Shown piece by piece: positions 1 through 64,000 of a stretch of 64,000 bases of DNA. Under the pieces are notes generated by a model that made no database searches, was not told where the DNA came from, and saw nothing but the letters and a program-made list of their open reading frames with translations. The stretch spans positions 1-64,000 of the forward strand of contig CAKZQS010000001.1 of assembly GCA_937141935.1 (NCBI GenBank), given 5' to 3'. The DNA is from an uncultured Ectothiorhodospiraceae bacterium (GTDB lineage Bacteria; Pseudomonadota; Gammaproteobacteria; Nevskiales; Oceanococcaceae). The translations under genes and the position numbers were made by a program. Within the stretch, counting starts at the first letter, position 1, and each line of letters begins with the position of its first letter.

Positions 1-208
1 GCTTGTTGTCCTTGTAGGCAGCCTCGCCCGTGCGGATCACGTCGCGCGGGCCAAGCCCGAGGGCTGCAAGCACCTGGCGCAGTTCATCTTCCGTCGGCGG
101 CGTCTTCAGATATTCCACCACTTCCGGCGCGTGGCCGTTTTCCTCCAGCAGCGCCAGGGTGGCGCGCGACTTGGAACAACGCGGATTGTGGTAGATGCGG
201 ACGCTCAT
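1..208 (-). CDS. arsC: Arsenate reductase, glutaredoxin-linked ArsC type (N-terminal part)
   Basis: The ATG is at 208 with an AAGGAGAG ribosome site just upstream; 69 codons are visible before the gene leaves the window at base 1. The protein starts [18 protein letters not shown]. The thioredoxin-fold motif NPRCSKSR with Cys11 is the catalytic site of the ArsC/Spx family, which reduces arsenate to arsenite with glutathione and glutaredoxin. The C-terminal half, with the family's arginines, lies outside the window, so a YffB/Spx-like relative is not excluded. It diverges from an mtnA remnant only 15 bases away and is unlinked to the arsR-acr3-arsC operon at 43915-45804, which has a different reductase type. 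Confidence 0.85.
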
Positions 209-222
209 CGCGGCTCTCCTTC

Positions 223-585
223 TTGGTGTCTTTCTATACCCGGGCCTCAGAGGTCGGCGCCGACCGCATCGCCGCCAATGGCGATACGGCCAACAAGATC
301 GGCACTTATGCGCTGGCGGTGCAGGCCCGGGCGCTGGGCCTGAAGCTGATGGTCGTCGCGCCGCTGGCCACCATCGACTGGACGCTGACCGATGGCGCGG
401 GCATCCCGATCGAGGAGCGCGCCGCCAGCGAGCTGGCCCCGGCCGGTGCCCGCGCCTGGAACCCGGTCTTCGACGTGACGCCGGCGCACCTGATCGACGC
501 CATCGTCACCGAGGCCGGCGTGGTCCGGGCGCCCGACCGCCAGCGGCTGGCCGCGCTGCGGCCGACGGCCGGCGCCGCGGGCTAA
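223..585 (+). pseudogene. C-terminal remnant of methylthioribose-1-phosphate isomerase (mtnA)
   Basis: This 120-codon frame carries the last third of Mtn[20 protein letters not shown], then [17 protein letters not shown], and [15 protein letters not shown] near the end. MtnA is normally about 340-360 residues and isomerises methylthioribose-1-phosphate in methionine salvage. The GADRI aspartate, which I believe is catalytic, is present. The N-terminal two thirds, including the catalytic cysteine region, is missing: homology starts only about 10 codons in, and arsC begins on the other strand 15 bases before the only available start (TTG at 223). I read this as a deletion remnant. Whether the fragment is translated is unknown. 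Confidence 0.8.
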
Positions 586-591
586 GGCGCG

Positions 592-1986
592 CTAGTCGCG
601 CGGGCCGAGCATGTCCTCGGGCCGCACCAGCGCATCGAAGCGCTCGCCGTCGAGCAGGCCGGTTTCGATGGCCGCCTCGCGCAGCGTCAGGCCCTGCTCG
701 TGCGCATGCTTGGCGATGCGCGCGGCGGCGTCGTAGCCGATGTGCGGGTTCAGCGCGGTGACCAGCATCAGCGACTGCTGCAGCAGGGCCGCGATGCGCG
801 CCTCGTCGGCCTCGATGCCCTCGACGCAGCGCTCGCGGAAGGAGTCGGCCGCGTCGGCCAGCAGCTGCATCGATTCGAGCAGGTTGTGGATCAGTACCGG
901 CTTGTACACGTTCAGCTCGAACTGGCCCTGGGCGCCGGCGAAGGCGATGGCCGCGTCGTTACCCAGCACCTGGGCGCAGACCATCGTCAGCGCCTCGCAC
1001 TGGGTGGGGTTGACCTTGCCCGGCATGATCGAGCTGCCTGGCTCGTTGGCCGGCAGGCGCAGCTCCCCGATCCCGCAGCGCGGGCCGGAGGCCAGCCAGC
1101 GCAGGTCGTTGGCGATCTTGTGCAACGCCGTCGCCAGGGTCTTGCAGGCGCCGCTGGCCGCAACGATGGCCTCGTGCCCGGCCAGGGCGGCGAACTTGTT
1201 GGGCGCGCTGTGGAAGTCCTCGCCGCAGAGCCCGCTGAGCTCGGCGGCCACGGCCTCGGCGAAGCCGGGCGCCGCGTTCAGCCCGGTGCCGACCGCGGTG
1301 CCCCCTTGGGCCAGTGCGCGCAGCTCCGGCAGGCAGGCCTCCAGCGCGCGCAGGCCGATGTCGAGCTGCGCGGCATAGCCGGAGAACTCCTGGCCCAGCG
1401 TCAGCGGCGTCGCGTCCTGCAGGTGGGTGCGACCGATCTTGACCAGCTGGCTATGCCGCTGGGCCTGTACCTCCAGCGCCTCGCGCAGCCGCTGCAGCGC
1501 GGGCCGCAGCGTTTGCGTGGCGGTCAGCAGCGCGGCCACATGCATCGCGGTGGGGAAGACATCGTTCGAGGACTGGCCGCGGTTCACGTGGTCGTTGGGG
1601 TGCACCGGTTCCTTGGCGCCCAGCGCGGCGCCGAGGATTTCGCAGGCGCGGTTGGCGATGACCTCGTTGGCATTCATGTTGGTCTGCGTGCCGCTGCCGG
1701 TCTGCCAGATCACCAGCGGGAATTCCTGATCCAGCGCGCCGGCCGCGACTTCGCCGGCCGCCTGGTCGATGGCCTCGGCCAGCGCGGCCGGCAGCGTGCC
1801 GAGGCGGGCATTGGCCCGGGCGCAGGCCTGTTTGACCCGGCCCAGCGCGTGCACGAAGCCCGGCGCGAAGCGCTGGCCGCCAATGGGGAAGTTCTGCAGC
1901 GAGCGCTGGGTTTGCGCGCCCCAGTAGTGCTCGGCCGGGACCTCGACCGGGCCCAGCGAATCGGTTTCGGTGCGGGTGGCGGACAT
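592..1986 (-). CDS. fumC: Fumarate hydratase class II
   Basis: FumC hydrates fumarate to L-malate in the citric acid cycle; class II enzymes are iron-free cytosolic homotetramers. The 464-residue product matches the family length. It carries the N-terminal substrate region ([15 protein letters not shown]), the [18 protein letters not shown] block, [10 protein letters not shown], and the signature loop [13 protein letters not shown] with the catalytic serine. I start it at the ATG at 1986 ([12 protein letters not shown]), where family similarity begins; an ATG at 1992 and a longer arginine-rich extension to 2052 are possible. No clear ribosome site is visible. The stop is 6 bases from the mtnA remnant on the other strand. 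The upstream side holds a 24-bp tandem repeat. Confidence 0.95.
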
Positions 1987-2052
1987 CGGCATGGCCCGGT
2001 GCAAGCGTAGGCCCACGATAACAAGCCGCATCGCGGCCCGAGCCGGGCGCAT

Positions 2053-2148
2053 GCGCGAGGTCCCGGCCCAGCGCCAGCGAGGGGTCCCGGCCCAGCGCTA
2101 GCGCGAGGTCAGGGCCCGGCGCCAGAGCGAGGTCCCGGGCAGGCGACG
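2053..2148. repeat. Four tandem copies of a degenerate 24-bp repeat
   Basis: Four head-to-tail 24-base units start at 2053, 2077, 2101 and 2125. The shared core is GAGGTCCCGGCCCAGCGCC, and the fourth copy is the most diverged. The array lies in the divergent spacer between fumC and a lipoprotein gene, partly inside the unlikely N-terminal extension of fumC. It looks like a minisatellite; no function can be assigned. Confidence 0.8.
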
Positions 2149-2201
2149 CGCGCCGCCCGGGGCGCTAGGCTAGAGCGACGCCCGACCCGCAGGCCCCAGC
2201 C

Positions 2202-2609
2202 ATGCCCCGACGCCACCTGCCGCTCGTCCCCCTGCTCGCGCTGCTGTCGGCCTGCGCGGCCAGCCCGGTGATGTACCCCAACGACGCGCTGCAAAGCCGC
2301 GGCGCCGCGGCCGCGGAACAGGCCGTCGCCGGCTGCCTGCAGGCCGCCGAGCGCGACGGCGCCCAGGGCGGCCAGCCCGGCGTGGTGGCGCAGACCGCGG
2401 GCGGCGCCGTGATCGGCGCCGTGGTGGGTGGCGCGGTGGGCAGCGTGTTCGGCGAGGCCGGCGACGGCGCGCGGGCGGGCGCCGCGCAAGGCGGCGCCAC
2501 CGGCCTGATGCGTGGCGTGTTTGGCCGCCAGCGGCCCAGCCCGCTGACCCGGCGCTATGTCGAGCGCTGCCTGGACGAGCAGGGCTACGAGGTCATTGGC
2601 TGGCGTTAG
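2202..2609 (+). CDS. Small glycine-zipper lipoprotein
   Basis: This 135-residue protein has a signal peptide ending in the lipobox LSAC (Cys near residue 19), so it should be lipidated in the envelope. Residues about 60-105 form a glycine-rich segment (GGAVIGAVVGGAVGSVFGEAGDG and on), typical of glycine-zipper membrane-inserting proteins. The C-terminus RRYVERCLDEQGYEVIGW holds one of two conserved-looking cysteines, a layout seen in many proteobacterial 'glycine zipper family' proteins. A TAGGCT -10-like hexamer lies at 2166-2171. Its precise role is unknown. Confidence 0.75.
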   Translation: MPRRHLPLVPLLALLSACAASPVMYPNDALQSRGAAAAEQAVAGCLQAAERDGAQGGQPGVVAQTAGGAVIGAVVGGAVGSVFGEAGDGARAGAAQGGATGLMRGVFGRQRPSPLTRRYVERCLDEQGYEVIGWR

Positions 2610-2642
2610 CCGGCCGCTCCAGGCTGGCCAGCGCTCGGCCGG
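2610..2642. terminator. Possible hairpin between convergent genes
   Basis: A perfect 7-bp inverted repeat (CCGGCCG at 2610-2616, CGGCCGG at 2636-2642) sits between the stops of the lipoprotein gene and the PHP-hydrolase gene. No T-run follows, so a termination role is only suggested by position. Confidence 0.3.
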
Positions 2643-2663
2643 CCCTAACCGACGCGCGAGCCC

Positions 2664-4313
2664 TTAGCGGCGCGCGGTGGCATCCGCGGCGCGCAGGTAA
2701 ACCGGGTTGCTGATCAGGGTGCGGCTGCGGGCGTCGCGGGTCTCAAAACGCCAGATCGTGCCCAGCGGGCCTTCGTCAAAGGGCACGCGAAAGATCGGCT
2801 GCTCGTATACGAAGGGGTCCGTAGCCACGGGCAGCGTCAACACCGGCAGCGCGTCGCGGAAGATCGTCAGCAACTGCCCCTGCGCGCCCTCCAGCGTGAT
2901 CTGCAGCATGGCCTGGTCGGCGGCGACGCTGCTGCCAAAGCTGCCCTCCTCGCCGGCGGCGGTGCTGAGCCGCAGTTCGGCGCGCGGCGAATCCGCCACG
3001 CCGCGTACCTGGATGTAGGCCCGCCCGGCACGCAGGGCCTCGCGCAGCGCCGGGCGCGATAGCTCCTGCGCGTACACCTGCGTGGCCGAGCTGCCATAGC
3101 CCTTGCGCGCTCGCTCTTCCGGCGCGTCGACGCCCTTGGAATCCGAGGCCGACACGGCCGTGATGCGAAAGCCCTGGCGCAGCTTGTCCAGCCACCAGTC
3201 AATGGCGGTGGCGATGAAGGGGTTTTCGGTCTCCCCGGGCAGCGGCAGGCCGATGTCGCCGCCGGTGGCAATCGGCGGCCCGCTCACCACCTCGACCAGG
3301 TCGACGGCGGCGTAATCGACAAAGGCGTCGAGCTCCCAGGCGCAGCCGCGGCAGAGGTTGGAAAAGACCGGCGGCGGGAAGATCGTGGGGTGGTTGACCT
3401 GGAACAGGGCGCCCGCGGCCCGCGCCTGCTGCTGGATCAGGCCCATCGTGATGTCGCCATAGCCGTGCCGGTACTCCGGCGTGCCCGGCTGCTCGCCATG
3501 CACGTTGGCATGACCGAAATAGGTGATGACCTCGCGCCCGGGCCACAGCAGCAGATCGGGGTGCGCGGCCTGCACCTGGGCCAACTCGGCGTGGTGCCGG
3601 GTGGTGACATAGTCGGTCAGCATCAGCACATCGAGCTGCGCCTCGCGGGCTTGGGCAATCACGCCCTCCCAGTCGGGGGCCTCGGGGTTGGAGTGATAGC
3701 CGTGCATGTGAAAGTCACCCGCATACCAGCCCGGCTGTGCGCGCGCCACGCGCGTGGGGTCCAGCGCGCCCACATCGCGTGAGCCCTCGCTGCCGGCCGC
3801 CGCGAGGCAGCGCAGCTCCACCTCGACATCGGCGCCGGCCTCGGAGGCCGCGGCCAGGCCCAGTTCCACATGCCACAGGCCGGGCTGGATCGGCCCCGGC
3901 TCAAAGCCGCGGTCCGCGGCGCTGGCGCTGACAAAGACCGGTGGCCGCTCCTGGTCCAGGCGGCCCTGGCGCGAGCCCCCCCAGCCGCGAAAACCGTCGA
4001 CCAGCCCGCGCGCATCCCACAGCCCCAGGTCGACCGTGGTTGCCGTCAGCGGGTTGCCGGGCAGCGAGCTGCGATCAGTCCAGCGGTAGCCGACCTCGAC
4101 CCGGCCCGTGCCGGGCGTCACGACGAAGGGCAGGTAGACATAGCTGCGCCGCTGCTCGGGCGCAAAGTCGTAGCGCAGGACAACGGGCTCGGCGCCACAG
4201 CGGGGCGCTTCGGCGGCGTCGGGCGCGGGCGGCAGCGTGGCGGTGCTGACCGGGTCGCCGCCGCAGCCCGCCCCCAGCAGCGCCAGCAGGACAGGCCAGG
4301 CCCTAACGTCCAA
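2664..4313 (-). CDS. Exported PHP-domain metallohydrolase, CehA/McbA-like lipoprotein
   Basis: A predicted 549-residue exported protein. PHP/CehA-type metal-binding motifs occur in order: FHMHGYHSNP (about residue 200), LTDY (about 231), GREVITYFGHANVHG (about 256-270), FQVNHP (about 303) and SASDSKG (about 388). An N-terminal beta-rich domain precedes them. CehA/McbA proteins are zinc hydrolases of phosphoesters or carbamates; the substrate here is unknown. I start at TTG 4313, preceded by GGAG at 7 bases, giving signal peptide MDVRAWPVLLALLGAGC. The lipobox is imperfect (Gly at -3). This start overlaps the upstream barrel gene by 11 bases, implying coupled translation. No ATG fits the signal peptide. 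Confidence 0.75.
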   Translation of the reverse strand: MDVRAWPVLLALLGAGCGGDPVSTATLPPAPDAAEAPRCGAEPVVLRYDFAPEQRRSYVYLPFVVTPGTGRVEVGYRWTDRSSLPGNPLTATTVDLGLWDARGLVDGFRGWGGSRQGRLDQERPPVFVSASAADRGFEPGPIQPGLWHVELGLAAASEAGADVEVELRCLAAAGSEGSRDVGALDPTRVARAQPGWYAGDFHMHGYHSNPEAPDWEGVIAQAREAQLDVLMLTDYVTTRHHAELAQVQAAHPDLLLWPGREVITYFGHANVHGEQPGTPEYRHGYGDITMGLIQQQARAAGALFQVNHPTIFPPPVFSNLCRGCAWELDAFVDYAAVDLVEVVSGPPIATGGDIGLPLPGETENPFIATAIDWWLDKLRQGFRITAVSASDSKGVDAPEERARKGYGSSATQVYAQELSRPALREALRAGRAYIQVRGVADSPRAELRLSTAAGEEGSFGSSVAADQAMLQITLEGAQGQLLTIFRDALPVLTLPVATDPFVYEQPIFRVPFDEGPLGTIWRFETRDARSRTLISNPVYLRAADATARR

Positions 4314-5364
4314 AGGGCAGCTCCAGAACGATGCTGGAATTGAAATAGGTCTTGCGCGGAACATCATTTTCCGGGGGTTGGTACCAGGCCTCACCGAGGC
4401 TGAACAGCACATACAGCCGCTGCGGGGACAAGGGCATGCGCAGGATGGCGCGCAGGCCGTATTCGCGCATCCATTCGCGGTGCCCGCTGTCGCCGATGCC
4501 ATAGATCTCGGCCGCGATGCCGGTCTCGCTGGCCAGGCTGCGGTAGGCCACCAGCACGCTGCGCCAGTCCACCTCTTCGGTGCTGTCGGAGACCGTGCCG
4601 ACGGTGTCGAAGCGCAGCAGGGCCCGTGAGGACAGGGCATAGGCGTAGTCGAAACCCGCGGTCAGGCCGAATTCGTCGTGGTTGGTCCAAAAAGGGATCG
4701 CACGGATGTGAAAGACGTGGTCGGGGCTGGCGATGGGGTTCCACTGCACCCGGTTGCGCACGAAGATCTCGGTGTCCTTCAGGCGCCGCGCGCCGACCTT
4801 GAAGGAGGAGCGCAGGCGGTAGCCCGAGGGGATGTCATAGCCCAGCCCGGCCAGCCACTGATCCTCGTCCTCCAGCACCGGGAACTGCTCGCGCAGCGCG
4901 AAGCCCTCGGAACGGCCGGAGACGAAGTCGGCATCGGGCTCGCGGCCGATGAAGGCGCTGAGCCTGTCTTCCAAGGCGCGCAGGTCGACCCGCACCCGCA
5001 GGCGCAGCTTGAAGTCCCAGCCCAGGCGCTCGGAGAACTGCGTGGACATCGACAGCTGGCCGCTGGTGCGCTGGGCCGCCAGGGGGTCGCCGCCGTCGGT
5101 GAACAGCCCGTCCAGCCACAGGTTGGCCTCGCACAGCATCTCGTCCAGGCCCTCGCGGGCGTCGCCGATCATGTCCTCTTCCAGCGCGTGGTGGGAGCGG
5201 CATTCGAAGTTTCGATACTGCGGTGGCGGCACGGCATAGGCCGCATCCTCGACCGCGCGCTCGGCAGGAGAGGGCAGGCCGGTGGCAGGCGTGGGGGGCG
5301 GCTCGGCGCCGTGCGCGGCGGGTGCGAGCAGCCCCCAGGGCAGGCCCAGCAGCAGCAGGCGCAT
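4303..5364 (-). CDS. Predicted outer-membrane beta-barrel protein of unknown function
   Basis: This 353-residue protein has a signal peptide (MRLLLLGLPWGLLAPAAHGAE) and a body rich in alternating polar/hydrophobic strands: LGWDFKLRLRVRVDL, YRLRSSFKVGARRL, HVFHIRAIPFW, GLRAILRMPL. It ends SIVLELPFGR, a strand-like C-terminus without the usual terminal phenylalanine. I could not match it to a named family. I chose ATG 5364; ATG 5433 adds 23 mostly arginine residues and is less likely. It overlaps the downstream PHP hydrolase by 11 bases, so the two probably form one unit: a barrel plus an exported hydrolase. Confidence 0.65.
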   Translation of the reverse strand: MRLLLLGLPWGLLAPAAHGAEPPPTPATGLPSPAERAVEDAAYAVPPPQYRNFECRSHHALEEDMIGDAREGLDEMLCEANLWLDGLFTDGGDPLAAQRTSGQLSMSTQFSERLGWDFKLRLRVRVDLRALEDRLSAFIGREPDADFVSGRSEGFALREQFPVLEDEDQWLAGLGYDIPSGYRLRSSFKVGARRLKDTEIFVRNRVQWNPIASPDHVFHIRAIPFWTNHDEFGLTAGFDYAYALSSRALLRFDTVGTVSDSTEEVDWRSVLVAYRSLASETGIAAEIYGIGDSGHREWMREYGLRAILRMPLSPQRLYVLFSLGEAWYQPPENDVPRKTYFNSSIVLELPFGR

Positions 5365-5485
5365 GGCGCGGCGCGGCCGGCGCCCGCGCCAGCGGCTGCG
5401 CAGGCGGTCGCGCCGCCGGCGCTCAGGCCTCATGGCACGCAGGCACTACAATGGCCGCCCGCCGCCGCCCAGCCTCCCTACGCCC

Positions 5486-6067
5486 GTGAGTTCCGGACAA
5501 CTGATGATCCTTTCCGCGCCCTCGGGCGCCGGCAAGACCAGCCTGGCCCATGCGCTGGCCGAGCGCCTGCGCGAGCGCGGCCAACGCGTGGCCTTCTCGG
5601 TCAGCTATACGACGCGCGCACCGCGGCGCGGCGAGGAAGACGGGCGGGATTACCATTTTGTGGACGATGCGACCTTTTCGGCCATGGTGCAAGAGCAGGC
5701 CTTTCTGGAGCATGCGGGCGTCTACGAGCGGCGCTACGGCACCGGCCGCGCCGCGACCGAGGCGGCCCTGCAAAGCCATGATCTGGTGATCCTGGACATC
5801 GACTGGCAGGGCGCGCAGCAGGTCCGGAAGCACTGGCCGCAGGTGTTGTCGGTGTTTATCCGCCCGCCGTCGCTGCAGGAGCTGGAGCGCCGGCTGCGCA
5901 CGCGCGGCCAGGACGACGAGCAGACCGTTGCCGCGCGGATGCAGCAGGCCGAGGCCGAACTCAGCCACGCCGACGAATTCGACCAGCAGATCGTCAATGA
6001 CGACTTCGCGCGCGCGCTGGATGCGCTGCTGGCGCTGGTGGACAGCCGGGCGACGGCGGCGCGCTAA
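5486..6067 (+). CDS. gmk: Guanylate kinase
   Basis: Gmk phosphorylates GMP to GDP with ATP. The P-loop SAPSGAGKTS is at residues 10-19 and the GMP-binding region SYTTRAPRRGEEDGRDYHFV follows, as in the family. Length is 193 residues from GTG 5486 (MSSGQLMILSAPSG), which matches other Gmk starts; ATG 5432 in the same frame would add 18 unusual residues. gmk usually follows yicC in gammaproteobacteria; here yicC is about 22 kb away and rpoZ/spoT are absent. Convergent with gdhA, 27 bases apart. Confidence 0.95.
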   Translation: MSSGQLMILSAPSGAGKTSLAHALAERLRERGQRVAFSVSYTTRAPRRGEEDGRDYHFVDDATFSAMVQEQAFLEHAGVYERRYGTGRAATEAALQSHDLVILDIDWQGAQQVRKHWPQVLSVFIRPPSLQELERRLRTRGQDDEQTVAARMQQAEAELSHADEFDQQIVNDDFARALDALLALVDSRATAAR

Positions 6068-6094
6068 TTCGGTCCGCGCCGGCCCGGCGGGCGC

Positions 6095-7447
6095 TCAGAT
6101 CACGCCGTAGGCGATCATCGCGTCGGCCACCTTGACGAAGCCGGCCACGTTGGAGCCCTTCAGGTAATCCACGTAGCCGTCTTCGGTCTCGCCGTACTGG
6201 ATGCACTTGCGGTGGATCTCACCCATGATGCTGCGCAGGCGCTGGTTCAGCTCGTCGCGCGACCAGGACAGGCGCATGCTGTTCTGCGTCATCTCCAGGC
6301 CGGAGACGGCCACGCCGCCGGCGTTTGCCGCCTTGGAGGGTGCGAACATCAGCCGCGCTTCCTGGAAGACGTCGATGGCGTCCGCGGTCGAGGGCATGTT
6401 GGCGCCTTCGGACACACCGAGGCAGCCGTTGTTGACCAGCGTGCGGGCGTCCTCGCCGCTGATCTCGTTCTGCGTGGCACAGGGGAAGGCCAGCTCGCCC
6501 TCGATGCCCCAGGGGCGCTTGCCCTCGTAGTACTCGCAGTCGAAGTGCTCGGCGTACTCGGAGATCCGCCCGCGGCGCACCTCCTTGAGATCCTTGACCC
6601 ACTCCAGCTTCTCGGCGTCGATGCCGGCCGGGTCGTAGATGCTGCCGCCCGAATCGGACAGCGAGACCACCTTGCCGCCCAGCGCGATGATCTTCTCGGC
6701 GGTGTACTGGGCCACGTTGCCCGAGCCGGAGACCAGGCAGCGCTTGCCCTCCAGGTCCATGCCGCGGTGCTTGAGCATGTCCTCCATGAAGTACACGCAG
6801 CCGTAGCCGGTGGCCTCGACGCGAATCTCCGAGCCGCCGAAGGCCAGGCCCTTGCCGGTGAGCACGCCGACAAATTCGTTGGAGATGCGCTTGTACTGGC
6901 CGAACATGTAGCTGACTTCGCGCGCGCCCACGCCGATGTCGCCGGCCGGCACATCGGTAAAGGGCCCGATATGGCGGAAGAGCTCGCTCATGAAGGCCTG
7001 GCAAAAGCGCATGATCTCGCGGTCGCTCTTGCCCTTCGGGTTGAAGTCGGCGCCGCCCTTGCCGCCGCCCATCGGCAGCCCGGTCAGCGAGTTCTTGAAG
7101 GTCTGCTCGAAGGCCAGAAACTTCAGGATCGACTGGGTGACGTTGTGGTGGAAGCGGATGCCGCCCTTGTAGGGGCCGATTGCGTTGTTGTGCTGCACCC
7201 GATAGCCGCGCTGGGTGCGGATGTTGCCCTCGTCGTCCTCCCAGCAGACGCGGAAGGACACGATGCGGTCCGGCTCCGTCAGCCGTTCGAGAATTTGCTT
7301 CTCTTCGTACTCGGGGTTGCGCTGGATGAAGGGAATGATGTGCTGGGCGACTTCGTGCACCGCCTGGTGGAACTCGGTTTCCCCCGGGTTGCGCCGTTCC
7401 AGGCCGGCCATGAATTCGGCCAGGCGGGACTGATCGGACTGGCTCAT
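6095..7447 (-). CDS. gdhA: NADP-type glutamate dehydrogenase
   Basis: The 450-residue protein matches the hexameric GdhA class that makes glutamate from 2-oxoglutarate and ammonia. Visible landmarks are YKGGIRFH, the catalytic-lysine loop GLPMGGGKGGADFNPKGKS, PAGDIGVGAREV, the GGSEIRVEATGYG hinge and the nucleotide-binding turn VSGSGNVAQYTAEK. NADP specificity is inferred from the subfamily. The ATG at 7447 has a GGGGGTCC-type purine-poor leader, so the ribosome site is weak. A 118-base divergent spacer separates it from a MerR regulator, whose involvement is untested. Confidence 0.95.
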   Translation of the reverse strand: MSQSDQSRLAEFMAGLERRNPGETEFHQAVHEVAQHIIPFIQRNPEYEEKQILERLTEPDRIVSFRVCWEDDEGNIRTQRGYRVQHNNAIGPYKGGIRFHHNVTQSILKFLAFEQTFKNSLTGLPMGGGKGGADFNPKGKSDREIMRFCQAFMSELFRHIGPFTDVPAGDIGVGAREVSYMFGQYKRISNEFVGVLTGKGLAFGGSEIRVEATGYGCVYFMEDMLKHRGMDLEGKRCLVSGSGNVAQYTAEKIIALGGKVVSLSDSGGSIYDPAGIDAEKLEWVKDLKEVRRGRISEYAEHFDCEYYEGKRPWGIEGELAFPCATQNEISGEDARTLVNNGCLGVSEGANMPSTADAIDVFQEARLMFAPSKAANAGGVAVSGLEMTQNSMRLSWSRDELNQRLRSIMGEIHRKCIQYGETEDGYVDYLKGSNVAGFVKVADAMIAYGVI

Positions 7448-7565
7448 CGTTGGACCCCCTTCACTGATGCACCGTCTTGGCTCAGCCTACGCCCGCGGCG
7501 CGGGGCTGTCACCTGCCCGGCCACGGGCGCGCGGCGCCGGCGCGATGAGCGGCTATCATGCAGCC

Positions 7566-8387
7566 ATGACACAGGCATCGGGGAGCGCGCGCGAACCCGC
7601 CGGCGACCGGCGGCGCGAATACACCGTGGACGAGCTGGCGCGCACGGCCGGCACCACGGTGCGCAACGTGCGCGCCTACCAGGACCGCGGCCTGCTGCCG
7701 GCGCCGGAGATCCGCGGCCGCACCGGCTACTACAACCAGAGCCACCTGGCGCGGCTGCGCATCATCGCCGGCATGCTGGGGCGCGGCTACACGCTGAACT
7801 CGATCGGCGAGCTGCTGGAGGCCTGGCAGGAGGGGCGTGACCTCACCGAGCTGCTGGGGCTGGAGGCGGCCGTGACCGAGCCCTTCGTCGAGGAGCTGCC
7901 GGAAACCACCACGCTGGCGCAGCTGCGCGAGGACTTCGGCGGCCGCTTCCCGGCCAGCACGCTGAGCAAGGCGGTGGCGCTGGACATCGTGCGCATGCGC
8001 GGCAAGCAGCTGGAGATCCCCAGCCCGCGGCTGATGGCGGCCGGCCGGCAGCTCGCCGCCTACGGCATCCCGCTGGAGGAGATGCTGGATCTGATCTCGG
8101 CGCTGCGCGACAACGTCGAGCGCGTGGCCGATGGCATCGTCGAACTGGTGGCCGAGCACATCATCGACCCGCGCTGGTCGGGCGAGCTGCCGCCCACGGC
8201 GGAAATCTCGCAACTGGCCGAGGTTGTCTGGAATTTGCGCCCGCTGGTCGAGAAGGCGGTGCTGCCGGAAGTCTCGCGGGCGATGCACCGCGCGCTGGAA
8301 AACCAGCTCGGCGACCGCCTGTCGATGGTAATGGACCACCTGCCGCGCAAGGCGGCCGGGATCAGCGACCGCTCAGACGGCGATTGA
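7566..8387 (+). CDS. MerR-family transcriptional regulator
   Basis: A 273-residue protein whose N-terminus is a MerR winged helix: YTVDELARTAGTTVRNVRAYQDRGLLPAPEIRGRTGYYNQSHLARL (about residues 17-62), then a coiled dimerisation helix. The roughly 190-residue C-terminal part has no cysteine cluster for metal sensing and no effector domain I recognise, so the signal is unknown. ATG 7566 is chosen because in-frame upstream codons encode no conserved sequence. Its last 26 bases overlap the 3' end of the convergent SDR gene. Confidence 0.85.
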   Translation: MTQASGSAREPAGDRRREYTVDELARTAGTTVRNVRAYQDRGLLPAPEIRGRTGYYNQSHLARLRIIAGMLGRGYTLNSIGELLEAWQEGRDLTELLGLEAAVTEPFVEELPETTTLAQLREDFGGRFPASTLSKAVALDIVRMRGKQLEIPSPRLMAAGRQLAAYGIPLEEMLDLISALRDNVERVADGIVELVAEHIIDPRWSGELPPTAEISQLAEVVWNLRPLVEKAVLPEVSRAMHRALENQLGDRLSMVMDHLPRKAAGISDRSDGD

Positions 8388-9126
8388 TCGCCACGGCCAG
8401 TGTATCCGGCGTCAGCCGCAGCAGCGCGCGGAAGGCGTGCGTGGCGCCGCCCACCAGGTAGTGCAGCCGCGGCCGCTTCTCGGTGGCCGCGCGCATGACC
8501 ACCTTGGCCACATCGGCCGGCTCGATCTTGACCCCCAGCGACTTGGTGGCCTCGACCTGGGTCATGCCGGCCACCATCGCGGTGCGCACGAACAGCGGCA
8601 TCACGTCGCAGACGTGGATGCCGGCGCCGGACCATTCCAGGTTCAGCCCCTCGGTCAGGCCGCGCACGCCGAACTTGCTGGCGGCATAGCTGACCAGGAT
8701 GGGCTGGCCGAACAGCGCCGAGGCCGAGCTCATGTTGATGACGCGGCTGCCGGCGGCGAGGTGCGGCCAGGCGCAATGGCAACCGTTGAGCACGCCGCGC
8801 AGGTTGACGTCGAATATCGCCTGCTGGCGCGCCAGCGGCAGTTCGGCGAAGGGCCCGTCGGCCAGGATGCCGGCGTTGTTCAGCAGCACGTCCAGGCGGC
8901 CCCCGGCGGCGGCCACGAAGTCGGCCAGCGCCGCCTGCCAGGCTTGGGCATCGGTGACATCCAGCCCGCCGGCGCGGGCCCGGCCTGCGCCCTGCTCGGC
9001 GGCCCAGGCCTCGACCGCCTGCGCGTCGATGTCGTAGGCGCCGACGAACCAGCCGGCGGCGGCAAAGGCCTCGGCGCAGGCGCGGCCAATGCCCTGGGCG
9101 GCGCCGGTGATGAAAATGCTGCGCAT
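8362..9126 (-). CDS. Short-chain dehydrogenase/reductase (SDR)
   Basis: A classical SDR of 254 residues. The Rossmann nucleotide loop TGAAQGIGRA is at residues 7-16, NNAG at about 86-89, and the catalytic YAASK near residue 147 with serine upstream in NMSSASAL. Such enzymes oxidise or reduce alcohol/ketone groups with NAD(P)(H); the substrate cannot be told from sequence. It lies 15 bases after the MscS stop and is probably cotranscribed with it. Its 3' end overlaps the MerR gene by 26 bases on the opposite strand. Confidence 0.9.
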   Translation of the reverse strand: MRSIFITGAAQGIGRACAEAFAAAGWFVGAYDIDAQAVEAWAAEQGAGRARAGGLDVTDAQAWQAALADFVAAAGGRLDVLLNNAGILADGPFAELPLARQQAIFDVNLRGVLNGCHCAWPHLAAGSRVINMSSASALFGQPILVSYAASKFGVRGLTEGLNLEWSGAGIHVCDVMPLFVRTAMVAGMTQVEATKSLGVKIEPADVAKVVMRAATEKRPRLHYLVGGATHAFRALLRLTPDTLAVAINRRLSGR

Positions 9127-9141
9127 GGGTCTCCTGCGGGC

Positions 9142-10164
9142 TTAGCCTTCGGCGGCCTGGCGGATGGACACCGGGACCGGCTCGGCGAAGGTGTGAGTGC
9201 GGTAGGGGAAGGGGATCTCGATGCCGGCGGCGTCCAGCGCGGACTTGATGGCCAGCACCACCTCGCCACGTGAGCGGCGGTGGTCCAGCGGCGTGGGGTC
9301 GGTCCAGTAAGTGACTTCGATGTCGATGCTGCTGGCGCCGAAGCCGTGGGCGAAGACCTGCAGCGGGTGGCCATCGTCGACCGTGGAGCAGCCCTGGACC
9401 GCTTTTTCGATGACTTCGATGGCCGCGCCGGCGTCTTCGCCGTAGGCCACGCCGGTCATCACGGTCAGCCGCCGCTTGGGCTTGTCGGTGAGCACCTCGA
9501 CCGGGCTCTTGAAGATCGTCGCATTGGGGATCAGCACCAGCTCGTCGCTGACCTGACGCAGGCGGGTCATGCGCACGGTGACGTCCTCGACCCGGCCGAC
9601 GATGCCCTCGACCTCGATCCAGTCGTCGCGCTCGAAGGGAAAGCGCCACAGGATCAGCATGCCGGCGAAGAAGTTCTCGAAGATGTCGCGAAAGGCAAAG
9701 CCCACGGCGACGGAGAGCAGGCCCAGGCCGCCCAGGGCGCCGGCCGGCGTCAGCCCCGGGAACATCACCATGGCCGAGAGCATGGCGCCCGCCGTCCAGA
9801 TCGCCACTACGCCCAGGCGCTCGATCAGCTCCTTGAGCGACTCGCGCATGTGGCTGCGCGCCGTCAGGCGGCGGTTGAAGCGCTGGTACAGCGCCGAGAC
9901 CGCCCAGGTCAGCAGCAGCACGACGATGCCAAAGAGCAGATAGGGCAGGTGGGCGACGAAGGCGGCCCAGGTCTCGATCAGCGATTCGCGCATGATGCGC
10001 AGCACGCCGTCGACCTCGGTGGCGGCCTCGGCGGGCAACTCGGAGGCCTCGGACGGCGCATCGCCGGCGGCCGGCTCCGTGTTGTCGGCCTGTGCCAGGG
10101 CCTGCCCCGACAGGGCCAGGCCGATCCATGCGGCAACGCCCGCCAGTGCTGAGTTCGTGCGCAT
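9142..10164 (-). CDS. Small-conductance mechanosensitive channel, MscS family
   Basis: A 340-residue inner-membrane channel that releases solutes under hypo-osmotic stress. A signal-like N-terminus (to about residue 25) precedes an acidic periplasmic stretch and membrane helices around 70-90 and 110-155. The pore-lining TM3 is glycine/alanine-rich (AGALGGLGLLSVAVGFAFRDIFENFFAG), followed by the MscS beta domain (DDWIEVEGIVGRVEDVTVRMTRLR, LIPNATIFKSPV) and the C-terminal alpha-beta domain. Upstream of an SDR gene with a 15-base gap. Confidence 0.92.
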   Translation of the reverse strand: MRTNSALAGVAAWIGLALSGQALAQADNTEPAAGDAPSEASELPAEAATEVDGVLRIMRESLIETWAAFVAHLPYLLFGIVVLLLTWAVSALYQRFNRRLTARSHMRESLKELIERLGVVAIWTAGAMLSAMVMFPGLTPAGALGGLGLLSVAVGFAFRDIFENFFAGMLILWRFPFERDDWIEVEGIVGRVEDVTVRMTRLRQVSDELVLIPNATIFKSPVEVLTDKPKRRLTVMTGVAYGEDAGAAIEVIEKAVQGCSTVDDGHPLQVFAHGFGASSIDIEVTYWTDPTPLDHRRSRGEVVLAIKSALDAAGIEIPFPYRTHTFAEPVPVSIRQAAEG

Positions 10165-10209
10165 CGTCGTGTCCCCGCGGTTGGTCCGGCGACGATAGCG
10201 TACCGGGCC

Positions 10210-10231
10210 GACCCGCGCAGCAGCGCGGGTC
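10210..10231. terminator. Perfect 9-bp hairpin upstream of the MscS gene
   Basis: GACCCGCGC (10210-10218) and GCGCGGGTC (10223-10231) are separated by AGCA, in the 127-base spacer after the propeller lipoprotein gene. No T-run follows on the minus strand, so termination is plausible but not shown. Confidence 0.4.
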
Positions 10232-10291
10232 GACGCGGTGTGGCCCCGGTATTCGCCCGGCCCGCGCGCCGCGGGCGGGGCCCCGGGGCGG

Positions 10292-11539
10292 TCAGTCGGC
10301 GCTGACGAAGTCGATGTTCAGCGGCACCAGTTCGAGCGGCAGAAAACGGGTGCTCAGCGTGTCGCCATCAACGCGCAGCAGGCCGGGCTGCGCCGCGTTC
10401 AGGCCCAGCCACAGCGCGCCGCGCGGGCCGCCGTTCGCCGCCGTGATCTCGGTGTTCTGGCTCTGCGCGGGCAGGCCCTCGGCGGAGGCCGTGCCGGCCT
10501 GCGCATCCACGCGGTACAGCGAGTTGCTGCCCCCCGCGTTGGGGTCGCCGGCGACCAGCCACAGCGTGCCGTCCGCGGTCTGCGCCATATCGGCGAACTG
10601 GCCATAGGGCGCGTTTTGCGGGGTGCCGTCGTCGAGCACCGTCGTGACCCCGTGGTCGGCCAGATCGACCCGCAGCAGCGCGCCGTCGTAGCGGGGCGTG
10701 AAGGCGGTGAAGTCGTCGTTGAAGTCGCGGCCGCCCACGGCCAGCACATACAGCGCATCGCCGCCCTCGGCCACGACGATTTCGCTGGCGTTGCGCGCGG
10801 GCAGTTCGATGCTGTTGACCCCGGGCGCATCCGGGTCCAGGTCGACCAGCGTGTCGCTGGCGATGTCGATGGCGACGAGCTGGCTGTCCTGCGTGGCATC
10901 GAAGAACTGCAGCCGCTGCAGCAGCACATAGGCGCGGCCGGCGGCCACGGTCGCCGCCGCCATTTCCGGCACGCCGTCGCCGTCGAAGGCCGACAGGTCG
11001 ATCTCGGCCTGCAGGAAGCCGCCCTCGCTTTGCGCCTGCGGGTTCACCACCCACAGGCTGCCGGCGCCGTAACGCAGCACATAGGCCTTGTCCGGTGCCA
11101 CCTCGACGATGTCATAAGGGTTGCTGCCCTCGTCGGGCTTGGCCGCATCCTGGGTCGAATAGGTGTATTGCGGCAGCTCTGGCGCGTCGGGCGAGAAGCG
11201 CGCGATGGTGTTGGCCGCGTTGCCGGCGAAGAGGCGCCCCACGCGGTAGAAGTGACCGCCGGCGGCGCGCACCGACAGGTCCGAACCGACCGGCGCCAGA
11301 TTCTGCTCAACGGCCAGCGTGTCCAGGTCCACCAGCGCATGCGCGCCGGAGGAGAAATCGGCGGCGCGGGTGGCCACGACGGCGTTGCCGGCGGTGGCGA
11401 TGGGCGTCGGCGTGGGCGCGGGGTCGGGTGCCTGCGTGGCGGCCCTGGGCAGCTCGCTGCAGGCCGCCAGCAGCAGGGCGGCCAGCAGGCCCGAGGCGTG
11501 GATGGGAAGGGGGGCCGAACGGCCGCGGGATGGGTACAT
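10292..11539 (-). CDS. Predicted beta-propeller lipoprotein of the B12 operon
   Basis: A 415-residue exported protein with lipobox LAAC (signal GLLAALLLAACSE), then a Pro/Thr linker. The rest shows recurring blade-like units with aromatic 'LW/YV' strands: KAYVLRYGAGSLWVVNPQ, GRAYVLLQRLQFFDAT, GDALYVLAVGG, DGTLWLVAGDP, GALWLGLNAAQPGLLRVDG. That pattern suggests a beta-propeller of about 6-7 blades (inference). It follows a BtuB-like receptor by 20 bases under one cobalamin riboswitch, so cobalamin capture at the cell surface is the likely role, comparable to the propeller lipoprotein BtuG that works with BtuB in Bacteroides. Homology to BtuG is not shown. ATG 11539 is the start that gives a signal peptide. 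Confidence 0.7.
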   Translation of the reverse strand: MYPSRGRSAPLPIHASGLLAALLLAACSELPRAATQAPDPAPTPTPIATAGNAVVATRAADFSSGAHALVDLDTLAVEQNLAPVGSDLSVRAAGGHFYRVGRLFAGNAANTIARFSPDAPELPQYTYSTQDAAKPDEGSNPYDIVEVAPDKAYVLRYGAGSLWVVNPQAQSEGGFLQAEIDLSAFDGDGVPEMAAATVAAGRAYVLLQRLQFFDATQDSQLVAIDIASDTLVDLDPDAPGVNSIELPARNASEIVVAEGGDALYVLAVGGRDFNDDFTAFTPRYDGALLRVDLADHGVTTVLDDGTPQNAPYGQFADMAQTADGTLWLVAGDPNAGGSNSLYRVDAQAGTASAEGLPAQSQNTEITAANGGPRGALWLGLNAAQPGLLRVDGDTLSTRFLPLELVPLNIDFVSAD

Positions 11540-11559
11540 GCGCTCTCCAGAAGGGCGTG

Positions 11560-13413
11560 TCAGGGATGGGCGTAGCTCAGGCCGAACCAGACCTGGCGGC
11601 CGGGTTCGGCAAAGCCGTTGAAACGGGCGTGGCGGTTGTCGCCAAGGTTGCGGCCCTCGGCGCGCAGCGCCCAGCGGCCCGCGCTCCAGCGCAGCAGCAG
11701 GTCGTGGCTGCGCAGCACCGGCGCCGGCAGCAGGTTGGGGCTGTCGTAATAGGCGCCGCTTTCGAAGGCGAAGGCGTAGCGCAGGGCCCAGGGGCCGCGC
11801 TGCCAATCGAGTTGCGCATGGGCCTGCCATTGCGGCCGACCGGGCAGGCGCCGGCCCGCATGTGCGCCATCGCCGCGGTCACGCGCCTGCAGCCAGTCCG
11901 CGCGCCAGCGCAGCGACAGCGCCGGGCCCAGCGCGTGCCGGTCGGCGAGGGACAGGCCCCAGACCTGGGCGCGACCGGCGTTGACGGCGCGGCCCAGCCC
12001 CTGCGCGTTGTACTGCGGCGTGATCGCATCGCGCAGCAGGCGCAGGTAAGCCGAGAACTGGGGCCCGCGGGCGCCCGCGTGGTTCAGCGCCACGCTCAGG
12101 GCCCGCTCGCTGTCCAGCTCCGGATTGCCGCGGAACAGACCCCGGTCGCCATAGCGTTCGAAGACGGTAGGCAGGCGTTCGCGGTACTGCGCCTGAGCCT
12201 GCCAGCCGCCCCAGGGCAGGGCCTGCGTGAGCCCCGCTGCCGGGGCGAGGCGCTGGCCGCCGCGGGCCGCATCGCCGCTCTCGCCCCAGAGCAGGACGCC
12301 GAGACTGGCGCCGCGGCGCGCGGGGCCCGCGGCCGGCGTGTGGCGCGACAATGAGCCCGGCGCGGGGGCCGACTCTGGTGCTGACTCGGGGGTCGACTCG
12401 GCAGCGGGCCACTGCCACTCGCGCGCCCATTCCGCCTCGTAGCGGCCGACCCGCTGCGCGGAGTTCGCGCGGCGCGCGTCTTCGCTGGTGACGGCGGTCA
12501 GGTCGACGCGCCAGAAGTCGGCCCCCGGGCGTTCGTCACGCTCCCAGCCCAGGCCCCAGGTGCGGCTGCGCCGGTCGCTGGGTGCCAGCACGAGATCGGC
12601 GCCGGCATCACGGAAGCGTTCGTCGAGCAGGCCCAGGCGCCATTGGCCGCCGGTTGCCGGCAGCGGCGCGGCCCACTGGGCCAGCCGCGTATCCAGCCGG
12701 GCGCCATTGTTGCGGCTGTTGCGGGGGTTGGGGATGTGTTCGCGCTGTACGCTGAGCAGCCCGAGCTGGCCCGGCTGGCGATAGAGCAGCGCGTACTGGC
12801 GCGTGGCGGCGTTCTGCCGTGGCTCCTCGGCGCGGCGCTCGGGGTCAGCGGGGTCGAAGGGCTTGAGGGGGTTGCGCAGCGGGAAGTCGTTTTGCGCCTG
12901 CTGCCCGTGCAGCGTGAGGCTGCCCGCACCCTTGCCGCCCCAGGTCAGCGGCTGGGCCCATGTCAGCGCCCGCAGGCCGTACTGTCCAGCCGTGGCGTGC
13001 AGCGCCCGCTCGGCCTTGCGCGCGCGAAGCAGCAGGTCGCCGCTGAGCCCGCGGTTGTGCTGGTAATCCACCTGGGCGCCGCCGAGCGCGGGCGCGGGCA
13101 GCAGCGACAGGTTCAGCGCCGCCCCGCCCGGTGTCAGCAGCGGCACCCCGTCGAGCAGCACGCGGGCCTGGCGCGCCGAGCCACCGCGCAAGCTGGCCTC
13201 GGCATAGGCGCCCAGGCCGCCGCCGCGGCGCAGCTGCACGCCGGGAAGTGCGAGCAGCAGTGCCGGCAGGTCGAGTGCGGCGGCGGGCAGGCGCAGCTCC
13301 GGGCTGCGGCCCTCGGTCGTCAGGGGGTCAAGCACCACCGGCGGCTCGGCCCGGGCGGTCAGTACCGCCAGCAACAGGCCCAGCGCCGCCGCGGCGCGGC
13401 TGCGTATATGCAT
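11560..13413 (-). CDS. btuB: TonB-dependent receptor, BtuB-like (cobalamin or cobamide uptake)
   Basis: A 617-residue outer-membrane receptor with signal peptide (to ARA, residue 22), a short N-terminus, a plug domain (LPGVQLRRGG, SLRGGSARQARVLLDGVPL) and a C-terminal barrel with NPELDSERALSV, the usual TonB-receptor C-terminal block. Substrate is assigned from the cobalamin riboswitch directly upstream, not from the receptor sequence. A Pro/Ser/Glu insert around residues 340-360 is encoded by a 12-bp repeat. The last residues are SYAHP rather than ending in Phe/Trp, which is atypical. Downstream and probably cotranscribed is the propeller lipoprotein. Confidence 0.85.
   Translation of the reverse strand: MHIRSRAAAALGLLLAVLTARAEPPVVLDPLTTEGRSPELRLPAAALDLPALLLALPGVQLRRGGGLGAYAEASLRGGSARQARVLLDGVPLLTPGGAALNLSLLPAPALGGAQVDYQHNRGLSGDLLLRARKAERALHATAGQYGLRALTWAQPLTWGGKGAGSLTLHGQQAQNDFPLRNPLKPFDPADPERRAEEPRQNAATRQYALLYRQPGQLGLLSVQREHIPNPRNSRNNGARLDTRLAQWAAPLPATGGQWRLGLLDERFRDAGADLVLAPSDRRSRTWGLGWERDERPGADFWRVDLTAVTSEDARRANSAQRVGRYEAEWAREWQWPAAESTPESAPESAPAPGSLSRHTPAAGPARRGASLGVLLWGESGDAARGGQRLAPAAGLTQALPWGGWQAQAQYRERLPTVFERYGDRGLFRGNPELDSERALSVALNHAGARGPQFSAYLRLLRDAITPQYNAQGLGRAVNAGRAQVWGLSLADRHALGPALSLRWRADWLQARDRGDGAHAGRRLPGRPQWQAHAQLDWQRGPWALRYAFAFESGAYYDSPNLLPAPVLRSHDLLLRWSAGRWALRAEGRNLGDNRHARFNGFAEPGRQVWFGLSYAHP
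12371..12406. repeat. Three 12-bp repeats inside btuB
   Basis: Units beginning GACTC at 12371, 12383 and 12395 encode repeated Pro-Glu/Ser-Ala residues in a predicted surface loop of the receptor. Multiples of three keep the frame, so copy number could vary without breaking the gene. Confidence 0.6.
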
Positions 13414-13416
13414 TGG

Positions 13417-13440
13417 GGGTATCGAGCCCTCCGCTCACCC
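13417..13440 (-). promoter_or_regulatory. Possible riboswitch expression-platform hairpin
   Basis: On the minus strand GGGT-GAGC and GCTC-GAT-ACCC pair around a GGAGG loop, just before the btuB ATG at 13413. The GGAGG is the only Shine-Dalgarno-like run near the start, at an unusually long 13-base spacing. The hairpin could be the ligand-controlled element. This is inferred from pairing only. Confidence 0.4.
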
Positions 13441-13453
13441 GGTGTGTCAGGAT

Positions 13454-13622
13454 CCAGGCCGGTCTCCGGACTTGGAGCGATGACCGTGCGACTGGCCTTC
13501 CCGGTCGTGCCCGACCAGTGGCGTATCAGTCGCCCGCGCTCCTTACCGTTGCGGGGGCAGTGCCGGATTTGCACCGGCTTCCCGTTTCACCCCGCCAGCG
13601 CGGGGCACCTTTCACGCCGGCA
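13454..13622 (-). promoter_or_regulatory. Cobalamin riboswitch
   Basis: On the minus strand the leader contains the canonical B12-box: GCCGGTGCAAATCCGGC followed by ACTGCCCCCGCAACGGTAA (13543-13578). Downstream come GCCACTGG, GGGAAGGC and AGTCCGGAGACCGGCC. The ends pair as P1 (GCCGG near 13618, CCGGCC near 13455). It would lower expression of the BtuB-like receptor and the lipoprotein when adenosylcobalamin or a related cobamide is abundant. The promoter must lie between about 13623 and 13714, next to the promoter of the divergent phosphatase gene. Confidence 0.95.
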
Positions 13623-13634
13623 AGCATAGCGCAG

Positions 13635-13640
13635 TAGACT
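13635..13640 (+). promoter_or_regulatory. Candidate -10 element (TAGACT) for the HisN/IMPase-like gene
   Basis: TAGACT sits 75 bases before the ATG at 13715. The same hexamer family (TAGACT, TAGGCT, TATGCT) recurs ahead of several genes in the window. No strong -35 is evident. Confidence 0.3.
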
Positions 13641-13714
13641 GCGCCCCGGCTGCCGCGGGCCCCATGCGGGCGAGCGGTCGCCGATGTCCGCTGTCGCTGC
13701 CAAAGGTTTCGTAG

Positions 13715-14506
13715 ATGAGCACTCCCGCCGCCCCGACGCCCAGCGTCGCCCTCGACGCCGCCCTGCGCGCCGCCCACGCCGCCGGTGAGATCATCCGCCA
13801 GGCCTATCGCGGCAACATTGCCGTGGAATACAAGGCGGATGCGAGCCCGGTGACCGAGGTCGACATCGCCTGTGAAGAGCGGATCGCGCAGATTTTGCGT
13901 GAGGCCTGCCCGGGCTACGGCTTTTTTGGCGAGGAAACCGGCCAGTCGGACATGCAGGCCGAGCACGTGTGGCTCGTGGATCCTCTGGACGGCACCAAGA
14001 GCTTCGTGCGCGGCTACCCCTTTATCTCGACGCAGATCGCCCTGATGCATCGCGGCGAGCTGGTGCTGGGCGTGTCCAGCGCGCCGCTGTTCGAGGAGGT
14101 GGCCTGGGCTGAGCGGGGGCAGGGCGCCTGGCTTAATGGGGAGCGTTTGCGCGTCAGCGCGATTGATGACTGGCCGCAGGCCACGCTGTCCACCGGCAAT
14201 ATCGCCTCCCTGGCGCAGGATGCGCAGCGCTGGGCGCGCCTGGGCGAGCTGCTGCCGCAGCTGCATCGCATCCGTGGCTACGGCGACTTCTACCACTACC
14301 ACCTGCTCAGCGCCGGGCGCATAGATGCCGTGCTGGAGTCCGACCTGAATATCCTGGACATCGCGGCGAACACGGTGATTCTGCGCGAGGCCGGCGGCGT
14401 GATTACCGACCTGGATGGCGGCCCGATCGGCCTGGAGACGCGCTCGACGGTGGCTGGCAACGCCGCGCTGCAGCCGCGCCTGCTGGAGCTGATGCAACGC
14501 GGCTAG
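13715..14506 (+). CDS. Inositol-monophosphatase-family phosphatase, histidinol-phosphatase (HisN)-like
   Basis: A 263-residue Mg-dependent, Li-sensitive-type sugar/alcohol phosphatase. It has the metal-binding motifs GEETG (about residue 71), VDPLDGTKSFVRGYPF (about 88-103) and, in place of WDxAA, LDIAANTVILREAGG (about 213). GYGDFYHYHLLSAGRIDAVLE resembles the HisN subgroup (histidinol-phosphate to histidinol) more than SuhB or CysQ. No his genes are nearby, so the substrate remains open. It faces the B12 operon and is separated from pilQ by a bidirectional terminator. Confidence 0.8.
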   Translation: MSTPAAPTPSVALDAALRAAHAAGEIIRQAYRGNIAVEYKADASPVTEVDIACEERIAQILREACPGYGFFGEETGQSDMQAEHVWLVDPLDGTKSFVRGYPFISTQIALMHRGELVLGVSSAPLFEEVAWAERGQGAWLNGERLRVSAIDDWPQATLSTGNIASLAQDAQRWARLGELLPQLHRIRGYGDFYHYHLLSAGRIDAVLESDLNILDIAANTVILREAGGVITDLDGGPIGLETRSTVAGNAALQPRLLELMQRG

Positions 14507-14527
14507 GCGCACCGCTCTTCGCACGCG

Positions 14528-14557
14528 AAAAAAAGGCGCCCCGCGGGGCGCCTTTTT
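14528..14557. terminator. Bidirectional rho-independent terminator
   Basis: A 7-base A-run, the self-complementary stem GGCGCCCCGCGGGGCGCC (14535-14552) and a 5-base T-run lie between the convergent phosphatase gene and pilQ. The symmetry fits termination in both directions. Confidence 0.9.
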
Positions 14558-14576
14558 GATGGGACGCGCAGTCGCG

Positions 14577-16682
14577 TCAGCGAATGACGATGCTCTCGCT
14601 GACGATCTTCGGCGTCACGAAGACCAGCAGCTCGCGCGACTGGCGGTCGGTGGTCTTCTGCCGGAACAGCGCGCCCAGGACCGGGATGTCGCCCAGGAGC
14701 GGGACCTTGGTTTCACTGTAGCTGTCATCCTGCTCGAACACGCCGCCCAGCACCACGGTCTCGCCGTTATTGACCAGGACCTGGGTGTTAACGCGGCGCG
14801 TGTCGATGCCGACCGCCGTGCCGCCACCCGCCTGGGGAACGATCTGGCCGCGCGCATCGCGGGAGACTTCCAGCTCCAGAATGACGCGGTTGTCCGGCGT
14901 GATCTGCGGCGTGACCCGCAGGGCCAGCACGGCCTTCTTGAACTGGGTGCTGATCCGGGTTGCCGTGATGGCCGTGAAGGGAATCTCTTCGCCCTGTTCG
15001 ATGTAGGCCTCTTTGCCGTTGGCCGTCATGACGCGGGGTGAGGAGATGACCTCGCCCTTGCCTTCGGCCTGGATGGCGGACAGCTCCAGATCCAGCAGGT
15101 AATCCTGACCAAGAATCGCCAGTGCGATACCCGCGGGCGTGATGCCACCAGCGCCGCTGGCGCCGAAGTCGAGGTTCAGGCGGCTGGGGTCGTCCGGAGT
15201 GAGGTCCGGAATGATCGGCACGCTGCCATTCACCAGGCCACGCTCGTAGACACCGGTGGTGACCTGCGCGGCGTCGAAGACCGAGCCCGAGGTCACATAG
15301 AGGGTGTCGTCGTCGAGGCTGGCGCCCGTCACACCGGCGCGCACGCCCAGGGACTTGCTGAAGTCATCGGTCGCGATGACGATACGCGCCTCGATCAGCA
15401 CCTGGCGCACCGGGATGTCCAGTTGACGGACGAGCTGGCGAATTTCTGCCAGTTGCTCGCGGGTGTCCTGCACGATCAGCACGCTGGTGCGCTCATCGAC
15501 GCTGACCCGGCCGCGATCCGACATGAAGCCGTCTTCTTCGCCCTGCAGCAGCTCCGCCAGCTCGACGGCGCTGGCGTAGTTGATCTGGATGACCTCGGTC
15601 ACCAGCGGCGCCAGGTCCTGCCGCTGCTGAATCGCCTCGAGCTCCTGCTTCTCGTTGGCCGCGACTTCGGACGTCGGGGCGACCCAGATGACGTCGCCGT
15701 CGATCTGCTTGGTCAGGCCCTTGGTGCGCATGACGATGTCCAGGGCCTGATCCCAGGGCACGTTCTCCAGGCGCAGCGTCAGTTCGCCGCCAACCGAATC
15801 CGACACTACGAGGTTCTTGCCGGCGATGTCGGCAATGATCTGCAGCAGCGCGCGCACTTCGATGTTCTGGAAGCTGAAGTTGATGCGCTCGCCCGTGTAT
15901 TCCTCCTGCTCGGCCTCGCGGCGGGCAATTTCCTCGGCGGTCAGCGGCGCCAGCTCCAGCGTGAACATGTCACCGACCTGATAGGCCAGGCGTTCGAAGT
16001 CGGCGTTGGTCACCGGGCGAACCGCGACAATGGTGCTGTCACGTCGCTGGCTGACGTCAACCATGCTCACCGGCGTGGCGAAATCGAGGACGTCGATGGT
16101 TTGCGAGGGCGCCTGCAGCTTGACGCCGACGAACTCGGCCACCACCTGGCCGCCCTCATCGCGTACGTCCACCGTCGCAACCGGCGACGAGAGCTGAACC
16201 TTGACCTGGCCTGCGCCCGTTTCGGTCCGACGAAAGTCCACGTCGAGGACCTTGGCGGCGGCATCCTCGCCGGTCGGCGCCGGCGCGGCACCGCCGCCAG
16301 CCGGCGTGTAGACGCGGGCGACCAGGGTGTTGCCCTCGCGCTCCAGAATGTGCGGCGCGAGTTCGGTCATGTTCAGCACGACCCGCGCGCGATCCGCCGT
16401 TTCCAGGGCGATATAGGATTCGAGAATGCCGCGGCGCAGCGTCTGTTGGGGGGCGTCGAGTCCCACGCGCGTTTGCGGCAGGTCGATGGAGATCCGCGCC
16501 GGGTTTTCCACGGCAAAGCTAGTCGGTTGCGGTGGCGCACCGTCAAAGCGCATCACGACACTGAGCGTGTCGCCGAGGCCACGGCCCTGCACGTCGATTC
16601 CCACCAGCGTTGCGGCCTGAACCCCCAGGCTCAGCAGGCTCCCCGCAGTAGCGAGCAGTAGTCCCTTGATCGGCCTGTTCAT
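14577..16682 (-). CDS. pilQ: Type IV pilus secretin PilQ
   Basis: A 701-residue outer-membrane secretin through which the type IV pilus passes. It has a signal peptide (to VQA), N-terminal AMIN domains (about 25-110 and 140-230), a short secretin/TonB N-domain beginning near NFSFQNIEVRALLQIIADIAGKN, an N1-like domain (TEVIQINYASAVELAELL) and the C-terminal secretin core ending VPLLGDIPVLGALFR, LLVFVTPKIV. Last gene of pilMNOPQ; its start overlaps the pilP stop by 4 bases (ATGA). A strong terminator lies downstream. Confidence 0.97.
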   Translation of the reverse strand: MNRPIKGLLLATAGSLLSLGVQAATLVGIDVQGRGLGDTLSVVMRFDGAPPQPTSFAVENPARISIDLPQTRVGLDAPQQTLRRGILESYIALETADRARVVLNMTELAPHILEREGNTLVARVYTPAGGGAAPAPTGEDAAAKVLDVDFRRTETGAGQVKVQLSSPVATVDVRDEGGQVVAEFVGVKLQAPSQTIDVLDFATPVSMVDVSQRRDSTIVAVRPVTNADFERLAYQVGDMFTLELAPLTAEEIARREAEQEEYTGERINFSFQNIEVRALLQIIADIAGKNLVVSDSVGGELTLRLENVPWDQALDIVMRTKGLTKQIDGDVIWVAPTSEVAANEKQELEAIQQRQDLAPLVTEVIQINYASAVELAELLQGEEDGFMSDRGRVSVDERTSVLIVQDTREQLAEIRQLVRQLDIPVRQVLIEARIVIATDDFSKSLGVRAGVTGASLDDDTLYVTSGSVFDAAQVTTGVYERGLVNGSVPIIPDLTPDDPSRLNLDFGASGAGGITPAGIALAILGQDYLLDLELSAIQAEGKGEVISSPRVMTANGKEAYIEQGEEIPFTAITATRISTQFKKAVLALRVTPQITPDNRVILELEVSRDARGQIVPQAGGGTAVGIDTRRVNTQVLVNNGETVVLGGVFEQDDSYSETKVPLLGDIPVLGALFRQKTTDRQSRELLVFVTPKIVSESIVIR

Positions 16683-17221
16683 GCTTCTTCTCCACGCAGC
16701 GCAACGGTGGCATCCCGCTTGACGTAACCCCCAAGTCCGTCCGGCACGATTTCCTCCAAGACAATTTCCGCCGCGCCGATCTCGACGACGCGGCCGTAGT
16801 TCTGGCCCATGTAGTTCCCTGTTTGCACCCGGTGCACGATGCCGTCCGGGGCCTGAATCAGCGCATAGCGCTGACCACGAAATTCCAGCGTGCCGCGCAT
16901 CCGCAGGCCTTCCAGCGGGAAGGACTCCAGCGGCTCACGGTTGCGGTCAAAGTCCGGGCTCAAAGCGCTCGAACTCTGCGTTTGTATCGGCCCGGCCGCC
17001 CCACTTTCAAAGGGTTCAAAGGGGTCGGGCTCGTCGTATTGCGCGTAGCGGAAAGGCTCGTACACGAGCACCTGCGGCACGGGCTCGACGTCGGTCGACT
17101 TGCGACCCTGAACTTCCGCGATGTAGGCCTCGAGGTTGTCCTGCTCCGGCGCGCAGGCCGTCAGGCTGCCACCGATCAGGACCAGGCCCAGCGCGGGCCA
17201 GAGGCTGCGGGCCTGGCTCAT
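16679..17221 (-). CDS. pilP: Type IV pilus lipoprotein PilP
   Basis: A 180-residue inner-membrane lipoprotein (lipobox LTAC near residue 23) that links the PilNO complex to the secretin PilQ. The middle is a flexible Pro/Glu-rich stretch; the C-terminal beta domain includes LRMRGTLEFRGQRYALIQAPDGIVHRVQTGNYMGQNYGRVVEI, the conserved PilP fold. It overlaps pilO and pilQ by 4 bases on each side, so the operon is translationally coupled. Confidence 0.96.
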   Translation of the reverse strand: MSQARSLWPALGLVLIGGSLTACAPEQDNLEAYIAEVQGRKSTDVEPVPQVLVYEPFRYAQYDEPDPFEPFESGAAGPIQTQSSSALSPDFDRNREPLESFPLEGLRMRGTLEFRGQRYALIQAPDGIVHRVQTGNYMGQNYGRVVEIGAAEIVLEEIVPDGLGGYVKRDATVALRGEEA

Positions 17222-17844
17222 TCGGCCTCCTCCTCATCCAGGTAGCGGTAGGTCTTCGCGATTGCCGTCATGCGCAGCTTGCCGCTTTGCCGCTTGTGCG
17301 GCTCGATGACAGCTTGGTGAATCGTCACGATGCGTGGCAGGGCCGAAACCCGCGAGACGAAGCCGGCAATGTCGTGGAACTCGCCAACGACTTCGATGCG
17401 GTTGGGCATTTCGGCGTAGAACTCGCGAGGCTGGTCGGCCTGGGGCTGGAACAGCTCCTCTTCCAGGCCAGAGGCCACGCGGGTCTGCGAGATGTCATTG
17501 AGCAGGCTCGCCACCTCGGTCTTGCTCGGCAGCTGGCGCAGCAGGCCGGCGAAGCTCTCACGCATTTCCCGCAGTTGCTCGCGGTAGGCGTCCAGGTTGG
17601 CCACTTTGCGCTGCTTCTTTTCGAAGTCCGTGCGCAGCTGGCGCTCCTGAAATTGCGCCTGAGCGATCTCTTCGCGAATGGGGTTGACCTGGGTGTACAG
17701 GCCTGCCGCCACGATCACGATGAACAGCAGCACGGTGAAAAAACCGTAGATGAAGTCCGACCAGCCGCCAACGTCGGAGGTGTCGAGGCTACGAAGTTCC
17801 TCGAGCTTGGTTCGCCACTGGGGCGTTTGGGCCTCCTCGCTCAT
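17218..17844 (-). CDS. pilO: Type IV pilus inner-membrane protein PilO
   Basis: A 208-residue bitopic protein: a cytoplasmic N-terminus, one membrane helix (about residues 28-46, FIYGFFTVLLFIVIVAAGLY), a periplasmic coiled coil (QAQFQERQLRTDFEKKQRKVANLDAYREQ) and a ferredoxin-like domain. PilO pairs with PilN to form the alignment complex of the pilus machine. Four-base overlaps with pilN and pilP. Confidence 0.96.
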   Translation of the reverse strand: MSEEAQTPQWRTKLEELRSLDTSDVGGWSDFIYGFFTVLLFIVIVAAGLYTQVNPIREEIAQAQFQERQLRTDFEKKQRKVANLDAYREQLREMRESFAGLLRQLPSKTEVASLLNDISQTRVASGLEEELFQPQADQPREFYAEMPNRIEVVGEFHDIAGFVSRVSALPRIVTIHQAVIEPHKRQSGKLRMTAIAKTYRYLDEEEAE

Positions 17845-18434
17845 CCTTCAAACACCTCGTCTTCCGACTTGGATTTCTGCCCGACCCGAACGCGCAGCGA
17901 GAACTCCGACAAGCGGCGGCGCCCCTCTTCGTTCGCACGAATGAAGACCAGACGCGGGTCATGCAGCCACTGTGCCGCTTCAAGGTTGCGGATGTAGGTG
18001 GAAACGCGCCCGTTGGACTCCGCCACGCCGTCGATCCGCGTTTCGGCTCCGCTCTGCTCGATACGCGTCAGATAAACGCCTTCGGGCTTGGTCGTCGCGA
18101 TCTCGTCGAAGAAGTGCACCATCTCCGCGCGGCTCTGCTGCAGTTTCTCGATCACCTGGGTCCGGGAAATCAGGTCCGCGCGCAGATTCTCCAGGTCCTT
18201 GATCTCCTGGATTTTCGCCTCGACCAACTGAATCTCCTGGCGCAAGCGCTCATTGCGTGCCTGTTGCGCTTCCAACTGGGAGTTGAACACGCCGATCACG
18301 ATGAAGCACACGGCGGCTGCGGCCAGCGCCCCGCCCCCCAGCATTGCGAAAAATTGTTTCTGCCGCTGCTCGCGTTTGGCCGCACGCCAGTCGAGCAGGT
18401 TAATCCGGGTCATGGTCATGGCTGCGCCGCTCAT
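17841..18434 (-). CDS. pilN: Type IV pilus inner-membrane protein PilN
   Basis: A 197-residue bitopic protein. Its cytoplasmic N-terminus has the PilM-binding motif INLLDWR (residues 11-17), followed by a membrane helix (about 30-52) and a periplasmic coiled coil plus a ferredoxin-like domain. The ATG at 18434 forms an ATGA overlap with the pilM stop. It binds PilM in the cytoplasm and PilO in the periplasm. Confidence 0.96.
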   Translation of the reverse strand: MSGAAMTMTRINLLDWRAAKREQRQKQFFAMLGGGALAAAAVCFIVIGVFNSQLEAQQARNERLRQEIQLVEAKIQEIKDLENLRADLISRTQVIEKLQQSRAEMVHFFDEIATTKPEGVYLTRIEQSGAETRIDGVAESNGRVSTYIRNLEAAQWLHDPRLVFIRANEEGRRRLSEFSLRVRVGQKSKSEDEVFEG

Positions 18435-19501
18435 TGGTCGCTGCTCCGCATGCCCAGGCCCATGGCCACCAGCAGCGCCGGCGCCTCGGCGCGGGCCAGT
18501 GCGCGGCGCACCCGGCCGCCCACCTTGACGCGGGCCAGCGGGTCCACCAGCTCGCTTTTCACGCCCAGCTTGTCCTCAATCGCCTGCGGCAGGCCCGGCA
18601 CGTTGGCCGTGCCCCCGGCGAAAACGATGCGATCAATGCTCGAATACTCGTTGCTGTTGGCAAAGAAGAGCTGCAGCGCGCGGTCGATCTGCTGGGCGAG
18701 GTCGTCTATGAAATAGGGCAGAACCTCGGTGGCGTAATCGTCCGGGAGCTTGCCGCTGCGCTTGGCGTTGTCGGCCTCATCGGCCGGCATGCCGTAGTGG
18801 CGCATGATGTCCTCGGTCAATTGCCGGCCGCCGAAGCCCTGTTCGCGCCGGTACACGGATTTGGTGCCGTCGAAGATCGACATCATGGTGTGGCTGCCAC
18901 CGATGTCGCAGACCAGCACCACGCCTTCGCTCTGCTCATCCAGCACGAAATGCCGGATGGCGTTGTCCAGGGCGTATTCCTCGATGTCGACCACTTGCGC
19001 GGTCATGCCGGCCGACTCGATCGCCGCCAGACGCTCGTCCACGGTTTCGCTGCGGCAGGCCGCCAGCAGCACGCTGACGTTGCCATCGCCATGCGGCGAG
19101 GGGCCGGTGACGGTGAAGTCGAGGTTCACCTCTTCGATGGGGTAGGGAACGTATTGATCCGCTTCCAGTCGAATCTGCTCCTCCATGTCCCGCTCGGAGA
19201 GGTGGTTGGGGAGCGTGATGGTCTTGGTGATGACCGGGCTGCCACTGACGGCGATGGCCGCGGTGCGCGACTTGATGTCGGCGCGGCGCAGCAGGCGGGA
19301 CAGCACCTTGCCCACGGCCTCGGGTTCGACGACCTGGCGGTCGTTCATGGCAGTGGGCGGCAATTCATCCCGCCCGCAGGCGAGCAACTCGAAGCCCCCG
19401 CTGCCGTATTCCATTTCGGCGACCTTCACCCCGGAGGTGCTGATATCGACCCCCACGATGGTTTGGTTTTTTCCGCCGAACAGGCTCAGGCTTCGACTCA
19501 T
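18431..19501 (-). CDS. pilM: Type IV pilus actin-like protein PilM
   Basis: A 356-residue cytoplasmic ATPase-fold protein (FtsA/actin-like). Nucleotide-binding blocks are visible: VGVDISTSGVKVAEM near the start, VCDIGGSHTMMSIFDG and FAGGTANVPGL. The ATG at 19501 has GGGGGAG upstream and begins MSRSLSLFGG, as in other PilM proteins; longer in-frame forms to 19594 lack similarity. First gene of pilMNOPQ and divergent from PBP1A, the usual gammaproteobacterial order. A possible -10 (TATATT, minus strand) lies at 19549-19554. Confidence 0.96.
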   Translation of the reverse strand: MSRSLSLFGGKNQTIVGVDISTSGVKVAEMEYGSGGFELLACGRDELPPTAMNDRQVVEPEAVGKVLSRLLRRADIKSRTAAIAVSGSPVITKTITLPNHLSERDMEEQIRLEADQYVPYPIEEVNLDFTVTGPSPHGDGNVSVLLAACRSETVDERLAAIESAGMTAQVVDIEEYALDNAIRHFVLDEQSEGVVLVCDIGGSHTMMSIFDGTKSVYRREQGFGGRQLTEDIMRHYGMPADEADNAKRSGKLPDDYATEVLPYFIDDLAQQIDRALQLFFANSNEYSSIDRIVFAGGTANVPGLPQAIEDKLGVKSELVDPLARVKVGGRVRRALARAEAPALLVAMGLGMRSSDQ

Positions 19502-19548
19502 GCGCTCCCCCACGCTGGATTTCTGTGCGCCGGAATGGACGAAAGGTA

Positions 19549-19554
19549 ATATAA
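19549..19554 (-). promoter_or_regulatory. Candidate -10 element for pilMNOPQ
   Basis: TATATT on the minus strand, 48 bases before the pilM ATG, in the most A+T-rich part of the 184-base pilM/PBP1A spacer. No consensus -35 is evident. Confidence 0.3.
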
Positions 19555-19685
19555 CCGCATACCGCATGTACACACGCGCTTTGGCGCTGCACATGCAGGG
19601 ATCGCGCCCCCAACCGATTCCGTCTTCCGGCCCGTGGCCACAATGGCCGGGATCGGACTATCCCAGGTTTGCATAAGCAGGTGTC

Positions 19686-22298
19686 ATGTCTCGGTTGATC
19701 AAATCTCTGCTGCTCGCCGGGGCCGCCCTCGGGCTGCTGGCTATTGTGGCCGGGATCGCGCTGCTGCTGCATTTTTCCCAGGACCTGCCCGATGTGGAGC
19801 AGGCGCAGGATCTGGAGCTGCACCAGCCGCTGCGGGTCTACGGCGCCGGCGGCGAAATCATCGGCGAGTTCGGCGCCGAGCGGCGCGAGGCGCTGGCCTG
19901 GGAGGATGTGCCGCAGGTGCTGGTCGACGCCTTTCTGGCGGCCGAGGACGATCGCTATTTCGAACACCCCGGGGTCGACTATCAGGGCCTGCTGCGCGCG
20001 GCCTGGGTGCTGGCGCTGACTGGCGAGAAGTCCCAGGGCGGCAGCACGGTCACGATGCAGCTGGCCCGCAACCTGTTCCTGTCCAACGAAAAAAGCTACC
20101 GGCGCAAGATCCGCGAGATCCTGCTGGCGCTGGAGCTGGAGCAGCGCTTCGACAAGACCGAAATCCTGCGGCTGTACCTGAACAAGATCTTTCTGGGCCA
20201 GCGTGCCTACGGCGTGGCGGCCGCCGCGCGCATCTATTACGGCAAGAGTGTCGACGAACTGACTCTGGATGAGGCGGCGATGATCGCCGGCCTGCCCAAG
20301 GCGCCCTCGGCCTACAACCCGGTCGCCAACCCGCATCGCGCCGAACTGCGGCGCAACTACGTGCTGCGCCGCATGCGCGAACTGGGCAGCATCACACCCG
20401 AGCAGGAGGCCGCCGCGCGCGCCGTGCCGGTGAAGGCCGCCTTGGCGGAATCGCCGGTGCTGCTCGATGCGCACTACGTGGCCGAGATGGTGCGCGCGGA
20501 GATGTACGGCCGCTACGGCGACGCGATTTACACCGCGGGTGTGCACGTCCACACCAGCATCGATGCCGAGCTGCAGCGCGCCGCCGCCGATGCCGTGCGC
20601 CGTGGCGTGCTCGATTACGACGCGCGTCATGCCTGGCGCGGCCCGGAGGCCACGCGCGAGCTGGCCGACGGCCAGCCTCTGACGGCGCTGATCGAATCCG
20701 GCGAGGCGGCGCGTATCGACGCGGCCAACGAGCTATTCGAGGACATCGACCGCCTGGGCGGGCTGGAGCGCGCCATCGTGCTGCGCAGCGGCCCGGAGTC
20801 CACGCTGACGCTGCGCGAGGATGGCGCCCTGCTGACCGTCGCCGCCGCCGATATCCCCTGGGAGCAGGCCCGCGACCTGCCCACCGGCGCGGTCGTCTAC
20901 CTGCGTCCGCTGGGCGCAAGCAGCAGCGCGGCCGAAGAGCGGGATGACGAGAGCCTGGACGGCGCGGCCGAGGGCGCGCCGGCCGGCGGCGACAGTGATG
21001 CTGCGCAGGCCGCGCAGCGCTGGCAGCTGGCGCAGCGCCCCCAGGTCCAGGCCGCGCTGGTCGCGCTGGACCCTAGCGACGGGGCCGTCGTGGCGCTGGT
21101 CGGTGGCTTCGACTTCTTTGCCAGCAAGTTCAACCGCGCGGTGCAGGCACGGCGGCAGCCGGGCTCGAGCTTCAAGCCCTTCCTGTACTCCGCCGCGCTG
21201 CATGAGGGGCTGACACCGGCCACGGTGATGAATGATGCGCCGGTGGTCTTCGACGACCCCGCCCTGGGCGGCGCCTGGAAGCCGGAGAACTACGACGGCC
21301 GCTTTCGCGGGCCCACCCGGCTGCGTGAGGCGCTGGTGCGCTCCAGCAACCTCGTCACCATCCGCATCCTGCAGCGCGTGGGCATTGGCGATTTTCGCGA
21401 TTACGTCACCCGATTCGGCCTGGACAAGAGCGACCTGCCGCGCGATCTGTCCATCGCGCTGGGCAGCGGCACCTTCTCGCCGCTGGAGCTGGCGGGGGCC
21501 TACGCGGTCATCGCCAACAGCGGCTACCGCGTGCGGCCCTGGCACGTGGATCGCGTCGAAACCGCCGCCGGCGAGCTGATCGAAAGCCCGCCGCGGCTGC
21601 GAGTCTGCCCGGATTGCCTGGCCGCCGGGGAGGCGGACGCCTTGGCCGACCCCGAGAACGGCCTGGACACCACCGCGCTGCCCAGCCCCGCGCCGCGGCC
21701 CACGCTGCAGCCGGGCCGCGAGCCCTTTGCCGAGCGCGGTGCCCCGCAGCCGGCGGAATCCAGCGCCGCTCCCGAGCCCACCGCGCCGGTGTACGAGCCG
21801 GCCCCACGGGTCGTGGACGCCGCCAATATGTACATCGTCAGCGACATGATGCGCGACGTGATCCAGCGCGGCACCGGGCGCAAGGCGCGCAGCCTGGGGC
21901 GGCGCGACATCGCCGGCAAGACCGGCACCACCAACGAGCAGCGCGACGCCTGGTTTGCCGGCTTCCACCCCGATCTCGTCGTGGTGACCTGGATCGGCTT
22001 CGACGACCTGACGCCGATGGGGCGTGGCGAAACCGGCGGCCGCGCGGCCCTGCCGCTGTGGATCGACTTCATGGGCGCGGCCCTGCCGGCGCTGCCCCAG
22101 CGGCAGGCCACACCGCCCTCCGGTGTGGTCACCGCGCGTATCGACCCGGACACGGGCGAGCTGTCCAGCATCGGCGAATTCGAGCTCTTCCTGGAGGGCT
22201 TCGTGCCCGAGGCGCCGGTGCGGCGTGCCTGGGAAGACCCGGCCGAGGTGCGCTCGGAGGACGAGCTCTCCGACGAGGTGCTCGAGGACCTGTTTTGA
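19686..22298 (+). CDS. mrcA: Penicillin-binding protein 1A, bifunctional transglycosylase/transpeptidase
   Basis: An 870-residue class A PBP that polymerises and cross-links peptidoglycan. One N-terminal membrane helix (about 7-30) is followed by the glycosyltransferase domain with EDDRYFEHPGVD (Glu87) and GGSTVTMQLARNLFL. The transpeptidase domain has the catalytic motif SSFK (Ser494-Lys497), SSN (553-555) and KTG (745-747). An OB-like insertion lies between the domains. Acidic (about 415-440) and proline-rich (about 660-700) low-complexity stretches are lineage-specific extras. Divergent from pilM. Confidence 0.96.
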   Translation: MSRLIKSLLLAGAALGLLAIVAGIALLLHFSQDLPDVEQAQDLELHQPLRVYGAGGEIIGEFGAERREALAWEDVPQVLVDAFLAAEDDRYFEHPGVDYQGLLRAAWVLALTGEKSQGGSTVTMQLARNLFLSNEKSYRRKIREILLALELEQRFDKTEILRLYLNKIFLGQRAYGVAAAARIYYGKSVDELTLDEAAMIAGLPKAPSAYNPVANPHRAELRRNYVLRRMRELGSITPEQEAAARAVPVKAALAESPVLLDAHYVAEMVRAEMYGRYGDAIYTAGVHVHTSIDAELQRAAADAVRRGVLDYDARHAWRGPEATRELADGQPLTALIESGEAARIDAANELFEDIDRLGGLERAIVLRSGPESTLTLREDGALLTVAAADIPWEQARDLPTGAVVYLRPLGASSSAAEERDDESLDGAAEGAPAGGDSDAAQAAQRWQLAQRPQVQAALVALDPSDGAVVALVGGFDFFASKFNRAVQARRQPGSSFKPFLYSAALHEGLTPATVMNDAPVVFDDPALGGAWKPENYDGRFRGPTRLREALVRSSNLVTIRILQRVGIGDFRDYVTRFGLDKSDLPRDLSIALGSGTFSPLELAGAYAVIANSGYRVRPWHVDRVETAAGELIESPPRLRVCPDCLAAGEADALADPENGLDTTALPSPAPRPTLQPGREPFAERGAPQPAESSAAPEPTAPVYEPAPRVVDAANMYIVSDMMRDVIQRGTGRKARSLGRRDIAGKTGTTNEQRDAWFAGFHPDLVVVTWIGFDDLTPMGRGETGGRAALPLWIDFMGAALPALPQRQATPPSGVVTARIDPDTGELSSIGEFELFLEGFVPEAPVRRAWEDPAEVRSEDELSDEVLEDLF

Positions 22299-22927
22299 GC
22301 CGCGGGGCGTCGCCAGGCCGCGGCGCTGGCGTGGACCCGGGCGCGGAGCGCGCGGAACTCGCCGCCGAGGCCGCGCGCCTGCTGGCGGAAGAGGGCGTGC
22401 GCGACTGGGGCTTTGCCAAGGCCAAGGCCGCCGAGCGGCTGGGCCGCCCGCGCGCCCGGGCCCCTTCCAACGCCGAACTGGCGGCCGCGCTGCGCAGCCA
22501 CCTGAACACCTTCGCGGCCGACGAGGTGGCGGTGCGCCTGGCCGAGCGCCGCCGGCTCGCGCAGCGGCTCATGCGCCCGCTGGCGGCCTTTCAGCCGCAT
22601 GTGGCCGGCGCCCTGGTGCATGGCCTCGCCACGCCGCGCAGCCGCATCGAGCTGCACCTGTTCAGCGACCCGGCCGAGCAGGTCGACATCGCGCTCAGCG
22701 ATATGGGCTGGCATTACGAGGAGGACGAGGTCCGCCTGCGCCACCCCGACGGGCGCGAGCTGATCGTGCCGGTGTGCCGGCTGGAGATCGAGGACGTCGA
22801 GGTCGACCTGCTGATCTTTGCCGAGGCCGATCGCCGCTGGGCGCCGCCCTGCGCGGTGGAGGGCGGCATGCAGCGCCGAGTGGACCCGCAGGCGCTCCAG
22901 GCGCTGCTGACGGCCGCCGGCGACTAG
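22295..22927 (+). CDS. Nucleotidyltransferase-like protein of unknown function
   Basis: A predicted 210-residue soluble protein. An alanine-rich N-terminal helical region (DWGFAKAKAAERLGRPRARAPSNAELAAALRSHL) is followed by ALVHGLATPRSRIELHLFSDPAEQVDIAL and VCRLEIEDVEVDLLIFAE. This resembles the minimal nucleotidyltransferase fold, but the classical GSxxxGxxxxxSDxD is degenerate (HGLATPRSRIELHLF), so catalysis is doubtful. I start at TTG 22295, which overlaps the PBP1A stop (TTGA) and has GAGG 7 bases upstream; GTG 22331 is the alternative. Coupling to PBP1A hints at an envelope link, not proven. Confidence 0.65.
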   Translation: MSRGASPGRGAGVDPGAERAELAAEAARLLAEEGVRDWGFAKAKAAERLGRPRARAPSNAELAAALRSHLNTFAADEVAVRLAERRRLAQRLMRPLAAFQPHVAGALVHGLATPRSRIELHLFSDPAEQVDIALSDMGWHYEEDEVRLRHPDGRELIVPVCRLEIEDVEVDLLIFAEADRRWAPPCAVEGGMQRRVDPQALQALLTAAGD

Positions 22928-22984
22928 CGCGCCAGTTCCCGGGCCCCACCCCGGGGCGATGTTCCGCGCCCTAGGCGAAACAAC

Positions 22985-23029
22985 GTAGGCACAACAACCG
23001 CAGGCACAAGAACCGCAGGCACAAAAAAG
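22985..23029. repeat. Three tandem 15-bp repeats
   Basis: Units GtAGGCACAAnAACC start at 22985, 23000 and 23015, running into the A-run of the gltA terminator. Function unknown. Confidence 0.75.
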
Positions 23030-23046
23030 GGCGCCCGCAGGCGCCC
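23023..23046 (-). terminator. Rho-independent terminator of gltA
   Basis: On the minus strand a GGGCGCC/GGCGCCC stem with a four-base loop is followed by a run of six T, 20 bases after the gltA stop. Confidence 0.85.
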
Positions 23047-23066
23047 TTGGCGATCGACGTCGCGCC

Positions 23067-24359
23067 TTAGCGCTTCTCGACGGCCACGTAGTCGCGTTGC
23101 TCCGAGCCGGTGTAGACCTGGCGCGGGCGGCCAATGCGGTTGCCCGGGTCGGCGGTCATTTCCTGCCAGTGCGCCGCCCAGCCCACGGTGCGGGCAATGG
23201 CAAACATCGGGGTCATCATCGACACCGGGATGCCCAGCGCCTTGTAGATGATGCCGGAGTAGAAGTCCACGTTCGGGTAGAGCTTCTTCTCCTTGAAGTA
23301 GTCGTCTTCCAGCGCGACCTGCTCCAGCTTCAGCGCCAGCTCGAACTTGGGGTCGTTTTCCATGCCCAGGTGCTCCAGCACCTGGTGGCAGTACTCGCGG
23401 ATGATCGTGGCGCGCGGGTCGAAGTTCTTGTACACGCGGTGGCCAAAGCCCATCAGGCGGAAGGGGTCGGACTTGTCCTTGGCCTTGGCAATGAACTTGT
23501 CGGCCTGACTGATATCGCCGATCTGGTCCAGCATCCGCAGCACCGCCTCGTTGGCGCCGCCGTGGGCCGGGCCCCACAGCGCGGTGATGCCCGCGGCGAT
23601 GGCCGCGTAGGGGTTGCAGCCGGTGGAGCCGGCCAGGCGCACCGTCGAGGTCGAGGCGTTCTGCTCGTGGTCGGCATGCAGGATGAACAGCACGTCCAGC
23701 GCCTTGGCGGCGATGGGGTCCACCTCATAATCCTCGGCGGGCACCGCGAACAGCATGTGCAGCAGGTTGGAGCAGTAGTCCAGCCGGTTCTGCGGGTACA
23801 TGAAGGGCTGACCCACCGAGCGCTTGTAGGCGGCCGCCGCGATCGTCGGGATCTTGGCGATCATGCGCCGCGCAAAGATGTTGCGGTGCTCGGGGTCGTT
23901 GATGTTGGTGGTGTCGTGGTAGAAGGCCGACAGCGAGGCCACCACGCCGGCCATCATGGCCATCGGGTGCGCGTCGTAGCGGAAGCCCCCAAAGAAGCTC
24001 TTCAGCGACTCGTTGATCATGGTGTGATAACGAATCGCGGTGTCGAATTCTTCCAGCTGCGCCGCGGTCGGCAGCTCGCCGTACAGCAGCAGGTAGCAGA
24101 CCTCGATGAAGCTCGAGTGCTTGGCCAGCTGGTCCACCGGGTAGCCGCGGTACATCAGCAGGCCTTCGCCGCCGTCGATGTAGGTGATCTTCGACTCGCA
24201 GGAGCAGGTGGAGTTGAAGCTCGGGTCGTAGGTGAACATGCCCGAGTTGCCATACAGGCCCCGGACGTCAACGGCCTTCGGGCCCAGCGTGCCTTCAACC
24301 AGCGGCAGGTCGGCCAGGCTCTGGCCATCCGGCCCGGTGATCTTGTAATTGGCGCTCAT
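23067..24359 (-). CDS. gltA: Citrate synthase (hexameric type II)
   Basis: A 430-residue enzyme that condenses acetyl-CoA and oxaloacetate. Typical gammaproteobacterial GltA N-terminus ([28 protein letters not shown]), [25 protein letters not shown], and catalytic blocks [36 protein letters not shown] and [14 protein letters not shown]. The type II form is NADH-sensitive in relatives. AGGAG lies about 12 bases before the ATG. It follows the malic-enzyme gene by 74 bases on the same strand. Confidence 0.97.
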
Positions 24360-24416
24360 CAGAAGGGTGCTCCTGCGTTGGCGTTTATCTAAGGGTACGA
24401 AAGTCGCAGACGACGG

Positions 24417-24434
24417 GGCGGGCCCCGGCCCGCC
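24417..24434. terminator. Possible hairpin at the end of the malic enzyme gene
   Basis: A perfect GC-rich palindrome, GGCGGGCC-CC-GGCCCGCC, abuts the malic-enzyme stop codon. No T-run follows, so it may be an attenuator or a 3'-end stabiliser rather than a full terminator. Confidence 0.35.
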
Positions 24435-25675
24435 TACTCGGGATAGTGGGCGGGATAATCGGTTCTGGCGATGCCGGAGTCTACGGCGGCGCGCGCCACC
24501 GCGGCCGGCACCACGTCGATCAGCCGCGGATCCAGCGGCGTGGGCAGGATGTAATCCGGCCCGAAGCCCCAGGCGCCGCGGCCGTAGGCCTCCAGCACCG
24601 AATTGGGCACCGGCTCGCGCGCCAGCTGGCGCAGCGCATGCACGGCCGCCAGGTGCATCTGCGTATTGATGCCGCGGGCCCGCACGTCCAGCGCGCCGCG
24701 GAAGATGAAGGGAAAGCCCAGGACATTGTTGACCTGGTTGGGGAAGTCGCTGCGGCCGGTGGCCATGATCAGATCGTCACGAACGGCGTTGGCCTCGTCC
24801 GGCATGATCTCGGGCACCGGATTGGACAGCGCGAACACCACCGGCTTGGGCGCCATCGCGCGGACCATGTCCGGCGTCACCAGCCCCGGGCCCGACACGC
24901 CGATAAACACATCGGCGCCGTCCATGGCCTCGGCCAGCGTCTGCGGGCCGCCGTTCTGCGCGAACTCGGCCTTGAAGTCGACCAGGTTCTCGCGATCGCT
25001 GTGAATCACGCCCTTGCGGTCGACGACAAAGATGTTGTCCTTGCGCGCGCCCAGCTCCACGCACAGACGCAGGCTGGCAATGCCGGCGGCGCCGGCGCCC
25101 AGGCACACGATGCGGGCGTCTTCGAGCGTCTTGCCCTGCAGTTCCAGCGCGTTCAGCAGCCCGGCCACGACGATGATGGCGGTGCCATGCTGGTCGTCGT
25201 GGAAGATCGGGATGTCGAGTTTGTCCTGCAGCACGCGCTCGATCTCGAAGCAATGCGGGGCCGCAATGTCCTCGAGATTGATGCCGCCGAAGGTGCAGCC
25301 TATGCGCGCCACCGTGTCGATGAAGTCCTGCGGCTCGGGGGCCTCGACCTCAATGTCAAAGACATCGACGTCGGCGAACTTCTTGAACAGCACCGCCTTG
25401 CCCTCCATCACCGGCTTGGAGGCCAGCGCGCCGGCATTGCCCAGGCCGAGCACGGCCGTGCCGTTGGAGATCACGGCGACCAGGTTGCCCTTGGAGGTAT
25501 AGCGGTAGGCGTCATCACGGTTTTCCATGATCGCCTTGACCGGCTCGGCGACGCCCGGCGTGTACGCCAGCGCCAGTTCGGCGGGCGTGGTGAAGGGCTT
25601 CGTGACCGCGATCGCAAGCTTCCCGGGTTGCGGCTTTTCGTGGTAATCCAGTGCAGCTTTAACCCGGTCGTTCAT
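24434..25675 (-). CDS. Malic enzyme (oxaloacetate-decarboxylating malate dehydrogenase), short form
   Basis: A 413-residue enzyme converting malate to pyruvate and CO2 with NAD(P). It shows the MaeB N-terminus ([33 protein letters not shown]), the metal/catalytic block [34 protein letters not shown] and the nucleotide-binding turn [12 protein letters not shown]. It lacks the C-terminal phosphotransacetylase domain of E. coli MaeB, so it belongs to the short class; cofactor preference is not decidable here. Between rpmE and gltA, all on the minus strand. Confidence 0.93.
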
Positions 25676-25723
25676 CTTGCGTGTTCCGTAGTGGGAATGT
25701 CGCGGTCCGCGAGGATAGCCCGA

Positions 25724-25930
25724 TCAGCCCTTGCTGCCGTAACGCTCCTTGAAGCGGTTCACGCGGCCACCGCTGTCGAGAATCTTCTGCTTGCCGGTGT
25801 AGAAGGGGTGGCAGGCAGCGCAGACTTCGACCTGCACCGGCTCGCAGATGGTCGAGCGGGTTTCGAAGGTGTTGCCGCAGCTGCAGGTGACGGTGATCTG
25901 CTCGTAGCGCGGATGGATGTCGGCTTTCAT
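25724..25930 (-). CDS. rpmE: 50S ribosomal protein L31, zinc-binding form
   Basis: A 68-residue L31 starting [11 protein letters not shown]. The zinc ligands are all present: Cys16, Cys18, Cys37 and Cys40 ([21 protein letters not shown]). This is the C+ form used under zinc-replete conditions. Upstream of the malic-enzyme gene by 48 bases. Confidence 0.97.
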
Positions 25931-26012
25931 GGCCAGCGGCCTCTGAAGGTGGGACGAAAGAACCGCGTATTCTACTGCGCCACTGACGCTGATGCCAGCC
26001 CGCGGCTCGGCC

Positions 26013-27167
26013 CTAGCCCAACCCGCCGGCCGCGAAATCCGCCAGCAGGGCGTTCAGGTGGCGCCGGCCGAGTGCGGTGGGCCGCAGGTGCGCGCCGGCC
26101 TGGCGCAGCAGCCCGCGCGACAGGTTGCGCGCCAGCGCCGGTTGCAGCGTGCTCGCGGGCAGCCCCGTGCGCTGCGCGAACTGGGCCAGCGTGAAGCCTT
26201 CATGCAGCCGCAGCGCGTTCAGCGTGTATTCCTCCAGCAAGTCCTGCGACTCCAGCGCCTGGTTGCGGCTGAGCACCGCCGGGCTGCCGGCCGTGGCCAG
26301 GTAGCGCGCCGGCGCGCGTTGCCGGGCCTGGCGCCAGATCCGCCCGTCCGGGCTGCTCAGCTTGCTGTGGGCGCCGGCGCCCAGGCCCAGAAAATCGCCA
26401 TAGCGCCAGTAATTGAGGTTGTGCTGCGCACGGCGGCCGGGCCGGGCCCAGGCCGACACCTCATAGGCCCGGTAGCCCGCGCGCCGCAGGGCCGCCGCGC
26501 CCCGGCTCTCGATGCGCAGCAGGGTGGCCTCATCCGGCAGCGTTGGCGGGTTGCGCGCAAAGGCGGTCTGCGGCTCCAGCGTCAGCTCGTACCAGCTCAG
26601 GTGCTCCGGCGCATGCTCCAGGGCCTGGGCAATGTCGGCCAGCGCGCCCTGCGGGCACTGCTCCGGCAGGCTGTGCATCAGGTCGATATTGAGGTTGGCA
26701 AAGCCCGCCGCGCGCGCCGCGCGTATGGCCCGGTGGGCGCGGGCGCCGTCGTGGATACGGCCCAGGCGGCGCAACATGGCGTCGTCGAAGCTTTGCACGC
26801 CGATGGACAGGCGGTTGACGCCGGCCGCCACAAAGCCGCGAAAGTGCGCCTCGTCCACCGTGCCGGGGTTGGCCTCCAGCGTGATCTCCGCGCCGCGCTG
26901 CCAGCCAAAGCGTGCGCCCAGCGCCGCCAGGATGCGGCCGATCTGCTCGGGGGGGCACAGGCTCGGCGTGCCACCGCCGAAGAACACGCTGCGCAGCGGC
27001 CGCGCCGGCATGCGCGCGGCAGCCCAGTCCAGGTCGGCCAGCAGGGCGTCGGTATAGGCCGCGAAATCGCTGTCCTCGCGCTGCGGGTGCGAGTTGAAAT
27101 CGCAATAGGGGCATTTGCGCACGCACCAGGGCAGGTGCACATAGGCCGCCAGCGGGGGCAGGGGCAT
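26013..27167 (-). CDS. hemW: Radical SAM heme chaperone HemW
   Basis: A 384-residue radical-SAM protein related to oxygen-independent coproporphyrinogen III oxidase. The 4Fe-4S motif CVRKCPYC (Cys15, Cys19, Cys22) comes after the HLPW that marks HemW, with [31 protein letters not shown], and [17 protein letters not shown] following. The HemN-like C-terminal domain is present. It delivers heme rather than oxidising coproporphyrinogen, by family knowledge. It follows rdgB by 17 bases, the usual rph-rdgB-hemW order. Confidence 0.95.
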
Positions 27168-27184
27168 GCTGGGTGCGGCCGCGG

Positions 27185-27784
27185 CTAGCGGGCGCCCGGA
27201 GCGTTGGCCAGCGTCTCGATCAGGGCCGCAACGGCGCGGCCGCGGTGGCTGCGCGCGCGCTTCTCCTCGCGGCTGAGCTCGGCGGCGCTGCGGCCCAGCT
27301 CCGGGTCGAGAAACAGCGGGTCGTAGCCAAAGCCGCCGTCGCCCCGTGGCGCCTCGAGAATCTCGCCGTCCCAGCGGCCCTCGACCAGGAGCGGCTGGGC
27401 ATCGTCGGCCGACCGCACCAGCGCCAGCGTGCAGTGGAAGGCCGCGCGGCGATCCCTGCGGCCCTGCAGCGCCGCCAGCAGTTTGGCGTTGTTGTCGGCG
27501 TCGCTGGCCTGCGGGCCCGCGTAGCGCGCCGAATACACGCCGGGTGCCCCCTGCAGCGCCGCGACGGCCAGCCCCGAGTCATCGGCCAGCGCCGGCAGGC
27601 CGCTGCAGGCGCTGGCGTGGCGGGCCTTGATCAGGGCATTGGCCGCAAAGCTGTCGCCGTCTTCCTCCGCCTGCGTGGCAGAGAAATCCGAGAGCGGCCG
27701 CAGCGCCAGCGCCAGCGGCGCCAGCGCGTGCTGCAGCTCGCGCAGCTTGCCGGCATTGGCGCTGGCCAGCACGATCTCGCGCAT
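27185..27784 (-). CDS. rdgB: XTP/dITP pyrophosphatase
   Basis: A 199-residue house-cleaning enzyme that hydrolyses dITP, XTP and related deaminated purine nucleotides to monophosphates. Motifs: LASANAGKLRELQ at the start, EEDGDSFAANALIKARH, ADDSGLAV with the catalytic acid, GFGYDPLF and the C-terminal SHRGRAVAAL. The ATG at 27784 overlaps the rph stop by one base (TGATG). Longer upstream reading has no family similarity. Confidence 0.96.
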   Translation of the reverse strand: MREIVLASANAGKLRELQHALAPLALALRPLSDFSATQAEEDGDSFAANALIKARHASACSGLPALADDSGLAVAALQGAPGVYSARYAGPQASDADNNAKLLAALQGRRDRRAAFHCTLALVRSADDAQPLLVEGRWDGEILEAPRGDGGFGYDPLFLDPELGRSAAELSREEKRARSHRGRAVAALIETLANAPGAR

Positions 27785-28518
27785 CAGCCGCGTACCGACT
27801 CCAGCGCCGCCAGCTGCGCCTGGTGCAGCTCGCGTATGCCTTTCTCGGCCAGCGACAGCATCGCGTCGAGCTCGCTGCGCAGGAAGGGGTGGCCCTCGGC
27901 GGTGCCCTGCACCTCGATAAAGCCGCCCGCCTCGTTCATGACCACGTTGCAATCGGTCTCGGCGCTGGAATCCTCGGCGTAGTCCAGGTCCAGCAGCGGC
28001 TCGCCGCCGACGATGCCGACGGAGACGGCGCCGACCTGGCCAAACAGCGGGTGCCGACGCGACTTGCCGCGGGCGCTCTTGTGCACATGGTCCAGCGCCA
28101 TCGCCAGCGCCACATAGCCGCCGGTGATGGCGGCGGTGCGCGTGCCGCCGTCGGCCTGCAGCACGTCACAGTCCACGGTGATCGAGGTCTCGCCGAGCGC
28201 TTCGAGGTTGACCGCCGCACGCAGCGAACGGCCGATCAGGCGCTGGATCTCCACGGTGCGGCCGCCCTGCTTGCCGCGGGCGGCCTCGCGGCCCATGCGC
28301 TCGCCGGTGGAGCGCGGCAGCATGCCGTACTCGGCGGTGACCCAGCCCTTGCCGGAATTGCGCAGCCAGGGCGGCACGCGCGTTTCCACGCTGGCGGTGC
28401 ACAGCACCTGCGTGTGGCCATAGTGGATCAGGGCGGAGCCTTCGGCGTGGCGCGACACGCCGGGTTCTATGCGCACCGGCCGCAGCTGGTCGGCGGCGCG
28501 GTCTTCGAAACGGGGCAT
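27784..28518 (-). CDS. rph: RNase PH
   Basis: A 244-residue phosphorolytic 3'-5' exoribonuclease that trims tRNA 3' ends. Family landmarks: [61 protein letters not shown] and [22 protein letters not shown]. First gene of rph-rdgB-hemW; 83 bases from the divergent yicC. Confidence 0.96.
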
Positions 28519-28549
28519 CAGCCCTCCGAATATCGAGCGGGCGCGGAGT

Positions 28550-28569
28550 ATAGCGGCCCGGGTCGCTAT
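28550..28569. promoter_or_regulatory. Near-perfect 20-bp palindrome in the rph/yicC divergent promoter region
   Basis: ATAGCG and CGCTAT flank gCCCGGGt, giving a 20-base palindrome with a single mismatched pair. It overlaps the candidate yicC -10 (TATGCT, 28567-28572). It could be an operator for a dimeric regulator; no regulator is identified. Confidence 0.4.
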
Positions 28570-28601
28570 GCTTGCGCAAGATTCTCGCCCAGACCCGCCC
28601 C

Positions 28602-29477
28602 ATGGACTACTCCCTGCGCTCGATGACCGGCTTCGCCCGCGTCCAGGCGCCCACCGATGCCGGCGCGCTGCGGCTCGAAATCAAAAGCGTCAATCACCGC
28701 TACCTGGAGGTGCTGCTGCGCCAGCCCGAAGAACTGCGCGGCACCGACAGCGCCGTGCGTGCGCGCCTCAACGCGGCTTTTGGCCGCGGCAAGCTGGAGG
28801 TGACGATGCGGCTGAGCCCCAGCGACAGCGGCGAAGTCCCCGAGCTGGTGCTGAACACGGAGGTGCTGGACCAGGTGGCCAGCGCCTGCCGCGCACTCTC
28901 CGCCCGCGTGCCGGAGCTGGCACCGGCCGACCCGCTGGCCCTGCTGCGCTGGCCCGGGGTACTGCAGGACCCGGCCGTGGACGAGGAGCAGGTTGCGGCG
29001 CAGGTCCTCGAGGCTCTGGACCGGGCCATCGCCGAGCTGGACGCCAGCCGCGCCGGCGAGGGCGCCCGCCTGGGCGCGGTGATCGAGGACCGCCTGCAGC
29101 AGATCGAGGCCCAGGCCGCGGCCGTGGCCGCACACCTGCCCGAACAGAACCGCCGCTGGCGCGAAAAGCTGATCGAGCGCCTCAAAGAGGTGGCCGACCT
29201 CGAGCCCGAACGCCGCGACCAGGCGCTGGTGCAGTTCGCGCAGCGCGCCGATGTGGACGAGGAACTCGAGCGCTTGCAGATGCACGTGGCCGAAGTGCGC
29301 GCCGCGCTGTGTCGCAAGGGCCCCATCGGCCGCAAGCTCGACTTCTACATGCAGGAGCTCAACCGCGAGGCCAACACGCTCGGCTCCAAGTCCATGGACG
29401 CCCACATCACCCGCTGTGCGGTCGAGCTCAAGGTGCTGATCGAGCAGATGCGCGAGCAGGTGCAGAACATCGAATAA
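28602..29477 (+). CDS. yicC: YicC-family endoribonuclease
   Basis: A 291-residue YicC protein, a family recently recognised as endoribonucleases acting on small RNAs. It carries the hallmark MTGFAR near the start, [12 protein letters not shown], and the near-invariant C-terminus beginning [23 protein letters not shown] and ending [14 protein letters not shown]. Length fits the family. ATG 28602 ([13 protein letters not shown]) is chosen; GTG/ATG forms further up are unsupported. Normally followed by gmk; here by the 3' end of an opposite-strand BNR protein gene. Confidence 0.93.
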
Positions 29478-29498
29478 GGCGCCTGCGGTCGCTCGGGC

Positions 29499-32400
29499 TT
29501 AACGCCCGCGCCGCCGCCCCCACAACAGCCCCAGCGCCAGCAGCCACAGACCGCCCAGCGCGCCGCCGCGTGTGCCGTCGCCCGCGATGCCGCCGCCATC
29601 GCCACCATCGCCGCCGCCATCACCGCCACCGCCGGGCGGGGTTAGGGGCGCATCGATGCTGGCGTCCTCGGGAAAGTCGTATTCCCAGATGCCCCGACCG
29701 AAGGTGGAGGCGTAGAGCTTGTTGGGGTTGAAGGGCTTGAGCACCACCTGCGTCATTGGCGCATTGGGAATGTCGCCCAGCGGGGCCCAGGTGCTGCCGT
29801 TGAGGTCGCTGGAGATGAAGGCGCCGATGTCGGTGGCGACGATGAGTTGCGTGCCGCGCTTGACGATCGAGCGCGCGTGCACGGCGGGCAGGTTGCCGCT
29901 GATGTTGCGGAAGGACTCGCCGGCATCGGTGGACACGTACACATTGCCTTCGCCCAGTTCGGTGTTGGGGTCGAGGTAGCTGCCCGGCGGAATCCAGGTG
30001 CGGTTGGCATAACCGGCCAGCGTCACGTACACGGTTTCCGGCCGCTCGGGGTCGAGCTCGGTCGAGGTGATGAAGCGGTTCGGCAGGCCGGCTGCGGTGG
30101 CGAAGTGCCAGCCGTCCGGCTCGCCCTTCACCGGCGGCTCGGCCCCACCGACGTTGGTGGCCAGGCCGTTCTGGATGCCGGTATCCCAGTTGTTGATCAA
30201 ATCGCAAGGCCCGCAGAAGGCCACATAGGCCTGGCCGTCGTAGAGGTCGATGTGGGTCATGATGTTGGTCTTGCCGGTGCGCGCGTTGTTGCCCAGGTTG
30301 AACACCTCGCGCCAGTCCAGCGCCGGGCCTTGCGTCACCGCCACCACCTCCGGGCCGGCCGTCATCACGTGGTTGGAATCGGTGGGGTCCATCGTGAACC
30401 AGTTGGCGAAACTGGGGCTGCTGATCGGCGGGTTGGCCGCCGTGTAGGTCAGGCCGCCATTGGTGGTGACCTGCAGTGCGCCCACCTGAATCGTCAGCCA
30501 GGCGTAGTCGCTGTTGCGCGCATCGACGGCGGCAAAAAAGCCATCGCCGCCCAGGTTCTGCACCCGCTCGCGGGTTTGCGCGTCGATGTAGCCGGAGCCG
30601 TTGTCCTGCAGGCCAAACCAGATCCGGCCATCGGCCGCAACGGCCAGGCCATAGGGCAGCAGGGTGCCAAAGCCCTCGTTGTTGCCCACACCCCACTTGC
30701 TGTTGTCCATCTCCTCGCCGGCGGCCACGCACTGGCGGCTGACACCGCCGTCATGGCCGGCAAACAGGCACACGCCGCCATCGCCGGTCGGGATGTAAAT
30801 CGCGTCGTGCTGGTCGGGGTGGGTCGTGGTTTCGGTGGTGACGGGGCTATTGGTCGGGCACACCGGCAGGCCCAGGCTCAGCGCCTGGCAGGAGTCGCCG
30901 GCGAAATAGGTGCCAATCACGTTGTAATCGGCCGCGCCCTGCTGGGCCACGCCATCCTGGCCGACGATGTCGGTGGTGCGCGACTGCCACACCTCCTCCA
31001 GCCCAAAACCCAGGCGGGTGGGCACGCCGGCGGCCGTTGCACGGGTGGGGTCGGGCAGGATCCACATGTTGTACCAGGCCTGCACGCCCGGCGCGGTCAG
31101 CGCGCCGAGCACGATAAAGGTCGAACCGCTGGTGGGGTTGCGCGCGATTTCGTTCTCGTCGGCCAGCCGGGTCCAGCTGTCGCCAAAGTCGGGCGACACA
31201 TACAGCCCGTTCAGCGAGGTGGGGTTGGGCACGCCGGGGTTGGGCACGATGCCATCGGGGATGTCCAGCACCGGCACGCCGCCATTGAAGAGCACGGCAT
31301 CGCCGACGATGGCGTAGACGTAATTGCGGTCCTGCGCTTCGCCGTAGGCCTGGCCCAGCTCGAGCCGGCCAATGCGCTCCTGCGTGGTAAAGCCCTGGTT
31401 GCTGAGCCCGTCACCGGAGACATCGAGCTTGGCGAAGGTGTCCGGCTCGCCGGTGGCCGACTTGTACAGACCGTTGCCCGGCGCATGCACGGTGCCATCG
31501 GGGAACACCGCTTGGCCGGCGCGGTAGCCCACGGCCGCCAGCACTTCGCCACCGGCCTCGTCGGTCACGCCGCCCGGCAGCTTGACCACCACATCGGTCA
31601 CGAAATTGGCGAACTGGCAGGGCCCGAACTCGGTCACGCCCTGGCACTCGGGCGACGTAGGCAGGTTGACGTTGGCGAAGTTCTCGCCGGCGTCGGTGGA
31701 GCGGAACAGGCCTTTGGAGGTGGCGACGTACACGATGTTCGGGCTGCTGGCATCCACGGCGACCTCAAAGCCCAGTGCGCCGTCGGGCACGCCGTTGGAC
31801 TGGTTCCAGGTCACACCCAGGTCCGCGCTCCAGAAGGCGCCCAGGCCGGAATAGGTGTTGCCGCCCATCAGGTGCTCGCCGGAGACGATGACCAGCCGGC
31901 CGCCGCCCGCCGGCGTCCATTCCACGGCGCCGTGCACCAGCGTGGGCAGGTTGTCTCCGATGGGGACCCAGAAATCCCCCAGCTCCTGCACGCTGTCGGC
32001 CTCCGACATCCACAGCCCGCCGGTGCCGATCAGGGCAAAGAGGCGGTTGCCTTCCGGGTCGTAGGCAAAGCTGTCCACACGGCCCATCGCGGTGGGGATG
32101 CCCAGGCCCAGGCCGCCGCGCAGCGGGTCGTCAATCAGTGGGCCGCTGCCGTACTCCTGCCACTGGCCGTTGGCGCCGCTGACCTTTTGCTGCAGCGGGC
32201 GCATCGCCGCCTTGGCTTCGATGGCCTGCCGATAAGCGCCCGGCGGCACCGGGCCCACGCCCTGGGTCAGCGCGTCGTTGGCGGCCAGGATGTCGCCGAC
32301 GGACTCGGGGTGCTTGTTGTTCAGGCAAAAGGCTTCGCCGTACTGCGCTTGCAACTCGGTGATGGATTCGGGGCCGAGGTTGGGGCGGAACTTGCGCGCG

Positions 32401-32549
32401 TAATCGGCGGTGGCAACCAGCCGAAAGCCCTGCGGGCAGGCGTGCGCGCCGGATGATGCGGAGGGCGTGGTGCCCAGGGGCGCCAGCTGCCAGGTGGTGG
32501 CCGCGGCCAGCAGGATCAGCGCGGTGGCGCCCAGGGTTTTCGTATGCAT
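29499..32549 (-). CDS. Large exported BNR/sortilin-like repeat protein with GlyGly-CTERM tail
   Basis: A 1,016-residue protein with a signal peptide (MHTKTLGATALILLAAATTWQLA). Repeated Asp-box units recur: GLFRSTDAGENF (about 270), SPDFGDSWTRL, NVYVSTDAGESFRNIS, and ASTFGRGIWEYDFP near the end, which is the sortilin/VPS10 BNR propeller pattern. The tail is a Gly/Asp-rich stretch, then GGLWLLALGLLWGRRRGR: glycine-rich, hydrophobic, basic, the layout of a GlyGly-CTERM anchor cleaved by rhombosortase. Likely substrate binding or glycan/protein adhesion; not determined. ATG 32549 has GGAGAGAG upstream. Confidence 0.8.
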   Translation of the reverse strand: MHTKTLGATALILLAAATTWQLAPLGTTPSASSGAHACPQGFRLVATADYARKFRPNLGPESITELQAQYGEAFCLNNKHPESVGDILAANDALTQGVGPVPPGAYRQAIEAKAAMRPLQQKVSGANGQWQEYGSGPLIDDPLRGGLGLGIPTAMGRVDSFAYDPEGNRLFALIGTGGLWMSEADSVQELGDFWVPIGDNLPTLVHGAVEWTPAGGGRLVIVSGEHLMGGNTYSGLGAFWSADLGVTWNQSNGVPDGALGFEVAVDASSPNIVYVATSKGLFRSTDAGENFANVNLPTSPECQGVTEFGPCQFANFVTDVVVKLPGGVTDEAGGEVLAAVGYRAGQAVFPDGTVHAPGNGLYKSATGEPDTFAKLDVSGDGLSNQGFTTQERIGRLELGQAYGEAQDRNYVYAIVGDAVLFNGGVPVLDIPDGIVPNPGVPNPTSLNGLYVSPDFGDSWTRLADENEIARNPTSGSTFIVLGALTAPGVQAWYNMWILPDPTRATAAGVPTRLGFGLEEVWQSRTTDIVGQDGVAQQGAADYNVIGTYFAGDSCQALSLGLPVCPTNSPVTTETTTHPDQHDAIYIPTGDGGVCLFAGHDGGVSRQCVAAGEEMDNSKWGVGNNEGFGTLLPYGLAVAADGRIWFGLQDNGSGYIDAQTRERVQNLGGDGFFAAVDARNSDYAWLTIQVGALQVTTNGGLTYTAANPPISSPSFANWFTMDPTDSNHVMTAGPEVVAVTQGPALDWREVFNLGNNARTGKTNIMTHIDLYDGQAYVAFCGPCDLINNWDTGIQNGLATNVGGAEPPVKGEPDGWHFATAAGLPNRFITSTELDPERPETVYVTLAGYANRTWIPPGSYLDPNTELGEGNVYVSTDAGESFRNISGNLPAVHARSIVKRGTQLIVATDIGAFISSDLNGSTWAPLGDIPNAPMTQVVLKPFNPNKLYASTFGRGIWEYDFPEDASIDAPLTPPGGGGDGGGDGGDGGGIAGDGTRGGALGGLWLLALGLLWGRRRGR

Positions 32550-32710
32550 CGCTCTCTCCGTCAAGGCCCGCGCGCCAGGGGGTGCATCGCGTCGGGCTTA
32601 GGCCCGGCTTCATTCAATGCGCAGCGGCCCACAAAGGCAAGCAAAAGCCGCGCCAGCGCGGCGCATGGTCGGCATTGGTCTATGGATATATCGCGCCAGG
32701 CCAGGGCCGC

Positions 32711-32739
32711 CTGTCACGCGCGCGTCATCTGCGCATCAC
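32711..32739 (+). promoter_or_regulatory. Pho-box-like triple direct repeat upstream of phoX
   Basis: Three heptamers spaced by 4 bases: CTGTCAC (32711-32717), GCGTCAT (32722-32728) and GCATCAC (32733-32739). The 7+4+7 spacing matches the PhoB box, in which 7-base CTGTCAT-like half-sites repeat every 11 bases. The first copy is a strong match, the third weak. It lies 74 bases before the phoX start, so PhoB control under phosphate limitation is plausible. Confidence 0.6.
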
Positions 32740-32813
32740 ACAGTGGGGGCGGGGCCCGCGTCGCGGGCCGCGGCGCAGGATTGCGCCCAAGACCCGCCGC
32801 ATTGGAGCCGCCC

Positions 32814-34400
32814 ATGCACCGACGACACTTCATCCAGGCCGGTCTGGCCGTAGCCGGCAGCTTTTCGCTCGGCCGGGATTTTTGGAAACGCGCCTACGCC
32901 GCGCCGGCCCAGCCGGGCCCCAGCATCTACGGCGCGCTGCTCGGCCCGGACGAAAACGGCCTGTACCTGCCGCCGGGCTTTCGCTCGCGGCGCATCGCCG
33001 AGGCCTATTCGCGGGTGCCGCTGGACGGCGGCGGCGAGTCCAGCTACGTCTGGCACCGCGCGCCCGATGGCGGCGGGGTGATCCCGCAGGCCGATGGCGG
33101 CTGGGTTTATGTCAGCAACTCCGAAATTCCGATCATCGCCGACGAATGCACCTCCGATCCGGGCAGTGCCATGTGCGCGGAGCAGGGCGGGGTGGGCGCG
33201 GTGCGTTTCGACGCCCAGGGCCGGGTCGTCGACGCCTACCCGGTGTTGCAGGGCACCAACAACAACTGCGCCGGCGGCGTTACCCCCTGGGGAACCTGGC
33301 TGTCCTGCGAGGAGAACTTTGGCGGCTTCGTCTACGAGTGCGACCCCACCGGCATCAATCCGCCGCTGCGCCTACCCTTCATGGGCCAGTTCAACCACGA
33401 GGCCGCGGCGGTCGACCCCATCGGCAAGGCGATCTACCTGACCGAGGACACCGGCGACGGCGCCTTTTATCGCTTCATCCCCGCATCCTGGCCGGATGGC
33501 GGGCGGCCGGACCTGACGGCCGGCGTGCTCGAAGTGGCCGTGGTCGGCGAGAACCCACCGCTGCGGCGCGTGTATTCCGAACAGATTCGCGAGCTGCTGG
33601 CGCAGGTGCCGGGCATCGACGTGGACGATTTTCCCTGGAACGACATCATGCCGGCGCAGCGCGAAACCGCGCCCGGCCCCGTGCAGTGGCTGCCGGTGCC
33701 CAACCCGCTCGGCCTGCCGCTGGAAACCCGCTACCAGGTGCCCACCGCGGCCGTCTTCGACGGTGGCGAGGGCTGCTGGTACGACTCCGGCCTGGTCTAT
33801 TTCACCTGCAAGGGCACCAACCGGGTCTGGGCCTATGACACCCAGAAGGCCCAGGTCGACATCGTTTACGACGCCGCGCAAACCCCGGAGGCGCCGCTGA
33901 CGGGCGTCGACAACCTCGTCGTGCACCCGGACAGCCATGACCTGTTCGTGGCCGAGGACGGCGGCAACATGGAGCTGGTCATGATCAGCAACGAGCGCGT
34001 GGTGTCGCCCTTCATGCGTTACCCCGTGCCGCACTCCGAGATCGCCGGCCCCGCCTTCGACCCCTCGGGCACGCGCCTGTACCTCGCCAGCCAGGCCAAG
34101 CGCCACCGGCTGGATGACGACGGTCGGGAAGTGCGCGGCGAGATCTTCGAAATCACCGGCCCCTTCCGCGGCACCGCCGCCGCAGCGCCCGGGTCCAACT
34201 TCCCCGGGTCCGACTCCCCCGCGCTGCCGCCGGTCGCAGACCCGCAAGCGCCGCCGGGGCAGCGCCTCGCGGGCGGCAGCCTGTCATTGGGTCTGGCGGC
34301 GGTGGGCGCCGCCTGGGCCGCGCGCCAGTGGCTGGGGCGCGAGTCCGCCCCGAGCATGCCCGCCGAAGCGCCGCGCAGCGCCGAGGACGACAACCACTAA
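32814..34400 (+). CDS. phoX: PhoX-family alkaline phosphatase, Tat-exported
   Basis: A 528-residue PhoX-type (former DUF839) enzyme, a calcium/iron-dependent phosphatase that frees phosphate from organic phosphoesters. A twin-arginine leader (MHRRHFIQAGLAVAGS) fits Tat export. Family blocks: WVYVSNSEIP, NNNCAGGVTPWGTWLSCEENFGG, FNHEAAAVDPIGKAIYLTEDTGDGAFYRF, GVDNLVVHPDSHDLFVAEDGGN, and AGPAFDPSGTRLYLASQ. After about residue 475 comes a Pro/Ala linker and a hydrophobic segment (LSLGLAAVGAAWAARQWLG) that may retain it at the membrane. Divergent from the BNR protein. Preceded by a Pho-box-like site. Confidence 0.9.
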   Translation: MHRRHFIQAGLAVAGSFSLGRDFWKRAYAAPAQPGPSIYGALLGPDENGLYLPPGFRSRRIAEAYSRVPLDGGGESSYVWHRAPDGGGVIPQADGGWVYVSNSEIPIIADECTSDPGSAMCAEQGGVGAVRFDAQGRVVDAYPVLQGTNNNCAGGVTPWGTWLSCEENFGGFVYECDPTGINPPLRLPFMGQFNHEAAAVDPIGKAIYLTEDTGDGAFYRFIPASWPDGGRPDLTAGVLEVAVVGENPPLRRVYSEQIRELLAQVPGIDVDDFPWNDIMPAQRETAPGPVQWLPVPNPLGLPLETRYQVPTAAVFDGGEGCWYDSGLVYFTCKGTNRVWAYDTQKAQVDIVYDAAQTPEAPLTGVDNLVVHPDSHDLFVAEDGGNMELVMISNERVVSPFMRYPVPHSEIAGPAFDPSGTRLYLASQAKRHRLDDDGREVRGEIFEITGPFRGTAAAAPGSNFPGSDSPALPPVADPQAPPGQRLAGGSLSLGLAAVGAAWAARQWLGRESAPSMPAEAPRSAEDDNH

Positions 34401-34425
34401 GCCGCGGCCGCGTAGCCCCCAAGCC

Positions 34426-34455
34426 AAAACGCCGGGGCCCTAGCGGACCCCGGCG
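34426..34455 (-). terminator. Rho-independent terminator of the giant secreted protein gene
   Basis: Minus strand: CGCCGGGG and CCCCGGCG form an 8-bp stem (34430-34455), then TTTT. It lies between the convergent phoX and giant orphan genes; on the plus strand A's precede the stem, so the plus-strand effect would be weak. Confidence 0.75.
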
Positions 34456-34469
34456 CGGGTTGGCTGAGT

Positions 34470-34512
34470 GGCAGCGTCCGGCGCCCGCGTCCGGCGGGCG
34501 ACGGACGCTGCC
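34470..34512. repeat. 11-bp inverted repeat with nested stem
   Basis: GGCAGCGTCCG (34470-34480) and CGGACGCTGCC (34502-34512) are perfectly complementary; the loop contains a second short inverted repeat. It could extend the terminator region or act as a transcript-stabilising hairpin for the giant orphan gene, whose stop is at 34524. Confidence 0.6.
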
Positions 34513-34523
34513 ATGCTTGCGCC

Positions 34524-37500
34524 CTAGTAGCCGCAGATCGGAAAGCGCGACTCGTCTTTGAACTCCGCTTGGGTGATCAGCAGACCGATCTCCTTGGCAA
34601 AGTGAATGCTGCTGCCATTGCAACGGTTGTTGCCGCCCTGCCGGCGAGACCAGCGGTAAGGGTTCTTGCCGAACTTGGAGTAGCCGAGTTGCTCAAAAAA
34701 GGTGTGCGTGTTCTCCGCCGCGAACCCGTCGAGCTCGACCCATATCTTTTGGTTTTTCGGGTCGATCTTGCCGTGCTGCTCCGTTGCCGGAGCGAACGTC
34801 GGTAGGAAATCGCTGCGGGTGGTCACGTGGGTGTAGCCGGTGCCCTCGTGATTGATGCCGAGGTAGGCCTTCACGGCCTGCACGCGACTCAGGCCGAGCT
34901 CCACGGGCGCATGGCGCGCCTGGACATGTTTGCGGCCGAAGTCATCCACACCGTCGCCTTGTTTGGACAGGGTGGCATAGACGGCCAGTGGGGCGCTGAT
35001 GTCCACGCCGACACCGATCTCCGGCGGGCGCGGCGTGAAATTGGGGTCGGGTGAGCAATCCCCGTCCGCGCAGCCTTGGCGCATCGTCGACTTATAGGCT
35101 TGTGCCGAGCCCCATTGCTTGTGAAAGCAGGCCTCGCCATAGCTCTCGCCTGGCGTGCAGAGCCACCCCTCAATGGCGCCGCTGCGGCCGTCGAGCTGTC
35201 GCAGCGCATTGAGATCAAGCCGGCTCACGGGCTGGTCCCAGCGAATCGTTGTCCGCTTATAGGCGTCCACGTACCACTGGTTCAGGGCATCGTAATACGC
35301 GGGGCACCAACTGCCGAAGGTCCAGTTCGTGCAGAGGTCGTCGCGTACGGGCTGGGGTGGCGGGTTGGGAATCAGCATCCACCGGTGGGTTTCAAAGGCA
35401 TCGGCGGGCGATCGCACATGGCCCGATACCGTTTGAAAGCCATCGCCTAGCGCGAACTCGGCAATGTTGCGGAAGCGCCGCAGTTCGGCGGGGTCGTCCG
35501 GGTTTCGCCGCCAGTCCTCGAAACTCTCGAATGCGATGTGCGACGGCAGATCGCGCACCACGAGGTCGATTTCCACCTTGGGGTAATTCTGCGAATAGTC
35601 GTCGTCCTGGATGCGCACATCGAAGTTCATCGCCTGCGCCTGGCCCATATCGACATCCACTAGCGTGGCCGCAACCGGCGAGTCCTCCGCAGTGGCCGCG
35701 ATCGTCAGTTCGCGAAAGCGCGCGGTGCTCAGCGCCATCAACGGCGCGTTGTTCTTGCTGTCCGCGTGGTATGTGAGTAAGCCGAGCCCTTGCGCAAAGA
35801 GCGCGTCATATGTGGCGTGGGCCTGATCCCGCATGGCTTGCGTTGCGAAGCCGCCAATGTTTGTCGCGATTTTTCGTGGCACTGGAGAGAGAAGCTTTGC
35901 GGCGTGCAGTTCGCCAAAAACGGTGATCTGCGGGCTTTCCCACAGTGCGCCGCGCGCACCCTCCTGTAGCGCCTGTTCGGGCGCGATCTGCCGCGGCTGA
36001 TTCTCGAAGGTTAGCTCCAGATCGCCGTTCGCACGCCCCGAGCCGCCCTCGACACGACCGACATGGATCGCGATGGCATCGCTGAATGAGTCCAGCACCT
36101 GCGCTGGGGCCAGGTAGCGCCCGCGCGCGCTGTAGTCGATGGTCTGATTGGCAAAGCTGCTGTGCAGCACGAGATCCATGTCTTCGATATCGCCGCTGAG
36201 CGTTGCGTCGGCATGCAGGGATTGTCCCGCTGCCGAAGCTTGCAGCCGTACCGATTCCGGGAAGCGGCCGACGCTCAGGGAGGTCTGGCGGCCACTGGCA
36301 GGGCCACGCAGTTTCGGGCCGAGGGTTTCCCAGGACGTAACGCCTAGCCCCCGCAACTCGTCCGAAAGCGTCATGGCAAGGCTGGTCTGCGTGCGCACGT
36401 GGGCGCCGTCGCGGCTGTCGCTCACGTTCGTGGCTCGCAGCGCGAGCTCCATGTCGCCAAAAAACAGTTCGTCCACCTCGGCGCGCAGGACTTCGTTGAC
36501 CTCCTGCCCGTTGCGAATCTCCCCGGTGCGCGTCGCAAGGCGAACCATGGCGAAACCTTTGTCGGTCTGCAGCTCTGAGGCTTGCAGCTGGATGAGCGCC
36601 TGGTCTCCTTCCTCGCGGGTATGGTCCTGCGCGTTCTCCGTCAAGCTTTCCGAGCTGTACATTTTGAGATCAAGCTGGCCGGGGATGCCGGTCATTTCGA
36701 TATGCGCGTCGAGCAATGCGTCATTCGTGTGCGCGTGCTCGCATCGGGTGCCCAGTTGGTTAGCGCCGGTTTGCGGAACCATCGCGAAGCCGTAGTTGCG
36801 GTGCATGCGAACGTATATCGCTGCGTGGGTCAGCTCTGTGCCAGCAAATTGGTGGGCGATGCTGGCATCCACGGTGGGTCGCGCAAGGCCTTCGCTGACG
36901 GTTTCGCCGGCGTCGCCAAACACGTCGAGATCCTCGAGCGGGTCGGCGCCCCCCTGGCTCACGCTGCCATTGATATTGGGCTCACGCAGCGTTGCCTCCC
37001 ACTTCAGCGGCGTGTGGTTAAAGCTCAGGCCGACGCTGATCCAAGCATCATCTGCCTCGTTGACACGGATGTGGAACCACAGATGCGGTGAGTGCTCCAT
37101 GCCGCTACCCCCTTGCACCTGCGTGACCGAAAGCTTGGGTGCGATGCCCGTGCCGATGCCGTAGTCCACCGCGACGGCCAGGTCCTCTTGGCCATTGCCG
37201 TCCGTGTCCAGCTTCGTTGGGAGCACTTGCGAGGTGTACAGACTGACGGGCTGGCAGTCGTACACGTAGCCGCGGCCCGCGACGTAGTCGTTGCTGCCAA
37301 CGTAGACCTCGATATCCGCGAGGTTGATGGCGTCGAGAAACTCCCCGAGGACCGTCGAATCGCGCAGGATGGCGGCGACCGGCGCGGTGACATCGCCCGG
37401 GTCCACAGGGTGGTCCGGCAGTACATCCAGGATGCGGTGCAGGAACTCCTCGAGAATCAAGTCGACCGGAAGGGTCGGCGTGGTTGTGGGCGGCTGCACA

Positions 37501-37664
37501 ACATTCAGGGCGTCGAGGGGCGGCGCCTCCAACTCCTCAAACACACCAAGCTGCGGTCCGTCGGGAGGGTCGAACAGCTGTGTGTTTGCGAACGCGGGTG
37601 TACTGCTCGCGAAAACGGCAGCAAGCAGCCCGGCGGTCCAGGGCATCAAAGGTGTTGTGAACAT
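34524..37664 (-). CDS. Giant exported protein of unknown function
   Basis: I do not recognise this 1,046-residue protein. It has a signal peptide (FTTPLMPWTAGLLAAVFASSTPAFA), then a Pro-rich start, a helical EEFLHRILDVLPDHP segment, a calcium-type DTDGNGQEDLAVAVDYGI motif (about 158-175), and a long beta-rich middle. The last 270 residues hold most of the cysteines (LCTNWTFGSWC, WLCTPGESYGEAC, MRQGCADGDC, NNRCNG, FPICGY at the end), suggesting disulfide-stabilised structure outside the cytoplasm. Sampled lines are about 60-62% G+C, below most neighbours, which may hint at transfer. ATG 37664 has GGGGGAG upstream. A LuxR regulator gene is 124 bases upstream. Confidence 0.75.
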   Translation of the reverse strand: MFTTPLMPWTAGLLAAVFASSTPAFANTQLFDPPDGPQLGVFEELEAPPLDALNVVQPPTTTPTLPVDLILEEFLHRILDVLPDHPVDPGDVTAPVAAILRDSTVLGEFLDAINLADIEVYVGSNDYVAGRGYVYDCQPVSLYTSQVLPTKLDTDGNGQEDLAVAVDYGIGTGIAPKLSVTQVQGGSGMEHSPHLWFHIRVNEADDAWISVGLSFNHTPLKWEATLREPNINGSVSQGGADPLEDLDVFGDAGETVSEGLARPTVDASIAHQFAGTELTHAAIYVRMHRNYGFAMVPQTGANQLGTRCEHAHTNDALLDAHIEMTGIPGQLDLKMYSSESLTENAQDHTREEGDQALIQLQASELQTDKGFAMVRLATRTGEIRNGQEVNEVLRAEVDELFFGDMELALRATNVSDSRDGAHVRTQTSLAMTLSDELRGLGVTSWETLGPKLRGPASGRQTSLSVGRFPESVRLQASAAGQSLHADATLSGDIEDMDLVLHSSFANQTIDYSARGRYLAPAQVLDSFSDAIAIHVGRVEGGSGRANGDLELTFENQPRQIAPEQALQEGARGALWESPQITVFGELHAAKLLSPVPRKIATNIGGFATQAMRDQAHATYDALFAQGLGLLTYHADSKNNAPLMALSTARFRELTIAATAEDSPVAATLVDVDMGQAQAMNFDVRIQDDDYSQNYPKVEIDLVVRDLPSHIAFESFEDWRRNPDDPAELRRFRNIAEFALGDGFQTVSGHVRSPADAFETHRWMLIPNPPPQPVRDDLCTNWTFGSWCPAYYDALNQWYVDAYKRTTIRWDQPVSRLDLNALRQLDGRSGAIEGWLCTPGESYGEACFHKQWGSAQAYKSTMRQGCADGDCSPDPNFTPRPPEIGVGVDISAPLAVYATLSKQGDGVDDFGRKHVQARHAPVELGLSRVQAVKAYLGINHEGTGYTHVTTRSDFLPTFAPATEQHGKIDPKNQKIWVELDGFAAENTHTFFEQLGYSKFGKNPYRWSRRQGGNNRCNGSSIHFAKEIGLLITQAEFKDESRFPICGY

Positions 37665-37788
37665 GGTCTCCCCCAAGTATGGATGGAAGGGTCGTCGCGC
37701 CTGGCAGCGCTGGGCCCGTGGCCATCAATCTAGGAGGAGGCAGGCGTTGGCGCAGTCAATAAAATCGACCACAGCCCTCCTCAGGGGG

Positions 37789-38799
37789 CTAAAACTCGTT
37801 TTGCAATAGACGGTTGAGTGCGTCGCGACTGTTGACCTGCAGCTTGCCGTAGGCCCGTTGTACGTAGGTCGCCACGGTCGCCAGGGAAATTTGCAGCTTG
37901 CGCGAAATCTCCTTTTGCGATGCGCCGGTCGAAAACAAATCCGCAACCAATTGCTCTCTTGCCGTGAGCTCGTCGTAGGCGGTGGGTAACCAGGCTTCAA
38001 TCAGGTAAAGATCCGCCAGTGCGCTCACGCGAACGCGATAACCAGTTTGCTGGTTCGACGCGGAATCGCTTGCAGGATCAAAGGGCAGGCGAGGGCCGGT
38101 CCAGCCGGGGTGGGCCTGGGCCATCAGCTCGAGAAATCCTTGTTCCGCCTCGTGCAAGCAGCCGTATTGATCGCAGGTGCTCAGGTAGGAGCGCGTGTGG
38201 CGGACGCTGCGCTTCGAGGCGAAGCTGCGGAAGTAGGCATTGGACGCAGCGCCAATCAGCTGCGGGAAGAGCCGCTCCAGGTCGCGTATGGTCTGGCGGC
38301 TGAAGGGCCTGGGTCGATGGCCTCGCGTGCGGAACAACGACACAAGGCTGGAGAGCCCGCTGGTCTCGTTCTGCGCCGCGATGGTGAGCACCTCTTCGAT
38401 ACCGTAGGGACGATACAGCTGCCGGTAGAGCGCTGATTCCCGAAAAGCCTCCGCGCCGTACAGGGTGCTGACGCATATAGCGCGACCGGGATTGGTGTAC
38501 TGCAGGTCGCTGACCGGATTGACCGGCTGGGTCTCCACCAGGCGCGCGAGGTAATCCTCCGGTAGCCCCTGCAGGGTCGCGGAGTGAATGCGCACGCGGG
38601 CGTAGTCGCCGTAGAGCCAAAGCGCAGCGTCGAAATCGATGTGTGGTGTCAGCAGCTTGAGGGCCCAAGATCGGAAGTCTTCGATCTCGATGTCCGGCCC
38701 GTCGCGGTAGAGCCGTTCGATGCAGCTGTCGATGTGGCGTTCCCGCAGGGGCCGCGGGCGAAGACGATCCCTGTTCGCAGGGTTGACGTGCGTCGGCAT
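37789..38799 (-). CDS. LuxR-family transcriptional regulator
   Basis: A 336-residue regulator with a C-terminal LuxR helix-turn-helix (LTAREQLVADLFSTGASQKEISRKLQISLATVATYVQRAYGKL, about 275-318). The N-terminal 250 residues are a sensor-like region that I cannot match confidently: no receiver domain, and no clear AHL-binding signature. It is not paired with a kinase or synthase. Directly upstream of the giant exported protein on the same strand, it is the obvious candidate regulator, by position only. G+C here is also lower (a line near 37741 is about 57%). ATG 38799. Confidence 0.8.
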   Translation of the reverse strand: MPTHVNPANRDRLRPRPLRERHIDSCIERLYRDGPDIEIEDFRSWALKLLTPHIDFDAALWLYGDYARVRIHSATLQGLPEDYLARLVETQPVNPVSDLQYTNPGRAICVSTLYGAEAFRESALYRQLYRPYGIEEVLTIAAQNETSGLSSLVSLFRTRGHRPRPFSRQTIRDLERLFPQLIGAASNAYFRSFASKRSVRHTRSYLSTCDQYGCLHEAEQGFLELMAQAHPGWTGPRLPFDPASDSASNQQTGYRVRVSALADLYLIEAWLPTAYDELTAREQLVADLFSTGASQKEISRKLQISLATVATYVQRAYGKLQVNSRDALNRLLQNEF

Positions 38800-38827
38800 G
38801 GCGGCGGCCTTGGTATGTGTTCTCCCC

Positions 38828-38843
38828 GCGCGCGGCTGCGCGC
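38828..38843. terminator. Possible hairpin between cytochrome and luxR genes
   Basis: GCGCGC-GGCT-GCGCGC, a 6-bp stem in the 76-base spacer after the cytochrome stop. No T-run follows on the minus strand, so only weak evidence for termination. Confidence 0.3.
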
Positions 38844-38875
38844 AGTCCCAAGCTAACCGACGCGGTCTCTGCGCG

Positions 38876-40801
38876 CTAGCGGCCCACCTGCTCCGGCGAC
38901 ACCGCCGTGGCGGCGTTGCCCCAGGCGGCGCGGGCATAGCTGAGCACGGCGGCGATCTGCTGCGCGCTGAGGCGGTGGGCATAGGCTGGCATCCCGAAGG
39001 GGTAGGGCTGGCCGGTGGTGCTCGGCGGGTAGCCGCCGAAGCGCAGCGTGCGGATGGCATTGCCGGGGTGGGCATCGGTCAGCAGCGCATTGCCGGCCAG
39101 CGGCGGATACACGCCGGCCTCCCCGGCGCCCTGCGCGCCATGACAGTCGGCGCAATGCTGCGCATAGAGCGCCTTGCCCTGCTGGCGCAGCTTGCGCGCC
39201 CGCGCTGCGGGCAGCCGCAGTGCGGGGCGCGCGGTGGCGCTGACGGCCGGCAGGCTGTCGAGGTAATCCACCATGGCCGCCAAGTCGGCGCGCGCAAGGT
39301 GCTGCAGGCTGTCGCTGACAACGGCGGCCATCGGGCCGGTGGCCACGCGACGCGCCGAGCTGCCGTGCTGTAGCAGCGTGATCAGGTCCGCGCGGTCCTG
39401 GGCGTCACGTGGCGCCGACTGCGTCAGGGGTGGGGCGTACCAGCGCTGGTCCGGCAGCATCGCGCCGGCGAAGGCGCGGCTGGCCTGGGCGGCGCCCAGC
39501 GCATTGCGGGGGCCGTGGCAGGCGTTGCAATGGCCCAGCGCCTCCACCAGGTAGCGGCCGCGCTGCCAAGCGGCGCTGCGCTCGGTTTCGGTGGGCAGCG
39601 GCTCGTCATCCAGGTACAGCCAGCGCCAGGCCCGCAGCGCGAGTTGGGTGCCGAAGGGCCAGCGCAGCGTGTGCGCCGGGCGTTGCTGGACCACGGGCGG
39701 CTGCGCTTGCAGCCAGGCCCACATCGCATCGGCATCGGCGCGCCGCAGGTGACGGTAGTGCGGGTAGGGGAAGGCCGGCGACAGCAGGCGCCCGTCGCGG
39801 CTGATGCCGGCGCTCAGGGCCCGCCAGAAGTCGTTGGCGCTCCAGGCGCCCAGGCCGGTCTGCGGGTCGGGGGTCAGGTTGCTGCTGTAGACGCTGCCAA
39901 AGGGGGTCTGGATCGGGCGGCCGCCGGCCAGTGCGGCGCCGCCCTGCGCCGTGTGGCAGCCCAGGCAGTTGCCGGCGCGCACCAGGTAGGCGCCGCGCTC
40001 GGCTGGCGTCGCGTCCGCCGCCGGCACGCTCGCGGCTTGCGTGGGGGGCGCCGCGGGCCGCTCCGGCTGCGCCGCGCCGCAGTCCGCCACGACGCGCTGC
40101 GGGGTGTGCGCGAGCGGCGCGCCGCCGGGGGGCTGGGCGGCAATCCAGCGCGACAGCGCAACGATCTCGTCGGGCCGCAGGGCCTGGGCGACATGGGCCA
40201 TGCAGTCGGGTGCCGCCGCCTGGCGCACGCCGGCGCGCCAGGCGCCGAGCTGGGCGGCGAGGTATTCGGCGCGCAGGCCGCGCAGGCCGGGCACGGCGGG
40301 CTGGGCGCCCTGCAGCGCCGGGCCGTGGCAGTCGGCGCAAGCCGCCAGATTGCGCGCGGGATCCCCCTGCCGCACCAGTCGACGCGCCGCGGCGGTGGCG
40401 GCTTCGTCCAGGTCCTGGGGGGCGCGGCCGCGTGCGCCGGCCTCGGCTGCGGCCCCGGCCCCCGCGGCCGCCGCCGCCCTGACTGGGGGCTGCGCCGCGT
40501 AGTACTGGGCGATGTGCCAGAGGTAGTCCGCGCTCAGTGGGGCCAGCATGTCGGCCATCACGCGGTGCTGGCGGCGGCCGTCGCGAAAGTGGCGCAACTG
40601 GTTGTACAGGTAGCCCGCCGGCTTGCCGGCAATCGAGGGGTAGTAGGACTCGGCCGCCGAGCGCCCGCCCTCGCCATGACAGCCCGCGCAGGCGGCGACG
40701 CGCTCGTCCATGCGCGGCGGCCACTCCGGGCTCGCGCCCACGCCGGCCGACACCAGGGCCAGCAGCAGGGCGTAGAGTCGCGGGGCGTGCGGCAGCGGCA
40801 T
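38876..40801 (-). CDS. Exported pentaheme cytochrome c (fusion of diheme and triheme modules)
   Basis: A 641-residue periplasmic protein with signal peptide (to VGA, about 22) and five CxxCH heme sites: CAGCH 38-42, CADCH 155-159, CLGCH 279-283, CNACH 425-429, CADCH 550-554. The first two fall in c4-type modules (PSIAGKPAGYLYNQLRHFRDG is diagnostic). The last three, with RGAYLVRAGNCLGCHTAQGG, TPFGSVYSSNLTPDPQTGLG and YLVEALGHCNACH, match the triheme cytochrome subunit of membrane alcohol/gluconate dehydrogenases. No dehydrogenase subunit is adjacent. It probably relays electrons from a quinone or periplasmic enzyme to a terminal oxidase. ATG 40801; ATG 40835 possible. Confidence 0.88.
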   Translation of the reverse strand: MPLPHAPRLYALLLALVSAGVGASPEWPPRMDERVAACAGCHGEGGRSAAESYYPSIAGKPAGYLYNQLRHFRDGRRQHRVMADMLAPLSADYLWHIAQYYAAQPPVRAAAAAGAGAAAEAGARGRAPQDLDEAATAAARRLVRQGDPARNLAACADCHGPALQGAQPAVPGLRGLRAEYLAAQLGAWRAGVRQAAAPDCMAHVAQALRPDEIVALSRWIAAQPPGGAPLAHTPQRVVADCGAAQPERPAAPPTQAASVPAADATPAERGAYLVRAGNCLGCHTAQGGAALAGGRPIQTPFGSVYSSNLTPDPQTGLGAWSANDFWRALSAGISRDGRLLSPAFPYPHYRHLRRADADAMWAWLQAQPPVVQQRPAHTLRWPFGTQLALRAWRWLYLDDEPLPTETERSAAWQRGRYLVEALGHCNACHGPRNALGAAQASRAFAGAMLPDQRWYAPPLTQSAPRDAQDRADLITLLQHGSSARRVATGPMAAVVSDSLQHLARADLAAMVDYLDSLPAVSATARPALRLPAARARKLRQQGKALYAQHCADCHGAQGAGEAGVYPPLAGNALLTDAHPGNAIRTLRFGGYPPSTTGQPYPFGMPAYAHRLSAQQIAAVLSYARAAWGNAATAVSPEQVGR

Positions 40802-40944
40802 GGCCAATCTCGGCGCGGCAGGGGCGCCAAGCATGCCGCGACGGCGGCGCGGCTGCCGCCGGCGGGCGGTGGTCCGGCCTAAGCGCTTGAGCGCAGGTGG
40901 CGCGCGGCGCGCTCTGGCTCGGCGCGGGGCGGCGGCCGCGCGGT

Positions 40945-41568
40945 TTAGTCCGCGTCGGGGCGCAGCGTGGCCTGCAGCCTCTCGGCCAGCGGCTTGGCCA
41001 GGTACATATAACTGGACAGGTCGTAGCTCTGGCCGTGGTTGTCGTTCATCTCCTGCCACAGGTGGTCGGTGCGCACCCGCGTGTCGCCCCGGGCCACCAG
41101 CGCGGCGGTGTCCGGCAGGCGGGCCAGGCCGGCGCGCAGCTCCAGCACCGGCAGCAACTTGGTCAGCCGCATCAGCAGCAGGCCGCGGGTGTGCTCCAGG
41201 CTGGGGCCGCATTGCGCCTTGTAGCCGCGGTCGGCGTGGTCGTGCAGCATCAGCGCGACTTCGCAGGCCGTCACTGCGGCGGCCAGGTGGGCGAATTCAG
41301 GAACCGTGCCGACAATCTCGCCGTGCACCATGTGCCGGTTGAGGTCGTCGAACCAGAAGGCGTGCAGGGCCTTGAGCAGCGCGTTGGTGGCCGCGACCGG
41401 GTTGCCCACGGCCACCGGCTTGCGCACCACGAACTCGGTGCTGGTCACGCGCAGGCGCAGGGTGTCCGTCGGATCAAAATCCGCGGACGCAGGGGCGTTC
41501 TCCAGCCGGGTCAGGGTCAGATCCAGCTCGAAAGGGTCGTCCAGCAGTTCTCCGTACAGGCCGGGCAT
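40945..41568 (-). CDS. Hypothetical protein, 207 residues
   Basis: I do not recognise this gene. The product is soluble-looking, without signal peptide or membrane segments. Features: RVTSTEFVVRKPVAVGNP, a His/Asp/Asn-rich stretch (FWFDDLNRHMVHGEIVGT, LMLHDHADRGYKAQCGPSLEHT) and a C-terminus with WQEMNDNHGQSYDLSSYMYLAKPLAERLQA. The first ATG with a ribosome site (GAGGAGG) is 41568. It is divergent from the amidase gene and upstream of the cytochrome on the same strand, 143 bases away. Confidence 0.65.
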   Translation of the reverse strand: MPGLYGELLDDPFELDLTLTRLENAPASADFDPTDTLRLRVTSTEFVVRKPVAVGNPVAATNALLKALHAFWFDDLNRHMVHGEIVGTVPEFAHLAAAVTACEVALMLHDHADRGYKAQCGPSLEHTRGLLLMRLTKLLPVLELRAGLARLPDTAALVARGDTRVRTDHLWQEMNDNHGQSYDLSSYMYLAKPLAERLQATLRPDAD

Positions 41569-41689
41569 GGCGCCTGCCTCCTCAAGCGACGACGGCCGCC
41601 GCAACCACGCGCGGCATCCTGAGGCTTTGCGGCGAATCGCGCAAGTGCCTGATTCCGCCGGGGACAGGGCGGCCGGGCCGCGTACGCGC

Positions 41690-41695
41690 TAGGCT
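41690..41695 (+). promoter_or_regulatory. Candidate -10 element (TAGGCT) for the amidase gene
   Basis: TAGGCT 28 bases before the ATG at 41723, in the 154-base divergent spacer. The same hexamer family recurs before other genes here. Confidence 0.3.
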
Positions 41696-41722
41696 CAGCG
41701 CCAGGACCACCTGGGACTAGGC

Positions 41723-43096
41723 ATGGCGGATTCGCCCGATGCGACCGAATGGCTGCGCCGCTTAAGCGCCGGAGAAATCGACGCGCCCACCCTGGTGCGC
41801 ACGCACCTGGACCAGATCGAGGCCAGCCAGCCGCGGCTGAATGCGGCCACGCAGATCCTGCGCGAGCAGGCGCTGGAGCAGGCGCGCACACCGCGGCCCG
41901 GCCTGCTGTCGGGGCTGCCCATCACGCTGAAGGAAACCTATGCGCTGGCCGGCGAGCAGGTGACCATCGGCTCGGCGCGCATGCCGCCCATCGCCTGCGC
42001 CGAGGACGCGCCGGTGGTGCAAAAGCTGCGCGCGGCCGGCGCCATCGTCGTCGCCCGCAGCAACGTGCCCGAATTCGTGATGAATGCGGAAACGAACAAC
42101 CTGCGCTTTGGCCGCAGCAACAACCCCATCGACCCGCGTCGCACCTGTGGCGGCAGCAGTGGTGGGGAGGGCGCGCTGGTGGGCTCGGGTGCGTCGCCGC
42201 TGGGTTTTGGCACCGACATCCTGGGTTCGATCCGCATCCCGGCGGCCTTCTGCGGCGTGGTGGGCTTTCGGCCGCACAGTGGCGCGATCGACAAGCGCGG
42301 CGTGTGGCCGGTGTCCGGGCCCTATTTCGAAAGCTGGAATGGGCTGGGTCCGCTGGCGCGCAGCGTGCGCGACGCCCGCTTGGCCTACAACGTCATGGCC
42401 GAGCAGCCGCTGCCGGCGCCCGCCACGGTGGCGGGCCTGCGCGTGCTCCAGCCCCGCGGCTTTGGCCTGCGCTACGCCGATGCCTGCATCGAGCGCGCGT
42501 ATGCGGCGGCGGGGCGGGCACTGGCGGCGGCCGGCATGCACCCCGAGCAGCCGCGCTTCGACGACGTGCCCCGGCTCTTTGGCGACATCCCCCGGCTGGT
42601 CACCGGCGAGATGCTGCCGCTGTGGACGCAGTGGCTGAGCCGCCCGGGGGCGCGCTTCTCGCCGCTGGCGGAGGGCCTGCGCCAGCTGCTGCGGCGGCCG
42701 ACGGTCGACCCGGCCTTTTTTCAGTGGTTTGCGCTGGCGCCGGTCATGCGCCCGCGGCGGCGGGGGCGCCTGGCCCAGATCGTCGCGCGTTATGAGGCGG
42801 CGCGGGCGCGCTACCACGCCCTGCTGGGCGCGGATGGCATCTTGCTGCTGCCCACGCTGGGGCTGCTGGCCCCGCGCCATGGGCGTATGAATCGCGCCAC
42901 GCTGCGCCCGGGGCTCAACGGCCTGGTCACCGGCGAGACCTTTGTGAACTACTGCAACCTGTCCGCCATCAGCGTGCCCGCCCACCGCCATGCCGACCCG
43001 GCCACCGGCCTGAAGCCCGGCATCATGCTGGCCTGCGCCCCCGGGGCCGAGGCACGCCTGCTCGACGCGGCGGCGGCGCTGGAGGCGGCGATCTAA
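41723..43096 (+). CDS. Amidase signature-family hydrolase
   Basis: A 457-residue amidase using a Ser-cisSer-Lys triad: Lys70 in GLPITLKETYALAG, the GGSSGG loop (Ser145/146) and nucleophile Ser169 in FGTDILGSIRIPAAFCG. The usual GTDxGGS is GTDILGS here. FAAH-like and bacterial acylamidases share this layout. Substrate unknown; the GatA subunit of tRNA amidotransferase is unlikely because no gatB/gatC are adjacent and the length and C-terminus differ. Convergent with an O-methyltransferase gene. Confidence 0.88.
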   Translation: MADSPDATEWLRRLSAGEIDAPTLVRTHLDQIEASQPRLNAATQILREQALEQARTPRPGLLSGLPITLKETYALAGEQVTIGSARMPPIACAEDAPVVQKLRAAGAIVVARSNVPEFVMNAETNNLRFGRSNNPIDPRRTCGGSSGGEGALVGSGASPLGFGTDILGSIRIPAAFCGVVGFRPHSGAIDKRGVWPVSGPYFESWNGLGPLARSVRDARLAYNVMAEQPLPAPATVAGLRVLQPRGFGLRYADACIERAYAAAGRALAAAGMHPEQPRFDDVPRLFGDIPRLVTGEMLPLWTQWLSRPGARFSPLAEGLRQLLRRPTVDPAFFQWFALAPVMRPRRRGRLAQIVARYEAARARYHALLGADGILLLPTLGLLAPRHGRMNRATLRPGLNGLVTGETFVNYCNLSAISVPAHRHADPATGLKPGIMLACAPGAEARLLDAAAALEAAI

Positions 43097-43111
43097 ACCG
43101 CCCCTCGCGAA

Positions 43112-43816
43112 TCAGGCGGCGACGGCCTTCGGCCGGCCCACGCTGCGCGGCGCGGGGCGCTTGCGTGCCAGCGTCAGCCCGTCGCCGACCGGCAGCAGGC
43201 TCAGGCTGATGCGTTCGTCGTCGCGCAACTGCGTGTTCAGTGCGCGCAAGGCGCGCGTATCGGCGTCGTCGGCCTGCGGGTCGGCCACGGCGCCGCCCCA
43301 GAGCGTGTTGTCGAAGAGCAGCAGGCCGCCGGGGCGCAGCAGCTCCAGGCCGCGCGCGTAATAGCCGGCGTAGTTGCTCTTGTCGGCATCGATGAACATC
43401 AGGTCGTAGTGGCCCTGCGCGCCTTCGGCCAACAGCCCGTCCAGCGTGTCCAGCGCCGGCGCCAGGCGCAGGTCGATGCGCTCGCGCACCCCGGCGCGCT
43501 GCCAGTAGTCCTGCGCCATCGCTGTCCACTCGGCGCTGACGTCACAGCACAGCATCTCGCCGTCGGCGCCCTGCGCGAGCGCCATGCGCAGCGCGGAATA
43601 GCCGGTGTAGGTGCCCACCTCGAGTATCCGTCGGGCGCCGAGCAGCTCGACCAGCAGGCCCATGAACTGCCCCTGCTCGGGGCTGATCTGCATCTGCGCG
43701 CCGCTCAGTTGCGCCGTGTGCGCGCGCAGCTCGGCCAGCAGCGGCGGTTCGCGCAGCGATTGCGCCAGCAGGTAGTCGTACAGCCTGTCGTCCAGGCCCA
43801 AGGTGCGCCGGCTCAT
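43112..43816 (-). CDS. SAM-dependent O-methyltransferase (CCoAOMT-like)
   Basis: A 234-residue class I methyltransferase of the caffeoyl-CoA O-methyltransferase type. SAM-binding motif I is EVGTYTGYSALRMALA; FIDADKSNYAGYYARGLELLRPGGLLLFDNTLWGG carries the metal-binding Asp/Asp/Asn pattern of the family. In bacteria such enzymes methylate phenolic or catechol hydroxyls. It is not an ArsM arsenite methyltransferase (no conserved cysteines). It diverges from arsR with a 98-base spacer, so ArsR could affect it, which is untested. ATG 43816. Confidence 0.9.
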   Translation of the reverse strand: MSRRTLGLDDRLYDYLLAQSLREPPLLAELRAHTAQLSGAQMQISPEQGQFMGLLVELLGARRILEVGTYTGYSALRMALAQGADGEMLCCDVSAEWTAMAQDYWQRAGVRERIDLRLAPALDTLDGLLAEGAQGHYDLMFIDADKSNYAGYYARGLELLRPGGLLLFDNTLWGGAVADPQADDADTRALRALNTQLRDDERISLSLLPVGDGLTLARKRPAPRSVGRPKAVAA

Positions 43817-43879
43817 GCGGCCTCCCGGTGTGCGGTGGCGGGTGTGGCGCCAGTGTGCCAGCGCCGCGTGCCGGCGCCA

Positions 43880-43907
43880 TGGCAACGATTCGACGTTTCG
43901 ATAATAA
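43880..43907 (+). promoter_or_regulatory. Candidate arsR promoter and operator
   Basis: TGGCAA (43880-43885) and TAATAA (43902-43907) are 16 bases apart and give the only AT-rich -10 in the spacer. ATTCGACGTTTCGAT between them contains an imperfect inverted repeat around CGA/TCG, where an ArsR dimer could bind. Transcription would start at about 43914, close to the ATG at 43915, suggesting a leaderless message. Confidence 0.45.
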
Positions 43908-43914
43908 TGGAAGC

Positions 43915-44277
43915 ATGGATATACCCACCGCCGTGCTCGGGCTCACCGCCCTGGCCCAGGAAACCCGCCTGCGGGTGTTTCGGGAACTGGTCCAGGCCGG
44001 CCCCGAGGGCCTGAACCCGGGCGCGCTGGCCGAGCGCCTGGGCACGGCCCAGGCCACGCTGTCCTTCCACCTGCGCGAACTGCGTCAGGCCGGCCTGATC
44101 AGCGCCCGCCCCGACGGCCGCTACATCTACTACCAGGCCGACTTCGCCGCGGTGCAGGGACTGCTGGATTTCCTGCTGGAGAACTGCTGCGCCGGTGCCG
44201 CCGACCCGGCCTGCCCGCCGCCGGCCGCCGCCGGCGATTCGCGCTGTGCCACGCCGCGCGACCCGCGCAGCGCCTGA
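43915..44277 (+). CDS. arsR: ArsR-family arsenite-responsive repressor
   Basis: A 120-residue winged-helix repressor: LTALAQETRLRVFRELVQ, then the DNA-reading helix TAQATLSFHLRELRQAGLISARPDGRYIYY. It lacks the alpha3 ELCVC-type site of E. coli ArsR, but C-terminal cysteines Cys91, Cys92 and Cys100 (ENCC..DPAC) resemble the As(III) site of the Acidithiobacillus-type ArsR (two adjacent Cys plus one nearby). First gene of arsR-acr3-arsC. ATG 43915 has no good ribosome site, consistent with a leaderless start. Confidence 0.92.
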   Translation: MDIPTAVLGLTALAQETRLRVFRELVQAGPEGLNPGALAERLGTAQATLSFHLRELRQAGLISARPDGRYIYYQADFAAVQGLLDFLLENCCAGAADPACPPPAAAGDSRCATPRDPRSA

Positions 44278-44299
44278 ATCCATCCCCACACCGCAAAGC

Positions 44300-45331
44300 A
44301 TGAATATTTTTGAGCGTTATCTGACCCTGTGGGTCGCCGCCTGCATCGTCGTCGGCATCGCCCTGGGCCACGCCCTGCCGGGCCTGTTTCAGGCGGTGGG
44401 CGGGCTGGAGCTGGCCAATGTCAACCTGCCGGTGGCGGCGCTGATCTGGCTGATGATCATCCCGATGCTGGTCAAGATCGACTTCGCCGCGCTGCACCAG
44501 GTGCGCCAGCACTGGCGCGGCATCGGCGTGACGCTGTTCGTGAACTGGGCGGTCAAGCCCTTCTCGATGGCGCTGCTGGCCTGGCTGTTCATCGCCCAGC
44601 TCTTTGCCGATTACCTGCCGCCGGAGCAGATCGACTCCTACATCGCCGGGCTCATTCTGCTGGCCGCCGCGCCGTGCACGGCGATGGTCTTTGTCTGGAG
44701 CAACCTGTCGGATGGCGAGCCGCATTTCACGCTGAGCCAGGTGGCCCTGAACGATGTGGTGATGATCTTTGCCTTCGCGCCCATCGTGGGCCTGCTGCTG
44801 GGCCTGGCCGCGATTACCGTGCCCTGGGCGACGCTGCTGCTGTCGGTGGGGCTGTACATCGTGGTGCCGGTGATTCTGGCTCAGCTGCTGCGGCGCTGGC
44901 TGCTGGCAGGGGGCGGCCCGGCGCGGGTCGAGCGGGCGCTGGCCACCTTGCAGCCGCTGTCGATCGCGGCGCTGCTGGCCACCCTGGTGTTGCTGTTTGG
45001 TTTCCAGGGCGAGCAGATCGTGGCCCAGCCGCTGATCATTGCGCTGCTGGCCGTGCCCATCCTGATCCAGGTGTACTTCAACTCCGGGCTGGCCTACCTG
45101 CTCAACCGGGCGACTGGCGAGGCGCACTGCGTGGCGGCGCCGTCGGCGCTGATCGGCGCCAGCAACTTCTTTGAGCTCGCGGTGGCCGCGGCCATCGCGC
45201 TGTTTGGCTTCGAGTCCGGCGCCGCGCTGGCGACCGTGGTCGGCGTGCTGATTGAGGTGCCGGTGATGCTGTCGGTGGTGCGCATCGTCAACGCCACCAA
45301 GCCCTGGTACGAACGGGGGCTGGCGCGATGA
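44300..45331 (+). CDS. acr3: Arsenite efflux transporter, ACR3 family
   Basis: A 343-residue inner-membrane transporter of about 10 helices that expels arsenite using the proton gradient. ACR3 hallmarks: LPVAALIWLMIIPMLVKIDF, the conserved cysteine in AAPCTAMVFVWSNLSDGEPHFT (Cys126, the As(III)-thiolate site) and GASNFFELAVAAAIALFG followed by the conserved Glu in VLIEVPVML. It lies 22 bases after arsR and overlaps arsC by 4 bases (ATGA), a tight operon. Confidence 0.95.
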   Translation: MNIFERYLTLWVAACIVVGIALGHALPGLFQAVGGLELANVNLPVAALIWLMIIPMLVKIDFAALHQVRQHWRGIGVTLFVNWAVKPFSMALLAWLFIAQLFADYLPPEQIDSYIAGLILLAAAPCTAMVFVWSNLSDGEPHFTLSQVALNDVVMIFAFAPIVGLLLGLAAITVPWATLLLSVGLYIVVPVILAQLLRRWLLAGGGPARVERALATLQPLSIAALLATLVLLFGFQGEQIVAQPLIIALLAVPILIQVYFNSGLAYLLNRATGEAHCVAAPSALIGASNFFELAVAAAIALFGFESGAALATVVGVLIEVPVMLSVVRIVNATKPWYERGLAR

Positions 45332-45804
45332 TGAAGATCCTTTATATCTGCACCCACAATCGCTGCCGCAGCATCCTGGCCGAGGCGCTGAGCAACCATC
45401 ACGGCGGTGGCCTGCTGCTCGCACGCAGCGCCGGCAGCCAGCCGGCGGGGGCGGTGCACCCCGGTACGCTCGCCGCGCTGCAGGCGGCGGGGGTGCCCAC
45501 TGAGGGCCTGCGCAGCGAGTCCTGGGAGGCCTATGCCGACTTCGCCCCCGACCTGGTGCTGACGCTGTGCGATTCGGCGGCGGGCGAGAGCTGCCCGCTG
45601 TGGATGGGGCGCAGCCTGAAGCTGCACTGGGGCCTGGCCGACCCCTCGCGCAGCAGCGGCGCGCAGCCGCAGGCGGCGGCCTTCGCGGCGACGGTGGCCG
45701 CCATCGAAGAGCGCGTGCGCGCCTTGCGCGTCGTGGCCGCCGGCCCGCGCGCCGACTGGCCGGCCGCGCTGCGGGCACTGGTGGCGCGGGACCTGCCGGC
45801 GTGA
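45328..45804 (+). CDS. arsC: Arsenate reductase, low-molecular-weight phosphatase type
   Basis: A 158-residue enzyme unrelated to the glutaredoxin-type ArsC at the window's start. The P-loop CTHNRCRS (Cys8 and Arg14 of CX5R) binds arsenate; Cys81 and Cys89 (LTLCDSAAGESCP) are the redox cysteines that resolve the As-Cys intermediate in thioredoxin-coupled ArsC. Arsenite made here is expelled by ACR3. ATGATG at 45328 gives two possible starts. The first overlaps acr3 by 4 bases. Confidence 0.93.
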   Translation: MMKILYICTHNRCRSILAEALSNHHGGGLLLARSAGSQPAGAVHPGTLAALQAAGVPTEGLRSESWEAYADFAPDLVLTLCDSAAGESCPLWMGRSLKLHWGLADPSRSSGAQPQAAAFAATVAAIEERVRALRVVAAGPRADWPAALRALVARDLPA

Positions 45805-45942
45805 GCGCGCCGCCCAACTAGGCTAGGCTGTGCGTGGCACTCGCCGCGCCGCCATGGGGGGCACGCGGCGGGGGAACAATCCGTCTGATCACCAGGCCCC
45901 GGACGAGCACCCGATGCCGCAGCGACGAACGCCCGCCCGCCG

Positions 45943-47259
45943 ATGAGCGCCCGCGCCGCCCTGGCCCCGGCCGAGCGCCGTTTTCTTGCCCTGTCGGCCA
46001 TGCTCTTCGCGCTGGCCGTGGCGCTGCTGGCCTACAGCTGGCAGGCCCTGGCGCCGCGCCCCGTCGGCGTGATCGAGGGCCTGGGCTTTCTGGCCTTTTC
46101 GCTGTTCGCGATCTTTTGCGGTTTTCGGCACCCCGATTTCGGCTACGTCTCCTTTGATCGCGTCGCCCAGTTCGGGGCGCTGCTGATGCTGGACCCGGCC
46201 AACGCCGCCGCGGTCAACATGCTGGCCTCCTTCCTCTACCCCTGGCAGCGCCTGCGCCAGGGCGAGCCCGTGCCGCTGGTGCTGGCCTCCGCGCTGGGCA
46301 ATGCCGCGATGATGGGCCTGGTGATCCTGGTCGGCGGGCTGGTCTACCTGGGGTTGGCCGGCGAGCTGCCGTTGGGCGCGCTGGACAACCGCACGCTGCT
46401 GCCACTGCTGGGCATGGCCGTCGTCGCCCACGTGCTCAACGACTTGCTGATGGCGCTGCTGCAATACGCCCGCGGCCAGCGCGCGCGGCGCGGTATCGAC
46501 AACTTCGCCTTTTCGATCGAGATGTTGTCCTTTGTGGTGGCCGCCCTGTTCGCGGTGATCTGGGCGCGCGGCACGCTGCTCGAGGCCACGCTGTTCACCG
46601 CCGTGCTATGCCTGGGCATGTGGCAGCTGCGCCACCTGGGCCTGTTGCGGCTGCAGCTGGAATCGCTGGTCGACCAGCGCACCCGCGACTTGCGCCGCAA
46701 GTCCGACCAGCTGGAGCAACTGACGCTGACCGACGAGCTGACCGGGCTGCGCAACCGCCGCTTCGCCGAGCTGCGGCTGGAGGAGGAGGTCGAGGGCGCA
46801 CGCCGGCGTGGCGAGGGCCTGTGCGTGGCGCTGGGCGACCTGGACCACTTCAAGGCCATCAACGACGAGCATTCGCATGCCGCCGGCGACGAAGCGCTGC
46901 GGCGCGTGGCGACCTCCTTTCACTCGCACACGCGGCGCGAAGACGTCGTGGCGCGCTACGGCGGCGAGGAGTTCATTTTCCTCTTCCCCGGCCTGGCGCT
47001 GGACGACGCGGCCACCACCTGCGAGCGGCTGCGGGCGGCCATCGAGGCGCTGAACCTGCGCGATGTCGACAGCCGGCTGTCGCTCAGCGTGAGCTTTGGC
47101 GTGGCCGAGTGGCAGGGCGAGGCCGCCACGGATTTGCTGCGCCGCGCGGACCGCGCGCTGTACGCGGCCAAGAACGCCGGCCGCAACCGGGTCGAGCGCG
47201 CCGCGCGAGGGAGCGCGGCGCCGGTAGACACCCTAGGCGGCGCTGGCCTGGCCCCGTAG
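45943..47259 (+). CDS. Membrane-bound diguanylate cyclase (GGDEF)
   Basis: A 438-residue protein with about six N-terminal membrane helices (residues 15-245) that form a sensor region, a short coiled linker (LESLVDQRTRDLRRKSDQLEQ), then a GGDEF domain (about 262-420). The active-site motif is GGEEF (340-344), valid for cyclic di-GMP synthesis. An inhibitory I-site is present (RRED, 331-334, five residues before GGEEF). A TAGGCTAGGCT tandem -10-like run is at 45819-45829. The 3' end overlaps the convergent hydrolase gene by 27 bases. Confidence 0.93.
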   Translation: MSARAALAPAERRFLALSAMLFALAVALLAYSWQALAPRPVGVIEGLGFLAFSLFAIFCGFRHPDFGYVSFDRVAQFGALLMLDPANAAAVNMLASFLYPWQRLRQGEPVPLVLASALGNAAMMGLVILVGGLVYLGLAGELPLGALDNRTLLPLLGMAVVAHVLNDLLMALLQYARGQRARRGIDNFAFSIEMLSFVVAALFAVIWARGTLLEATLFTAVLCLGMWQLRHLGLLRLQLESLVDQRTRDLRRKSDQLEQLTLTDELTGLRNRRFAELRLEEEVEGARRRGEGLCVALGDLDHFKAINDEHSHAAGDEALRRVATSFHSHTRREDVVARYGGEEFIFLFPGLALDDAATTCERLRAAIEALNLRDVDSRLSLSVSFGVAEWQGEAATDLLRRADRALYAAKNAGRNRVERAARGSAAPVDTLGGAGLAP

Positions 47260-48135
47260 CGGCAGCACGAATTCCAGGTAGGCGCTCAGGACCTCATGCG
47301 GGTCCTCGCACTGCGGGTAGTGGCCGATGCCGTCCAGGCCCACCACGTCGGCCTGCGGCACCAGTTCGCGATAGCGCTGCGCCATGTCCGCGCCGGAGAC
47401 CGGGTCGGCCAGGCCGTTGATCAGCCGCATCGGCACCTGCGTGTCGCTGACCGCGCCGACCCAGCGCTCGCGGTGTTCGCGGCGCTCGCCGATGTAGCGA
47501 ATCAGCTTGTGCTGCAGGCGGTGCCCGTCGTTGTGGCGCAGCAGCGCCCAGAAGTCGGCCAGCTCGGCGTCGCTGGGCCGGGTCTGCGGGCCGAAGACCG
47601 CGGCAAAGCTGCGCCGGAAGCGGCGCTCGTTCATCAGGGCGGACAGCGCGCCGCCCAGCGGCGAGTGCAGCAGCTTTTGCACCAGGCGCGCGTGGTGCAC
47701 CTCGGGGAACATGCCGCCGTTGAGCCAGCAGATGCTGGCCAGCCGCAGGCCCCGGCCCTCGTTGTGCCGGGCCAGCAGCTCCTGGCCGACGGTGTCGCCG
47801 TAGTCGTGCGCCAGCAGGTGCACGCGGCCGATGCCATGCTGCGCAGCCAGCTCGGCGTATAAGTCGGCCTGGTCGGCGATGCGGTAGTCATAGTCGCGCG
47901 GCTTGGCCGACCAGCCAAAGCCGATCATGTCGGCCGTCAGCAGGCGGAAGTGCGCCGCCAGCGCGTCCCAGATCGGCGCGTAGTCCCAGCTTGACGTCGG
48001 GTAGCCGTGGATCAGCAGCAGCACCGGGCGCTGCGCGTCCGCCCAGTCGCCACCGCGGCGGACAAAGATGTCGTGGCCACGGTGCGTGCCGCGCTCGCCG
48101 CCGGCCTGCCATTGCGCAAGGCTTGCCGTACCCAT
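47233..48135 (-). CDS. Alpha/beta hydrolase, haloalkane dehalogenase/epoxide hydrolase-like
   Basis: A 300-residue alpha/beta-hydrolase. The oxyanion HGYPTSSWDY, a LLAHDYGDTVGQELL nucleophile elbow (Asp as nucleophile, as in dehalogenases and epoxide hydrolases), Asp in NGLADPVSG and His in GIGHYPQ make up the catalytic residues. The cap domain is intact. Substrate unknown. ATG 48135 sits inside a GC-rich leader shared divergently with recQ. Confidence 0.85.
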   Translation of the reverse strand: MGTASLAQWQAGGERGTHRGHDIFVRRGGDWADAQRPVLLLIHGYPTSSWDYAPIWDALAAHFRLLTADMIGFGWSAKPRDYDYRIADQADLYAELAAQHGIGRVHLLAHDYGDTVGQELLARHNEGRGLRLASICWLNGGMFPEVHHARLVQKLLHSPLGGALSALMNERRFRRSFAAVFGPQTRPSDAELADFWALLRHNDGHRLQHKLIRYIGERREHRERWVGAVSDTQVPMRLINGLADPVSGADMAQRYRELVPQADVVGLDGIGHYPQCEDPHEVLSAYLEFVLPLRGQASAA

Positions 48136-48273
48136 GTCGCCTCCCCGGGTCTTTGCGCCCGTGTTTACAGCCCCGGAAGGTACCATGCGGCCCTGCGCGC
48201 CCCAAGCCGCCGCGTGGCGAAGCGCGGCGGCCACGCCGCCCAGCCCCAGCCCCAGCTCCAGCCCCGACACCAG

Positions 48274-48295
48274 CCCCCGCACCCGCCCCCAGCCC
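48274..48295 (-). other. G-quadruplex-type motif in the recQ leader
   Basis: CCCCC-GCA-CCC-G-CCCCC-AG-CCC on the plus strand gives four runs of three or more G with loops of 3, 1 and 2 on the minus strand. It lies 12 bases before the recQ ATG inside a (CCAGCC)-rich stretch (48240-48295). In this GC-rich genome chance occurrence is likely. Confidence 0.5.
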
Positions 48296-48306
48296 GACAG
48301 GAGCCC

Positions 48307-50142
48307 ATGTCCGCATCGCCCCCCCAGGCCGCCGAGGCCGAGCGCCTGCTTCGCGAGGTCTTTGGCTACAGCGCCTTTCGCGGCGCGCAGGCCGAGATCG
48401 TCGCCACGCTCGCCGCCGGCCACAACGCGCTGGTGTTGATGCCCACGGGCGGCGGCAAGTCGCTGTGCTATCAGATCCCGGCACTGCTGCGCGAGGGGGT
48501 GGGCCTGGTGGTGTCGCCGCTGATCGCGCTGATGCAGGACCAGGTGGCCGCGCTGCGGGCCAACGGCGTGCGCGCCGCGGCGCTGAACAGCCAGCTGCCG
48601 GTCGCCGAGCAACGGGCCGTCGAGCAGGCCTTGCTGGCCGGCGAGCTAGATCTGGTTTACGTGGCGCCGGAGCGCTTGCTGCAGCCGCGCACCCAGGCCC
48701 TGCTGGAGCAGGCGCCGCTGGCCCTGCTGGCGGTGGACGAGGCGCATTGCGTGTCGCAGTGGGGCCACGACTTTCGCCCCGAGTACCGCCAGCTGGCCGA
48801 GGTCATCGCGCGCTTTTCGGACCTGCCGCGCATCGCGCTGACGGCGACGGCCGATGGGCCGACGCGGCGCGAGATCGCGCAGTGCTTGCAGCTCGAAGAG
48901 GCCGCCTGCTTCATCAGTGGTTTCGACCGCCCCAACATCCACTACGCGGTGGCCGAAAAGCAGCAGGCGCGCCAGCAGATCCTCGACTTCATTCGCGCCC
49001 AGCCCGCCGGCGCCGCCGGCATCGTGTACGCGCTGTCGCGCCGCGGTGTCGACGAGCTGGCCGCCTGGCTGGCCGACCGCGAGGTGCCGGCCCTGCCATA
49101 CCACGCCGGCCTCGACGCCCAGACCCGCGAGAGCAACCAGCGTCGCTTCCTGAACGAGGACGGCGTGGTGATGGTGGCCACGGTGGCCTTCGGCATGGGG
49201 GTGGACAAGCCCGACGTGCGCTACGTGGCCCACTTGGATATGCCGTCCTCGATCGAGTCCTACTACCAAGAGACCGGCCGCGCCGGGCGCGATGGTGACC
49301 CGGCGCGCACGCTGATGCTGTACGGCCTGGGCGATCTGGTGCGCCGCCGGCAGATGCTGGAATCCGGCGCCGAGGCCAGCGCCGAGCGCACGCAGCTGGA
49401 GCGGCGCAAGCTGGAGGCGCTGCTGGGCTATTGCGAGACCAGCGGCTGCCGCCGCCAGGTGTTGCTGCGCTATTTCGGCGAGGAGCACGCGCCCTGTGGC
49501 CACTGCGACAACTGCCAGACACCGCCGGCGACCATCGACGGCACCGAGCTGGCCCAGAAGGCGCTCTCCGCCGTGGCGCGCACCGGCCAGCGCTTTGGCG
49601 CCGCCCACATCATCGACCTGCTGCGTGGCAGCGCCAACGAGAAGATTGCGCGCTTTGGCCATGACCAGCTGCCCACCTTCGGGGTCGGGGCCGACCGCGA
49701 CCGCAACGCCTGGCAATCGATCCTGCGCCAGCTGGTGGCGCAGAACTGGCTGGAGGTCGATGTCGAGGGCTATGGCGCTTTGCGCCTCGGCGCGCAGGCG
49801 CCCGCCCTGCTGCGCGGCGAATGCCGCGTGGACCTGCGCGAACCGCCGGCCGCGCGCGGCCGCGCCAGCCGCGGTGGGCGGGCCGCCAGCGCGGCGGCCG
49901 ATCTGCCTGAGGCGCTGCTGCCGCTGTTCGAGAGCCTGCGGCTGTGGCGCAAGGAGACGGCCGCCGAGCAGGGCGTGCCGCCCTACGTGATATTCCACGA
50001 CGCCACGCTGCGCGCCATCGCCGAGCGTCGTCCCACCGCGGTGACGGAACTGGCCGAGGTCAGCGGCGTGGGCGCGCGCAAGCTCGAGGCCTACGGCGAG
50101 GAAGTGCTCGCGGTGGTGGCGGCGGCGCAGCTGCCCGCCTGA
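48307..50142 (+). CDS. recQ: ATP-dependent DNA helicase RecQ
   Basis: A 611-residue superfamily 2 helicase for recombination repair. Motif I PTGGGKSLCYQIPALL, DEAH box VDEAHCVSQWGHDFR, and QETGRAGRDG (motif VI) are complete. The RecQ-Ct zinc ligands lie in CETSGCRRQ and CGHCDNC, followed by the winged-helix region. The HRDC domain (LWRKETAAEQGVPPYVIFHDATLRAIAE...) is at the C-terminus. ATG 48307 is preceded by AGGAGCCC. The product is full-length. Confidence 0.96.
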   Translation: MSASPPQAAEAERLLREVFGYSAFRGAQAEIVATLAAGHNALVLMPTGGGKSLCYQIPALLREGVGLVVSPLIALMQDQVAALRANGVRAAALNSQLPVAEQRAVEQALLAGELDLVYVAPERLLQPRTQALLEQAPLALLAVDEAHCVSQWGHDFRPEYRQLAEVIARFSDLPRIALTATADGPTRREIAQCLQLEEAACFISGFDRPNIHYAVAEKQQARQQILDFIRAQPAGAAGIVYALSRRGVDELAAWLADREVPALPYHAGLDAQTRESNQRRFLNEDGVVMVATVAFGMGVDKPDVRYVAHLDMPSSIESYYQETGRAGRDGDPARTLMLYGLGDLVRRRQMLESGAEASAERTQLERRKLEALLGYCETSGCRRQVLLRYFGEEHAPCGHCDNCQTPPATIDGTELAQKALSAVARTGQRFGAAHIIDLLRGSANEKIARFGHDQLPTFGVGADRDRNAWQSILRQLVAQNWLEVDVEGYGALRLGAQAPALLRGECRVDLREPPAARGRASRGGRAASAAADLPEALLPLFESLRLWRKETAAEQGVPPYVIFHDATLRAIAERRPTAVTELAEVSGVGARKLEAYGEEVLAVVAAAQLPA

Positions 50143-50181
50143 GACCGGGCCGTCGCGGCGGCGATCCTGCGGCGGGGCGGC

Positions 50182-50916
50182 TTAGTCGGTCTCGGCCTGC
50201 GGGCCGCAGGCGGCCCACAGCTCGGCGCCGAAGTCGCTGATGCGCAGCGTGCGCCGCTGGCAGCGCAGGTTGCGCCCGCGCGCCTTGTGCGTGCGCATCA
50301 GGCCGCGCACCTCCGCGCTGCCTTCCAGCGTCTGGTAGGCGATGTCCTCGGCCCGATCCTCGGGGCCGATTTCGACCAGCCCCAGCGCCTCCAGGTGGCG
50401 CAGGTGCCGGGGCACATGCTCGCGCACGCGCACCAGCGCGCGGCGGGCGATGGTGCTGATGTAGCCGCTGACGGGTTCGCCGCTGCCCAGCTTGGGCGCC
50501 GTGGTGACATGCACCAGCGGGTAGCTGCTGCCGTCGCACAGCGCGGCCAGCAGCATCGCCTCGTCCGGCGTCAGTTCCAGCAGCGCGGCGGTGTAGGCGG
50601 TGCGCAGCGCCTGCTCGCGACTCTGCGTTTTGCCCTCGTCGAGCAGCGCGGCCAGCAGCAGCTGCGGGTGCACGCGCTTGGCCAGGCTGGGCGCGGTGTC
50701 CTCGGCCGCCGGTTCCTGGGCGTCGAGCGATTCCAGCCGCGACTTCAGCTCGCGCATGGCCACGCCTTCCAGCGTGTTCAAGGCCTCGGCGGCGAAATCC
50801 GCGCCGGGCAGGCGGCGCGCCGTGGTCTGCAGCCGCGAGAACAGGCCGCGACCGGCCTCGAAGGCCGGCAGCAGGGCGTTGGCCGAGTCCTCGCGGGCTT
50901 TGCTGCGGCGGGCCAT
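50182..50916 (-). CDS. Abi-alpha (DUF4393)-like protein
   Basis: A 244-residue soluble protein with alternating helical N-terminus and a central block (VHPQLLLAAL, ELTPDEAMLLAALCDGSSYPLVHV, LRHLEALGLVEI) ending in RTLRISDFGAELWAAC. This resembles the DUF4393/Abi-alpha family, one of several families linked to phage abortive infection. I recognise the pattern by eye only. It follows the crotonase stop by 2 bases and so is likely cotranscribed with it and a BASS transporter, an unusual setting for a defence gene. Confidence 0.6.
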   Translation of the reverse strand: MARRSKAREDSANALLPAFEAGRGLFSRLQTTARRLPGADFAAEALNTLEGVAMRELKSRLESLDAQEPAAEDTAPSLAKRVHPQLLLAALLDEGKTQSREQALRTAYTAALLELTPDEAMLLAALCDGSSYPLVHVTTAPKLGSGEPVSGYISTIARRALVRVREHVPRHLRHLEALGLVEIGPEDRAEDIAYQTLEGSAEVRGLMRTHKARGRNLRCQRRTLRISDFGAELWAACGPQAETD

Positions 50917-50918
50917 GG

Positions 50919-51722
50919 CTACAGCCCCTTGCGCCGCGGCTGGTAGGCCAGCTCGGGCTGGCCCGTGTTGCGCTTCATCGCGATGCGCTGGTTCTTGCCG
51001 GCCAGCACGCGGCGCTGCCAGCGCCGCTCGGCGGCAAAGGCGGCCTCGGGCTCGGCGCTCCAGGCCTCATGCAGCAAAGCCTTGCTGGCGGCCACCGCAT
51101 CGGGCGAGCGTTCGGCGATGCGGGCCAGCAGCGTGCGCGCCGCGGTTTCCGGCTCGGCCTCGACGGCGCTGACCAGGTTCCACTGCTGTGCCTGGGCGGC
51201 GTCGAAGACCTCGCCGGTCATGCACAGGCGCTTGGCCAGGTCCAGCGGCAGCAGCTCGCGCAGCGTCACCGTGCCGCTCATGTCCGGCACCAGGCCCCAC
51301 TTGATCTCCATCACCGAGAACTGCGCCTCGGGGTGGGCAAAGCGAAAGTCGCAGGCCAGCGCCAGTTGCAGGCCCGCGCCCAGGCAGTGGCCCTGGATGA
51401 CCGCAGCCACCGGCAGAGGCAGCGCGCGCCAGCCATAACAGGCCTGCTGGAAGAGGTTGGTGCCATGGCTGCCGGGCTGCAAAAAGCCTTGCAGCGCGCG
51501 GGCCGGCTGGCGGGTGAAGGTGGGGAAGTCCAGGCCGGCGCAAAAGGCCGGGCCCTCGCCGCGCAGGATCACGCCGCGCAGGCTGCGATCCTCGGCCAGG
51601 GCCTTCTGCGCCGCGACCCAGGCGCGCAGCATGGGCCAGTCCACCGCGTTGCGCTTGTCGGCGCGACGCAGCGTAACCGTGGCGATGCCGTCGGCGCTGT
51701 CGATGCTGAGGCGGTCGTTCAT
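50919..51722 (-). CDS. Enoyl-CoA hydratase/isomerase (crotonase) family protein
   Basis: A 267-residue crotonase-fold protein. It shows the oxyanion segments VILRGEGPAFCAGLDF and GHCLGAGLQLALACDFRFAHPEAQF, and EIKWGLVPDMSGTVTLRELL. The second catalytic Glu position (SVMEIKWG) is kept, but the first (the GGGCE Glu of hydratases) is Gln in GAGLQ. It may be an isomerase, a thioesterase-like or an altered-activity member. ATG 51722 chosen; ATG 51734 is also in frame. BASS transporter upstream by about 37 bases. Confidence 0.88.
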   Translation of the reverse strand: MNDRLSIDSADGIATVTLRRADKRNAVDWPMLRAWVAAQKALAEDRSLRGVILRGEGPAFCAGLDFPTFTRQPARALQGFLQPGSHGTNLFQQACYGWRALPLPVAAVIQGHCLGAGLQLALACDFRFAHPEAQFSVMEIKWGLVPDMSGTVTLRELLPLDLAKRLCMTGEVFDAAQAQQWNLVSAVEAEPETAARTLLARIAERSPDAVAASKALLHEAWSAEPEAAFAAERRWQRRVLAGKNQRIAMKRNTGQPELAYQPRRKGL

Positions 51723-51759
51723 GGGGCCGTCCATGGGATAGGGGGAGACAGGGCAGCGC

Positions 51760-52680
51760 TCAAGAATAGCGGCTGTCGGGCAGGGGCTGCGGGCTGCGGC
51801 CGCGCCAGTACCGCGCCAGCAGCAGCCCGCTGACCAGATGCCACACGCCCCACCAGGCCACGACGATGGCCATGCCGCCCAGGCCGGCGAAGAAGTTGAA
51901 CACCAGGACCAGCCCGAAGCCGCTGTTCTGGATGCCCGTTTCGAAGCTGACGGCGCGCGCCTGCGCCACCCCCAGGCCGGTCGCGCGGGCCAGCGAGTAG
52001 CCCAGCAGCAGCGCGCAGGCGTTGACCAGCAGCACGATGCCGAAGGCCTGGCGCAGGAACACCGGCAGGTGCTCGACATTGCGCCCGGCCGCCGCGGCGA
52101 TGAAGGCGAAAAGCACCAGCAGCGACAGCGCCTGCATGGGCCGCCTCAGGCGCGCGGCCAGCGTGGGCTGCAGCCGCGCCAGCGCCATGCCGGCGAAGGT
52201 GGGCAGCACCAGGATCGTCAGCACCGACAGCACCATGTCCTGCGGCGCCAGCGCGATTTGCGTCAGCAACTCGCGGGTGGCCGGCAACACCCCGGCCCAG
52301 AAGCCGAAATTGAAGGGTGTCATGACGATCGCGGCCAGCGTCGACACTGCCGACATGCTGACCGACAGCGCGGCATCGCCGCGCGCATAGCTGGACAGGA
52401 AGTTGGACACATTGCCGCCGGGGCAGGCGGCGACCAGCAGGATGCCCAGCGCGACGCTGGGCGGCGGCGCCAGCAGCCATAGCAGCCCGGTGGCGACGGC
52501 CGGCATCCACAGAAACTGGCAGCTCATGCCGATCAGCGCCGCGCGCGGCCGGCGCAGCACGCGGCCGAAGTCGGCCGGGCGCAGTTCCAGCGCCACGCCA
52601 AAGACGATCAGCGCCAGCATCCAGTTGATCAGCGCCAGCGCGCCCGGCTCGAAGTCCAGGCGGATCTGGTCCAGTGGCAT
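51760..52680 (-). CDS. BASS-family (bile acid:sodium symporter-like) transporter
   Basis: A 306-residue inner-membrane protein with about nine or ten hydrophobic helices. The BASS signature motifs ACPGGNVSNFLSSYARGDAALSVSMSA and SFETGIQNSGFGLVLVF, both in crossing helices that bind sodium and substrate, are present. Relatives carry organic anions such as bile acids, pyruvate or steroid-like compounds; cargo unknown here. ATG 52680 has GGGGGAGACC upstream. Upstream of the crotonase and Abi-alpha-like genes. Confidence 0.92.
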   Translation of the reverse strand: MPLDQIRLDFEPGALALINWMLALIVFGVALELRPADFGRVLRRPRAALIGMSCQFLWMPAVATGLLWLLAPPPSVALGILLVAACPGGNVSNFLSSYARGDAALSVSMSAVSTLAAIVMTPFNFGFWAGVLPATRELLTQIALAPQDMVLSVLTILVLPTFAGMALARLQPTLAARLRRPMQALSLLVLFAFIAAAAGRNVEHLPVFLRQAFGIVLLVNACALLLGYSLARATGLGVAQARAVSFETGIQNSGFGLVLVFNFFAGLGGMAIVVAWWGVWHLVSGLLLARYWRGRSPQPLPDSRYS

Positions 52681-52807
52681 GGTCTCCCCCTCAGTAATCC
52701 ATGCTGGGTCCGCGATGGTGCGGCCGGCTCCGTGCCGCGGCCTCCCGGCGGCCACCGCGGACGCGGCTGGCAAGTATTTACGAAGGCGCCCGGCCGGGCA
52801 TCGCTCG

Positions 52808-52813
52808 TAGACT
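52808..52813 (+). promoter_or_regulatory. Candidate -10 element (TAGACT)
   Basis: TAGACT 39 bases before the GTG at 52853; same hexamer family as the elements at 13635 and 41690. No clear -35. Confidence 0.35.
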
Positions 52814-52852
52814 CAGCCTTTGCATTGTCCCGCATTCACCGAGGAGACGCTC

Positions 52853-54601
52853 GTGAAGCCAAGCCCCGCCGCCGCCCGTCGGTCGCCAGCCCTGCTGTGC
52901 CTGTTGTCCCTGCTGCTGGCGGGCTGTGGTGGGGGCCGCGCGCCCGACGCGCCGTCGCCGCGGGCCGAGGCACCGGCATCGCCGGCGGCGCCGAGCGGCT
53001 GGCTGGTGGGCACCGGTCAGGCGCTGCACAACCCCGAGGGGCCGGTCTGCGTGGGCGGCGGCGCCACCTTCTGCGGCCGCCGGGTCGACCCGGCCGTGCC
53101 GGGCTCGATCCCCGACCCCCTGCTGGTCAAGGCCACGGCGATCACCGGGCCGAACGAGCAGACCTTCATCCTCGCCAGCACCACCAACATCGGCTATTTC
53201 CTGGCCTACAAGCTGGAGCAGGGCGGGCCCAACGGCATTTTCGACATGCAGCGGCGCATCAGCGCCGAGACCGGCGTGCCGCCGGGCCATGTGGTGGTCG
53301 TCAGCGACCACTCGCACAACGGCCCCGACACCATCGGCCTGTGGGGCGGCGTCGAGCAGAGCTACCTGGAGATCACCGCCAACGCGGTGGTCGATGCGGC
53401 CGTCGAGGCCTGGCGCAGCCGCGAGCCGGCGCAGCTCTTCGTCAGCGCCGTCAATGACAACGCGGCGCGCCTGGCGGACGTGCCTCCGCTGGAGTCTTCC
53501 TATGCCGACCCGCCAGCCTTCGACGAAAGCCGCGGGGGGCCCTCGAACCAGTTCCGCGTGCTCAGCGCGCAGGCCGCCGACGGGCGGCGCATCCTGACCT
53601 GGATGAACTACGCCCCGCATGCGACGGTGTGGAACGGCGCGGCCACCGACAAGCTGACCGGCGACTGGGCCGCCTGGGGGCCGCAGGAGGCCGAGGCGCT
53701 CTACGGCGGCATGGGTCTGGCCGCGCTGGGCAGCCTGGGCGCCACGGACTGGCGCAAGTTCGGCGACGATGCTGCCGCGAAGATGGCCGAGGCGCGGCAA
53801 CGGCTGCGGCGGCTGCTGCAGGCGGCCGAGGATGCGCGCGAGCCGCTGCGCGGCGAGCGCCTGGAGGTGGCCAGCACCTTTATCCGCGAGCCGATCACGC
53901 AGCCCATCCTGCTGGCCAATTACAAGCCGCGCTCTCCAACCAACCAGCCCGGCCTGCCCAGCGAGAACTTCGACGTGCGCATCGACCGCGCCACGCTGCC
54001 GCCCTTTTTGCTGGGCACCGTGTTTGGCACCTACATCAGCGCCATTCGGATCGGCGAGGTCTTCGTGTCGACCTTCCCCGGCGAGCCTTTCGGGGAGCTG
54101 GAATACGTGCTGCGCGGCGAGCAGCGCGTGCAGGGCGCCCAGGCCTACTTCCTGCTCGGCGGCGCCAATGATTTCTTTGGCTACATGGTCCACGAGGACG
54201 AGACCTTCCAGCAGACCTTCGAAGGCGGTGCGTTGTGGCTGGCCGGCTGCCCGGAAAACGCCATCGTCGAGCCGACCGGGCTGGACAAGGAACGCGCCTG
54301 CAAGGACCACTGGGCGCTGATGGTCTCGCCCACCATCGGCCAGCACATCGTCTGCACGCTGCAGAACGCCGCAGACACCCTGGGCTTCGCCACCCAGGGG
54401 CGCGGCGAGCGCTGCACGGCGCTGACGGCGCTCGACGGGCTGCTGACGCCGGACGACCTGCCCATCACCGGCGCGCCCGGCTTCGCGGCGGCGGCCTGGG
54501 AGCAGGCGCGGGCGCTGGCCCTGCAGTGCCCGCTGACGGCGGCGCCGGCGGCCACCTGCGCGGCGCTGAGTGCCGCCATCGCCGACTACGCGCCCCGTTG
54601 A
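52853..54601 (+). CDS. Exported lipoprotein resembling neutral/alkaline ceramidase
   Basis: A 582-residue lipoprotein: signal ARRSPALLCLLSLLLAGC with lipobox LAGC, then an Ala/Pro linker. The core resembles the neutral/alkaline non-lysosomal ceramidase fold: VVVVSDHSHNGPDTIGLWGG (DHSH at about 152-155, a zinc-site-like motif) and YISAIRIGEVFVSTFPGEPFGELEYVLR. Those enzymes hydrolyse N-acyl-sphingosines. Substrate is unproven. The start is GTG 52853, preceded by GAGGAG at 6 bases; no ATG gives a signal peptide. Four or more cysteines near the C-terminus (AGCPENA, RACKDH, IVCTLQ, ERCTAL) may form disulfides. Confidence 0.72.
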   Translation: MKPSPAAARRSPALLCLLSLLLAGCGGGRAPDAPSPRAEAPASPAAPSGWLVGTGQALHNPEGPVCVGGGATFCGRRVDPAVPGSIPDPLLVKATAITGPNEQTFILASTTNIGYFLAYKLEQGGPNGIFDMQRRISAETGVPPGHVVVVSDHSHNGPDTIGLWGGVEQSYLEITANAVVDAAVEAWRSREPAQLFVSAVNDNAARLADVPPLESSYADPPAFDESRGGPSNQFRVLSAQAADGRRILTWMNYAPHATVWNGAATDKLTGDWAAWGPQEAEALYGGMGLAALGSLGATDWRKFGDDAAAKMAEARQRLRRLLQAAEDAREPLRGERLEVASTFIREPITQPILLANYKPRSPTNQPGLPSENFDVRIDRATLPPFLLGTVFGTYISAIRIGEVFVSTFPGEPFGELEYVLRGEQRVQGAQAYFLLGGANDFFGYMVHEDETFQQTFEGGALWLAGCPENAIVEPTGLDKERACKDHWALMVSPTIGQHIVCTLQNAADTLGFATQGRGERCTALTALDGLLTPDDLPITGAPGFAAAAWEQARALALQCPLTAAPAATCAALSAAIADYAPR

Positions 54602-54675
54602 CGCCGCCGCGGCAGGCGCTGCCGCGGCCTCGATATTGCAGCCCGGGCGCACCGCTTAGCAGGGGTTCGCCCAGG

Positions 54676-55785
54676 ATGTCGCGCGTTTCCATTTTGTCCG
54701 GTGGTTTTCGACGGATGGTCGAGGCCGCCCCCGAGGCGATGCTCGTCGCCGACCCCCTGGGCATGATCCGCTACAGCAACGCCCGCTTCTCGCGGATGTT
54801 TGGCTATGCGGCCGAGGACATCGTGGGCCACTCGGTCAGCCTGCTGCTGGCCCCAAGCGATGGCGGCGCCGCACAGGCCGATGCCGACCGGCCGTCGGCC
54901 TCCCGGCTCGAGGAGTTTCTGGCCGAGAACGCGCACCACGAAGGCCGCCGCCGCGATGGCACCCACTTTCCGATCAGCGTGTCCTCCTCGCCGGTGGAGC
55001 TCAACGTGGGCGCCGCCGTGCTGTGCGTCGTGCGCGACGTCACCGAGGAGCGTCAGGCGCTGGCGGTGCTGAAGTACGTCGGCGAGCAGCTGCGCGAGCG
55101 CAACACGGAACTCGAGCAATTCACCTACCACGCCTCGCACGATCTGAAGGAGCCGCTGCGCAGCATCTCGGCCTTTGTCGAGCTGCTGCGCGAGACGCTG
55201 GATGGCTCGCCGGACGAGACCACCGTCGATGCGCTGCACTTCATCGGCGATGGCGTGCAGCGGATGACCGAACTGGTGCAGGACCTGCTGGAGTACAGCC
55301 GCTCGGGACAGGTGGGCGACTTCGAGAGGGTGAACCTGAACGAGTGCGTCAATGAGGCGCTGGCCAACCTGCGCGCGCGTATCGAGGCGACCGATGCGCA
55401 GATCGAGGTGGCGCCCCTGCCGCAGCTCACCGCGCGGAGGCTGGACATGCGCCAGCTGTTCCAGAACCTGATCGGCAATGCGATGAAGTTTCAGCCGCAG
55501 GGGCGTCGGCCGCAGATTCGCGTGGCCGCGCAGGCCTGTGGCGAGCAGTGGCGCATCCGCGTCGAGGACAACGGCATCGGCATCCCGGATGGCCAGGCCC
55601 AGAGCATCTTCAAACCCTTTGTGCGCCTGCATGACCGCCGCGACTTTGAGGGCACCGGCATCGGCCTCGCGCACTGCCAGAAGATTGTCGAGCGCCACGA
55701 GGGCCGCATCTGGGCGGAAGCCGCCACCGAGCAGGGCGCCGTTCTGCTGGTTGAGCTGCCCGGCGAGAGCGACGAGCTGTTCTAG
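54676..55785 (+). CDS. PAS-domain sensor histidine kinase (orphan)
   Basis: A 369-residue cytoplasmic kinase with no membrane helix. A PAS domain (about 10-125: RMVEAAPEAMLVADPLGMIRYSNARFSRMFGY) is followed by HisKA with His155 in TYHASHDLKEPLRS, then a HATPase with DNGIGIPDG and GTGIGLAHCQKIVERHEG. This domain order is frequent in phytochrome-like or Cph1-type kinases, but no chromophore site is present. No response regulator is adjacent. ATG 54676 follows AGG. The stop is 99 bases from the convergent amidohydrolase. Confidence 0.9.
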   Translation: MSRVSILSGGFRRMVEAAPEAMLVADPLGMIRYSNARFSRMFGYAAEDIVGHSVSLLLAPSDGGAAQADADRPSASRLEEFLAENAHHEGRRRDGTHFPISVSSSPVELNVGAAVLCVVRDVTEERQALAVLKYVGEQLRERNTELEQFTYHASHDLKEPLRSISAFVELLRETLDGSPDETTVDALHFIGDGVQRMTELVQDLLEYSRSGQVGDFERVNLNECVNEALANLRARIEATDAQIEVAPLPQLTARRLDMRQLFQNLIGNAMKFQPQGRRPQIRVAAQACGEQWRIRVEDNGIGIPDGQAQSIFKPFVRLHDRRDFEGTGIGLAHCQKIVERHEGRIWAEAATEQGAVLLVELPGESDELF

Positions 55786-55884
55786 CGGCGCGCGCCCGCC
55801 TGCGGGCTCCGCGGGCGGCCGCAGGCGACCGCTGGAGCGGCGGAGTCTGGCGGCGGATGCGGGCAGCGGAACTCGGCGGTGGAA

Positions 55885-57678
55885 CTAGGCGGCGGCCGGG
55901 AGCGGTGCCTTGGCGCTGGGGGGCGGGCTGAAGGCTGGCGCGCCGCGCGCGGGCAAAAAGCGGCCGTAGTGCAGGGCCTGACCCAGGTCCGCCGCATAGC
56001 CGCCATCGCGCCGGTAGGCGACGCGACCGTTGATCAGCGTGGCGCGCACGGCGGCGTCGTTGCGGTTGACCAGCCGGCGCATGTTGAAGGCCGGGAAATC
56101 GGCATCGGTCATGCCAAAGACCTCGTCCGTCAGCCCCTCGGGGTTGATCACCACGAGGTCGGCGCGGTCGCCCACACGCACATAGCCGCAATCGATGTCG
56201 TACCAGTCGGCCAGCTCGCCACTGAGCCGGCGCACCGCGGCGCCGATGCGCATGAAGCCCTCGCCCGCCTGCTCGGCGTCGCGCACGTACTTGAGCAGGC
56301 ACAGGGGGAAGTTGTAGGAGGCCAGGTTGACCAGGTGCGCGCCGGAGTCGGCAAAGCCCACGTGCACCTGCGGGCTGGCAATCAGCTTGCGCATCACCTT
56401 GGTGCGGTGGCCGGCGAACTGCACGCCCCAGCGCAAGGACTCGCGGTAATGCAGTGCTAGATCCAGGAAACTGTCGATGGGGTCCTGGCCGCGCGCACGG
56501 CCGATGTCGGCGAAGGTCTTGCCGACCAGGCTCGGGTCCGGGCACTCGACGACCCAGGCATCGGAAAAATCGCGGTGCCACAGCCCCGCCGACAGCGCCT
56601 CGGACATATTGCGCCGCAGGATGTCGCGAAAGCCGGGCTTTTCGGCCTCGGCGTACATGTCATCGGGGTTTTTCACGTCGCGCAGGATGCGCGCGTCGGC
56701 CAGCTCGCCAAAGGAGTTGAAGTCCAGCCCATAGGCGTAGACGACGAAGGGCGAGGGCAGAAACTGCCAGCGGAAATTCGCCCGGCCCAGCGTGTTGATG
56801 ATCCAGCCGCCCAGCGGGCCGCCGACATGCAGCCAGGGCTGGCTCTTCAGGTCCAGGCAGGTCAGCAGCGTGGTCTTGAGCGCGCGCCGGAACCAGCCCA
56901 GCGCCTCGAAGAAGAAGGCGAAGATGTTGATCTTGCCCACGGCGTCCGGCGCGCTCTGCAGGATGGCGCCGCGGCGCCGCAGGATGCGGTTGAGCCGCCG
57001 GTATTCATGCCAGTCGGCGAAGGTGGCCGGCAGCGGCTTGGCCCAGGCGCGCTCGCCGTCCAGGCGGTCGAGCTGCGTGGTCATGCTCGACAGGCCCAGA
57101 AAGCCCGCGTCCAGCGCCTGCTCCAGCAGCGCCTCCATCTGCGCCAGTTCGGCCTCGCTGGGCTTGGCCCCGGATACCGAGCGCTCCAGGCCCATGACCT
57201 TGGCGCGGATGTCCGAGTGGCCGATGAAGGCGGCGAGGTTGGGGCCCAGCGGGTGCTGCTCGAAGAAGGCGCGAAACTCGGCCGGCGAGGACCAGCTCTT
57301 GCGCTCGCGCAGCAGCGGCAGAACATGCTCGCGCGGCACCGCCTCGACGCGGGTGAACAGATCCGAGCAGTCCTCGGCCTGCGCGCAGACCATCGAGATC
57401 GAGCAGATGCCGGTCATCACCGTCGTCACGCCATGGCGCACGGACTCGGCCAGCTCCGGCGCGGCCAGGATCTCGGCGTCATAGTGCGAATGCGGCTCGA
57501 TGAAGCCGGGCGTCACCCAGCAGCCGCTGGCGTCGATGACTTCGGTCTCGGGGCCTGCCTTCAGGCCCGGGGCGATGGCCACCACGCGGCCGTCGCGGAT
57601 GCCGACATCGGCCTGGTAGCCGGGGCCGCCGTGGCCGTCGTACACGGTGCCGTGGGCAATGAGGCGCTCGTAGCTCAT
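55885..57678 (-). CDS. Amidohydrolase, N-acyl-D-amino-acid deacylase-like
   Basis: A 597-residue amidohydrolase superfamily member. N-terminal metal motif EPHSHYDAEIL (about 67-77), GVTTVMTGICS, IGHSDIRAKVMG (metal His) and GFADSGAHLVNLASY near the C-terminal half, where the catalytic Asp lies, match D-aminoacylases and related N-acyl hydrolases. The family hydrolyses N-acyl-D-amino acids or D-amino acid derivatives. Substrate not determined. ATG 57678 (MSYERL); the longer in-frame upstream sequence is proline/arginine-rich and unlikely. Divergent from a TfoX-like gene by 65 bases. Confidence 0.88.
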   Translation of the reverse strand: MSYERLIAHGTVYDGHGGPGYQADVGIRDGRVVAIAPGLKAGPETEVIDASGCWVTPGFIEPHSHYDAEILAAPELAESVRHGVTTVMTGICSISMVCAQAEDCSDLFTRVEAVPREHVLPLLRERKSWSSPAEFRAFFEQHPLGPNLAAFIGHSDIRAKVMGLERSVSGAKPSEAELAQMEALLEQALDAGFLGLSSMTTQLDRLDGERAWAKPLPATFADWHEYRRLNRILRRRGAILQSAPDAVGKINIFAFFFEALGWFRRALKTTLLTCLDLKSQPWLHVGGPLGGWIINTLGRANFRWQFLPSPFVVYAYGLDFNSFGELADARILRDVKNPDDMYAEAEKPGFRDILRRNMSEALSAGLWHRDFSDAWVVECPDPSLVGKTFADIGRARGQDPIDSFLDLALHYRESLRWGVQFAGHRTKVMRKLIASPQVHVGFADSGAHLVNLASYNFPLCLLKYVRDAEQAGEGFMRIGAAVRRLSGELADWYDIDCGYVRVGDRADLVVINPEGLTDEVFGMTDADFPAFNMRRLVNRNDAAVRATLINGRVAYRRDGGYAADLGQALHYGRFLPARGAPAFSPPPSAKAPLPAAA

Positions 57679-57743
57679 GGCGCTTGTTGTCTCCGGGTGC
57701 ATCGCCCACGATACCGCAAGGCCGGCCGGCAATGAGGGACGAG

Positions 57744-58166
57744 ATGGCAAGCGATGAGGGGGCGCTGGGGCCCTATGTGCGCGATGCGCTGCGCGACTGG
57801 GCACCGATCCGCCTGCGGCGCATGTTTGGCGGCCAGGGCCTGTTTCGCGAGGGGCGCATGATCGCGCTGATTGCCGACGAGGCGCTGTACATCAAGGGCG
57901 ACGCGGACAACCTAGCCGACTTTCAGGCTGCGGGCTGCGAGCCCTTCACCTACGACAAGCAGGGCAAGCCCTTCCACCTGCGCTATTACCTGTGCCCGGA
58001 CGAGGCTCTGGAAGAGCCCGAGCTGCTGGCGGAATGGATGCAGCGCGGCTGGCAGGCGGCGCTGCGCGCGCCGGCACCCCGGAGCGCGCAGCGCAGGAGC
58101 GCATCCGCCAGCCGCAAGGCCGGCGCCGCGGCCCAGGCGCCAACGCGGCGCCCGAAGCGGCCCTAG
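57744..58166 (+). CDS. TfoX/Sxy N-terminal-domain protein
   Basis: A 140-residue protein whose first about 105 residues are a TfoX N-terminal domain ([39 protein letters not shown], then [26 protein letters not shown]). TfoX activates competence with CRP in some gammaproteobacteria, but stand-alone N-domains often have unknown roles. The C-terminal tail is Ala/Arg-rich. ATG 57744 has GAGGG 5 bases upstream; ATG 57732 is also in frame. Its end overlaps the nitroreductase gene by 4 bases. Confidence 0.85.
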
Positions 58167-58840
58167 TCGCGAAAGCTCGCGATCTGGTCCAGCGGCTTGC
58201 GTTGGATATCCGGCACGCGGGCATCGGGCGCCGGCAGGCCGGCCACCAGCAGCAGGAAGGGCCGTTCGCTGTCGCGCGGCCGCCCCAGCAAGTCGCACAG
58301 AAAGCCCATCGGGCTGGGCGTGTGGGTCAGCGTGGCCAGCCCGGCCTGGTGCAGCGCGGCGATCAGCATGCCAGTGGCCAGACCGACCGATTCGGTGGGG
58401 TAGTAATGCTTGGTCTTGCTGCCCTGTGCGTCGCGCCGCCACTTCTGCACGAATACGGCGATGAGCCAGGGCGCGGTTTCCAAAAAGGGCTTGTCGGCAT
58501 CGGTGCCCAGCGGGGCCAGTGCATCCAGCCAGTCCTGCGGGGCGCGCTGCTCGTAAAAGGCACGCTCCTCGGCCTCGGCCGCCTGGCGGATCTGCGTCTT
58601 CAGCACCGGGTCGGCGACGGCGACAAAGTGCCAGGGCTGCATGTTGGCGCCGCTGGGCGCGCTGCCCGCGGCGCGCAGGCAGGCCTCGATCACCGCGCGA
58701 TCCACGGGGGTGGGCGCGAAGTCGCGCACGGTGCGCCGGCGGCTCAGGCTGGCGGCGAAGTCCTGCGCGCGGGCCAGGCTGGCGGCCGGCGCCAGCGGCG
58801 TGAAATCCAGCGGGATCGTGGCGGCGGCGGCGTCAGACAT
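58163..58840 (-). CDS. Nitroreductase-family flavoprotein
   Basis: A 225-residue FMN-binding oxidoreductase: [40 protein letters not shown] (FMN contacts) and the C-terminal [27 protein letters not shown]. The sequence resembles the iodotyrosine-deiodinase-like branch more than NfsA/NfsB. Substrate unknown. It lies 25 bases downstream of the DUF4426 gene and may be cotranscribed with it. Convergent with the TfoX-like gene. Confidence 0.88.
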
Positions 58841-58865
58841 CGGGGCGCGGCGTGGCGGCTGGCGC

Positions 58866-59351
58866 CTAGCGCCCGGGCACGTAGAGCTGGCGCGAGAACT
58901 GCAGCCGCAGCGGCGCGCCGGGCGCCTCCAGGGGGCTGACCTCGAAGTCGAAGCGCAGCGTTTCCAGGTGGCTGTAGCGGTAGGTGGCCAGCGTGTAGAT
59001 CGCGCCGCCGGCCTCGACCCGGCGCAGCTCGTCGAGCTTGGTCTGGCCGATCAGGTTGCGAATGGTGCCGCTGCTGGCGTGGTCCACGCTGCGCAGCGCA
59101 TCGTCGGCGCGCTGCAGGTTCAGCATCAGCAGGCCGCGGCGCTTGCTGCGGGTCACGCCATAGCTGCGCGCCACCTCCGGCGTCAGCTCGGTGGTGTTCA
59201 GCGTCATGTAATGCAGCACCCAGGGCCCTTCGCGCAGCGCCTGTTCGGCGCCGGCCAGGCCCGGCAGCAGGGCGAGCAGCAGCACGCACAGCGCGCGACG
59301 GGCCCGCGCGGGGCCAAGGCGGGGGAAGCGGCGGGGCAGGGCGGCAAGCAT
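58866..59351 (-). CDS. DUF4426 periplasmic protein
   Basis: A 161-residue protein with a signal peptide (to LAGAE, about 36) and the DUF4426 fold: [55 protein letters not shown]. In gammaproteobacteria this gene habitually follows metX-metW; its role is unknown. Its ATG directly abuts the metW stop (TGA-ATG). Confidence 0.92.
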
Positions 59352-60008
59352 TCAGGACCTCCGGGCGCGGCGCAGCAGGTACATGCCGATCTCGGCACGC
59401 AGGTTGGGCCACAAGCGTAGCCCCGGGCGGCTGCGGTGGGCGGCGTCGGTGACGGCGCGGCGCAGGATCTCGAGCTGCTGCTCTGCACACAGCGCCTCGA
59501 AGTCGCGCAGCGTGCACAGGTGGATGTTCTGGGTGTTGTACCAGCAGGAGGGCAGCGTGCGCGTGCGCGGCATGCGCCCGCCCAGCGCCAGCTGCGCGCG
59601 CGTGCTCCAGTGGCCGAAGTTGGGGAAGGTCACGATGCCGGCGCGGCCGACGCGCAGCATCTCGCGCAGCAGCCGGTCCGGCGCGTGTACCACCTGCAGC
59701 GCCTGGCTCATCACCACATAGTCGAAGCTGCCCTCGTCGAAGTCGGCCAGGCCTTCGTCGAGGTCGCGCTGAATGACATTGACGCCGCGGTCCACGCAGG
59801 CGGCGATGTTGTCCAGATCCAGCTCCAGGCCGTAGCCGCGCACATCGCGGGCCGCGGCCAGGTGGGCCAGCAGGGCGCCATCGCCGCAACCCAGGTCCAG
59901 CACGCGGGTGCCGGGGGCGATCCACTCGGCGATCACGGCCAGGTCGCTGCGCAGGCCGTTGCCGGTGGGCAGCGTGGCGGTAGGGGCCGTGGATACCGTC
60001 TGGTTCAT
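59352..60008 (-). CDS. metW: MetW, methionine biosynthesis protein
   Basis: A 218-residue class I SAM-methyltransferase-fold protein ([28 protein letters not shown]) that acts with MetX; in some bacteria it is needed for homoserine O-acyltransferase activity. [34 protein letters not shown] is the family hallmark. The ATG at 60008 forms an ATGA overlap with the metX stop; ATG 60014 would overlap by 10 bases. Confidence 0.95.
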
Positions 60009-61141
60009 GCGCATTCCTCCGCCACGCGCAGCATGTAGGCGCCGAAGATGCGCGTGTACTCGGGCACCGGCACCAGGAAGTCGTCATGGCCCAGCGGCGA
60101 GTCGATGCAGGCATAGCTGACGTCGCGGCCGGCCCGCAGCGCGGCGCGCACGATCTCCTCGCTGCGCGCCGGCGAGAAGCGCCAGTCGCGGCTGAAGGCC
60201 AGCAGCAGCAGCCGGGCCTCGACCCGCTTCAGCGCATCGACCAGGTTGCCGCCGTAGTCACGCGCCGGGTCGAAATAGTCCAGCGCCTTGGTCATGCGCA
60301 GGTAGGTCAGCGCGTCGAATTTGTCGATGAACTGGCTGCCCTGGTAGCGCAGGTAGCTTTCGACCTGAAACTCCGGCTCAAAGCTGTAGCCCGGCGCGCC
60401 GCTGATCAGCTCGCGGCCGAATTTGTCGGCCATGGCCGCGTCGGAGAGATAGGTGATGTGCCCGAGCATGCGCGCCAGCGCCAGGCCGCGCGCCGGGCGC
60501 TTGCCCTCGCGTGCGTAATGCCCCTCGCAGTAGTCGGGGTCGGTCAGGATCGCCTGCCGGGCGACCTCGTTGAAAGCGATGTTCTGCGTCGACAGCCGCG
60601 GGGCGGCGGCGATGGCCACGGCGTGGGCCACGCGCTCGGGCAGGTCGATGGCCCACTGCAGCGCCTGCATGCCACCCAGCGAACCACCGATGACGGCCGC
60701 CCAGCGCTCGATACCCAAGTGCTCGCGCAGTCGGTCCTGGCTGCGCACCCAGTCGCGCACGGTGACGATGGGAAAGTCCGGGCCCCAGGCCGTCTGGCCG
60801 TCCGGGCCGGGCGTGCAGGGCCCGCTGGAACCGCTGCAGCCGCCCAGGTTGTTCAGCGACACGACGTGGAAGCGGTCGGTGTCGATGGGCTTGCCCGGCC
60901 CGATGCAGGCCTCCCACCAGCCGGGCTTGCGGTCGCTCTCGCTGTGGTAGCCGGCGGCGTGGTGGTCGCCCGACAGTGCATGGCAGATCAGCACCGCGTT
61001 GCTGCGCTGTGCGTTGAGCTGGCCGTAGCGCTCGATACGCAGCCGAAAGCCGGGCAGGCTGCGGCCGCAGTCCAGCGCGAAGGCGCCGGGAAAGTCGATG
61101 TCTTCCGGCCGGACCAGCCCGACCGAGCCGCGCTCGTGCAT
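60005..61141 (-). CDS. metX: Homoserine O-acyltransferase MetX
   Basis: A 378-residue alpha/beta-hydrolase-fold acyltransferase, first committed step of methionine synthesis. Catalytic Ser in [13 protein letters not shown], Asp in [13 protein letters not shown] and His in [25 protein letters not shown] marks the family. Whether it uses acetyl- or succinyl-CoA is not decidable by eye; MetX in gammaproteobacteria includes many succinyl-CoA users. It follows yggT by 4 bases and overlaps metW. Confidence 0.94.
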
Positions 61142-61145
61142 CCGC

Positions 61146-61697
61146 CTAACGCAGCACGTACGCCAGCGGGATCAGCCGCGACAGCACCTGCAGCGCGATG
61201 ATCACCAGCAGCGGCGACAGATCCAGCCCGCCGATCGGCGGCAGCACCCGGCGCACCGGCCGCAGCAGGGGCTCGTTCAGCGTGTACAGCAGGCTGGCGG
61301 CCGGGCCATGCATCGCCGCGCCAAACCAGCTCATCACGGCCTGGATCAGGATCGCGAATGTGTAGAAGTTGATCAGCAGGACCAGCATCTTGGCCACGGC
61401 CAGCAGGGCGATGGCCGGCGACAGCGGCACGCCGAGCACGGCCAGCACCAGCGCGATGTTGATCAGCAGCCACAGCCACAGCACCAGCAGCGTGGCCAGA
61501 TCGTAGCGGCGCCAACGCGGGATCACTGCCTGTGCTGGGCGCACGACGGGGTTGCTGACCTTCCAGACGAACTGCGCCAGCGGGTTGTAAAAATCCACCC
61601 GCAGGGCCTGCAGCAAGAAGCGCGCGATCAGCGCATAGGCATACAGGCCGAACAGCGTGTTCAGCAGGAACAGCGTGGCGTCGTTAACCGGGCTCAT
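61146..61697 (-). CDS. yggT: YggT-family integral membrane protein
   Basis: A 183-residue protein with two YggT repeats, each a helix pair with the hallmark [16 protein letters not shown] ([21 protein letters not shown], and [32 protein letters not shown]). In other bacteria these proteins are linked to osmotic shock tolerance and membrane or division complexes. Between proC and metX on the same strand. Confidence 0.95.
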
Positions 61698-61844
61698 GGC
61701 GTGGGCATCTGGGCGTGATCATCGGGTGGCGGCGCGAAGCCGGCCTGGGCGTGTCCTGGCCGCCGCGGGTGTGCGGGGCGGCGGCGTCTGCGATTCTGGC
61801 AGATCGCCGCCCGCCATCGCTCGATAGCCATGGCGGCCGCGGCC

Positions 61845-62666
61845 CTAGGCCTGCGCGGCCAGCTCGGCGGCGCGGCGCGCGCAGGCGCGTACGGCGTTTT
61901 CGACCAGGCCCTCGAAGTTGCCGGCCTGGAAGGCCTTGAGCGCCTCGGCCGTCGTGCCGCCGGGGCTGGTCACGCGCTCGCGCAGCGTGCCCGGGGCCTC
62001 GCCGCTCTCGCGCAGCAGCTTGGCGGCGCCATAGGCCGTTTCGCGCGCCAGTGCCGCGGCCAGCTCGGCATCCAGGCCCAGCTCCCGGCCGGCCCGGCCC
62101 AGGTGCTCGATCATCGCGAAGAAATAGGCGGGGCCGGAGCCGGAAATCGCCGTCAGCGCATCCAGCTGCGCCTCGCTGTCGACCCAGTAGGCCGGGCCGA
62201 CCGCGCGCATGATCGCCTCGCTGCGTGCGCGCTGCTCCGCGTCCACGGTGTCCGGCGCATACAGGCCACTGACGCCCGCGCCCACCAGCGCCGGGGTGTT
62301 GGGCATGCAGCGCACCAGGGCCAGGCCGCCGCCGGCCCACTCGACCAGGCGCGCGGCCGGCAGCCCCGCGGCGATCGACAGCAGCAGCGGCCGGCGGCTT
62401 TGCAGCGCCTCGCTCTCCTCGCCCAGCACCGCCTGCATCACCTGCGGCTTGACGGCCAGCAGCAGCGTGTCGCTGTGGGCGATCAGCGCGGCGTTGTCCG
62501 GGGCGGCCTGCACGCCGTAGCGAGCGCGCAGCTCCTCGCAGCGCTCGGCCCGGGGTTCCCCGACAAAGATGCGCTCGCCGGGCATGCCGGCGGCGCGCAA
62601 GCCCGCAAAAATGGCTTCGGCCATGTTGCCGCCGCCCAGAAATCCGACGCTGCCGATGTCCTGCAT
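61845..62666 (-). CDS. proC: Pyrroline-5-carboxylate reductase
   Basis: A 273-residue enzyme reducing pyrroline-5-carboxylate to proline with NAD(P)H. Rossmann loop VGFLGGGNMAEAI (residues 6-18), LLAVKPQVM, VRCMPNTPALVGAGVSGLY, and the C-terminal dimer block AISGSGPAYFFAMIE, VTSPGGTTAEALKAF match the family. ATG 62666 is the start with family similarity; the extension to 62762 is not. Divergent from ilvA by 94 bases. Confidence 0.96.
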   Translation of the reverse strand: MQDIGSVGFLGGGNMAEAIFAGLRAAGMPGERIFVGEPRAERCEELRARYGVQAAPDNAALIAHSDTLLLAVKPQVMQAVLGEESEALQSRRPLLLSIAAGLPAARLVEWAGGGLALVRCMPNTPALVGAGVSGLYAPDTVDAEQRARSEAIMRAVGPAYWVDSEAQLDALTAISGSGPAYFFAMIEHLGRAGRELGLDAELAAALARETAYGAAKLLRESGEAPGTLRERVTSPGGTTAEALKAFQAGNFEGLVENAVRACARRAAELAAQA

Positions 62667-62725
62667 CGAGGGGGTCCTTGTCTGAAAGCAGCGGGCAGCA
62701 TAGCCAAAAGCGGCCGGTACCCCGG

Positions 62726-62731
62726 TATGCT
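62726..62731 (+). promoter_or_regulatory. Candidate -10 element (TATGCT) for ilvA
   Basis: TATGCT 29 bases before the ilvA ATG, in the 94-base proC/ilvA divergent spacer; the -35 is not clear. Confidence 0.35.
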
Positions 62732-62760
62732 GCGCGGTTCGCTTTGTGCTGCTTTCGCCC

Positions 62761-64000
62761 ATGCGCCCCGATTACCCGGCCCTGATCGCCGCCGCCGACG
62801 TTGCGCCGGTGGCCAGCGTCTCGCCGCTGGAACACGCGCCGAAGATGAGCCGGCGGCTGGGCCAGCAGGTGTGGATCAAGCGCGAAGACCTGCAGCAGGT
62901 GCGCTCCTTCAAGCTGCGCGGCGCCTACAACATGGTGGCGCAGCTCACGCCCGAGCAGCGCGCCCGCGGCGTGATCGCCGCCTCGGCCGGCAACCATGCG
63001 CAAGGCCTGGCGCTGGCCGGCCGCGAACTCGGCGTGCGTGCGGTGATCGTGATGCCGCAAACCACCCCCTCGATCAAGGTCGACGCCGTGCGCGCGCTCG
63101 GCGGCGAGGTGCACCTGCACGCCGACACCTTCGACGAGGCCAACGCTCGCGCCCAGCAGATGGCCACCGAGCAGGGCCTGAGCTATGTGCCGCCCTATGA
63201 CCACCCGCTGATCATCGCCGGGCAGGGCACGGTCGGGCGCGAGATTTTGGAGCAAAGCGCGCACAGGCCGGACGCGATCTTCGTCCCCGTCGGCGGTGGC
63301 GGGCTGATTGCCGGCATCGCGGCCTGGGTCAAGGCGCACAGCCCGAAAACCCGGATCATCGGCGTGGAGCCGGACGACGCGGCCTGCCTGAAGGCGGCGC
63401 TGGAGGCCGGCGAGCGCGTCGCGCTGGAGCAGGTGGGCCTGTTTGCCGACGGCGTGGCGGTGCGCATCATCGGCGAGCACACCTATGCGGTCTGTCGCGA
63501 GATGGTCGACGAGGTGGTGACCTGCAGCGTCGACGAGATCTGCGCCGCGGTGCGCGACATCTTTGAAGACAACCGCAGCATGCTGGAGCCGGCCGGCGCG
63601 CTGTCGATGGCGGGGCTGAAGGTCTACGCCGAGCGCCACCCCGAGCTGCGCGGCCAGCACTGGGTCACGATCAGCAGCGGCGCCAACGTCAATTTCGATC
63701 GCCTGCGGCACATCGCCGAGCGCGCCGAGCTGGGCGAGCACCGCGAGGCGCTGCTGGCCGTCACGATCCCCGAGCGGCCCGGCAGCTTCCTGCGCTTTTG
63801 CGAGCTGCTGGGGCGGCGTGTCGTCACCGAGTTCAATTACCGGCTCGCGGACCCCGAGCGGGCGCATATCTTCGTGGGGCTCAAGCTCGGCGAGCCGGGC
63901 GAGCGGGCGGCGCTGGCGACGCGCATGCGCGAGGCGGGCCTGGAGGTGGTGGATCTGTCCGGCGACGAGATGGCCAAGGTGCACATCCGCTACATGGTCG
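62761..64000 (+). CDS. ilvA: Threonine ammonia-lyase (biosynthetic), 3'-truncated by window edge
   Basis: IlvA deaminates L-threonine to 2-oxobutanoate for isoleucine synthesis. 413 codons are visible. The PLP lysine is Lys51 in SFKLRGAYNM; ASAGNHAQGLALAG and the glycine-rich PLP-phosphate loop GGGGLIAGIAAW follow. The region from about residue 325 (LLAVTIPERPGSFLRFCELLG) is an ACT-like regulatory domain; the rest continues past the window. The biosynthetic, isoleucine-feedback type is inferred from this domain. Divergent from proC. Confidence 0.95.
   Translation, partial: MRPDYPALIAAADVAPVASVSPLEHAPKMSRRLGQQVWIKREDLQQVRSFKLRGAYNMVAQLTPEQRARGVIAASAGNHAQGLALAGRELGVRAVIVMPQTTPSIKVDAVRALGGEVHLHADTFDEANARAQQMATEQGLSYVPPYDHPLIIAGQGTVGREILEQSAHRPDAIFVPVGGGGLIAGIAAWVKAHSPKTRIIGVEPDDAACLKAALEAGERVALEQVGLFADGVAVRIIGEHTYAVCREMVDEVVTCSVDEICAAVRDIFEDNRSMLEPAGALSMAGLKVYAERHPELRGQHWVTISSGANVNFDRLRHIAERAELGEHREALLAVTIPERPGSFLRFCELLGRRVVTEFNYRLADPERAHIFVGLKLGEPGERAALATRMREAGLEVVDLSGDEMAKVHIRYMV

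Follow-up and report, generated by a model that had tools for sequence, protein, structure and literature searches.

On the minus strand of the window (the whole 64,000-nucleotide stretch of DNA that was analysed), a cobalamin riboswitch leads a gene pair that combines a TonB-dependent receptor with a lipoprotein predicted to fold like BtuG. We consider it probable that this is a corrinoid-uptake operon under B12-riboswitch control, in which the lipoprotein would work with its receptor as BtuG works with BtuB in Bacteroides. The affinity of BtuG2 for cobalamin is very high, and the protein closes over the barrel of its transporter like the lid of a pedal bin (PMC6143338, PMC10404256). The 2018 BtuG paper reported no homologue outside the Bacteroidetes (PMC6143338), and lipoprotein-capped TonB transporters were described in 2023 as apparently exclusive to that phylum (PMC10404256). 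No report of a proteobacterial BtuG counterpart was found in the literature searched, a scope outside which preprints and most subscription papers fall, and the operon belongs to a real, apparently unreported BtuG-like system outside the Bacteroidota.

The operon runs from the riboswitch to the receptor gene and, after a gap of 20 bases, to the gene of the 415-aa lipoprotein (Table 1). The leader riboswitch named in the original prediction was confirmed over the complete RF00174 model with 116.6 bits (E 1.5e-28) against a gathering score of 31.5, and no other RF00174 match turned up in the 3.57-Mb draft genome. The predicted extent of the operon, 10292-13622, is only a few bases off, since the aptamer reaches 13628. 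No terminator-like site was found between the receptor and lipoprotein genes, and neither a terminator-like nor a sigma-70-like site was found inside the operon. The flanking genes, for an MscS-type channel and an inositol monophosphatase, have no link to B12.

Table 1. Features of the operon, with positions counted from the first nucleotide of the window.
Feature	Position	Strand	Basis
Cobalamin riboswitch aptamer, operon leader	13440..13628	-	RF00174, complete model 1-189, 116.6 bits, E 1.5e-28
BtuB-like TonB-dependent outer-membrane receptor gene, 617 aa, first gene of the operon	11560..13413	-	plug PF07715, TIGR01779, family profile, model match
Receptor plug-domain stretch, residues 46-109	13087..13278	-	Pfam PF07715, E 2.8e-5
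GGAG, ribosome-binding-site-like motif before the lipoprotein ATG	11545..11548	-	read from sequence
Lipoprotein gene, 415 aa, predicted BtuG-like propeller, stop codon included	10292..11539	-	ORF; homologues with the same neighbours
Lipobox LAAC (L24-A-A-C27), lipidated Cys27	11459..11470	-	sequence
Predicted seven-bladed beta-propeller domain, residues 49-415	10295..11395	-	AlphaFold2 model; PDB BtuG matches over 49-415

The two genes are found together in 13 of 61 relatives, and neither has a strong match in the remaining 48; a 14th lipoprotein match, in G049, is marginal (E 8.9e-4). The receptor profile used here, which was built from the paired copies, hits exactly these 13 genomes at E < 1e-200, and its matches in the others do not go beyond 2e-36. 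In each of the 12 other genomes, the receptor gene immediately precedes the lipoprotein gene and the riboswitch stands in front of the pair. A contig scan over the genomes of 84,980 species yielded 34 loci, which belong to Desulfobacterota and to Gammaproteobacteria, the latter from Solimonas, Nevskia, Panacagrimonas, Hahella, Alcanivorax, Granulosicoccaceae and Colwellia. The propeller gene adjoins a TonB-dependent receptor gene in 33 of these loci; in the remaining one, the contig breaks off within the locus. RF00174 was found in 21 of the 24 further scan loci that were not already counted and whose leader was readable and searched; no match was obtained in L050 or in L058 and L060, two Colwellia loci in which btuF/btuR nevertheless adjoin. 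Furthermore, an even draw of 369 gammaproteobacterial genomes across the class, which overlaps the contig scan in part, contained the propeller family in 23 genomes. The receptor gene was adjacent in 19 of 19 strong matches beyond the own genus, and the riboswitch was present in all 17 with a complete leader.

Two elements of the original prediction are thereby borne out: the operon layout of riboswitch, receptor and lipoprotein, which recurs in 12/12, 21/24 and 17/17 loci with a readable leader, and the place of the gene beside the receptor gene in relatives. The recurrence of this layout in almost all related loci whose leader could be read shows that it is real and far beyond chance. The propeller pairs obligately with the receptor. 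The distances of receptors and propellers also co-vary (Mantel r 0.81, 22 pairs), a correlation that is confounded by species phylogeny.

As predicted, the second gene encodes a lipobox protein, and its Cys27 is invariant in the 12-member alignment A1. A search of the lipoprotein against Pfam and NCBIfam gave no family above cut-off. The propeller fold that had been proposed for it is supported by a confident AlphaFold2 model made from a 12-sequence alignment (pLDDT 82, about 90 in the core, pTM 0.81), in whose strand list we assigned seven four-stranded blades by hand, the last being closed by strand 405-413 together with the N-terminal strands 50-84. The closest solved structures are those of BtuG. 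In a Foldseek search of the PDB, the 16 best matches of the model are all BtuG1/2/3 or 3dsm, with E 6e-14 and a TM to target of about 0.77 at the top. Likewise, the 11 best VIA matches all belong to this group (Z 30.2-31.8), the best with Z 31.8 over 309 residues and rmsd 2.8 Å, and every other propeller has Z <=28.1 (YVTN 28.1, the E. coli Pgl-like 1ri6 27.6).

The kinship with BtuG predicted from this model is at the level of the fold because sequence identity is only 13-16%. A likeness by sequence or profile did not appear: phmmer with the lipoprotein against the PDB, which holds BtuG1-3, returned no BtuG chain at E <= 1, and profiles of the lipoprotein family against the PDB returned none at E <= 5 and E <= 10. 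BtuG membership has been set at BlastP E < 1e-10 to BT1490, BT1954 or BT2095 (PMC6143338), and judged by its sequence the lipoprotein is not a BtuG. A propeller family that has been reported beside B12 loci is PF16819 (DUF5074; PMC13398666). The lipoprotein scores 15.2 bits with this model, below the gathering cut-off of 27.2; the best E-value among 37 scanned family members is 0.003, and the homologue in G204 reaches 25.6 bits.

Conserved positions of the family are concentrated in blades 2-3, which hold 23 of the 29 that lie inside blades. They show no preference for one propeller face (loop-class means 0.507 vs 0.515, p 0.59), and with the loop classes so alike we dropped face clustering as an argument. 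The net charge is negative in most family members and is -30 for the full lipoprotein here, which is weak evidence that fits an attraction of cationic corrinoids.

The receptor had been called BtuB-like, and in the broad sense this designation stands: it is a B12-controlled TonB-dependent transporter closest to B12 receptors. A stricter assignment to the TIGR01779 equivalog ('TonB-dependent vitamin B12 receptor') fails, the receptor scoring 45.3 bits (E 4.5e-12) against a cut-off of 599.7. The single receptor sequence is not decisive since other receptors of the same genome outscore it on TIGR01779. A family profile of 11 sequences (A3) against the PDB finds B. theta BtuB1, the partner of BtuG1, as its best match over the whole length (8blw_A, 1.1e-30), followed by 9gbc, a TonB-linked receptor that is annotated as the siderophore transporter XusA, and by E. 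coli BtuB (7e-27), whose best stretch is the plug. The predicted receptor model (pLDDT 77) likewise matches BtuB1 of the BtuB1-BtuG1 complex best in VIA (8blw_A, Z 34.4, 535 residues), with PqqU (Z 33.3) and E. coli BtuB (Z 32.9) as close runners-up; Foldseek places BtuB3 (8p98_A) first and PqqU second.

The original prediction left two options, a counterpart that extends the BtuG architecture or convergent evolution. The BtuG-like fold and the pairing with a receptor support a counterpart; membership of BtuG by sequence does not hold. In the convergent case, a different propeller family would have been recruited beside BtuB and would work like BtuG without shared descent. We regard this as a possible but rather doubtful origin. 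The lack of detectable sequence homology to BtuG is in line with it, as is the use of propellers as binding lipoproteins in other systems, of which XusB and BtuK1 are likewise among the fold matches. Against it speak the rank of the BtuG group, which is closer than all other PDB propellers (Z higher by about 2-3.7), and the receptor profile, which also matches the BtuG-partnered BtuB1 best. Taken together, these matches to BtuG and BtuB1 speak more for common descent than for convergence.

By analogy with Bacteroides, we infer corrinoid binding, a physical lid complex and a hand-over mechanism for this operon. When B12 is scarce, the riboswitch would permit the making of the BtuB-like transporter and of the outer-membrane propeller lipoprotein. 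The lipoprotein, which most likely serves the receptor as a lid or capture domain on the outer face, would bind corrinoids and pass them to the barrel, and TonB-driven import through the barrel would lead on to BtuF/BtuCD.

The inferred surface exposure has to be weighed against the usual placement of such proteins. Outer-membrane lipoproteins of Gammaproteobacteria mostly face the periplasm, and these bacteria lack the Bacteroidetes surface export signal, the LES being specific to Bacteroidetes. Accordingly, the lipoprotein might take part in corrinoid uptake from the periplasmic side, receiving B12 from the receptor and handing it to BtuF, which we think unlikely. The lipoprotein has no Bacteroidetes LES, which can be read in favour of a periplasmic position. 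A search for Slam (PF04575) gave no match, a result that carries no information since the control genomes were likewise without one. In several homologues an Asp follows the lipobox Cys, which we counted against surface export. The nearest fold, in contrast, is that of the surface lid BtuG, and in some family members a long linker of about 100 residues that is rich in Asp, Gly and Thr separates the Cys from the propeller. Moreover, the lipobox is absent from some Desulfobacterota members. Two of these, L046 and L050, have a C-terminal choice-of-anchor U domain instead, with CFI-box-CTERM in addition in L050, and these domain annotations suggest envelope or surface anchoring by another route.

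Besides the riboswitch, other B12 genes surround the pair in related loci. In Colwellia, genes for an ABC ATPase, a FecCD permease, BtuR and BtuF precede it. In Granulosicoccaceae and other gammaproteobacterial loci it is followed by a substrate-binding protein and a BtuC-type permease, and in one locus by CobU. CobQ and CobT are found in the Hahella locus, CobT in the Alcanivorax locus and CbiK in a Syntrophobacteraceae locus. In the locus L053 of a deltaproteobacterial MAG (5504-7350 (+), 7578-9972 (-)), the propeller gene stands by itself behind a cobalamin riboswitch of its own, and the receptor gene faces it from the opposite strand, with a separate riboswitch and beside corrin methylase genes. 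This arrangement links the propeller gene directly to B12 control, beyond the link through its operon. That the protein is a secreted propeller enzyme or a generic YVTN/SMP-30-like protein, for example a lactonase, placed in the operon by chance is very improbable, since its weak likeness to SGL/SMP-30 and two-component propellers is set against its co-occurrence and adjacency with the receptor and the B12 riboswitch in many families and two phyla, its own riboswitch in L053 and fold matches in which BtuG outranks all enzyme propellers. A lactonase/SMP-30 role was rejected on genomic context.

The host itself probably scavenges corrinoids, judging from its gene content, because its genome encodes the B12-dependent MetH and a search of it for cobI/cbiL gave no match above cut-off.

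The system shares with BtuG1/2/3-BtuB1/2/3 of Bacteroides thetaiotaomicron (8blw, 8bmx, 8p97, 8bmy, 3dsm; PMC6143338, PMC10404256) a seven-bladed propeller, predicted in our case, a lipobox, the adjoining BtuB receptor gene and a cobalamin riboswitch. It differs in its occurrence in Gammaproteobacteria and Desulfobacterota, in the identity of only about 14% and in the absence of an LES, and it is known from genes and models. E. coli BtuB-BtuFCD likewise has a riboswitch-controlled, TonB-dependent B12 receptor, and btuF, btuC and btuR occur in loci related to ours; E. coli, however, has no lipoprotein partner, and the receptor described here is divergent. The Bacteroides XusA-XusB system (9gbc, 9hqe) also combines a TonB receptor with a propeller lipoprotein, but its ligand is a siderophore and its fold match to our lipoprotein is weaker than that of BtuG (Z 24.0). 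Accessory B12-binding lipoproteins in riboswitch-regulated loci are further known as BtuH/BtuJ (DUF4465) and BtuK (PMC12751083, PMC13398666), binding being a prediction for the protein studied here. BtuJ/DUF4465 proteins differ in being beta-jellyrolls, and BtuK1 (9s6c) is again a weaker fold match than BtuG (Z 24.6). Proteins with DUF4465, a different B12-binding fold, are known in several phyla including Pseudomonadota.

By our surveys, about 6% of the sampled gammaproteobacterial species, and also Desulfobacterota, have a BtuG-like propeller that is paired and under riboswitch control. On balance we lean towards an anciently diverged BtuBG that is displayed on the surface without an LES in free-living Gammaproteobacteria and in Desulfobacterota, some of the latter using C-terminal sorting domains in place of the lipid anchor, so that lipoprotein-lidded B12 transporters would not be confined to the Bacteroidetes. 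If the lid role is confirmed, the reported exclusivity is contradicted and B12 capture of this kind is widened to free-living environmental bacteria. The genomes also offer non-gut organisms for testing lid-assisted uptake.

Some loci depart from the common arrangement. In G403, a strongly diverged pair of TonB receptor and propeller (L128, G403:C71) is a weak match; no cobalamin riboswitch was found with this pair, which was left out of the counts and is possibly a sister system for another ligand. In the Colwellia proteins of L058, L060 and L061, an additional domain of some 100 residues is inserted between the lipobox and the propeller; in L058 this domain weakly matches a tandem-95 repeat. 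L059 has two divergent cobalamin riboswitches, at 1212-1427 (-) and 3527-3758 (+), one of which leads the receptor-propeller pair while the other lies on the strand with a gene for a periplasmic binding protein.

Follow-up and report, generated by a model that had tools for sequence, protein, structure and literature searches.

In this study we describe two adjacent genes on the reverse strand of a 64,000-nucleotide stretch of DNA (the window), of which the first encodes a LuxR/GerE-type regulator and the second a 1,046-residue protein, here called the giant. Both genes are intact and matched in composition. Behind the giant lies a terminator, and no relatives of this protein could be detected. 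We read the pair, with a probability of about 0.4, as an accessory unit of two genes, with the LuxR-type protein in control of an exported giant. In such a unit, regulator first and target second, both genes would have been acquired from an unsampled source. The regulator would sense some cue through its divergent N-terminal domain and control transcription of the giant, which would be exported by the Sec route and function, periplasmic or extracellular, as a large and acidic protein with disulfide bonds, a probably beta-rich fold and one or more Ca-binding loops. The main doubts concern control of the giant by the regulator, and arise from the lack of a fixed partner in the regulator's family and from a pair of hairpins between the two genes. 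The features of the region are collected in Table 1.

Table 1. Features of the regulator-giant region (positions in the window).
Feature	Positions	Strand	Details
LuxR/GerE-type regulator, 336 aa, N-terminal sensor-like domain	37789..38799	(-)	GerE at C-terminus
Regulator-giant gap, two small RNA hairpins directly behind the LuxR stop	37665..37788	(-)	
Giant, putatively exported orphan protein, 1,046 aa	34524..37664	(-)	ATG at 37664, TAG ending 34524
Signal-peptide-like N-terminus of giant, residues 1-26, cleavage-like site TPAFA/N	37587..37664	(-)	by eye
Ca-loop-like motif DTDGNGQED, giant residues 153-161	37182..37208	(-)	DxDGNGxED, single occurrence
Cys-enriched C-terminal part of giant	34524..35333	(-)	Cys 778, 787, 836, 846, 865, 870, 1015, 1044
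Strong hairpin just 3' of giant stop, 20-nt arms, 95% complementary	34469..34513	(-)	-43.8 kcal/mol, z -5.6
Intrinsic-terminator-like stem, 12 pairs and T-rich tail, between giant and convergent PhoX-family gene	34429..34456	(-)	

The giant is an intact gene for an orphan protein

A Shine-Dalgarno-like GGGGGAG lies just 5' of the ATG of the giant, and the GC content by codon position (0.66/0.45/0.78) follows the pattern of coding DNA; in each block of 100 codons the third position has the highest value. According to a first-order model of the gene's own sequence, a stop-free frame of 1,046 codons would arise by chance with a probability of about 10^-9.9. Together with the terminator at its end, these properties speak against the idea that the gene of the giant is spurious or decayed; its lack of relatives and of any family would fit that idea, which we consider extremely improbable.

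The N-terminus has a short hydrophobic run followed by an AFA/N site, and here lies the best 19-residue hydropathy value of the protein, only 1.35, which is not equalled anywhere else in it. Read by eye, this N-terminus makes it likely that the giant leaves the cytoplasm, although the n-region contains neither Lys nor Arg, and this missing positive charge counts against the accessory unit. The description of an exported-looking protein of this length in an earlier, sequence-only reading of the window agrees with the intact gene, its coding pattern and the signal-peptide-like start, and the Ca-type motif that it had pointed out is indeed present once. Ca binding at this loop would be consistent with the motif; no Pfam calcium-binding domain was found in the giant at E up to 1. 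The Cys-rich C-terminus claimed in the same reading held in part: 8 of the 10 cysteines fall in residues 778-1044, where they may form disulfides, but the enrichment is mild. The protein is also acidic (139 D+E vs 81 K+R), and beta-type hydropathy periodicity occurs in 15.4% of the 9-residue windows of the mature giant, as compared with 8.0% (sd 1.9) in 40 shuffles, while helix-type periodicity shows no excess over the same number of shuffles. The giant is thus probably beta-rich, and both its acidity and its periodicity are in line with the exported target pictured above.

We found the giant in its own genome only, namely in 1 of 100 relatives, 1 of 85 genomes of the order and 1 of 398 genomes of a phylum sample, where these sets and the class sample overlap and each includes the own genome. 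In the class sample 2 of 369 genomes matched, and the second match (G348:C10; E 0.0084 over 80 residues) was judged spurious, as it lies on the opposite strand of a long called gene. Scans of about 85,000 species genomes and of viral contigs, which reach close relatives only, gave no match, and neither did tblastn against plasmids and phages at E 0.01. When residues 110-331 were compared with plasmids by tblastn at E up to 10, two records appeared at E 5 and 6, the first of which (H1), once translated, resembles an antisense frame; residues 331-763 had no plasmid match. Large beta-rich actinobacterial proteins are similar in look to the giant. A search of two actinobacterial/archaeal records returned a sole match in one of them, with E 0.1 over 50 residues, and it was rejected.

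The family libraries told the same story. The best Pfam score was 11.9 bits (E 0.22; cut-off 27) and the best PHROGs match had E 0.46, with none in NCBIfam or PADLOC. A phmmer comparison of the whole protein and its parts with PDB sequences returned Na,K-ATPase at E 0.08 and above and other chains at E 0.3 and above, all of which we regard as noise. The results support the view that the giant is an orphan without detectable relatives in all the sets and libraries searched, and the earlier reading, which recognised no family in it, has survived a search for remote homology that yielded nothing credible.

This isolation would plausibly be explained if the giant came from one of the known kinds of large exported proteins rich in beta structure (an adhesin, an enzyme or a protein that binds lipids or other ligands, for example) and had diverged so far that it looks like an orphan only because there is no alignment; this would be compatible with either reading of the pair, and we give it close to an even chance. 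The beta-type periodicity points in this direction, as does the placement of proteins of known exported kinds, a DUF6351 tannase-like protein and beta-helix/diheme cytochrome proteins, behind related LuxR genes (see below). Structure prediction, proposed with the sequence-only reading for both proteins, returned models of low confidence, because no alignment was supplied: with single sequences, AlphaFold2 gave a mean pLDDT of 31.9 and a pTM of 0.24 for the mature giant, and 47.1 and 0.39 for the regulator, so that a hidden known fold is compatible with these models. Against such a fold, neither the whole giant nor its parts matched Pfam, NCBIfam, PHROGs, PADLOC or PDB sequences credibly, and BLASTP showed no resemblance to three large exported proteins encoded beside related LuxR genes, two from locus L041 and one from L097.

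The regulator belongs to an order-wide family

In the regulator, PF00196 (GerE) matches residues 277-328 (E 3.9e-12, 46.1 bits, cut-off 23.5), while residues 1-270 have no Pfam or NCBIfam match except for one sub-cutoff Stealth_CR3 stretch, in keeping with the earlier remark that the sensor domain cannot be placed. No autoinducer-binding domain model of Pfam (E up to 1) or NCBIfam matched the window regulator, and none was among the 25 families listed for the 20 members of a family alignment (A1) searched at E up to 0.1, beyond which 11 more families had matches to few members. The 19 relatives in A1 align with the window regulator at 28-35% identity, with conserved residues common to both halves, and GerE was found in all 20 members. 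The 20-sequence profile of the family matched PDB sequences in their HTH parts only. The sensor-like half is thus a domain conserved across the family throughout the order, and Pfam, NCBIfam and PDB sequences do not place it.

At E 1e-20, 60 of the 85 order genomes carry the family, and at E 1e-5 it was found in 29 of 41 genomes, where some matches span the HTH part only; in the class sample it occurs in 7 of 369 genomes, including the own genome and G001, a genome of the same genus. A scan of viral contigs for relatives of the LuxR protein gave only two matches, both HTH-only. In a tree of 29 rows, a second copy in the own genome (G000:C11) forms a clade (100/100) with the copies of G001 and G002, whereas the window copy sits outside it on a separate deep branch of length 2.1, whose exact position is unsure. 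Judging from this tree, the clade represents the copy inherited in the family, and the window copy does not. G001 has the inherited copy only, with neither a second copy nor the giant, and this distribution, like the position of the window copy outside the inherited clade, favors an accessory unit.

The two genes share an atypical composition

Composition was compared among those window genes, 50 in number, that had 150 or more scored codons. The two genes have GC contents of 0.62 and 0.629, against a mean of 0.697 (sd 0.036) for window genes. The two genes also have the lowest two GC3 values (LuxR gene 0.758, giant 0.769; mean 0.896, sd 0.043) and the lowest two codon adaptation values (0.44 and 0.508; mean 0.714, sd 0.076), which bears out the lower G+C that the sequence-only reading had seen in both. 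Of all the scored genes, moreover, each is the closest to the other in codon usage, so that a compositionally matched pair is supported, and the chance that the lowest two of 50 genes adjoin is 0.04. All of this argues for the accessory unit.

The joint arrival suggested earlier fits this shared atypical composition, but the composition is insufficient by itself: in the same window, PilP and PilN (identified via Pfam with strong scores) have GC3 values of 0.778 and 0.796, nearly as low, and low GC3 alone is therefore not proof of transfer. The same values lend weight to an explanation in which the giant is native, an orphan that changes fast, and its LuxR neighbour an unrelated gene, an old and diverged paralogue, the composition of both having drifted through weak expression rather than by joint arrival. 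Because LuxR proteins of this family are native to the order, no import would be needed for the LuxR gene, and because the two species of the genus have the genes of this region in shuffled order, neighbours would meet by chance. This explanation has to contend with the GC3 values of the two genes, the lowest of those scored, and with their mutual closeness in codon usage, and a native gene of 1,046 aa that has left no trace in the 84 other order genomes would need very fast divergence or many losses; we regard the explanation as credible, if clearly short of an even chance.

In G001 and G002 the genes that flank the pair here lie scattered. Neighbour order is shuffled even within the genus, and therefore no empty site can be read, which counts against the accessory unit. 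As for signs of a mobile element, the window contains no tRNA, positions 32000-42000 match no Rfam family, and no convincing flanking repeat was seen.

Is the regulator dedicated to the giant?

The regulator lies upstream of the giant on the same strand, at a distance of 124 nt, and the terminator-like structures behind the giant, of which the strong hairpin at 34469-34513 is the probable transcript end, are likewise what the accessory unit would lead one to expect. The hairpin pair between the two genes (z -2.24), however, could separate regulator and giant. No sigma-70 consensus promoter was found in the gap and no shared operator palindrome was found, which also counts against the accessory unit.

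We further looked at the neighbours of related LuxR genes in 32 loci (18 + 14), taken from the many matches listed; a LuxR gene was called in 30 of them (none in L094 and L096). The neighbours include transketolase/gap, rhodanese/tolC-like, dnaX and ClpB-like genes, named by eye from their N-termini except where Pfam was run. Only 3 of the 30 loci (L041, L049 and L055, the last two from one genus) have a gene for a large protein of exported appearance (by eye) as the next downstream gene on the same strand, which speaks against the accessory unit. According to Pfam, the protein behind the LuxR gene is a tannase-like DUF6351 lipoprotein in L041 and a protein with beta-helix and SO2930-type diheme cytochrome matches in L049, with the same matches in L055. 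Large exported neighbours in divergent orientation occur in L038 (peptidase S15-like) and L097 (Kelch). With so few same-strand exported neighbours and such diverse neighbour genes, the regulator family has no fixed partner gene.

The impression of a dedicated regulator has accordingly lost ground, because LuxR relatives occur in 60 of the 85 order genomes beside unrelated genes while the giant occurs in one. The proposed comparison of co-occurrence could be made in so far as these two counts allow; there is a single instance of the pair and hence no co-occurrence statistic. That the LuxR protein is dedicated to the giant is thus unproven and weakened, and the wide occurrence of its relatives without the giant weighs against the accessory unit as a whole. 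A bolder version seems unlikely to us. In it, the giant would be the founding member of a new family of large exported proteins, beta-rich and disulfide-bonded, and would travel with a receptor-type LuxR regulator of its own, whose sensor domain is an unrecognised one; the two would form a mobile module for sensing and secretion that stems from an unsampled lineage.

If the pair is a real module, it would offer a defined regulator-target couple for learning what the sensor domain of the order-wide LuxR family detects, and it would add a large exported protein without a known fold. If it is not, the giant would be one more exported orphan gene, and such genes are common in bacterial genomes. 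Of the two, the family of the regulator probably offers the more useful lead, as it has many members that can be aligned and folded.

Comparison with known systems

The pair has the same order as loci L041, L049 and L055, a LuxR gene followed by a large exported-looking protein on the same strand. The DUF6351 and beta-helix/cytochrome proteins belong to named families, whereas the giant belongs to none; in this it resembles the second L041 protein (746 aa), which also lacks a named family. The regulator itself resembles the LuxR solos (PMC4338825), LuxR-type regulators without a LuxI partner: like them it combines a C-terminal GerE/LuxR HTH with an N-terminal domain of sensor size, and no partner synthase was noticed beside it. 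Unlike them, it has an N-terminal domain that matches no autoinducer-binding model in Pfam or NCBIfam. In sequence identity and in residues conserved over both halves it resembles the order's own LuxR-type family of about 330 aa (A1), from whose other members it differs in its long separate branch and in being the only copy found beside the giant.

Relatives of the LuxR regulator and neighbouring genes

An arrangement in which a relative of the window's LuxR gene precedes, on one strand, a beta-helix plus cytochrome-c-type lipoprotein was found at two fetched loci, L049 and L055, which represent two genomes of a single genus. The window's own genome carries a second member of this regulator's LuxR family, adjoined by a dnaX-like gene; in the tree of LuxR relatives, this copy is the one common to the same-genus genome (G001) and the relative genome G002.

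The DNA of the sortilin/VPS10-like gene is 78% identical to a stretch of G001 contig C5, and several weaker matches to it lie near the PhoX gene on G001 contig C3. Counterparts of the cytochrome c gene in G002 and G003 are about 60% identical, while G001 gave short weak matches only. Two further called genes had no family match in Pfam or NCBIfam. G+C at third codon positions was 0.778–0.848 in the PilNOP and secretin genes, below most of the window, but these are ordinary pilus genes despite the low value.

Coordinates of the features discussed
Feature	Position	Strand	Remarks
PilNOP and secretin genes	14577-18419	-	
Sortilin/VPS10- and BNR-repeat-like protein	29499-32549	-	1,016 aa
Multi-haem cytochrome c	38876-40801	-	5 Cytochrom_C stretches
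Called gene	40945-41568	-	207 aa
Called gene	53006-54601	+	531 aa
LuxR relative, then beta-helix + cytochrome-c-type lipoprotein	L049:5126-9199	same for both	
LuxR relative, then beta-helix + cytochrome-c-type lipoprotein	L055:4162-7964	same for both	
Second LuxR-family member, own genome (G000)	G000:C11:33401-34327		L050:7402-8337
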